DNA from: a virus | DNA: 31,289 nt | Strand: one strand, 5' to 3' | IMG/VR virus record: IMGVR_UViG_3300040801_001995 | Location: 1-31,289 of that record | Shown here: positions 1-31,289 of the stretch, piece by piece | Layout: the number at the start of each line of letters is the position of its first letter | Position numbering within the stretch: position 1 is the stretch's first letter | Translations under genes and position numbers: made by a program | The notes under the pieces: model-generated | What the model saw: the letters and a program-made list of their open reading frames with translations, nothing else | What the model was told of the DNA's origin: nothing | Databases searched by the model: none

Positions 1-3000
1 CGGACAAGTGCCTGGATCCTTTTTGGGGAGACTCCAAGGGCCTTTCCGAGCACGATAGCTGATTCGTGATCCCACGGATAAAATCTTTCTGCAGGCGCCT
101 TGTACTTCATTCCCATGCCCTCTATCGGCCTTCCGGTAAAGAAAACCTTGTTCATATATTGCTCGAGAATAGGTCTGGCGGCCTGAGGTACAGGATTAAA
201 TGCGAACGTGTCAAGAAGAGATTGTCCTATGAACCTCGTCAAATGCTTAGCCTCATTGTTACCCTTCATCACGTCGGCTGCAGCTGTCCATGCCGATGAC
301 CATATCACGCCGGTCTCAAATGGTTTTGGAATTCTAAAATGTTTATCACCTATCCAAAAATGATAGTATGAAAATTTCTCCCAATTCTCGAGCTCTTTAT
401 AGCGGTCATCGTCTGAGAATGCGGCCCATAATGCAATCGATGCTGCTGCGATGGAGGCGCCCTTCAGGGCGTACATTTTTGGATTTTCAAGCACTGCTGT
501 ACCCATCTTGTGAAGTCCCTGTATTCTCGCATTCAGGAACGGTATCGTTGCTGTTAGATACTGGATCACTGGACTCGCACCTTTTTTCTGAAAGTCCATT
601 ATGTCCCGGGCTTCAAAAGATGATTCGAGTATTGAATATCCTTCGCTCCGTCGTTTCGAATACAACGCCAACCTGGTAGCGTTTTCTGATGCTTCGGTCA
701 GGGTCTCCCAGAAACGCCATACTTTCGCCGGCGTATCGAGGATCCGCATCAGTGCGCCCCTGCTTTCTTTCTTTGCAATTTTCTTTGCATATTTTGAGAA
801 GACTTCTGGGCGATCCGCTTTTACGTAGCTTCCGACAAACGCATTACCGGACGCCATGTATTCAACGAAGTCCTGGTCCTTTCTGATTGTTTTTACAAAT
901 CCCTTTGCGGTATCCCAGAAAGGTTTAAATCCCTTGCTTATTGTATAAGTGTGAAGGGTGTCCCTTGTCGCATTCGCGGCCATGAAGCTTGGCGTTATCG
1001 TTGCGCCGAAAGTCAGTAATGCCTTCGGTACTCCGAGGATAGCCTGTAGCCACCCAGGAAGGAGCTTGTTGCTCTGAAGCGAAAGTGCCTGAAATAATTC
1101 AGGATCGTTAACCTTAAAAAACTGGGTCTTTCCGTTATCCTTAAATCCGAGGACCTCGATGTTATCTTTAGGATAGATAAACGTCGCCTTATTATCCTTT
1201 CCGGATTTAAATATTACAGTATCCTTCCATGGCACCGCTTCGACTGCCGCCTCTCCGGTTTCCGTCACGACGTCTTTAAGTTCCCTGAACGCCTGTCGCC
1301 TGGCATTATTGGCCATTGATTGCTTTATCAAGTGAGACCAGTTCGCGAGAATATTCTCGAGAGGATCACCGATCTGCCTCTTGGATCCCTTCAGCTTTTT
1401 GATCTGAGCGGATATGATCTTTTTTGTATTGACCGGCGCCTTGATAAATTCTGCCGTGCTCTTTTCATCCTCGAATATACGATAGAAAGGAACGTAGAAT
1501 TGATCTTTAAATTGAGCGACCATCGCTGGATCGAGGAGGCCAGAATCGATACCAATCTGCAATACGGAGTTATTGAATTCCTGGAACTCCCTGTTTAATT
1601 GACCCCAGGATTTTCCTGAATCTGCCCGTTTTCCTGTCCAAGAAAATATGCGATTTCGCTCCTCGGAGGTGAACATCGGTTTGTATTTTTCGTCCCTGGA
1701 GGATCTCGACTGGTCCCTCTGTGCAATCACCCAGTAAAAGAATTTTTCACCGTCCTTGCCGAGGTCCTTAAGCCATGGTATAAATCCTTCACCCTTTGTT
1801 CTTGTGGTCAAAACTCCTGAATTATCAAGGAATAATTTGCCATGTTCCATCATTGCATTGATCGATGACTGCACCCCAGGTATACTGCGATGCATCATGT
1901 ATGCAACCGACTTGGCGCCGGCCATCATTTTTAGCGGGTGCAATTTATCGACTGCTGCAGTGACAAAAGTTCCAGGCTTGTAATCAAGTTTGTCCTTCAA
2001 AGTGTCAAGTGTTTTCTTTTCCTTTCTCCCGACTCTTGACAATACCTCTGCCGTCCTATTATCTACTCTTTCGAATTCGATATCAAGGGAATTATCGCCA
2101 GGCTTTCGTCCTTTTCCAGGCTTCTTTCCGGGCTCTTTTCGCTGAGAAGCTCTCTTTTTATCAACTCCTCGACGTAATCCTTCTTGGTATTCTTGTCCTC
2201 GTTTCTTCGCATCTTCTATAACCTCCTCGCCTTTTTCTTTTCCCCAATATTCAATAATTGCTTCTGAATAATTCTCTACCGCCGCCTCGATACTTTCTGA
2301 CGACCCGAGTGATTCTGTATGTATTTCCGTAACCTCATTATGTGGCCATCCTTTTTCAGCAAACTTCTCCATGATATCTGCCATTTGAACGGCATCTTCA
2401 TCAGAAAATACAACTTGCTCGATACTCAATGTGCCGAGGTCTGGATTCATTACAACATTAAATTCCTTCAATCCTGCTGCGTTAAGATCGTTTACAAGTT
2501 TTTCCGGATCACCCTCATACTTGTTTAGCGCCTTGAACGTAAACATCTTTGCCTTCGTCCAGTTTAGCCATGTTGGATAGTCCATTTCATTTCTCGGCTT
2601 ATGGATTAGATAGGCTTCCCGTTGACCTCTCGACATCGCTATCTCGGACAGATAGGCACGCTGAGATCTTAATGGTCCATTTAGCTTTAGGCCTAAACCT
2701 GGCTCGGTCTTCCCTGATGTTGCCGTCTCAAATCTTCCAAGCGAATAATGCGCTCTACCGATAGTGATTTCAGAGTATTTATTTTGACCTGCGAGTATTT
2801 TCTTCATGTAACGCTCGAAGTTTTTCGCACGTTTTGGCATAGACCTTACGGCCTCAACAAGACTGAGGTCACCCTCTATCGACTCAACCATGTCGGTTAT
2901 ACCAATATTCGTCAATTCAGGGAAATCTTCAACTGCGATTTCATCGAATACCATCAACCACTTCTGGTTACCCATGGCTGCCGGCACCAACGCGCCCTGA

Positions 3001-6000
3001 TACTGTCCGGTGTTTCTGATAAGTTTGAAAAATATATTCGTCAATGAAGCTTCCGGTGCTTTCTTGTGCTCCGATCTCGCCCTGGCCCAGAATTTATAAA
3101 CGTCCTTTACTCCATCGTATATTTTGTAATTTTCAAGCTTGAACGTATGCGGCTTCCCTCCGGATCTAACATATGATTCTGGAATGTTTCCAGGCGAATA
3201 CATATAGACCATTGGTTGATAGGGCCAATCCTCGGTACCTCTTTTAATTCTCTCTCCGATGTCGTCCCTTGAATACGAATTATACTGAACCTTCCCATCT
3301 TTCGTGGCTGCCAGTACATAGTCCCCTTCCTTAAGGTCAGCTTTCGTGTAATGAATTCCGACTCCTAAGTCTGGCAATGTCGCCTTGTGGAATACATACG
3401 GAACGTGTTTACCCGGACTTACCTGGGACAAACCGATTATATCTGACACCTCTGCGCTCGGGGTCCTGAATTCAAACCATAGGGCGGCCTGTACGCCGGC
3501 AACCGGGATTCCAAGGTCATCTGAAACTTCGTATATATCCCTCGACACCTCTTCCTCAACCGCTGGATGCATGTTCCATCCGCCCTGAGGATTATCCTTT
3601 GTCGCGAGTACGTTATATCCCCAGCCCTTCGGCATATGCCTGTCAAGGACCAGAACATTTTTACTATTTGGATCCATTGCTGCGGCAAGGTATGGGCCAA
3701 TCTTTCTGCCAAATTGCTCCTGAATTTCTGCGATACCTTCCGGGTCTGTCCTTCCGAGGATATCGTCATGCTTGCCTTCCCAAATTGCCATGATTTTTGG
3801 CAGCTGTCCCTTTGATACCTTACGCGGACGCCGGCCACTCTCGAGTTGATTAATTGTCTCTGCCCATATTGCCTGCTGTGCCTGCGGAGATTTTCCTTCT
3901 CCAAGCAACCCTGATATGGCAATTATTCTTTTAAGCTTTGTTTCATCGACATCATCCTGGATGAACTGCCACATAAAATCCTTCCAGTCCTGATACCATG
4001 TTGCATATCGCTTGTTCTTAAGAACTATCTTCTTTATCTGCTTAAGCCTGGTCGGTCTATCTGTTGCGAAGATGGGTCCTTTTATGAGTCTGTTACCTTT
4101 TGAATCATAGAATTTCTTGATCGCCTTTCTGATTCCGGTAACAGGATCCTTGTACCATTTCTCGGTCTGCTTTCCCTGGTCTCCAGTGTCAAACAGGCTC
4201 GGTTTCGTGTCTTCGAATTGACCATATCTCAGCTTCCTTCCGATATAATAATTCTTAGATGTGTACCTGACAGTATATGGTTGAATTCCACCGACCTTCT
4301 CGCACTTCTTCACGAACTCAGGGTCGTTCAGGTCCGCCTTTCCGGTTGCAAGCTCCTCCCTATACTGAACAACTTTCTTAAAGTTATTATATTTCTTACG
4401 GTCTTTGTATAGTCTCTCGGCATGGCTGCCTATAGATTTAATCAATTCAGGAGTGACCGGTTCGCCGTTTAACTCGGTTTGTTTTTCGAGATACTTCCTG
4501 ACATTTTTCATTCCTTTCGCAGCCTTTGCGATATCAAATATTCCGTAATATGCTTTATGGTGTGAAAGAGACCCCTGTTCACCTGGAAGCTTTTGTCCTT
4601 TTTTTAGCTCTTCAGTTACCTGCTTCTCGAGCTCAGGCTTAAGGATCTTGCGCTCCTCGAATTCCTTGACGATTGACCTTGCCTTATCTGCCATTGACAA
4701 AACATCCTCGGTAGATGCATCGTTTCCGAGAATAAATCTTGCTCTCTGCTCAAACGACATCGCTTCGATATCTTCGTTTGTAAGGTCCTCTGCCGCCTTT
4801 TGTGTCAGCTGCTTTGTTCCGAATTCAAGAACATCGGCATAAAATTTCTGATGTAGCTTTTGATTCTTAAGCCATGATTTTTCTATAACGTTTTCATCAG
4901 AGTCAACCTCATTTGTTCCAAGCTGCTCATGAAGGGCGGTGCCTTCGTATGTTGCCAGAACATAAACGTTAACATGAGAAATGATATCAGAATGTTTTTT
5001 TAGAAACTTTAAAGTATTACTGTAGGTTTTTACAGTCTCGGTCCATAGATTTCCTGGCTTGTATTCTTTTATATTCTTATTGTCGTATACTCCTAAAGTT
5101 GAGAATCCGAATTCAGACGTCCTGTAAGAGTCGTACCCATTCACCTTCATCATCATCCTGACTTCTGGACTCTCGAGAACTTCCCAGTCTCCGTACCTCT
5201 CATTTCCTTCAAGGTCTGTCGGAAATTCTGGGTGTTTCTCCATTAACCTTTGAATTTCTTTATTCATGGTTTTTGGGTCTCTCGGATCCCAGGTCTTCTT
5301 TACTGTAACGTCGTACTGCTTTACCTTTCCGTGTTCCCTTGCGTACAATGGATCTTCTGTCAGGTAAGTCGCACCTCTACCCCTTGACCGATACAGACCT
5401 CCGCCCTTTGATCCGCGGTAGAATATTTTACCTTCGATTTTCTGAGACGGCTTTTTTGACTCAACGCCTGCGAGGCCGACCATTATATTTGGAACAAAGT
5501 TCATCTTTAGGCGTCGGATCTTTTCGGCTGCCTTCTCAATCATCTCGACGGTGTGAGGCTTATTGATCTTTCGAAGTATGTCATCGTTAATAGACTCTGC
5601 GCCAAGTTCAACGAATTTAATCCCTGACTCAATGAGGAAGTCGTCGCTCATTTTGAGAAACTGCGGTGCTGTTGTCTGAATAATAAATCCTTGGAAGTCC
5701 GGATTTACGGCCTCGATCTTTTTCCGGATATCGATAAGGCGGTCAAAGTTCTTTGCCTGGCCAAAAGTCTTATCATTTAAATAGACAAGTTTGTATTTAA
5801 GCTGTTTGAAGTTCTCGAGTTGATCATCGATTTGGGCGTCACTGGCTTCGACGACTTTCTTCGGTACCGTGCAGAATGCGCACCTGTGCTTACACCCGGA
5901 CGAGAGTTCTAATCTCGGTATTGTGCTCGAGCCCTTGAAGTGTCTATAATCTACACCGCTCTTGTACTTGAATCCCATTGACTCTGCGGCCTCCTGTGGG

Positions 6001-9000
6001 CTTCCCAGGAAGGTGGCTTTATCTCCAAAGTAGGTAGGCTCGACGTATCCACCAATCTTGACCTTGCTTCCATAGTCTGAGATTATCTCTTTAATAACGT
6101 CCTTATTGGCGTCCATTGCACTGAAGAATATATTCTCTCCATACCCAGCCTGTTCGATAAACTTCTTTGCCTCTGCAATATTTCTTACAACATAGACATC
6201 GGCATCAGGCATCGATTTCGAAAGGCGGCCTATCCATTCAGGAACTTCCCAGAAATCTGCAGGCCTGTCATAACCTTCCCTTTTTGAGTATAGAGTGTCA
6301 AAATAACTGTCACCCATTTGTGTCGCTTCTTCCCTGGCGAAGTTATTTGATACCTGCACGAGAAGCTGTCGACCCTTTCCGGACTCGATACCAATCGGTC
6401 GTAATAATACGTTTTTGACCGCCCTAAAGGATCCGCGGTCTGTTTCTTTCGACGCATCCGCGTGAGTTAGCCAAGCTTTGTTAAGGTATTTTTTAAGCGT
6501 TTCAGAACGTTTGGCTTGTTCTGCTTTACCCAGCTTGTTCCCTTCGACTGAACCAGACTGCTCAGCGACCGTATCAAGAAGCTTCTTTGCGGACCTGTCA
6601 AGTTTGATGTCTGCATTCCAAGAAGCTCTGAACAATCCTTTAATGATATCAACATCTTTTGGTATCCTCCTGTCAAATTTGTAATTACCGTTCCCTTTGT
6701 TTTCATATCCAATTGACTCCAATATGTTCCCGGACGCAAAATCCTTTGGGTCAATCTTGACCTCGCCCTTGCCAGACAAGGCGTTCATCATACCCTCGGC
6801 CGCCAGTTTATCGCCGGCAACTTCATTGGTATTTATCTGCTTTTCGAACATCGGAATGAGCTCTGCCTTCTGCTTCATTTCCTTTGTTATCGGTAGTATC
6901 CATCCTTCCACCGGTTTCGATTCGTATGAAACGCTAAACTCCGTGCCTTCATTCTCCATTTTCTGTAGGGCATCAATCGTATTTTCAATCTCGAGTCTTT
7001 CACCTGCAGAGAGGTCGTCATGCCCAGCCCTGTACAATAAGTACTCTTCGGTTTCTTCGAGAACAGTAGAGATAAGCTCTCCCTCATAATTCTCGAGAGT
7101 TCCCCATAGTCTTTGATTCTCATTTCTGTTTAAGACTTTTCTATCTCCGTTTGGATAAAAGAGTTCAATAGTGGCCTCTGCGTCTGCATCATGCCTTATT
7201 TCCTGCTCTATATAGGTTTGGTGAGGATTGTATTTTTGGTACTCCTCAGCCTCTGCCTCTGTTTTAAAATAAGCAATTACCTCATTTGTATCTGCGCTCT
7301 TTACAGCCCATGTTGCCTCTGAGCCCGAAACTATTGCGCTCTTAAATACCTTTGCTTTTCCCCACTTCTTTTTATTGAAAAATGAATTTGCAACCGCTGG
7401 AAGTATTTCATCGTAAAACTTAATCATACCCTCTCCACCGGACTCGAGGTCAAGGCCTTCCATTCGGATGCCCCCCTCTCTATCGTCAAGCATATCGAAC
7501 ATATCCTCGAGGTGGTCGGTAGCTTGGTATCTGTGATCAAACTCTTCGAGGTCTCCTCCAAGGTTATAAAGATACTCTCCGTTTGGATCCACGATATACC
7601 ATTTCATTTCACCGTCTTCATTTTCCTCTTGTATCGGAGTGTATTGTTCTCTTAAGGCGGACTCTTCGCTTACCTTATCGTAAAGTCTTTGGCCGACCTC
7701 GTCGCCAAGAAATTCTTGAAATTTTTCAAGGTCATGACCAGTATCCTCATTTAATACTTCTGTTCCACTAAGATTATATGCATACAGAGTTCCTTCCCCT
7801 GGAACGTATGTTACCTCACTTATATAATTTGTGAGATTGTATCTGTCTGCCTGGTCTTTCCCTGTGTTCCATGCGATAGCCGCCTTGCCCCTGTCGACCG
7901 CCATCCTAACCATACGTTTCAATACAAGGAGTGCCCACTTATCGGATCCTTTAAATGGCGCCTCTGGAGCCCTTTTACTTTGAGATGAATTTATAGTCCT
8001 AAGAGCGTATGCTATCGCTTCGTCCCGTCCGTCTGTAGATGGATAATATCTTGTTCCATCAACCTCAAACGGTAGCTCTACCATCCACATATCCTGGTTT
8101 GGCATCTTTGAGACAGTTGATCCTTCTGGTAACTCATTGACTCTTCCTGAATGCTCATTGATCCAATTAAGCGCAAGTTGCATTGCATCGTCTCTGCTCT
8201 TTGCCATAAACAGGTCTTGTCCAGCTACCGACTCTGGCAACTCAACAATCCACCTGTCGTTCCTCTTTTCAACGATTGTTCCTTCTGGTAACTCTTTGAC
8301 TACCTTTCCGCCCTTGTATCCGAACTTCCGACCTCTCTGGTGAAGGTCGCTCTGGACCTCTTCAACGAGTAGTATAGGATCTCCGTCTGGGTGAATTCTC
8401 TCGGTAGCCCTTGCATGGGCGATAACATTTTTTACTTCCTTCCAATGACCTCCCTCCATGTCTGCAACGCTCGGAGACTTGAAGAGAACTTCCATATAAT
8501 TATCATATGCACCAGGAGTAATATATCCTTCATACGAAACTCCGGTTTGTTCACTCAGCCTTGCCCTGTAGTCACTAACTTTCTTTTGGTTTTTGACTAC
8601 TTGATCGACATAGCTAAATGCCTGTTCGTCTGCATGCTCGATTATCTTAGCCTTAAGAGCACCGTCGTCAATAGGGAATTCTCGTCCTTCTCCGTATTTT
8701 CCACCTTTCAGAACGACGCTATTTACGTATGGTTGATTATTTCCTTGGAATACATTCCTTATTGAGATACCGTATCCGTTGTTAAGCGCATACGTCATCT
8801 TGGCGATGTCCTCTTCGATCGCTGGAACATCGATTCTCTCCTGTTGACCGCCCCTTGTTTCTCTTATATCTACCTCTATCTGGAGTGCATTATCTGCTAT
8901 ATATTTAAGTATCGCATCTTTGGTTACTTTCTTTTTGCCGTTTGCAATCTCCCAGTTATCAAGGTATTCGATAAGTCCAGACCACCTTAATTCCTCTTCT

Positions 9001-11663
9001 TTTATCTCGCCCTTTGTGACCCAGCTTAAAATCATGTTTTTAACCTGGCCGGCGGGTCCCCTGTTTGGAAGTTTAGATGTAAGAACGTCTGCCATCTTAC
9101 CTATCCAAACGTTTGACTTGTCCTGCTTCTCCTGGAGTTCTTGCTCTATATCCGCTATTGTTTCGGATCTCTTCGTCAACTCTTTGTACGTGACCCCTTT
9201 TGATGCACCCTTTTTGGCCTCCGTTTGAAGCTGAGCGAATAGGTCAACAAAGTAGTCTTCAGCCGCTTCTATTTCCTTCAATAGCTTTGAATACTGGTTA
9301 CCTCTTTTACTCCCAACGATCTTCTTTAATTTTATGAGAGCATTCTTGATATACTTTCTTAGTCTTCCGAAAAGATCTGGTTCCTGGACCTCGAGCTTTG
9401 CTAATAGTTTTCTCTGGAAACTCTTTCCGCTCGCCAAGTCTGATATTATATTGGCGTTAACTTCTTCTTGGATTTTTTCAGGATTGTTTCTATACAGGTA
9501 GGATAGCATTCCGTTGACATATTGATACTCTTCGCTATTCCTGTCAATATTATCGTCAATAAACTTATCGAGCTTTGCGTACAGGTCCGGTGCTGTCCTG
9601 CGCATGTCGTGGGTGAGCTCATGAAATATTGTCCCGGTGTTCTTTAGCTCTTCATCCTCAAAAAGTACGACTGCTCCGGTAACAGGTATTCTCGCACCGG
9701 AATACTCTCCGAGCGGGTCGAGCCTGTCTGACTGTACCTTTTCGTTTTTCCTGACAAAGAATACGGGTCTTTTATAAACATCTTCAACAATCTTCTTCCA
9801 TGCAAGCTGCACCGGTTTCAGATCGCTATCCTTTGATTGCTGCACGAAATCTTTTCCGTATTTAGCGACAAAGTTTCCAACCGAGTCAAGATGTTCTTTG
9901 TAATCTTCAACCGCAACCGATTCGGCGGCGACATCCTTTCCTCTCTCGATATCGTATGCCTTCTTCGCCTCGAGGGTCATCTGATCTTTGTGATATTGTT
10001 CGAGGTCTGTCTGTGGCTCCATGTACGTTTCAGTCTTCATGGCCCAGTCTGGGCGTGCTTCCGGTTCTGACAGAAAGGCTTTTCTATATCCCTCGAAATC
10101 ACCCTTGCCCCTTGCAAATTCCATCTCTTTCTTGGCGATATCTCTTGATTCTTTTCCAATCTCAGCAACAAATGTCGCCTTGTATGCAGGGGACTTTTCA
10201 TCTGTTATTGATATGGCGTGTTTCTTGTCCCCCGGTTTGAATCCGTAAAACTCTGCGCCATCGTCTTCTGGCCTCGTTTCAATCCTGTATCCGCCTGCTA
10301 ACTCTTCAGCTGATAATGCTACCTGCGAGAAGTTTTGACCACCACCAATAACAGTGTCCGGTCCAACGCCCATTTCTTGTTCTGGCATCATCGAGATAGC
10401 TTCCTCGATCGCCATTTGCTCGTCCTCTTCGATCCATCTCTGGCCGGCTTCATCGAGAAGTTTCTTTGCATCTATCTTTGAATTTATCGGATCCGGACTT
10501 ATCGCCGGCTTTGCTGGGTCATCGACAATATCAGATCCGGTTTCTTCGGCTTCTTTTGGTGGAGAAAGAAATTTACCTGCGGCGCCACCGAGACCACCGA
10601 GGGGAGCAGCTACCAGGCCGGCCCATAGGCCCTCTTCGAATTTCTCATTGATAAGGTTCTGCAAGTAATCTGCAGTTATATCCTCGTCACGCAGCCACTT
10701 TCCTGCCGTCTCTGTCAAGATCTCACTGAGGCTCTGTACGAACTCCTCCATACCCTCGGCCGCACCACCACCGAGGATCCTGCCGACATATGAGTCTGCG
10801 AACTGGGCGAACTTCTCGCCATTTTTAAATTTTGTTTTTAATCCCTTTTCTATTTTTTGAAACAGGCCTTTTGTTCCCGGCATCTTCTTGCCGAGGTTCA
10901 TCATACCTTTTGGTCCCTTAAGTATTGCTGTAGTGAGGAGGACCTCTATTGGCAATTGGATTGCTGTGTCGCCAATAGCGAGCGCCATCGACTCCATTGG
11001 AGTGTTACCCATTTCTCGAAACTTCATATACGATCCACCGTATATCTGGCCGCCTGCTGTAGCGGCTACGCCGGCCCATCCACCGAGGCCGCCGGCAACA
11101 TAATTCAATATTGTCTGAGGCGCCATCTGCGTCAGGTCCTCGAAATATTTAGTTGCGGTATCCTTTGTTTCACGCCTCTTCATATATGCTTTGTCAGGAT
11201 CAAAGAAGCCTTGTTCTTCTCCGTGCATCAACAATTTTCCGAGCCCGTATATTGGGTTTTGTATTGACCTCTGGACATCATAGGCATCTTGATACGACTC
11301 TGGAAGTGCCTTGATAGGATCCTGTGCGCCAATCCTGTCGAAGATCTCTCCACGGACTTCTTGCATCGATTTAGGTATCTGGCTGAAATATTTAGGGAGT
11401 GCTTTGACGCCTTCTTGTATAGCCTTCCACCCCTCGTAATCGGATGAAAATGCTTCTGGGTCTTTTATTGCTGGATCGACTGGGTCAACCTCTGACCAGT
11501 CTTGTTGGATAAGGTCTCCCCACGTCATTTGCTGTTGCTGAGTTAGTGGCGCCTGCTGTGCCTGTGGCGCATTGTATTCGGGGACCTCTGGTAATGCGGA
11601 TGTATTCTCCTGCGGTTCATCCTCTTGGGCGAGGATGCTCCAATTCTTAATCTCGTCTGCCAT
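1..11663 (-). CDS. Giant large polyvalent protein, at least 3,887 aa, 3' end outside window
   Basis: Starts at ATG 11663 behind an AGGGAG ribosome binding site, 30 bases after the previous gene; I translated all 3,887 codons to the left edge without a stop. Order of parts (residues): Gln-rich disordered start 1-60; Gly/Ala-rich hydrophobic stretches near 189-208, 229-248 and 349-363; zinc metallopeptidase with HELTH at 681-685; charged coiled coil about 750-850; a region with EEVQSD (1101-1106) and GRKFGY (1111-1116); a 53-residue tandem repeat 1124-1228; GGEGM..FYD at 1409; radical SAM region 1790-2260 with an ART-like insert; glycosylase-like region 2549-2750; ART/MuF-like region from 2769; basic linker near 3200; LPD38-like end from 3229. 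This mix is typical of phage polyvalent proteins, thought to be packaged in the virion and injected. Its place after tail and ejection-type genes fits that. The last codons resemble the usual end of LPD38, so little is probably missing. Function as a whole is inferred. Confidence 0.9.
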   Translation of the reverse strand, partial: MADEIKNWSILAQEDEPQENTSALPEVPEYNAPQAQQAPLTQQQQMTWGDLIQQDWSEVDPVDPAIKDPEAFSSDYEGWKAIQEGVKALPKYFSQIPKSMQEVRGEIFDRIGAQDPIKALPESYQDAYDVQRSIQNPIYGLGKLLMHGEEQGFFDPDKAYMKRRETKDTATKYFEDLTQMAPQTILNYVAGGLGGWAGVAATAGGQIYGGSYMKFREMGNTPMESMALAIGDTAIQLPIEVLLTTAILKGPKGMMNLGKKMPGTKGLFQKIEKGLKTKFKNGEKFAQFADSYVGRILGGGAAEGMEEFVQSLSEILTETAGKWLRDEDITADYLQNLINEKFEEGLWAGLVAAPLGGLGGAAGKFLSPPKEAEETGSDIVDDPAKPAISPDPINSKIDAKKLLDEAGQRWIEEDEQMAIEEAISMMPEQEMGVGPDTVIGGGQNFSQVALSAEELAGGYRIETRPEDDGAEFYGFKPGDKKHAISITDEKSPAYKATFVAEIGKESRDIAKKEMEFARGKGDFEGYRKAFLSEPEARPDWAMKTETYMEPQTDLEQYHKDQMTLEAKKAYDIERGKDVAAESVAVEDYKEHLDSVGNFVAKYGKDFVQQSKDSDLKPVQLAWKKIVEDVYKRPVFFVRKNEKVQSDRLDPLGEYSGARIPVTGAVVLFEDEELKNTGTIFHELTHDMRRTAPDLYAKLDKFIDDNIDRNSEEYQYVNGMLSYLYRNNPEKIQEEVNANIISDLASGKSFQRKLLAKLEVQEPDLFGRLRKYIKNALIKLKKIVGSKRGNQYSKLLKEIEAAEDYFVDLFAQLQTEAKKGASKGVTYKELTKRSETIADIEQELQEKQDKSNVWIGKMADVLTSKLPNRGPAGQVKNMILSWVTKGEIKEEELRWSGLIEYLDNWEIANGKKKVTKDAILKYIADNALQIEVDIRETRGGQQERIDVPAIEEDIAKMTYALNNGYGISIRNVFQGNNQPYVNSVVLKGGKYGEGREFPIDDGALKAKIIEHADEQAFSYVDQVVKNQKKVSDYRARLSEQTGVSYEGYITPGAYDNYMEVLFKSPSVADMEGGHWKEVKNVIAHARATERIHPDGDPILLVEEVQSDLHQRGRKFGYKGGKVVKELPEGTIVEKRNDRWIVELPESVAGQDLFMAKSRDDAMQLALNWINEHSGRVNELPEGSTVSKMPNQDMWMVELPFEVDGTRYYPSTDGRDEAIAYALRTINSSQSKRAPEAPFKGSDKWALLVLKRMVRMAVDRGKAAIAWNTGKDQADRYNLTNYISEVTYVPGEGTLYAYNLSGTEVLNEDTGHDLEKFQEFLGDEVGQRLYDKVSEESALREQYTPIQEENEDGEMKWYIVDPNGEYLYNLGGDLEEFDHRYQATDHLEDMFDMLDDREGGIRMEGLDLESGGEGMIKFYDEILPAVANSFFNKKKWGKAKVFKSAIVSGSEATWAVKSADTNEVIAYFKTEAEAEEYQKYNPHQTYIEQEIRHDADAEATIELFYPNGDRKVLNRNENQRLWGTLENYEGELISTVLEETEEYLLYRAGHDDLSAGERLEIENTIDALQKMENEGTEFSVSYESKPVEGWILPITKEMKQKAELIPMFEKQINTNEVAGDKLAAEGMMNALSGKGEVKIDPKDFASGNILESIGYENKGNGNYKFDRRIPKDVDIIKGLFRASWNADIKLDRSAKKLLDTVAEQSGSVEGNKLGKAEQAKRSETLKKYLNKAWLTHADASKETDRGSFRAVKNVLLRPIGIESGKGRQLLVQVSNNFAREEATQMGDSYFDTLYSKREGYDRPADFWEVPEWIGRLSKSMPDADVYVVRNIAEAKKFIEQAGYGENIFFSAMDANKDVIKEIISDYGSKVKIGGYVEPTYFGDKATFLGSPQEAAESMGFKYKSGVDYRHFKGSSTIPRLELSSGCKHRCAFCTVPKKVVEASDAQIDDQLENFKQLKYKLVYLNDKTFGQAKNFDRLIDIRKKIEAVNPDFQGFIIQTTAPQFLKMSDDFLIESGIKFVELGAESINDDILRKINKPHTVEMIEKAAEKIRRLKMNFVPNIMVGLAGVESKKPSQKIEGKIFYRGSKGGGLYRSRGRGATYLTEDPLYAREHGKVKQYDVTVKKTWDPRDPKTMNKEIQRLMEKHPEFPTDLEGNERYGDWEVLESPEVRMMMKVNGYDSYRTSEFGFSTLGVYDNKNIKEYKPGNLWTETVKTYSNTLKFLKKHSDIISHVNVYVLATYEGTALHEQLGTNEVDSDENVIEKSWLKNQKLHQKFYADVLEFGTKQLTQKAAEDLTNEDIEAMSFEQRARFILGNDASTEDVLSMADKARSIVKEFEERKILKPELEKQVTEELKKGQKLPGEQGSLSHHKAYYGIFDIAKAAKGMKNVRKYLEKQTELNGEPVTPELIKSIGSHAERLYKDRKKYNNFKKVVQYREELATGKADLNDPEFVKKCEKVGGIQPYTVRYTSKNYYIGRKLRYGQFEDTKPSLFDTGDQGKQTEKWYKDPVTGIRKAIKKFYDSKGNRLIKGPIFATDRPTRLKQIKKIVLKNKRYATWYQDWKDFMWQFIQDDVDETKLKRIIAISGLLGEGKSPQAQQAIWAETINQLESGRRPRKVSKGQLPKIMAIWEGKHDDILGRTDPEGIAEIQEQFGRKIGPYLAAAMDPNSKNVLVLDRHMPKGWGYNVLATKDNPQGGWNMHPAVEEEVSRDIYEVSDDLGIPVAGVQAALWFEFRTPSAEVSDIIGLSQVSPGKHVPYVFHKATLPDLGVGIHYTKADLKEGDYVLAATKDGKVQYNSYSRDDIGERIKRGTEDWPYQPMVYMYSPGNIPESYVRSGGKPHTFKLENYKIYDGVKDVYKFWARARSEHKKAPEASLTNIFFKLIRNTGQYQGALVPAAMGNQKWLMVFDEIAVEDFPELTNIGITDMVESIEGDLSLVEAVRSMPKRAKNFERYMKKILAGQNKYSEITIGRAHYSLGRFETATSGKTEPGLGLKLNGPLRSQRAYLSEIAMSRGQREAYLIHKPRNEMDYPTWLNWTKAKMFTFKALNKYEGDPEKLVNDLNAAGLKEFNVVMNPDLGTLSIEQVVFSDEDAVQMADIMEKFAEKGWPHNEVTEIHTESLGSSESIEAAVENYSEAIIEYWGKEKGEEVIEDAKKRGQEYQEGLRRGVDKKRASQRKEPGKKPGKGRKPGDNSLDIEFERVDNRTAEVLSRVGRKEKKTLDTLKDKLDYKPGTFVTAAVDKLHPLKMMAGAKSVAYMMHRSIPGVQSSINAMMEHGKLFLDNSGVLTTRTKGEGFIPWLKDLGKDGEKFFYWVIAQRDQSRSSRDEKYKPMFTSEERNRIFSWTGKRADSGKSWGQLNREFQEFNNSVLQIGIDSGLLDPAMVAQFKDQFYVPFYRIFEDEKSTAEFIKAPVNTKKIISAQIKKLKGSKRQIGDPLENILANWSHLIKQSMANNARRQAFRELKDVVTETGEAAVEAVPWKDTVIFKSGKDNKATFIYPKDNIEVLGFKDNGKTQFFKVNDPELFQALSLQSNKLLPGWLQAILGVPKALLTFGATITPSFMAANATRDTLHTYTISKGFKPFWDTAKGFVKTIRKDQDFVEYMASGNAFVGSYVKADRPEVFSKYAKKIAKKESRGALMRILDTPAKVWRFWETLTEASENATRLALYSKRRSEGYSILESSFEARDIMDFQKKGASPVIQYLTATIPFLNARIQGLHKMGTAVLENPKMYALKGASIAAASIALWAAFSDDDRYKELENWEKFSYYHFWIGDKHFRIPKPFETGVIWSSAWTAAADVMKGNNEAKHLTRFIGQSLLDTFAFNPVPQAARPILEQYMNKVFFTGRPIEGMGMKYKAPAERFYPWDHESAIVLGKALGVSPKRIQALV
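3..1979 (-). other. LPD38-like C-terminal region of the giant protein
   Basis: Residues about 3229-3887. Recognisable marks include FYWVIAQRD, then YVPFYR, then a hydrophobic run ending TPSFMAANATRDTL, IPFLNARIQGL, a membrane-like helix KGASIAAASIALWAAF near 3734-3749, and FRIPKPFETGVIW. These match my memory of Large Polyvalent protein associated Domain 38, the usual C-terminal region of phage polyvalent proteins. Its biochemical role is unknown. The hydrophobic helices suggest membrane contact or packing inside the virion, which is inference. Confidence 0.7.
3024..3359 (-). other. ART/MuF-C-like region of the giant protein
   Basis: Residues about 2769-2880. It begins GIHYTKADL, continues to MVYMYSPGNIPESYVRSG and ends at NYKIYDG. 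This follows the pattern of polyvalent ADP-ribosyltransferase/MuF-C-like regions (an HYS or HFS start, a vYlY strand, PE followed by an aromatic, then klYD). I cannot place a complete R-S-E catalytic set, so activity is uncertain; it may be a degenerate copy. A related-looking GRAHYSLGRF segment follows near residues 2969-2978. Confidence 0.45.
3414..4019 (-). other. Helical polyvalent-type region (DUF7178-like)
   Basis: Residues about 2549-2750. It contains ATWYQDW, IIAISGLLGEGKSPQAQQAIW, GRKIGPYLAAAMDP, VLVLDRHM and GVQAALWFEF. The order of an aSP-like segment, a K..pf..al stretch, a vDrwM motif and a final qAALW matches a family seen in phage polyvalent proteins that I recall as DUF7178. 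The name is from memory and unconfirmed. The architecture is all-helical; the function is not known to me. Confidence 0.45.
4884..6296 (-). other. Cobalamin-type radical SAM domain inside the giant protein
   Basis: Residues about 1790-2260. The [4Fe-4S] motif is CKHRCAFC (C1924, C1928, C1931; Cx3Cx2C), preceded by IPRLELSSG. The barrel continues with FVELGAESIND (GAES 2021-2024) and NIMVGLAG (2059-2066), and its last strand is VYVLATYEGTAL ending near 2244. Upstream, residues 1820-1900 look Rossmann-like (ADVYVVRN, ENIFFSAMDAN, VKIGGY), as in N-terminal B12-binding domains of class B radical SAM enzymes. The DxHxxG cobalamin ligand motif is not visible, so B12 use is doubtful. All three cluster cysteines are present, so catalysis is plausible; substrate unknown. 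Confidence 0.75.
5052..5459 (-). other. ART-like domain inserted in the radical SAM barrel
   Basis: Residues about 2069-2204 lie between NIMVGLAG and LWTETVKTYSNTLKFLKKH, segments that are normally adjacent in a radical SAM barrel. The insert reads FYRGS (2081-2085), a Gly/Arg loop, TYLTEDPLYAREHG (2099-2112), a YDVTV strand, and closes with NGYDSY..SEFGF then GVYDNKNIKEY. That follows the polyvalent ADP-ribosyltransferase layout (yRGs, then a TxdpxxA step, then gYD, then an IK end). Candidate catalytic residues are R2083, the T2099-T2102 step and E2184. The fold is inferred from motif order only. Confidence 0.55.
7980..8294 (-). repeat. Two tandem 53-residue repeats within the giant protein
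   Basis: Residues 1124-1176 and 1177-1228. Both copies start ELPEG, then (T/S)xVxK, W(I/M)VELP, a variable loop, RD(D/E)A, AL and IN. They interrupt the stretch between GRKFGY and the K-W-A-L-L..KRMVRMA helix that are usually neighbours in polyvalent proteins. The look is of a small beta-beta-alpha module that was duplicated. I do not recognise the module. Confidence 0.7.
9384..9746 (-). other. Zincin metallopeptidase domain of the giant protein
   Basis: Residues about 640-760. The helix TGTIFHELTHDMR carries the zinc motif HELTH (H681, E682, H685). About 50 residues later, EEVNANIISD supplies a likely third ligand (E733 or E734) with the alanine spacing of gluzincins. An upstream strand GAVVLFED is in the usual place before the active-site helix. 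Such peptidase domains are common near the N-terminus of polyvalent proteins and could cut the giant protein into working pieces after entry, or attack host proteins. The role is inferred. Confidence 0.75.
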
Positions 11664-11693
11664 TTGTTTCTCCCTAAAGAGTGATTTGGTTCT

Positions 11694-12629
11694 TTACTTT
11701 ACTTGCTGAATTTGGTCTGAATAATAATTTGATGCACCTTCGGACGCCTCATTCATAAGATCCTGGGCATCAGGGTTTTTCATAAGTTCCCTGTATTCGT
11801 CGTCAGTGAGCTTTCTTCCGACACCGTCTTCAACTAATGACTTGATCTTCAACCTGATTGCCCTTGCGAGCTCCTTATTCTTTTTCATGGCCGCGGCAAC
11901 CGTCTCCGGGGTCAATTCGCTTTTTGCTTTTCGCTCGGTTTCCATTTCTTTTTCAGCGAAATCTTGATACTTCAACTCGTCTGCAGCTGACATCCTTTCA
12001 TTTACGAACTCGGCCTCTGACATTGGTGACCCGTCAGGTTTCCTCGCCGGCTGCCCTCTGAGTTGTGCATCGACAAACTTTGCCTGCCAGAATTTACGAT
12101 CCTTATCGCGGTCCTGCTGAAGTGTCTTCTGATTTTTTAGGAACCATTCATACTGCTTATCGTATCTCTGAATAAGGCTACCGGTGATCGTCTGAACAGC
12201 TTCATTCCATTGCTTCATTTCGGCATCGCTCAATGTCGATCCCTGCGGTCTATTAGGGAATACCTGCTGCCATATATCAGGTAGCATTTGCTGGACTCTA
12301 TTGGTAGCCCTGTCCCACGGATCCATCTTTACCCTTTCGGAAAAAGGATGTGATTCGTATTCGCTTTGCGGTCCCTCAGGTATAGCCTGCTGAGGCTCGT
12401 CGCCAACAAAGAATCCCTCTCCACCAAATCTGTTGGTGAATGAAGGAGCTACGTTTTGACCGGCCGCCTGCTGGGACCTTACGAGTTCAAGATAATCTCG
12501 GATACTCTTCGGCTGGGTCATGACTGGCGTGCCGATCTGATTGTATGGATTTGCCTGCTCGTTTCCCTGCGGTTGTCCGCCGTTCTGATTCATTGGATTG
12601 CTTGGATTTGTTGAATAATTTGCTGCCAT
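11694..12629 (-). CDS. Putative ejection or internal virion protein (311 aa)
   Basis: The start is ATG 12629, two bases after the TAA of the preceding gene, so the pair is translationally coupled. The first 100 residues are rich in Asn, Gln, Gly and Pro and look disordered. The rest is mostly charged helix, with WNEAVQTITGSLIQRYDKQYEWF and long K/E/A-rich stretches, ending SNYYSDQIQQVK. No catalytic motif or membrane segment is visible. Position between tail genes and the giant polyvalent gene, with low-complexity Gln content, matches the ejection-protein slot (gp7/gp20/gp16) of P22-type phages. No family is recognised by sequence, so the role comes from context. Confidence 0.6.
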   Translation of the reverse strand: MAANYSTNPSNPMNQNGGQPQGNEQANPYNQIGTPVMTQPKSIRDYLELVRSQQAAGQNVAPSFTNRFGGEGFFVGDEPQQAIPEGPQSEYESHPFSERVKMDPWDRATNRVQQMLPDIWQQVFPNRPQGSTLSDAEMKQWNEAVQTITGSLIQRYDKQYEWFLKNQKTLQQDRDKDRKFWQAKFVDAQLRGQPARKPDGSPMSEAEFVNERMSAADELKYQDFAEKEMETERKAKSELTPETVAAAMKKNKELARAIRLKIKSLVEDGVGRKLTDDEYRELMKNPDAQDLMNEASEGASNYYSDQIQQVK

Positions 12630-12631
12630 GA

Positions 12632-13543
12632 TTATAACATATAGAAGTTTCCGGTTCTTCCTCGGTAACTCCCAAATCCTTTCACAAGATTTGATCCGGT
12701 TCCAGTGTTGCTATCTCCAGGCATCTTAAGTCTCGGATCTAAATTGAATTGTTGCTGATAATTTGCCTGTGCAATCATTTGCTGCTGAGCGAAATCCTGC
12801 GCCATCTGATTCACCTTGGCCTGGTAATTTATCTTGTCGGCTGCAGATCTCGCCTGGTATTTCGTATTGTAAATGCTAAGTTGCTCTGCTCGCTTGTCTC
12901 GCGCAACCGTCCTTGCTTCGCGGCTTGCCTGAGACGCCACGTTCTCGAGGCCGGCGCCCATTCCCTGAAGAGCCTGTTTTATAAATTGGCCCCTGGCTGT
13001 CGGGTTATCAAGAGACTGAGCGGATGATATGGCCTCCCTGGTACCCTGGCGAAGAGACCTGAGTCCCGGGCTTATTGCCTCCTGTCTGGCCTTTCCGTAG
13101 ATACTTTCGTCTTCCTCTGGCGGCTTATACTCCCTGGCCTTGAATTCTGGAGCCTCCGGTACTTCGATAGCCTGTAGATTCTGGATCTCCCTTTGAAATG
13201 CCGGCTGTCCTCCTCTCGTGTATGTACTTGACCTTCCGCCACTCCCCTGAGGAACGTATCGATTCGCTATACGTTCGTTGTAATTGTCTTGATAATCAGT
13301 GACATACACCTCTCTCGAGTTGTCGCGAGGTCTCTGGGTCTGGTTTGAACTGTAAATATCGATAGCCTGCTGTAGATAATCAGGTCTCGGCTGAGCAAAT
13401 TGTGAATACGACCGGCCGCCAGAACTCATATTTCCACCAGTTGAATACCTGGTTTGCAATGGTTGCTGCTGAGAAACGTTAACCGCTGAGAAATCGCTCC
13501 TCGGCGCCGGTGCAGGTTTTCTTTCGTACCATGTATCGGCCAT
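12632..13543 (-). CDS. Putative ejection or internal virion protein, Gln-rich (303 aa)
   Basis: The start ATG at 13543 follows a TAGGAG ribosome binding site and, 25-45 bases upstream, one of the window's promoter-like motifs, so this gene may head the transcript for itself, the 311-aa protein and the giant protein. Residues 1-150 are Ser, Gln, Arg and Pro rich (YLQQAIDIYSSNQTQRPRD). Residues 150-270 form a long Ala/Gln/Arg helix (AREARTVARDKRAEQ, NQMAQDFAQQQMIAQANYQQQF). Such helices are typical of phage internal proteins that travel with the DNA. I recognise no named family. The region has no Cys and no signal peptide. Confidence 0.6.
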   Translation of the reverse strand: MADTWYERKPAPAPRSDFSAVNVSQQQPLQTRYSTGGNMSSGGRSYSQFAQPRPDYLQQAIDIYSSNQTQRPRDNSREVYVTDYQDNYNERIANRYVPQGSGGRSSTYTRGGQPAFQREIQNLQAIEVPEAPEFKAREYKPPEEDESIYGKARQEAISPGLRSLRQGTREAISSAQSLDNPTARGQFIKQALQGMGAGLENVASQASREARTVARDKRAEQLSIYNTKYQARSAADKINYQAKVNQMAQDFAQQQMIAQANYQQQFNLDPRLKMPGDSNTGTGSNLVKGFGSYRGRTGNFYML

Positions 13544-13565
13544 AATTAACTCCTAAAATTCGTAT

Positions 13566-13586
13566 CTAATATATACACTGTGTCGC
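13566..13586 (-). promoter_or_regulatory. Promoter-like motif copy 1
   Basis: On the minus strand it reads GCGACACAGTGTATATATTA, ending about 23 bases before the ATG of the 303-aa gene and abutting the stop of the gene before. It matches the other three copies at GACAC..TGT.TATA, with GCGACAC in place of TTGACAC. Box spacing (about 7 bases) is too short for a normal sigma-70 promoter, so a phage polymerase or another sigma factor would have to use it. No TSS evidence. Confidence 0.45.
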
Positions 13587-14080
13587 TATTTTTTACCATA
13601 TAACCTGTCCCATGATTCTTCGTGGTCCATTATGACATGATCGTGGGTCCTGTTTTTCTTCATCCTATATTTAGCGAAGATGTTATTTTTCTTTAAGTGC
13701 TTGTACCTTTCCATCCCAATCGAATTTTTGTTGAATATTTGAAATCCGCATTCAGATATTCTTGAACAAGTGTAAACGCTCTGATACCCTGTACCTGGAA
13801 GCATGTTGCCCTTACAGGTATTAACAGACTCGAGTTCCATTACGCCACGACACTTCGGACAGGTCTTCATCTTGATCTTACCCTGGTAATAATCCTTTTG
13901 AAAGTTCAGACCATCGTTCATAATGCGCTTATTTTCTTCGACATATTCAACAAGTTCATCTGTCGTATATCCGTACTTTTCAAGCATCATCGTTATTTGA
14001 GTAAACGCCTGAAGGGTGCTAAACGTAAATCCTCCAAACCTATCGGCTATTTCTGTAAATCTTTTGTCGGATAATTCCAT
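13586..14080 (-). CDS. Zinc-ribbon protein of unknown role (164 aa)
   Basis: I chose ATG 14080 rather than an in-frame ATG at 14137: it lies one base after the TAA of the upstream gene, has AGGTGGGAG before it, and removes a 19-residue overlap. Residues 1-70 are helical (FTQITMMLEKYGY, DELVEYVEEN). The C-terminal half has CPKC at 74-77, then C89, C105 and C111, in a zinc-ribbon arrangement, followed by a basic tail (KHLKKNN, MKKNRTHDH). It lies between tail genes and ejection-type genes, so it could be a tail-assembly or late regulatory factor. I know no family for it. Confidence 0.75.
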   Translation of the reverse strand: MELSDKRFTEIADRFGGFTFSTLQAFTQITMMLEKYGYTTDELVEYVEENKRIMNDGLNFQKDYYQGKIKMKTCPKCRGVMELESVNTCKGNMLPGTGYQSVYTCSRISECGFQIFNKNSIGMERYKHLKKNNIFAKYRMKKNRTHDHVIMDHEESWDRLYGKK

Positions 14081-14081
14081 T

Positions 14082-15416
14082 TTATGTACACTCCCACCTT
14101 TCGCATATTTGACTCGTCCAGGCATAATTTTGTCCAATATATACAGTTTCGTTCACCGGCGTGCACTGCCTGCTACGTCCACCTTCGCACTGACTGGCGC
14201 CACTGTCCGCACAATACCATATTCCACCCTGATTATCAAGCTGAGGATATACCCCTGAGAATCCATTAAAGCATATCGGGGAACTATTTGCTCTATATGC
14301 ACCCCACGTCAAGCATGATTCGCAATTTTTTGCACCACAAGCAGAGGATCTTGCAGCAGCGCAGCTTGTGCACCCAGAACTTACACCCGGGCCAGTTACA
14401 GTTTCTGTCTGCCTCGTCCCTCCGGTTATTACGCTCTCCGTTCTTGGTCCTGTCGGCATTGGTCCGCCGGCGTATATGGTATTACCGCCGGCGCAACAAT
14501 TAGGGTCACTTCCTTCTTGCACCCAGGCACTCGCCTCAACGACTCGTATCTCTCCGGTGGTTTCGTTTTCGCATGCATCGGTTACGGTTATCGTTCCGGT
14601 ACCGCACGCCGTCCCGTCTGCCTCGAGCGTGTTAGATGTACCGGTTGTTTCGGTTGTCGGAAAACTCAATCCTGTTCCGCTAACATCCCATGTATACGGC
14701 CCCTTACCTTCCTCTACCGCAATCGTTGCACTATTATTTCTGTTTATCGTATCTGCACTGGTGGCTTCATCGTATTCAACCGGAGTGACACCGTCGCAAC
14801 AAGTGCTTTCTGAACACTTGATTATTGAATCAGTTGCATTTCCAACGAGTCCTGTCGCTGGGTCAACCATCTTTACTGTAAACTCAACCGCACCGAGCGT
14901 ACCGGCTGGAACCGTAATATCACCTGTCCAGCTTTTAGCCGTGTTGACTGTTATATTATCGAATGTACCTTTGTCTGGAGACACTGAAAGTATATTGTGC
15001 GACCCAACAATCGTGACCTCGTTTGACCCACCATCACAATAACAATACTGAACGCTTACAGAAAATACTGAAAAGTTTATTCCTGGAACTGTACCTGGCC
15101 CAGGCAGGTTTCCTGGAGTTGTCCATGGGAAATCGATAGACGAGTCATCATCTGGCCAAATACCCGGATATCCCTCAAAGAAATCTTCCATCTCTTCGAA
15201 AGGTCTTCCATCATACGGTTTCTTACGCTCTGATTGCCTAAGATATTCCTCAACCTTTATGTCATAGGCGCCAAGCTTTTCTTGCGAGAATTCTGACAGG
15301 AAAGGATAAACGTCGAGCATTAAGTTCCAGACAGATTTACTCGTCTGGTTACTCATTAGCTTATCGTATCCGCCGCTGGTTATATACGGCTTCCTCGCAT
15401 AGTCCTTATCTGCCAT
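14082..15416 (-). CDS. Cys-rich, Ig-like virion surface protein (444 aa)
   Basis: The start ATG overlaps the stop of the nozzle-like gene by one base (TAATG). The first 120 residues are hydrophilic and end in a Pro/Gly-rich linker (TTPGNLPGPGTVPG). From about residue 125 there are two or three beta-sandwich-like repeats (ILSVSPDKGTFDNITV, GTGTITVTDACENETTGEIRVVEAS). The last 120 residues are dense in cysteine (SGCTSCAAARSSACGAKNC, CESC, CADSGASQCEG, CERWECT). I count 20 cysteines in total, unusual for a phage structural protein made in a reducing cytoplasm. A tail tip or receptor-binding part is the likeliest role from its position after the nozzle gene; this is inference. Confidence 0.65.
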   Translation of the reverse strand: MADKDYARKPYITSGGYDKLMSNQTSKSVWNLMLDVYPFLSEFSQEKLGAYDIKVEEYLRQSERKKPYDGRPFEEMEDFFEGYPGIWPDDDSSIDFPWTTPGNLPGPGTVPGINFSVFSVSVQYCYCDGGSNEVTIVGSHNILSVSPDKGTFDNITVNTAKSWTGDITVPAGTLGAVEFTVKMVDPATGLVGNATDSIIKCSESTCCDGVTPVEYDEATSADTINRNNSATIAVEEGKGPYTWDVSGTGLSFPTTETTGTSNTLEADGTACGTGTITVTDACENETTGEIRVVEASAWVQEGSDPNCCAGGNTIYAGGPMPTGPRTESVITGGTRQTETVTGPGVSSGCTSCAAARSSACGAKNCESCLTWGAYRANSSPICFNGFSGVYPQLDNQGGIWYCADSGASQCEGGRSRQCTPVNETVYIGQNYAWTSQICERWECT

Positions 15417-17917
15417 TATCCCTTTTTGGGTTCAGCGCCTATATCATAAATAAAATCGTACATGCTCGGCGCAGGATCCCCACCCTCCTCACCATCAACC
15501 CATGACAGTTCGATCGATAGCTGGAATTCTGTGTATTCCCTCGCGAGGATCCTCTCCCTGTAGGTATCTCCGCTATCATCGTCTGACATTGTAAAGGTTT
15601 CGGTTGCGTTCGTATCGAGGTTTCCGTTTATGTAAATCTTTTTCGTAAGAGTGTAATCTGAGTTAGCAGAGGCCCTTAAAGTTAACTCCCTGAAATCTAA
15701 CAGGTTTCCTCCGTTACTAAACTCGGCCCTTGATTTCGATGTTATATAAACCTCTGACGTTGAGGCCTTGTCATACGTTATAGAATTGTCACTTTTGTAT
15801 ACACGTCCGTAAATATCACCGAGGTACTGTAAACTAAATGAGTCACCCGAATTCGCTTCAACCTCTGCAAAACAGGTCGGATATATTCCGGTGCCGGTGG
15901 CGCCTGTAGGGAACGTATCGAACGACCACGTACCTGACATAAGGTCATAAACTGGAAATATATTTGGGCTCGTCGCTCCGGATCCGGAAACGAGGCCAAG
16001 CCTGAGGACCATCTTGGATGAATCGAATCCTATCCACATTTTGTCCTCTTGTCCCCTTGTTATGCACTCAGCATATGAAGGCTCGAAGTAATTCTGAATG
16101 TCCTCAGATATCAATTTGACAACTCGACCATCGCACATAAACACTCCGTAATGACTGATGAAGAATGCTATCATCTGGACTGTTTCATCGCGCCTGGTAG
16201 TGAGTAGTGATCCATCGGTTACACAAACAGATTTTGGAGAGAACGTCCCAAACTTAGTTGATATTACAAGCTTTCCGAATGTTGACGGTGAATACCCCTC
16301 AAAGATCGTAAGGCATCCGCCTCCGGTTCCCTGCTCCTGCTGCCATACCATGAGCTCATTATGGAAATTCGCCATTGCGACAACTGGGTTTCTCCGACCA
16401 TCACCCGGGGACAGTATCGCGAAATCATCACCGTTCAGGATATTCGGCCGGCCCTTCCTTGAAACGTATAAGTCTCGCGGGAACTTTCCAAAGGTATAGA
16501 CCCCACGATCTTTCCATGACATCGAGACCCTCCCGGTCTCACCAAAGTCTGATATTTCAAAGAAACTTTGCGCTGTTATTCCAAATGTAACGCTATCCGA
16601 CATATCATCATCACATTTAAATCTAAGCCAATAAAGGTGGTTCACGGATCCATTAAAAGATCTCTTGTCGTAATCCTCTCGAATCCACGATACAACTCCA
16701 GACTTTGATATACCGCTGGTTCCGTCTTCGAGACCTGACACTGCTGACCATCCAGAGGCGTTCGTCCATAACTCTACCGCACTTATATCTGTCGATGCGG
16801 TCGTGTTCGGCGCAGACCCAGGATCTATAAATAGTGCCCAAACAGGGTCTGTCGTTGCGATATAGACATATGTTCCGGATGTCATCCCAGAAACATCGAC
16901 CGTTGACGCTGCATATGTCCGGAACTCGGCTGCCGTCTCTCCTTCGACCGCAACCTCTATGACATCGTAATCATAAAAGTCCATAACATTTGTAAGTGGC
17001 TGCCAGTCTCCTGTGTATGACACCTCGACGAAGGATACTGTCTCCGTTGCATCGCCGGCGCTTAGGTATAGCCTGTACCAGTAACCGGACTGACCAAACA
17101 TGAATGTCGGAACCTCGCCGGCGGCGGCCGTAAAAGTTATTGTGCCGTCCTGCTGGAGACCACTGGTTCCATCAGTACCGGTAGTTGCATCAACGAATCC
17201 CGTTCCATTAAACGACTGAACCTTTGCGGTCGTTGTGCCGTCGGCAACCGTAGCAAGGTCGAGGGTAAATGCATTTGCTTTGAAATCGCAACAAATATAT
17301 AGGCCGTCGTAATTCGCTATCGTATAGGTTAAAGTGGTCGTTGAGCTCGAGCTCTGATTATCTGTCAATGTATTCGTGTAATCGATTCCTCCATCGTTTA
17401 CCCTGACAGGTGTCGCGGCTGAGTTCTGCCAATAGCATGCTCGAGGAGCGGCGTCAGGTCCTGGCCATATCAGGTGCTGCATGCCGCCGTTTGAATGTAA
17501 GAGAGTATCGTCTATCTTTGAAAAGGATCCCGTAAAAGGGGACGCTGTTGATTCACCCGACCTTGCCGTATAGTCCATAACGACATCACCAAAGTCATTG
17601 GCACCAGCGGTTGTCGGTGGCTTCTCGTCTGCCTCGAGAACATCACCGTCTGAAAGTTGTGCGAAAAAGCTTAGGACTCCGCTTCGATCGCACCTGTACG
17701 AGTACAGATTTGATATCGCTGAAGCTTCGGCCGTCTGGTTGTGGGGAGTGAGTCCGCCCCTCATTTCAAGTGCTGTTCCATGCAGTCGAACGTTCTCGAG
17801 GTTTGAATATCCTCCAAGCGGAAGTGTTGGCTTATCGTAATATGACTGGGCTCCGCCGGCGGCCGGCGCCACTCCTGACCTGTTTAAAGCATATCTGTCT
17901 TGTGGTACTTTATTCAT
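15416..17917 (-). CDS. Putative tail nozzle/hub protein (833 aa)
   Basis: ATG 17917 overlaps the upstream stop by one base (TAATG); a TTG four codons earlier is possible but less likely. The N-terminus (YALNRSGVAPA, LPLGGYSNLENVRLHGTALEMRGGLT) resembles the start of podoviral tail accessory proteins that lay down a closed beta-propeller. The body is long, beta-rich and Asp/Thr/Gly-rich, with repeated blades such as FNGTGFVDATTGTDG and WTNASGWSAVSGLEDG. Length and order (portal, scaffold, coat, adaptor, this gene) match the gp10/nozzle position of P22-like phages. No enzyme motif is seen. The family call rests on order and composition. Confidence 0.6.
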   Translation of the reverse strand: MNKVPQDRYALNRSGVAPAAGGAQSYYDKPTLPLGGYSNLENVRLHGTALEMRGGLTPHNQTAEASAISNLYSYRCDRSGVLSFFAQLSDGDVLEADEKPPTTAGANDFGDVVMDYTARSGESTASPFTGSFSKIDDTLLHSNGGMQHLIWPGPDAAPRACYWQNSAATPVRVNDGGIDYTNTLTDNQSSSSTTTLTYTIANYDGLYICCDFKANAFTLDLATVADGTTTAKVQSFNGTGFVDATTGTDGTSGLQQDGTITFTAAAGEVPTFMFGQSGYWYRLYLSAGDATETVSFVEVSYTGDWQPLTNVMDFYDYDVIEVAVEGETAAEFRTYAASTVDVSGMTSGTYVYIATTDPVWALFIDPGSAPNTTASTDISAVELWTNASGWSAVSGLEDGTSGISKSGVVSWIREDYDKRSFNGSVNHLYWLRFKCDDDMSDSVTFGITAQSFFEISDFGETGRVSMSWKDRGVYTFGKFPRDLYVSRKGRPNILNGDDFAILSPGDGRRNPVVAMANFHNELMVWQQEQGTGGGCLTIFEGYSPSTFGKLVISTKFGTFSPKSVCVTDGSLLTTRRDETVQMIAFFISHYGVFMCDGRVVKLISEDIQNYFEPSYAECITRGQEDKMWIGFDSSKMVLRLGLVSGSGATSPNIFPVYDLMSGTWSFDTFPTGATGTGIYPTCFAEVEANSGDSFSLQYLGDIYGRVYKSDNSITYDKASTSEVYITSKSRAEFSNGGNLLDFRELTLRASANSDYTLTKKIYINGNLDTNATETFTMSDDDSGDTYRERILAREYTEFQLSIELSWVDGEEGGDPAPSMYDFIYDIGAEPKKG

Positions 17918-18669
17918 TAGAATATCCAATCATTGCCACTGCGAGACCCGCCTGAGAATCCCTTCGGTACCCTGACGGTCATCTGCTTACGGTTTTTACC
18001 TTGCCATCTCTGCGCCCTGGCTTCGTCGTCCCTGGCCTTTTTGTACTGATAGGTGTATCGATCTGAAAGCTTTGGGTCATACCACCTTTCAGAGGCCATG
18101 TTACATACTCTGCCGGCGACTCCCTTTGCGAGGACCTCGACCCAGTCATCATAGATAAAGTCAGGTACCTTTGTTGCCGTAAGTGCCGGCATCACAATAA
18201 CCTTTACCTGAAGGTTTGCAGTTCCTGCTGCTGTTGAATTCGGGGTCGGCAATAGGTATAGGGTGTCGTCCGGGTCAACATAAAAGAACGTCGGTGCGTC
18301 AGTCGTCTCGTTTACATATCCAGCTGAAAATCTTGAAGTGCTTGAAGGTAGTTCTTCCGATAATAGGTTTATGGGTTCAAGGTAGGTATATTGATTGTCG
18401 TCTGTTCCGTCCGCCTTGAACTTCGCCCAGTCTACCATGACGAGGTCTGCTGATCCGTCTGTCGTCGGGAGCGTAAGGGTATAATTGGCTTGATCTTCAA
18501 CAACGTCAATTTCAGTTAGGGTGTATCTCCAGATCCAGGTCTTCTTGCAGAAATCGCGAATGATCCTGACGATCTGTTTGTCTATGAACGTTGTGTTGGT
18601 TGACTTCGATGCACCCTTGATATAGAAACTTACCTCGTCCCTGAATGCCGTGATATTTTCACTTGCCAT
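17917..18669 (-). CDS. Head-to-tail adaptor-like protein (250 aa)
   Basis: It starts at ATG 18669 with TAGGAGG overlapping the previous stop. The N-terminal half is helical with a pattern typical of podoviral adaptors: an FRDEVSFYI helix, then IDKQIVRIIRDFCKKTWIWRY, where a Cys/Trp-rich helix leads into a beta section (YTLTLPT). A central beta part (FFYVDPDDTLYLLPTP) is followed by helices (DDWVEVLAKGVAGRVCNM) and a basic tail. The protein would bind the portal crown and receive the nozzle. Size is larger than P22 gp4 (166 aa) but in the range of tail-tubular-A-like adaptors. Similarity is by layout only. Confidence 0.6.
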   Translation of the reverse strand: MASENITAFRDEVSFYIKGASKSTNTTFIDKQIVRIIRDFCKKTWIWRYTLTEIDVVEDQANYTLTLPTTDGSADLVMVDWAKFKADGTDDNQYTYLEPINLLSEELPSSTSRFSAGYVNETTDAPTFFYVDPDDTLYLLPTPNSTAAGTANLQVKVIVMPALTATKVPDFIYDDWVEVLAKGVAGRVCNMASERWYDPKLSDRYTYQYKKARDDEARAQRWQGKNRKQMTVRVPKGFSGGSRSGNDWIF

Positions 18670-18681
18670 TTAATTGGCCTC

Positions 18682-19242
18682 CTATTTTGCTTCTATCTGG
18701 CCGTCTACCAGGTATAACCGGTTTTGCTTGGCAAGGTCACATATCATCTTGTTTGCCTGGGCCTTCATTACAGATAGGCGGCCTGGTGGAATTTCGAGTT
18801 GATACTTCTCGAGCATATGTCTCTCGAGGGTAGATTTGTGCTGAAAGCCTGTTATGGCCCTCTGCTCTTCAGCCTGAATTTTCTCCTGGCTCATAGAGAT
18901 TTCGCGAACATCATCAAGCTTCTTCGGCTCTGTATTCAATTTTGTTTTAACCGCATTGCCGATGATGTCGCGAGTTTCCGTGTCATCCTCTTCGTCGTCA
19001 ACCACTGCGCCGTCTACGTCGACTTGAATGAATTTGCTGCTCTCGTTTGTCGCGGCGAACATCTCTATGCCGTTCTTGACAAACTTAATATTATTCTTTT
19101 TCTGTTTGGTGAGTTCAAGCAACTCTTTGGCCTGCTCGTCTGTTATAGGCTTATAACCTTTCTTTGCAAGCAATGGCGTCCAGTGATACAGAAAAAATGT
19201 CCCGTCGTCATAAGTTTGTACTAACCATAATTGATCTGACAT
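18682..19242 (-). CDS. Hypothetical protein in the head-tail block (186 aa)
   Basis: ATG 19242 follows GGGGAGGATATT. The N-terminal 70 residues look like a small mixed domain (LWLVQTYDDGTFFLYHW, ITDEQAKELLELTKQKK). A strongly acidic centre (VDDEEDDTETRD) follows, and a charged helical C-terminus ends YLVDGQIEAK. It lies between the decoration-like and adaptor-like genes, downstream of a promoter-like motif and hairpin. I do not recognise it; a minor capsid or head-completion part is possible from position only. Confidence 0.65.
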   Translation of the reverse strand: MSDQLWLVQTYDDGTFFLYHWTPLLAKKGYKPITDEQAKELLELTKQKKNNIKFVKNGIEMFAATNESSKFIQVDVDGAVVDDEEDDTETRDIIGNAVKTKLNTEPKKLDDVREISMSQEKIQAEEQRAITGFQHKSTLERHMLEKYQLEIPPGRLSVMKAQANKMICDLAKQNRLYLVDGQIEAK

Positions 19243-19276
19243 AATATCCTCCCCAGGTTTATTTGATTTAAAGAAT

Positions 19277-19317
19277 AAAAGGGACGTTACCGCGAGAGTC
19301 GAGGGTAAGTCCCTTTT
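19277..19317 (-). terminator. Strong hairpin after the 174-aa gene
   Basis: The minus-strand RNA arms AAAAGGGACUUACC and GGUAACGUCCCUUUU pair over 14 bp with one bulged G and a 12-base loop, followed by AUUC. A short U run makes it a plausible intrinsic terminator for the capsid/decoration transcript. It also starts directly after a promoter-like motif, so it could instead form the 5' end of the next transcript and stabilise it. Confidence 0.6.
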
Positions 19318-19336
19318 AAATATACACTATGTCAAG
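19318..19336 (-). promoter_or_regulatory. Promoter-like motif copy 2
   Basis: On the minus strand it reads TTGACATAGTGTATATTTAA, between the 174-aa and 186-aa genes and immediately before a 14-bp hairpin. It shares GACA.AGTGTATAT with copy 1. It would serve the head-tail block beginning at 19242. Confidence 0.45.
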
Positions 19337-19342
19337 GTTTGA

Positions 19343-19867
19343 TTATGCGAGGGTCATAAATCCGCAAATAAAAACCTCGAAGATCGCGACGGCGTAAGTG
19401 TCGTTGGTCGTGAAAGTCATAGTTACGTTGCCGGCCTCGTCAAAAACCACGCCGGTTACGTTGTCAGGACCACCAGCGGCGCTCACTTCACCAAGGGTGT
19501 AGGTTCCGTTGGTGGCGGCGGCGGTATTGAGGTCCAGGGTAGCTATCAGGCCATTGGGGTCGGAAGCTCCGAGATGCGTGGTGGCATCGTATCCCAAAGT
19601 GGCGGCTGCAGTTGCGCCTTCGGCGGTGGTTACTCGAACGCCGGCGGTCTGAATCAGAAAACCTCTGGGCAGGGCGAAGACGTTTAGCACGTCATTCAGT
19701 ACCATTCCACTGAAAGTACTCAGAGGGGTGCTGGGTGTCGCGGCCAAGGCCAGGTTCTGCGGGGCTGCAATTAGCGCAGGCAGATCAACCTTTTTGCGAA
19801 GTACGGTAAAACCAGGGGCGTCGTAAGGAAAAGCATGTCCTGCGCCGTGAAAATCGTATGTTGCCAT
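19343..19867 (-). CDS. Putative capsid decoration protein (174 aa)
   Basis: It starts at ATG 19867 after AAGGAGATTTTCAATC. The composition is typical of a phage surface protein: Ala, Thr and Gly rich, no Cys before the last segment, predicted beta (LFALPRGFLIQTAGVRVTTAEGAT-like strands, then VVFDEAGNVTMTFTTNDTYAVAIFEVFICGFMTLA in pieces). It directly follows the major capsid gene, separated by a stable hairpin, and is followed by another. Position and composition suggest a stoichiometric decoration or head-fibre-base protein. No named family is recognised. Confidence 0.6.
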   Translation of the reverse strand: MATYDFHGAGHAFPYDAPGFTVLRKKVDLPALIAAPQNLALAATPSTPLSTFSGMVLNDVLNVFALPRGFLIQTAGVRVTTAEGATAAATLGYDATTHLGASDPNGLIATLDLNTAAATNGTYTLGEVSAAGGPDNVTGVVFDEAGNVTMTFTTNDTYAVAIFEVFICGFMTLA

Positions 19868-19920
19868 GATTGAAAATCTCCTTGTTTAAAAGTTAACGTT
19901 TGTATTTTATACCTGCTGTA

Positions 19921-19975
19921 CCAGGAGTTTTCCCGGTGATCGGAGTTCAGAGGTCACGATCACCGGGGCGCCTGG
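19921..19975 (-). promoter_or_regulatory. Stable hairpin between capsid and decoration genes
   Basis: A perfect 11-bp stem (cccggtgatcg at 19932-19942 with cgatcaccggg at 19957-19967, 14-base loop) is extended by an outer ccagg/cctgg pairing across a small internal loop. On the minus strand it is not followed by a U run, so it is a poor terminator. An RNA processing or 3'-protection element, or partial attenuator, after the highly expressed capsid gene fits better. Confidence 0.6.
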
Positions 19976-19995
19976 GGGGAGCGGGGGTACTCTAA

Positions 19996-20916
19996 TTATC
20001 CGCGAGCGATGTACAGGTCGCAGAGGGCTTCGTCTTTTAGGACCTTGTAGCCATAAACGTTCAGGCCACGGACCAGGGTACCAAAGGTGGACTCGGCTCG
20101 AAGACTTTCCATCTTCGTCATCTGAGCGGCCCAGGAGATACCGGCTTTATGACCAGCGATGGCATGATAAGCGGTGTAGCTGCCGTCCGTCGCGGAGGTC
20201 AAAAGATTGCTGACATAAATAACCAGACGATCGATCATTCCGATGCGGCCATTGCGCATGATGGAAGTTCCGTCGCCGGCGAGGGAAGCGTCTTTAAGGT
20301 CAGACTTTTTAATCATACCGGCCATCCAAGGCGGTATAACTGCGTAACGGCTTTCCTCGGGCAGGTTCTGCTCGTCCATTACGGTTCCAACGTCGACCAA
20401 GAAATCCAGGACACTGGCTTTCGTTATAACCGCGGGAGACCCGGAAGATCCCAGGTCAATGTCGCCAGACTTAACGCCGGCGGTCGCGCCTTTGTTGCTG
20501 GAGTTGGCGTCAGAGTAAACGTCGCCGAGGAACTCTTCGTCCACGGTAACCTTCATTTGCTGGGAGGCATCGCGAGACCAAGAATCCATCAGGGCCACGT
20601 CGGTCTGATGCTTGTCGATGTCGTCACAAATAAAGTTGAAGTACTTTGCCTTGTCGATGGGCATTTCTTTCTTGGGGCTGTCCGGGCGTTGGATCTGCAG
20701 GGACTGGTTTTTGACATAGTCGCGGATGACGATATCCGGAACAGTTCGAACCTGAACCTTGTCACCTACGTCTTTGATTTCGCCTTCATAATCGGTGTTA
20801 CAAATGGCGGCGGATACGGTGGCGGCGTAAAACTTTACGAGCAGTTTACCGGACCATATTTCCGGGATGAAGTTTCCACTGTACTGAGGTGTTGATGCTG
20901 CTACTGAAATAGCCAT
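19996..20916 (-). CDS. Major capsid protein, HK97 fold, P22-coat type (306 aa)
   Basis: Forms the icosahedral shell. The N-terminus FIPEIWSGKLLVKFYAATV, then NTDYEGEIKDVGDKVQVRTVP and the KYFNFICDDIDKHQTD segment are the usual signature of P22-type coat proteins. The C-terminal part (RIGMIDRLVIYVSN, GHKAGISWAAQMTKMESLRAESTFG, VYGYKVLKDEALCDLYIARG) fits the A-domain and final strand. It follows a coiled-coil scaffold gene, the standard order. At 306 aa it is shorter than P22 coat (430 aa) and lacks room for a large I-domain. All 11 Arg codons are CGN, unlike most neighbours, as expected for very high expression. Its Shine-Dalgarno lies inside an inverted repeat. Confidence 0.88.
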   Translation of the reverse strand: MAISVAASTPQYSGNFIPEIWSGKLLVKFYAATVSAAICNTDYEGEIKDVGDKVQVRTVPDIVIRDYVKNQSLQIQRPDSPKKEMPIDKAKYFNFICDDIDKHQTDVALMDSWSRDASQQMKVTVDEEFLGDVYSDANSSNKGATAGVKSGDIDLGSSGSPAVITKASVLDFLVDVGTVMDEQNLPEESRYAVIPPWMAGMIKKSDLKDASLAGDGTSIMRNGRIGMIDRLVIYVSNLLTSATDGSYTAYHAIAGHKAGISWAAQMTKMESLRAESTFGTLVRGLNVYGYKVLKDEALCDLYIARG

Positions 20917-20921
20917 GATGA

Positions 20922-20992
20922 ATAAGCCTCCTAATAAAATTTGATTTAAGTTTACCAGGAGGCTTATCTCTATTGAGAGGTGTTACCTCCTG
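20922..20992 (-). promoter_or_regulatory. Inverted repeat hiding the capsid gene ribosome binding site
   Basis: Plus-strand ataagcctcct (20922-20932) and aggaggcttat (20957-20967) are perfect 11-bp complements with a 24-base loop. In the minus-strand mRNA the right arm contains the only AGGAGG Shine-Dalgarno of the capsid gene, 10 bases before its ATG. The left arm's CCUCCUG can instead pair with CAGGAGG at 20992-20986, the last Arg-Arg codons of the scaffold gene. Two mutually exclusive hairpins are therefore possible, which could tie capsid translation to scaffold translation. The pairing is read directly; regulation is inferred. Confidence 0.55.
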
Positions 20993-21978
20993 AGGGTTTT
21001 TTGAAATTTTGAATAAATCTTGTCGAACTCTTCTTCAGTGATTCGACCCTTTATAAAGTCCTGACGTGCTGTGCTGACGTCTTCTTCCGTGACTTTATGC
21101 CTCGGAGTTACTTCGCCATCGCCTGCTGCCGATCCTGAAGGCATATCAGAACTTATTACAACTCCTGCGTCCCCTTTCAGGCCTGAAATATATTGGTTGA
21201 ATATACTTGCTACCTGTGCGCCCCGGAGGTTCTCGGCTGCTGCTGTCAACAACTCTCTTCTAATTGCCATTGACATGGGATCCTGCTCGTTCAGCCAAGC
21301 GTTAAAACCTTGATCCACGTTTAGCTTTCGCCAGTCGCCGTTGATCTTGGTATCAAGTGTCTCGAGGTATTTCTGGACCCTGGTCTCTCGTGATTCGCTT
21401 TCCAACGTTTTGAGCCGGTTATCGAGTTCAGGGTTTTGAGATTGACCCTGTCCTTTTAGTCCGTCGATGATCTGAGACTGGTCACGAATGATAGCGTTTA
21501 GCTTGTTGATCTGGGAGACAAGAGGCTTCATTTCCTCGCCCCAGCCTTCGTAATCCTCTGGGTTTAAATCGTCTCCGATGTCGTGACTTGAATGCTCCGG
21601 TGCGTTGTTGTTCGATGATTCGAGTCCATCGATGATTTTTGTCTGTCGGTCCATCATCTCTTTTAAAGCGTTGATCTCGCCTCGAAGTGACCCGACCTCT
21701 TTGTCATATTTGCCCTGGAGAACTTTGTACTTATGTTCCCACTTGCCATCTGATTGATCATCAAATATGGCCGGTTCTTGTATGACTGTTTCCTTGACCG
21801 GTTCCTCTTTAACTGGTTCCGGTTCCGGTGCCGGTTCCGGGTCTGGCGTATTGACAGTCTTTTCGGTATTCCCTTCGGGAGTCGGATCCTCTGTCAACGC
21901 CTGTATCTTTCTTTCGGCGTCTCTCTGCTGCTTTAATACGGATGCTGGCACGTTTGACAAGTCTTCTTTTTTCGGCAT
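20983..21978 (-). CDS. Capsid scaffolding protein (331 aa)
   Basis: I chose ATG 21978 because GGAGGGAAATC precedes it; an in-frame ATG at 22056 would add 26 residues behind a weaker site. The N-terminus is disordered with a Pro/Glu run (DPEPAPEPEPVKEEP). The middle is coiled coil with a repeated element ending QTKIIDGL and QSQIIDGL. The C-terminus is a small basic helical hairpin (VTEEDVSTARQDFIKGRITEEEFDKIY in pieces, ending FQKTLRR), like the coat-binding end of P22 gp8. It lies directly before the major capsid gene, as scaffolds do. There is no protease motif. A promoter-like motif lies about 120 bases upstream. Confidence 0.78.
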   Translation of the reverse strand: MPKKEDLSNVPASVLKQQRDAERKIQALTEDPTPEGNTEKTVNTPDPEPAPEPEPVKEEPVKETVIQEPAIFDDQSDGKWEHKYKVLQGKYDKEVGSLRGEINALKEMMDRQTKIIDGLESSNNNAPEHSSHDIGDDLNPEDYEGWGEEMKPLVSQINKLNAIIRDQSQIIDGLKGQGQSQNPELDNRLKTLESESRETRVQKYLETLDTKINGDWRKLNVDQGFNAWLNEQDPMSMAIRRELLTAAAENLRGAQVASIFNQYISGLKGDAGVVISSDMPSGSAAGDGEVTPRHKVTEEDVSTARQDFIKGRITEEEFDKIYSKFQKTLRR

Positions 21979-22100
21979 GATTTCCCTCCATGAGTCGCTC
22001 TGTGAGCGGTGTTCAATTTTAGGATCAATGAGTCCGGCATCTGCTCGGGTGTTCATTATATCCTACTGGGTTTTGCCTAAAGAATCGCAAAATGTACCTT

Positions 22101-22120
22101 TACTATACATATTGTGTCAA
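22101..22120 (-). promoter_or_regulatory. Promoter-like motif copy 3
   Basis: On the minus strand it reads TTGACACAATATGTATAGTA, in the 200-base gap (21979-22179) before the scaffold gene. It would drive scaffold, capsid and decoration genes. The rest of that gap holds a small AAAGCU/AGCUUU hairpin just upstream and the optional 26-codon extension of the scaffold gene; nothing else was seen. Confidence 0.5.
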
Positions 22121-22179
22121 CGTAAATTTGCGGTTTCTTAAAGCTCTCCCCAAGCTTTTTATGTTAATATGCTGATTTA

Positions 22180-22575
22180 TTAGTCCATTTTAACGTTTGA
22201 ACGTACTGTAAACGTCTTGTTTCCATCACTTTCTCGTTGCTCGATATGTGAGATAAAATATACCAACTCACCGTTTTTATGCAGATAAAGGCCTCTTCGT
22301 CCCTCTTCGCACTCTTTATCTGACCAATCTTCAACATGAATGCCATGCTTTGCGAGGGACTGATCAATTAATTCTACGGCCGTCTGCTGCGATGTAGAGG
22401 CTGTCATTAATTCCATTGGATTGAATCCAAGAGTAGATAGCCCCTTATTTAAATGATGAAGCCTGAGGTCCCTGGCGTACACTACCGACGGTAGGACGTA
22501 GGCCTTCAGGTCGCCCTCGACCTTATTGAAGTTGTCTTCGAAATCGATTTTTATATCTTCAAGATATTCTGGCAT
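22180..22575 (-). CDS. Hypothetical protein (131 aa)
   Basis: ATG 22575 overlaps the stop of the 73-aa gene (TAATG), so the two are coupled. It is a soluble mixed alpha/beta protein: DIKIDFEDNFNKVEGDL, a helical middle (PMELMTASTSQQTAVELIDQ), and a strand-rich end (GLYLHKNGELVYFISHIEQ, TFTVRSNVKMD). There is no recognisable motif or membrane segment. It is the last gene before the scaffold promoter-like motif. Confidence 0.7.
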   Translation of the reverse strand: MPEYLEDIKIDFEDNFNKVEGDLKAYVLPSVVYARDLRLHHLNKGLSTLGFNPMELMTASTSQQTAVELIDQSLAKHGIHVEDWSDKECEEGRRGLYLHKNGELVYFISHIEQRESDGNKTFTVRSNVKMD

Positions 22576-22796
22576 TATTTCACACCTCCCACGATGTCGC
22601 CCGTCATCTGATTGTCAGGCCTCTTTGCGAGTGAGCACCTGGCATCAAGGTGCTGTCCGTCGAAATGAAACAGAGGAATAAGTACCATCCCATACTGCTT
22701 CAGGATATTATTGATCTTCGCCATACACTCGCCGGCCCTGATCTGGTCCGGTGTCAATACCATCTTAGCTTCTGTGTCTCTCTTGTTTTCCGACAT
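22575..22796 (-). CDS. Small hypothetical protein (73 aa)
   Basis: It starts at ATG 22796 behind a strong GGGAGGAGATTCAA site. It reads TPDQIRAGECMAKINNILKQYG, then a beta stretch MVLIPLFHFDGQHLDARCSL. Both length and composition suit a small folded alpha/beta protein. It is coupled to the following 131-aa gene. No family recognised. Confidence 0.7.
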   Translation of the reverse strand: MSENKRDTEAKMVLTPDQIRAGECMAKINNILKQYGMVLIPLFHFDGQHLDARCSLAKRPDNQMTGDIVGGVK

Positions 22797-22918
22797 TTGA
22801 ATCTCCTCCCAAGTTTAAATATTAATGTTTTATAGTTATAACAGTACTTTATGTCTGATGCATAGTGAATGCATCCACGACACTGCTCTATCCTCTTTTT
22901 GTAATCCTCATACCTCAT
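22754..22918 (-). CDS. Possible small CxxC protein overlapping its neighbours (54 aa)
   Basis: The frame begins at ATG 22918 inside the last codons of the sulfotransferase gene and ends 43 bases into the 73-aa gene in another frame. It fills what would otherwise be a 111-base gap. It reads MRYEDYKKRIEQCRGCIHY with C13, C16, C26 and C42, followed by a basic end. Four cysteines in this spacing could bind zinc, and the start sits like a coupled start. The weak ribosome binding site and long overlap leave real doubt. Confidence 0.42.
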   Translation of the reverse strand: MRYEDYKKRIEQCRGCIHYASDIKYCYNYKTLIFKLGRRFKCRKTRETQKLRWY

Positions 22919-23594
22919 ACCCGCATTCTCTAATAAAATCAGCATGTTTTGTGAAATCGTAATCCATCCTGGCATGATCTCCCATTACACCCTTCCTGAG
23001 GTGGGCGTCTGGCTTTTCGACACCTGGCCGCCTCTTGGTCTGCCTCTCGAAGTCTGCAGATTGCAGGCATGAATTGACAATTGAATTGCTGTTGTCGAGT
23101 CCTAAGTTGCTGAATAAATTCTGTATCGTTACAAATGGCGCGATATGCAGATCCTCGTACTTAACCATATTGAACCGTCGACACCTCATGTACGGTGCAG
23201 CATAAGTCCAGTATGTTTTAAGCTTCGACATGACGGACGCGGGATTAGCGTTTGCGCCGGCGTTCATCCACGGCTTGGTACCAAAATGATGCGATGCAAC
23301 ACTATCTCGAGGATCCCTTACCATAAATACGATGTTGGCTGCACTGCAATACAGCTGCCATATATCAAGGTGCTTGGCGTCAAGGGGCGCCTTTGTTAAC
23401 ATCATCTTTCCGCTACTAAACGTATCCGGAAACTCGTCCTGAAGAACTTCCTTAATATTGACACTGAAATTCCAGTTGCGTAATATAACAGTTTCACCAT
23501 TCGGTGTAACGACATCCGGATGACTGCCGATTATCTTTTTGATCCAGGATGTTCCACCCCTGGGAAATCCTACTATGTGAGTCCAATTAATCAT
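22908..23594 (-). CDS. PAPS-dependent sulfotransferase (228 aa)
   Basis: Transfers sulfate from PAPS to an acceptor hydroxyl or amine, probably in the cytoplasm. The 5'-phosphosulfate loop is GFPRGGTSW (9-17), the 3'-phosphate site is VFMVRDPRDSVASH with R93 and S98, and the C-terminal RKGVMGDH (200-207) matches the RKGxxGD(W) motif that covers the cofactor. VKYEDL (144-149) is also conserved in the family. The likely start follows AGGAGATATC, 8 bases after the glycosyltransferase stop, so the two act as a pair. At 228 aa it is compact but has all cofactor motifs. Acceptor unknown: virion glycan, host surface glycan or small molecule are all possible. Confidence 0.88.
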   Translation of the reverse strand: MINWTHIVGFPRGGTSWIKKIIGSHPDVVTPNGETVILRNWNFSVNIKEVLQDEFPDTFSSGKMMLTKAPLDAKHLDIWQLYCSAANIVFMVRDPRDSVASHHFGTKPWMNAGANANPASVMSKLKTYWTYAAPYMRCRRFNMVKYEDLHIAPFVTIQNLFSNLGLDNSNSIVNSCLQSADFERQTKRRPGVEKPDAHLRKGVMGDHARMDYDFTKHADFIRECGYEV

Positions 23595-23602
23595 GATATC
23601 TC

Positions 23603-24646
23603 CTATGATAAAAGCTGTTTATAGATACCCTCGATCACCGGGAGTTCTGACTCCATGACAATCGAGTTGCGTACTTTTAGCAACTTTTCGCGCTTGTCAA
23701 GTATTTCGCTTTGGTCAAGTTGACCCTGTATGGGCTTCTCAACGTCAAGAACTATTCCAAAATCGTAATTCTCGGTAATCTCAGCTGCATGTTTCGCATA
23801 CATAACAACCGGAACGACGCCGGCCGATACGTACTCGAACAGCTTATTTGGGCTCGAGTATTCCATAAGTTCGCAATGAGTTGTTGCTCCAACGAATCCG
23901 ATCTGATAAGGCGATATCGCTTTTAACAATTGGATCCACGGCTGGGCAGGAAATACGATTGCCCCATGTCCCTCATATATTCCACCCTGAAGAGGGCTCG
24001 CTGAAAACAGGAACGATTGAAATCCGTTCATCGCCATACCAGCAACCATCTCGACATAGTACCGGTAGTTCTCATACATGACCCCGTCTGATCCGTATTC
24101 TCTCTGCGGGACCTCTGATAAGCCTCCCTGGTATACAAGGGTATGAGGAGCGTATGCGGCCGCCATCTGCTCTGGCACGAGGAATTGACTGGGGACCTTC
24201 GGTAATACGATACCATCGATTTCCTTCTCTCCGTGGGCCTCGTCGTATTTGGCTTTCGTATATTTAGAGGTATGGATGACAGCGTCACAATCTCGGACTG
24301 CGTTCAGTTCGTGTTCATCTGGGCCGCCTGCGTGCCTCAGGTGCTCGAGGTCGTGGATGTCATAAACAATAGGCTTGTCTGTTCCTCGCCGAACCATGGT
24401 GACGATCCAGTCAGGCTCGTTGTGGACGTGGAATACATCTATGCCGGCTCGGTCATACATCTGGACCACCCGGACACCGGTTTCGAAGTCTCCGTACAAA
24501 GTATGTGTTTCGTATTTGTTCCAGCCGAATGTTTCAGACATGGCCATATGATGAACGGTATGGCCGGCGTTTTGAAGAATGTGGGACTCTTTGAATACAC
24601 GGATGCAACCGTGCATTGATACCATGCAGATATTTAAAGATTTCAT
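23603..24646 (-). CDS. GT-B glycosyltransferase, GT4-like (347 aa)
   Basis: Transfers a sugar from a nucleotide-sugar donor. The N-terminal Rossmann half has NICMVSMHG, IDVFHVHNEPDW (69-80) and YDIHDLEHLRHAGG (95-108). The C-terminal donor half has YQGGL (172-176), QIGFVGAT and the key SSPNKLFEYVSAGVVPVV (264-281), where E271 is the usual donor-ribose ligand of GT4-type enzymes. The length is normal for a two-domain GT-B enzyme. It starts at ATG 24646 after GGGGAGGAACGAA. It sits between a surface-protein-like gene and the sulfotransferase, which suggests the pair decorates a virion or host glycan. The substrate cannot be read from sequence. Confidence 0.85.
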   Translation of the reverse strand: MKSLNICMVSMHGCIRVFKESHILQNAGHTVHHMAMSETFGWNKYETHTLYGDFETGVRVVQMYDRAGIDVFHVHNEPDWIVTMVRRGTDKPIVYDIHDLEHLRHAGGPDEHELNAVRDCDAVIHTSKYTKAKYDEAHGEKEIDGIVLPKVPSQFLVPEQMAAAYAPHTLVYQGGLSEVPQREYGSDGVMYENYRYYVEMVAGMAMNGFQSFLFSASPLQGGIYEGHGAIVFPAQPWIQLLKAISPYQIGFVGATTHCELMEYSSPNKLFEYVSAGVVPVVMYAKHAAEITENYDFGIVLDVEKPIQGQLDQSEILDKREKLLKVRNSIVMESELPVIEGIYKQLLS

Positions 24647-24669
24647 TTCGTTCCTCCCCAGGAATTAAA

Positions 24670-24695
24670 GGGGACGCCGGTTTCCCATTGTCCCC
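24670..24695 (-). terminator. Likely intrinsic terminator after the 131-aa surface-like gene
   Basis: Minus-strand RNA GGGGAC pairs with GUCCCC across a 14-base loop and is followed by UUUAAUU. The shape and position echo the GGGAC/GUCCC hairpin after the 174-aa decoration-like gene. Confidence 0.5.
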
Positions 24696-24706
24696 GGTTA
24701 AGCGGT

Positions 24707-25102
24707 TTAGGTTCCTACGGCAACCCAAGCAACCGATCCACCAGTGGTGGCGGCGACCAGTGTCGCTGTTGAAGGACCAGTATGTTTCCATCGGTAAACG
24801 GTCAACGTTCCACCAGAAATAGATCCAGACAAAGCAGGTGCGGCGTTGATCAAAGTGGCGGTAGCGCCATTGACGGAAAGAGCAAATCCCAAGATCGTGG
24901 TCAGTCCTGTGGTAATCGCCGCTGAAGCGGTGGCGGACACGGTACCTCTGGCAACCTTATAACCAGCGGCTACGCCGGTAACTGCCAGGTTCATATTGGC
25001 AGGCGTCAAGGTTACCTCGGTTCCAAGTTGACCATTAGCATCACCCAAGTATAAGGTTCCAACTCGAGCTTTCTGCATTCTTACGTCTTCTCTCCAACCC
25101 AT
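24707..25102 (-). CDS. Putative virion surface/decoration protein (131 aa)
   Basis: ATG 25102 is 8 bases after AAGGAGAG; a GTG three codons earlier would sit on the ribosome binding site and is unlikely. The N-terminus is short and basic (MGWREDVRMQKARVGTLYLG). The body is Ala/Thr/Gly/Ser rich and beta-like (VTGVAAGYKVARGTVSATA, ALSGSISGGTLTVYRWKHTG), resembling phage decoration or head-fibre proteins and the 174-aa gene in composition. It is followed by a terminator-like hairpin, as abundant structural genes often are. Family unknown. Confidence 0.55.
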   Translation of the reverse strand: MGWREDVRMQKARVGTLYLGDANGQLGTEVTLTPANMNLAVTGVAAGYKVARGTVSATASAAITTGLTTILGFALSVNGATATLINAAPALSGSISGGTLTVYRWKHTGPSTATLVAATTGGSVAWVAVGT

Positions 25103-25153
25103 TGTTTTCACTCTCCTTTTTTATACCGCTCGGAAAGGCGGTGTATTTAACTC

Positions 25154-27472
25154 CTAATATTGCCAGGGACCTGTACCTCTTGACCATCTCCTGTTACGAA
25201 ATCGCAATTTATTCCAACCCTCTCCTCCGGAAATCAACCATATCTCACGTTGAATCTCCTCATCGGTTAGGTAGGTATTGTACGCTGCAATACTGCTTAT
25301 AGACCATGGAATCTCATTTAAAAATGCTATCCTTGCTACTCCATCATCAACAAATGCACCATCAAAAGCTGTCTCTTCTGTTGCGTTAAGATCCCATGTA
25401 TCATTTTTCTTACCAAAAACATTTAACAGTCCAGATCCGCCGTCAAGTGTCTCGTCGAACCTTATTACTGATATCAACTCGTCATCCTTTGACCAGTTTA
25501 TATTTGAATGCCGAGGGATATTTGTTCCGTCATAACCCTTGATGTCACCCTCACTTGAATCAAAGTATATAAATCTTGTGGCTACTGAATCATCATCAAA
25601 CTTAAGCATACCCCTGAACGATGTGTCCTCTGCGTCATGATCCTGCAGAGCCTTCCAGGTAATGATATACGTTCCTGCCGCTGCAAGTGAACTACTAACA
25701 CCAGACCCAGTTGTCCATGTATATCCATTAAGGTCTGAATCATTAGATGCCTCTGTCAGCCTGACAACGGGTGCTCCGCTTGTTGGGATGTATGAAGATA
25801 AATAGTTTTGAGTCTTTAGATCAAGACCCCACGCATATAGGTTTACTGTAATTCCATCAGCATCATAATATTGATCATTATCTCCTTCAGCAACCCTTGG
25901 TCCGAAAAACATCGTTCCAGATCCTGCTGCGGCCGTACCAGTTATCCAGCATCTATACCATCCATTCGCTAATGATTGGATACCGTAGGAAGTTAGTCCT
26001 GAATTAGTACCAACGGACCCATCTCCAGACAAATGAAAATAGGCGTGCCGAAAAGTCTCGTTTCTATCTTTTAAAACAAGCCTGGTCCATTCTACATCTC
26101 CAGCTTTTACGAATACTGACCCCGTAAATACTGCGCCGTCTGGTACTAAATCCTCATCGATATACTGATATACCTGATGAATGCTGTCATCATTGGTACC
26201 GATAATGCCAGCGTCTGTAGATATACTTCCGTCTGGGGCTACTACTGATCCACCTATGCTTTCAATGTTAGCCTGTGTCAATTGATTTAAGTCTTCGGAG
26301 TAATTTATTAAGTTAATCCCCTGCCCCTCAATCAATATACCGTCGGACGTGTATCTCGGAGTTGCTGGCACGGTGTCTGAATTAATAAAGTCAGACGGTG
26401 CTACGACTCTCAATGTTGGGAGTTTCTTTACGGACACATTATCAAAAGTCAAAGAGGTTCCGTTAATGTTCCTTCCAAGTGTGAAATCTGTTGTCGGTGC
26501 TGTGAAGATATACTGATGGCTGCCAACTGCATCGAATACCGTTTCGATTGCATCGGTAAAAAGACGCAAGCCACCAGACGTATAACTGGTTATATCCAGA
26601 GCAAGTATATAAGTGTCCCCAATTGTCAACGTCAACTGCGGTTTAATTGATATATTGACATTATCTTGGTCAAGTACACACTCGCCACCAACTATTGTAA
26701 AATGATTCGATGCGTCGTGTGAGCCAATAGAACTGTACCCAGTGAATGGAGCAACTGCCGTATCCGTAGAAGTCGTATCTGAAAAATCACCATTAGTCAC
26801 AAGCTCTGGCCCAGCAGACTCACCGCTCGTCAACTCTTCGGCCATAATTCCAGTGACCGCTAATCCTTTACTGGTATCACCAGCAAAAATAGAGTCGACG
26901 CCATTATCAGCAATTACGTTAACATATATAGCTCTTGCTGCTGTTGACGTTGGTACCTGCGATATAGAAATACGATACCATCCGTCACCGATTGAGCTAA
27001 TAGCAGCATCAGAATGATTTGTCCCGGTAGTCTTAACGGCACCACTTCCTGTTAGCGTAAAGGTACTCATGCGCTCACTACCATCAAACGTAGTTCTTAT
27101 ACCAGCATAACTCCTGCCAATACCTTTTACGTATACTGATACAAGTACAGGAACATTCTCGGTAACAGATACCGGAACACTACCACGATGTTGGGCGGTA
27201 TCTACTGTTTCATACATGCCGTAGGCTTCGCTAATACCAGCTGGAGGAGTTGTCGAGGCTCCGCCGGTTGCGTTGTTGAATGTCCAGCCTGTTACATCGG
27301 TTTGTTTGTCGGTGGCAACCAGCTGAGATCGTGAGGAATTAGATATCTGCAGTATTCCGTCTTTGTCGATGTATGTCGCCGCCGAGCCCCTTACGAGTGA
27401 TCCGCCTGTTAACCCGCCAACCGGATCCAATAGGCTTTCACTTGTAAAGTCAATGTCTATTATTTTTGACAT
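25154..27472 (-). CDS. Modular glycan-binding fibre/spike-like protein (772 aa)
   Basis: Likely a receptor-binding or head-fibre protein. It starts IDFTSESLL..GSAATYIDKDGIL, a common opening in phage fibre proteins (StATYvd.dG). Two carbohydrate-binding, jelly-roll-like modules follow: about residues 60-215 with GDGWYRISISQ, and about 400-555 with ANGWYRCWITG and LYAWGLDL, the second ending in SSYIPTSGAPVVRLTEASN, which is typical. A separate beta module (about 220-355, ELVTNGDFSD) lies between them. Residues about 575-750 look like a concanavalin/LamG-type sandwich ending SSIAAYNTYLTDEEIQREIW. There is no catalytic motif, no collagen-like repeat and no chaperone tail. Only a weak GGGGT ribosome binding site is visible. 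Confidence 0.72.
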   Translation of the reverse strand: MSKIIDIDFTSESLLDPVGGLTGGSLVRGSAATYIDKDGILQISNSSRSQLVATDKQTDVTGWTFNNATGGASTTPPAGISEAYGMYETVDTAQHRGSVPVSVTENVPVLVSVYVKGIGRSYAGIRTTFDGSERMSTFTLTGSGAVKTTGTNHSDAAISSIGDGWYRISISQVPTSTAARAIYVNVIADNGVDSIFAGDTSKGLAVTGIMAEELTSGESAGPELVTNGDFSDTTSTDTAVAPFTGYSSIGSHDASNHFTIVGGECVLDQDNVNISIKPQLTLTIGDTYILALDITSYTSGGLRLFTDAIETVFDAVGSHQYIFTAPTTDFTLGRNINGTSLTFDNVSVKKLPTLRVVAPSDFINSDTVPATPRYTSDGILIEGQGINLINYSEDLNQLTQANIESIGGSVVAPDGSISTDAGIIGTNDDSIHQVYQYIDEDLVPDGAVFTGSVFVKAGDVEWTRLVLKDRNETFRHAYFHLSGDGSVGTNSGLTSYGIQSLANGWYRCWITGTAAAGSGTMFFGPRVAEGDNDQYYDADGITVNLYAWGLDLKTQNYLSSYIPTSGAPVVRLTEASNDSDLNGYTWTTGSGVSSSLAAAGTYIITWKALQDHDAEDTSFRGMLKFDDDSVATRFIYFDSSEGDIKGYDGTNIPRHSNINWSKDDELISVIRFDETLDGGSGLLNVFGKKNDTWDLNATEETAFDGAFVDDGVARIAFLNEIPWSISSIAAYNTYLTDEEIQREIWLISGGEGWNKLRFRNRRWSRGTGPWQY

Positions 27473-27477
27473 GATAT

Positions 27478-27975
27478 TTATTTTACCCCAAAAATTTCAA
27501 TTCCTACGTCGATGTGGAATGAGTCAGTTGGTGAACCTGCGTCTACCCAATCGCCGAGAGTTCCCCTGACAATTTCCTGCGTAACTTCATCCCTCCATAG
27601 TACAGGCATAACAATTTTTGCAGCTGCGCCTGCCGGGAATGAGGAGTGAGCTCCTTTCTGCAGAAAGCTCAGCGCGACAAACGACAACCATGCTGAGGCA
27701 GTGGACGTATCGCTTCCACCGGCGAATTCGTCTGACTTAGAGGCTTTGATCGCTACGTCTTTATTGGCCGTAACATAGTACAGCATATCGTTTTGGCCAC
27801 TCGATGCAAGAACTTTTATGATATTTCTTACCGGATAACCTTCGGGTCTCGGGTCGCTTGCCTCCATAAAATAATAATCGTCTCCATCAGAATTGATCAC
27901 CCATGCATCGTAATCGGCGCCAGACACATTAAAGGTTTGCTTTTGAGAGATAAAGAAAAGATGATATAGCTTCAT
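27478..27975 (-). CDS. Hypothetical virion-type protein (165 aa)
   Basis: The start overlaps the upstream stop by four bases (ATGA), with GAGGACAGT as the ribosome binding site. It is predominantly beta (LYHLFFISQKQTFNVSG, YDAWVINSDGDDYYFMEA, DMLYYVTANKDVAI) with short helices (ASAWLSFVALSFLQKG). It is followed after 5 bases by the fibre-like gene, so it may be a connector or chaperone for it, which is inference. No family recognised. Confidence 0.65.
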   Translation of the reverse strand: MKLYHLFFISQKQTFNVSGADYDAWVINSDGDDYYFMEASDPRPEGYPVRNIIKVLASSGQNDMLYYVTANKDVAIKASKSDEFAGGSDTSTASAWLSFVALSFLQKGAHSSFPAGAAAKIVMPVLWRDEVTQEIVRGTLGDWVDAGSPTDSFHIDVGIEIFGVK

Positions 27976-28283
27976 ACTGTCCTCGGTCCTTTGTGTTTTG
28001 TTTGTTCCGGATACTGAAGTATTTTGCCCTCTTCATAAGAATATTCAAGTAGCTTCAATACCTCGTAAATTCCTTTAACGTACCCACGATCAAAGGCCTT
28101 GTTTTCGCTATCACCCTTAAATGTTTCGGTGCATACCTTGAGGGCTCGATCATTGACCTGTAACTCCAAGTAACGCAATAAATTATGAAAGGCACCTTTC
28201 CCACCGGTCCACTCGTAATCGAATCTCCCGATTGAAAATATGTCCTTAGATAGTCCGTCGTTTTTTGGTAGCTCGTATTTCAT
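27972..28283 (-). CDS. Hypothetical protein (103 aa)
   Basis: It starts at ATG 28283 behind GGGGAGGCGG and is the first gene after promoter-like motif copy 4. It is helical and charged: FDYEWTGGKGAFHNLLRYLELQVNDRALK, then AFDRGYVKGIYEVLKLLEYSYEEG. It resembles short helical proteins common in phage head modules, but I cannot name it. Confidence 0.68.
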   Translation of the reverse strand: MKYELPKNDGLSKDIFSIGRFDYEWTGGKGAFHNLLRYLELQVNDRALKVCTETFKGDSENKAFDRGYVKGIYEVLKLLEYSYEEGKILQYPEQTKHKGPRTV

Positions 28284-28306
28284 CCGCCTCCCCAGGCCAA
28301 ACTGTT

Positions 28307-28328
28307 TACATTATAGACAAAGTGTCAA
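28307..28328 (-). promoter_or_regulatory. Promoter-like motif copy 4
   Basis: On the minus strand it reads TTGACACTTTGTCTATAATG, just after the stop of the Cys-rich 58-aa gene and about 25 bases before the next ATG. It has TTGACA and TATAAT at sigma-70 consensus but only 7 bases apart instead of 17, matching the spacing of the other copies. Confidence 0.5.
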
Positions 28329-28332
28329 GTGT

Positions 28333-28509
28333 TTATTGGATAGGATCCGGAGTCGTGCTTTCATTGCAACACATATCTCCGCACCAACATTCACCTTGGC
28401 ACATACAATTTGACTTCAGGCCGCGGGATAGCTTCGGCCGGCCGTCGTCGCCCTTCATCATATCGTATTTATGCGTTACGTCATTTCCTGCCATCTTGCT
28501 TTTATCCAT
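28333..28509 (-). CDS. Tiny Cys-rich protein (58 aa)
   Basis: ATG 28509 comes two bases after the upstream TAA. It begins MDKSKMAGND, sharing the MD(K/N)S start with the two preceding small genes. The C-terminal half contains CMCQGECWCGDMCC: six cysteines at 35, 37, 41, 43, 47 and 48 as CxC, CxC and CC. That arrangement suggests metal binding or disulfide cross-links. Function unknown. Confidence 0.65.
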   Translation of the reverse strand: MDKSKMAGNDVTHKYDMMKGDDGRPKLSRGLKSNCMCQGECWCGDMCCNESTTPDPIQ

Positions 28510-28511
28510 GA

Positions 28512-28847
28512 TTAATAATTCCTTTCTTCGTCATCTTTCTTTGGCCTCGGGAGAAAACTATCCTTACTCATAGGTTTACCTGTCTTTGGATCCTTGCCAT
28601 GCCGTATGGTTTTTCTAAAGAATGATCTCTCTTTTGACTGTTTAGTATATTTAGCGACTTTTTCCTTCTTGGATGGATCCCATGATCTTACCTTTTGTGA
28701 TGTATCGGATATCATACCAGGTAATATGGTGACCCCACCTTCCTCGAATACAGTACCGGCACGATCGCTTAGTCGCCGGCGCTCATGCTTAGACAATGCG
28801 TCCTCGCTGGATTTCCTTGTCATCTTAGGAAGTTTTGACTTATCCAT
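28512..28847 (-). CDS. Small basic protein of the MD(K/N)S trio (111 aa)
   Basis: The start comes two bases after the previous stop. It opens MDKSKLPKMTRKSSEDAL, closely matching the start of the 62-aa protein (MDNSILPEFTKKAKELL). The rest is very basic and hydrophilic (SKKEKVAKYTKQSKERSFFRKTIRHGKD), with no hydrophobic core apparent, so it is probably disordered or DNA/portal-bound. It lies in the portal transcript; an internal head protein is possible. Function unknown. Confidence 0.65.
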   Translation of the reverse strand: MDKSKLPKMTRKSSEDALSKHERRRLSDRAGTVFEEGGVTILPGMISDTSQKVRSWDPSKKEKVAKYTKQSKERSFFRKTIRHGKDPKTGKPMSKDSFLPRPKKDDEERNY

Positions 28848-28849
28848 AA

Positions 28850-29038
28850 TTATTGCCCTCTCGTCTTGTTTGCCTCCTTTAGCATATCCTCATATCCCTT
28901 GCGCTTGGCCTTGTTATAGCTGCCGGCCTTCGTATTTCCTGCAGGGGCGTTTTTGGTTGCATATTTCTTCTTCTTCGGCTTCCCGAACAGAAGTTCCTTT
29001 GCCTTTTTTGTGAATTCTGGTAAAATCGAATTGTCCAT
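28850..29038 (-). CDS. Small Lys-rich protein of the MD(K/N)S trio (62 aa)
   Basis: The start is 24 bases after the portal stop with AAGGAGATTACGAAAG as the ribosome binding site. After MDNSILPEFTKKAKELLFG it is dominated by Lys, Ala and Asn (KPKKKKYATKNAPAGNTKAG), ending in a short helix (YEDMLKEANK). A nucleic-acid-binding or internal head role is possible. No family recognised. Confidence 0.65.
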   Translation of the reverse strand: MDNSILPEFTKKAKELLFGKPKKKKYATKNAPAGNTKAGSYNKAKRKGYEDMLKEANKTRGQ

Positions 29039-29062
29039 CTTTCGTAATCTCCTTATTTTATT

Positions 29063-31216
29063 TTACATATCTGCCATACGTTCAAGTGGTATTGCCGGTG
29101 GAGCCCCGCCTATCGGTTGCTCTTCAGGTGGCGTCATTGACCCTATCGGCTTTTCTGACTCCGGAGGCCCTTGTGGTCCGCTCGGAGGTCCGCCGGGGGC
29201 AGGTGGTCCCTGTGGCATCATCTGGCCCATTTGACCTGGCAATTGACCGTTGGCTGCGTTCATCTCCCACTCTGGCGGTACAATGTCGTCGCCGTCAAGC
29301 TTCAACGTCTTGGTGGTTTCGCGCAGGACCTTTGCCCTTCCTTCGATACCGATGATGGCAAGGTCGACCGGATTGTTTGTAAATGCCAAGAACTCCTGGC
29401 GCCTGGCCTGCAGTTGTTCAGCAATAATTAAATACTCGGATGCCCTGGCAACGATATTGATGTCCCCAGAATATTCCATACGTCCGGAAATGATAGCGTG
29501 TAGCCATGTCTGAAAAACGATCTTCTTTATGACGTTTCGATCTATATAGCCGATCGCGTCTTTCATGATCTTCGAAGATGCGTTCATCAACATAGCGAGA
29601 CCATGGGCCGTCTGACCGGCGCCGCCAGAGTTAGCGGACGGTGATCCCTGGTCGTATGCCGGCACGCCGAGTTGCTCGCCGGCCTGGTTATAAAAGAAAT
29701 TAAATATCTCCATCAGCTGACTGGTAACAAGATCCGGTTGATAGAAATTAATTGCGGGACGTCCTGAACCTGATGGGTCCGACTCCGTTTTCCATACCTT
29801 CCATGGCCATAACCTTTCGATATCGTCGCTGGGCGCGATGCGGTCCTTAAATACCTCAACCTGTGGCCCGGAGGCGATACCCATGTTGTTTGCAAGTGCC
29901 CTGGCGGACGCATTGCACATTCGTTGGCAGTCTTCCATCAACTCAGGTGGTGCACTCCCCCAGATAGAATCGGCTGAAGGATCGAAGGAAGCTGCATAAT
30001 ATGGTTTCCAGTTTAGTGGATGACGGTTTATCCTGAGCATTAGAACGCGGTTTCCGCACAGCATGGCTGCGACCGGGACCTCTTCGCTTATGTCTCCGTC
30101 ATATTTGATTCCCCACTCTGAAAGCATTCTTGCCGGTATTTCTCCATGAAACAAAAGGGCCTCGATCATTGCTGTCGGATCCGTCATTTCCTGTGGCCTG
30201 GACTCGATATTAGCCCGTTCCTGGTCCGTCCATAACCAATTGGATAGATACCCTGCCCTATGGTCTAACATCGTCGCCTCGATCGCCTTAGTGCTGAATC
30301 CTTCCGATGTTTTGAATGCTTGCAGGGCCGCCGGCCTGATGCGCATACGCTCAAACAGGTATCCATCATTTAGATTTTTAGCAGCTGGAGCAGGATAGAT
30401 ATCGAAGGGAGACACCCGTTTGTACTTCATGACCGATTGATTTTCATAATCAGGGTAGCTCGTCCCGTCTCCTCGCTGTTTCCATGCAAGCTTTCGCTCT
30501 GTCAAGCTAAATGGTCCGCGTATGAAAGCTGTTAGGTATGTTGAGAAATCTTTAATAAAATCAGCAAGTTCATCGTAAAAACCACCCTCTGATAGCAGGT
30601 CCTCGACTGTCATCTCGGCGTCCAGGCATTCTGTCTTTGCAACTTTTCTTATCTCGGACCTGGCCTCGCCCATCAACTCTGCCATGCGCAGGTCGATCAT
30701 CTCCGGGGTGATCGGAACGCCTGGCCCTAATACCTGCATAATTTCCATCAGTTCTTGCTTCAGGTTCGTTACGACCCTCTCGACGACTTCCTGTGGAACG
30801 TCCGGGACCGATGTTGGATCTATTCCCCACGGCTTCTCGCCTGCAGGGAGGAGGATGTCCTTGATCTGCGCCTCGATCGATCGCGACTTGACATTCGTCA
30901 ACATCATGTAAATCTCTGATCCACCGAATTCCCTGATAGCTGCGAGGTCGTCTGGCTCATATTTGCCCTTCCTGGCCCTGATGCATTTGGCAAGACGTTC
31001 GTCAACTTGCCACTTAGCATTCTTTGCGGCCTCCCAAAGTTTCCAGAGGTGAGCAGCCGTCCCTATCAGTTCAGGCTTCTGCTGTTGCTCGAGATCCGCC
31101 TTTTCCTTCGCGGCGATTGAATTCAACTCTTTATTTCCGACCATCCGAACCATGCCACTGTAATCCGATATGGCCGGCTGTCCGGGATTTAGCGTGTTAC
31201 CTGCTGTGTCTGCCAT
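29063..31216 (-). CDS. Portal protein, P22-type (717 aa)
   Basis: Forms the dodecameric ring at one capsid vertex through which DNA enters and leaves. It starts at ATG 31216 with AAGGAGAT 8 bases before. The N-terminal half is helical (HLWKLWEAAKNAKWQVDERLAK, GSEIYMMLTNVKSRSIEAQIKDIL). A mixed core contains MKYKRVSPFDIYPAPAAKNL and VLMLRINRHPLNWKPYYAASF, typical of podoviral portals, followed by the QRMCNASARALANNMGIASGPQ stem-like helices and YDQGSPSANSGGAGQTAHGLAML, where portals carry a flexible Gly-rich tunnel loop. The C-terminus is Pro/Gly-rich. Length equals that of P22 gp1 (725 aa). It is the first complete gene of the window's virion module. Confidence 0.85.
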   Translation of the reverse strand: MADTAGNTLNPGQPAISDYSGMVRMVGNKELNSIAAKEKADLEQQQKPELIGTAAHLWKLWEAAKNAKWQVDERLAKCIRARKGKYEPDDLAAIREFGGSEIYMMLTNVKSRSIEAQIKDILLPAGEKPWGIDPTSVPDVPQEVVERVVTNLKQELMEIMQVLGPGVPITPEMIDLRMAELMGEARSEIRKVAKTECLDAEMTVEDLLSEGGFYDELADFIKDFSTYLTAFIRGPFSLTERKLAWKQRGDGTSYPDYENQSVMKYKRVSPFDIYPAPAAKNLNDGYLFERMRIRPAALQAFKTSEGFSTKAIEATMLDHRAGYLSNWLWTDQERANIESRPQEMTDPTAMIEALLFHGEIPARMLSEWGIKYDGDISEEVPVAAMLCGNRVLMLRINRHPLNWKPYYAASFDPSADSIWGSAPPELMEDCQRMCNASARALANNMGIASGPQVEVFKDRIAPSDDIERLWPWKVWKTESDPSGSGRPAINFYQPDLVTSQLMEIFNFFYNQAGEQLGVPAYDQGSPSANSGGAGQTAHGLAMLMNASSKIMKDAIGYIDRNVIKKIVFQTWLHAIISGRMEYSGDINIVARASEYLIIAEQLQARRQEFLAFTNNPVDLAIIGIEGRAKVLRETTKTLKLDGDDIVPPEWEMNAANGQLPGQMGQMMPQGPPAPGGPPSGPQGPPESEKPIGSMTPPEEQPIGGAPPAIPLERMADM

Positions 31217-31220
31217 CTAT

Positions 31221-31289
31221 TTAATCTCCTTCGGGATTTCTGAATCCACCCTTATACCTTGCCTGGTACCTGGCAGCCCACTTCTTTTC
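31221..31289 (-). CDS. C-terminal end of an upstream gene, possibly terminase large subunit
   Basis: A frame open at the right edge gives 22 residues (EKKWAARYQARYK, then GGFRNPEGD) and stops at TAA four bases before the portal ATG, with the portal's ribosome binding site inside it. Basic, aromatic composition and the position just before a portal gene suit a terminase large subunit, but 22 residues cannot establish this. Confidence 0.45.
   Translation of the reverse strand, partial: EKKWAARYQARYKGGFRNPEGD

Follow-up and report, generated by a model that had tools for sequence, protein, structure and literature searches.

A recurrent radical SAM cassette in giant, probably virion-packaged polyvalent-type phage proteins, with a predicted ADP-ribosyltransferase-type domain nested in one copy

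The closest described counterparts of the locus analyzed here are the phage polyvalent proteins (Iyer et al., 2017; PMC5512222), with which it shares a giant multidomain ORF in the late gene module and the LPD38, HExxH, ART-PolyVal, and DUF7178-like elements. The main text of the paper defining polyvalent proteins contains zero uses of the word "radical" and does not name radical SAM (rSAM) domains (PMC5512222), which agrees with the original prediction that rSAM chemistry is not a usual component of such proteins. The virion RNA polymerase of phage N4 (Schitoviridae) is likewise an ejected giant, of about 3,500 aa and with an HExxH domain, and is modeled as unfolded during ejection in passages of a published account (PMC12633501). 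Another related giant, gp25 of phage PTXU04, is essential for infection; the only PTXU04 proteins recovered by peptide fingerprinting were gp7, gp10, gp11, and gp12 (PMC6563267).

The window, i.e., the whole 31,289-nucleotide stretch of the IMG/VR record IMGVR_UViG_3300040801_001995, encodes a giant polyvalent-type protein as a single open frame on the minus strand (3..11663), where all features described below also lie. The protein has at least 3887 aa and its C-terminus lies past the window edge; intact relatives of 3.8–5.0 kaa are present in other contigs. As originally predicted for the protein hosting the rSAM domain, Pfam places an LPD38 domain at its C-terminal end (residues 3752–3887; 3..410; PF18857, E = 4.8e-28), cut by the end of the window. 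The sequence HELTH (residues 679–689; 9597..9629) reads as the HExxH motif of zincin-type metallopeptidases, a motif only, and Pfam gives no match in this region. A divergent DUF7178-like (HhH-GPD glycosylase-like) region at residues ~2500–2800 (3264..4169) is recognized by homology to regions of L002, L003, and L007, two of which match PF23802 with E-values of 2e-7 and 4e-6, below its curated cut-off. LPD38, rSAM, a predicted ART domain, the divergent DUF7178-like region, and the HExxH motif are all carried by one giant chain.

The window encodes a real radical SAM domain, well past chance. The originally predicted coordinates (4884–6296) are right and correspond to residues 1790–2260 of the ORF, in which C1924/C1928/C1931, GAESIND (2021–2027), NIMVGLAG (2059–2066), and EGTAL (2240–2244) are all present. 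The Pfam Radical_SAM profile (PF04055) matches the window protein with E = 4.3e-14 (53.5 bits versus a cut-off of 29.5), and profile searches against PDB retrieved TM_1862/RimO (1.5e-9 to 2.5e-9) and AprD4 (8e-7). AlphaFold2 modeled the rSAM domain as a barrel with pLDDT >90, and the top Foldseek matches in PDB are all rSAM proteins, namely TsrM, AprD4, MtaB, OxsB, CysS, MiaB, and RimO (E-values of 1e-9 to 1e-8). The partial TIM barrel expected around the three cysteines is thus borne out, and a zinc-knuckle reading of these cysteines is ruled out by the fold and family evidence.

The complete cassette comprises residues 1751–2288 (4800..6413), the limits of which equal the full length of the free-standing homologs L038 and L042. 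Its N-terminal part (residues 1797–1910; 5934..6275) contains a DFWExPxW motif and a Rossmann-like domain (FSAxDxNK ... VGGY) with pLDDT of ~83–95. The first part of the barrel (residues 1911–2066; 5466..5933; PF04055 at 1919–2066; pLDDT ~92–99) carries the CxxxCxxC [4Fe-4S] cluster motif, CKHRCAFC (5871..5894), and runs up to the GxIxG strand NIMVGLAG. The last part of the barrel with a conserved tail (residues 2205–2288; 4800..5051; WTET ... HVNVYVLATYEGTAL ... DENV; pLDDT ~76–97) aligns to relatives that have no insert.

This cassette is a defined, recurrent family in giant phage proteins, being the only part common to approximately 45 otherwise dissimilar phage ORFs. The prediction of an rSAM domain in a polyvalent-type giant stands intact, but the earlier reading missed its recurrence in dozens of otherwise unrelated giants. 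Most cassette copies lie within ORFs of 1,113–4,989 aa, usually without other shared parts, and about 18 copies are free-standing proteins of ~400 aa. The CxxxCxxC motif is kept in 68/68 loci, and the triad is invariant in all 42 distinct family members. No carrier was found among 50,697 isolate phage records, and family searches in isolate phages and species genomes yielded other rSAMs at 21–26% identity or one weak match only. A Mesorhizobium plasmid match (23%) was rejected as a family member because it is an ordinary cellular rSAM. Between the window and L001, identity reaches 85% in the rSAM domain (pN 0.10 versus pS 0.77), against 55% in the N-terminal part and 74% in the C-terminal part outside it. 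Of the parts of the giant compared, the rSAM domain is the most conserved, and it is under strong purifying selection.

Upstream of the giant gene lie a virion structural protein gene (17917..18669; phrog_437, E = 2e-20), a major capsid protein gene (19996..20916; phrog_267, E = 3e-53; 49% identical to the MCP of Rhizobium phage RHph_TM3_14A), and a portal/head-tail adaptor gene (29063..31216; phrog_332, E = 6e-40). Wherever a portal gene is recognizable, the giant is encoded on that gene's strand and downstream of it (10/10), as expected for virion proteins. The C-terminal 700 aa of the giant are homologous to an ORF annotated as a putative virion structural protein and to PTXU04 gp25 (29%). 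Gene order and this C-terminal homology to virion-type giants suggest that the giant is probably packaged in the virion and injected. Alternatively, the giant may not be injected and may be a head-morphogenesis or late cytoplasmic protein, its rSAM domain working in the producing cell. Free-standing versions occur outside the structural module (in L042, the portal is on the other strand), which would suit this alternative. It is nevertheless doubtful, in view of the constant late-module position, LPD38, the HExxH motif, the homology to giants that carry virion-protein annotations, and the published polyvalent-protein model. If the injected giant is ejected unfolded, the [4Fe-4S] cluster would form inside the host, and an oxygen-sensitive Fe-S enzyme in the virion, as contemplated in the original prediction, need not follow.

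Regarding the rSAM subclass, a degenerate B12-type Rossmann domain had been proposed ahead of the barrel, and the data agree. Foldseek alignments to TsrM and AprD4 span 336–375 columns, exceeding the barrel alone, those to TsrM and OxsB reach over the N-terminal domain, and this region has neither DxHxxG nor a conserved Cys. The lack of DxHxxG, first noticed in the window copy, extends to all 42 family sequences, and no Cys beyond the triad is conserved in the family, hence no second cluster. These two family-wide absences argue against a canonical B12 methylase or a MiaB/RimO-type enzyme. Assignment to the cobalamin-dependent (class B) radical SAM methylases, with a nucleobase, protein, or small molecule as the substrate, is accordingly rather unlikely, though the B12-binding rSAM families PhpK, HpnJ, and ladder-B12 match nearly all members, and TsrM, OxsB, and CysS are top folds with the N-terminal Rossmann region also aligned. 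TsrM binds cobalamin without a DxHxxG motif. However, the fit to AprD4, which is not known to use B12, is just as good. AprD4 (a radical SAM diol dehydratase; 6fd2) resembles the cassette in its degenerate Rossmann N-terminal domain, barrel, and single cluster (profile E = 8e-7; fold E = 1.3e-9; ~15% identity). It differs in being an enzyme of a small-molecule antibiotic pathway, and the NCBIfam AprD4 model matches only 18/37 members.

The free-standing copies adjoin genes for RecA, gp32, a DNA pol A-like protein, D12 methylase, RNA ligase, and helicase, and some adjoin DUF7178. This neighborhood, a context provided by the free-standing branch only, makes a nucleic acid or nucleotide our best guess for the rSAM target. 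It also weighs against modification of a host or phage protein, the kind of activity associated with the ART and GNAT domains of polyvalent proteins. A protein target would be in keeping with the frequent company of ART-PolyVal in rSAM giants (9/41 records) and of GNAT or NUDIX domains in some of them, but neither a RiPP-type recognition element nor a SPASM domain was observed, and we consider such a target improbable. DUF7178 occurs in 17/41 rSAM records (HMM) and in 153 of the 50,697 isolate phages (tblastn), two figures that were obtained by different methods and do not form a ratio. Its candidacy as a specific rSAM partner is weakened, as it is common in giants without rSAM. The predicted fold of DUF7178 resembles 8-oxoG glycosylases; a sequence profile search against PDB gave no HhH-GPD match.

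The stretch from NIMVGLAG to EGTAL had been read entirely as barrel. The barrel itself is real, but residues 2067–2204 (5052..5465) form a separate domain of 138 aa, inserted after the GxIxG strand and ahead of the final strand. The insert is specific to the window phage and missing from every relative, even one 85% identical. It is 29% identical to a domain of L140 (E = 1e-8, and 4e-10 in a second comparison), which itself belongs to PF18760 (E = 2e-15). By transitive homology through this intermediate, the insert is predicted to be an ADP-ribosyltransferase-type domain (ART-PolyVal), with clear homology to a member. Direct comparison of the insert with ART profiles gave no match in Pfam or PDB and hhalign scores at shuffle level, and its AlphaFold2 model in the barrel context has pLDDT <50. 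Two potential effector activities, rSAM and ART, may hence be nested in one module of the window phage. Alternatively, the insertion, which interrupts the barrel and occurs only in the window copy, may disturb the barrel in this phage alone and inactivate the rSAM enzyme, leaving only the ART domain to matter. We regard such inactivation as quite unlikely, since the family-invariant positions (cluster, glycine-rich, and acidic motifs) are all intact in the window despite the insert, and the insertion site is a loop after the GxIxG strand that is already lengthened in the nearest relatives. An assembly chimera is an unlikely source of the insert, which is in frame, sits at a loop, and has a GC content of 44% like its flanks.

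Methylthiotransferase activity of the MiaB/MtaB/RimO type, directed at tRNA or a ribosomal protein and retuning host translation, is very improbable: TIGR00089 (MiaB/RimO) is matched by 37/37 scanned members, RimO/TM_1862 are the best PDB profile matches, and the top Foldseek folds include MiaB and MtaB, but there is no conserved Cys outside the triad for a second cluster, the cassette and the free-standing proteins stop ~45 residues past the last strand with little room for TRAM, and scores fall far short of the subfamily cut-offs (window, ~32–33 bits against 251).

We propose, with about even confidence, that the cassette is a catalytically competent rSAM module (here termed rSAM-PolyVal) in giant, probably virion-packaged and ejected polyvalent proteins, a reading supported by the rSAM fold, the intact cluster motif, the full-length cassette, purifying selection, recurrence in unrelated giants, and late-gene context. 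A more tentative proposal concerns its action. The giant would enter the host along with the DNA, probably unfolded, and may be cut by its own zincin-like domain; the host would load the [4Fe-4S] cluster, and the enzyme would then cleave SAM reductively to a 5'-deoxyadenosyl radical. Chemistry of the degenerate-B12-domain kind, as in AprD4, might follow on a base of host or phage nucleic acid or on a nucleotide in the first minutes of infection, with the ART domain nested in the barrel in the window phage.

Such a module would add a new class of chemistry to the known virion-borne phage effectors and raises the question of how an Fe-S enzyme could withstand transit through a tail channel or be reassembled afterward. 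The family is widespread among viral contigs and has no isolate representative, and its free-standing branch is linked to DNA/RNA enzymes and DUF7178. The nested ART domain illustrates a mode by which giants grow, one enzyme domain being dropped into a loop of another.

Among known systems, free-standing phage COG1032-type rSAM proteins in BFVD, e.g., A0A6J5LFT0 (Foldseek E = 1.3e-10; only 16% identity), share the barrel and B12-type N-terminal domain with the cassette but are single-domain proteins outside giants. No rSAM domain was detected in PTXU04 gp25, which has 2,198 aa, and the catalytic core of the N4 giant is an RNA polymerase, with no rSAM domain reported in those passages of the account. 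Unlike in the described polyvalent proteins, rSAM is here the central and best-conserved module of the giant.

The largest gene of the window lies on the minus strand and runs from position 11663 past the left end of the 31,289-base viral record as a single open frame of at least 3,887 amino acids. Radical_SAM (PF04055; residues 1919–2066, E = 4.3e-14) and LPD38 (residues 3752–3887, E = 4.8e-28), both on the minus strand, are the only Pfam domains found across this whole giant protein, which also carries an HExxH motif (residues 679–689, minus strand) and a divergent DUF7178-like stretch (residues about 2500–2800, minus strand). The original prediction had placed a radical SAM domain within an injected-type phage protein at 4884–6296, corresponding to residues 1790–2260 of the giant protein; every motif it quoted was found in the giant protein. 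That observation is confirmed, and its interpretation is supported in part, as to the fold and the polyvalent setting of the domain. A further stretch, residues 1080–1113 (8325–8426, minus strand; VIAHARATERIHPDGDPILLVEEVQSDLHQRGRK), resembles a recurrent phage megaprotein motif and has no Pfam match.

An AlphaFold2 model of the radical SAM domain, built from 37 homologues, had a pLDDT of about 92–99 throughout the barrel. The top PDB fold matches of this model were TsrM, AprD4, MtaB, OxsB, CysS, MiaB, and RimO, all of which are radical SAM enzymes with an N-terminal Rossmann-type domain or close cousins, and a profile search of PDB sequences returned TM_1862/RimO and AprD4. Given the confident barrel and the radical SAM identity of the top matches, the modelled partial TIM barrel bears out the proposed fold.

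Scans of viral contigs detected 46 and then 68 loci of this family. All 42 distinct sequences and all 68 loci retain the CxxxCxxC motif; further signatures of the family are DFWExPxW, Yx[ND]DKTFG, FxGFxxQT, and ExGxExxN. Embedded copies number 47 including that of the window and reside in ORFs of 1,113–4,989 aa, some of them on near-identical contigs, while about 18 proteins of 383–439 aa are free-standing and a few further copies are truncated by contig ends; those free-standing copies that the tree included separated from the embedded ones, with weak support (92/53). The family was not found among 50,697 isolate phage records, where the searches gave only other radical SAM proteins at 21–26% identity, and a scan of species genomes gave one weak match. 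In a blastp map of the window giant protein against all others, residues 1750–2288 were common to about 45 ORFs, compared with at most six for any other segment. This shared stretch equals the full length of the free-standing proteins of two related loci (L038 and L042), so the module makes up an entire enzyme. The radical SAM module of the window is 85% identical to that of the nearest relative (L001), with pN of 0.10 and pS of 0.77 (synonymous sites saturated), against 55% identity for the N-terminal and 74% for the C-terminal part of the giant protein. The pair L018/L021 gave dN of 0.008 and dS of 0.16. Both the conservation and these substitution values argue for a working enzyme rather than a relic. 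Beyond the original prediction, the module recurs in phage giant proteins as a cassette under selection.

In the window, the alignment with relatives revealed 138 extra residues (2067–2204; DNA 5052–5465, minus strand) between NIMVGLAG and the remainder of the barrel, present in no other family member. They sit in the loop following the GxIxG strand, which the nearest relatives already have in lengthened form. Direct searches with this insert gave no match, and hhalign scored it against local ART-PolyVal domains no higher than shuffled sequences. An alignment-guided scan (E = 1e-8) detected a domain at locus L140 that is 29% identical to the insert (pairwise E = 4e-10) and is itself ART-PolyVal (PF18760, E = 2e-15, above cut-off). 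Because of this transitive homology, the insert is a putative ADP-ribosyltransferase-type domain, and the radical SAM module of the window phage is split by it, a feature beyond the original finding. Of the 41 radical SAM-bearing records, 9 have ART-PolyVal domains elsewhere, so domains of the donor type are frequent among such giant proteins. The L140 locus as a whole holds a polyvalent ORF exceeding 2,770 aa, with the ART-PolyVal domain closest to the window insert; judged by eye, it also seems to contain another ART-type region and to end in an LPD38-like stretch.

Upstream of the giant gene, on the same strand, are the genes for portal, major capsid, and other virion proteins; in all 10 records with both a portal match and a giant radical SAM ORF, that ORF is downstream of the portal gene on the same strand. 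The C-terminal 700 aa of the window giant protein share homology with an Aeromonas phage ORF that carries the annotation putative virion structural protein, and with gp25 of Escherichia phage PTXU04, knockdown of which strongly lowers plating efficiency (PMC11879866). The main text of published work on phage polyvalent proteins places them near late genes, infers their injection, and lists LPD38 as phage-only; the word "radical" is absent from that main text (PMC5512222). The late-gene position, the C-terminal homology, and this published work make the radical SAM giants well-motivated candidate virion proteins. N4 vRNAP is modelled as unfolded during passage (PMC12633501). By analogy, the giant protein may be ejected unfolded and hence without an assembled cluster; host machinery would load the cluster following entry, the HExxH motif may free the module, and the enzyme would then apply SAM-based radical chemistry to its target. 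With such loading by the host, there would be no need to explain how an oxygen-sensitive enzyme could persist in a virion. Within the structural module of the window, the start of 22908–23594 resembles a sulfotransferase (GFPRGGTSWIKKIIGSHPD) and 23603–24646 is glycosyltransferase-like, both with no PHROGs match.

The free-standing branch provides the best clue to the substrate. Its genes lie among DNA polymerase A-like fragment, gp32-like SSB, and RecA genes (L189), near an RNA ligase (L207) or a helicase (L198), and, on a contig of about 291 kb (L205, 9156–11101), overlap by a few bases with a gene for a D12-class DNA adenine methylase, which suggests translational coupling. The RecA gene of L189 (12952–14211) is interrupted by an intein-like domain. 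A DUF7178 (PF23802) gene occurs within 10 kb of the free-standing gene in L042, L043, L195, L197, and L198, and in the first three of these it lies next to that gene or almost so (members at L043:1463–2110 and L042:5964–6584). DUF7178, a functionally uncharacterized family common in phage giants with members in about 80 loci, is predicted to adopt an HhH-GPD 8-oxoguanine DNA glycosylase-like fold: its AlphaFold2 model (pLDDT 92) best matched the 8-oxoguanine glycosylase AGOG (probability 0.96, TM 0.46) and also SsOgg (TM 0.50), both with weak E-values, the TxDxH motif is conserved, and one member bears the depositor annotation "glycosylase". DUF7178 is also frequent in giants lacking the radical SAM module, so the link is suggestive only. 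On the basis of these neighbors, the glycosylase-like fold, and the DUF7178-like stretch in the giant protein, a nucleic-acid base or nucleotide is our best guess for the substrate, about as probable as everything else combined.

All family members match B12-type and MiaB/RimO-type models, at scores far under the cut-offs of those models. The DxHxxG motif, which the original prediction already noted as missing, is present in no family member, no cysteine beyond the CxxxCxxC triad is conserved in the family, and the length of the free-standing proteins leaves little space for a TRAM domain. The scores and the cysteines argue against MiaB/RimO membership, and the scores and the absent DxHxxG argue against a canonical B12 methylase, although the enzyme could possibly bind cobalamin even without this motif. 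The closest architecture is AprD4-like, combining a single cluster with a degenerate Rossmann domain.
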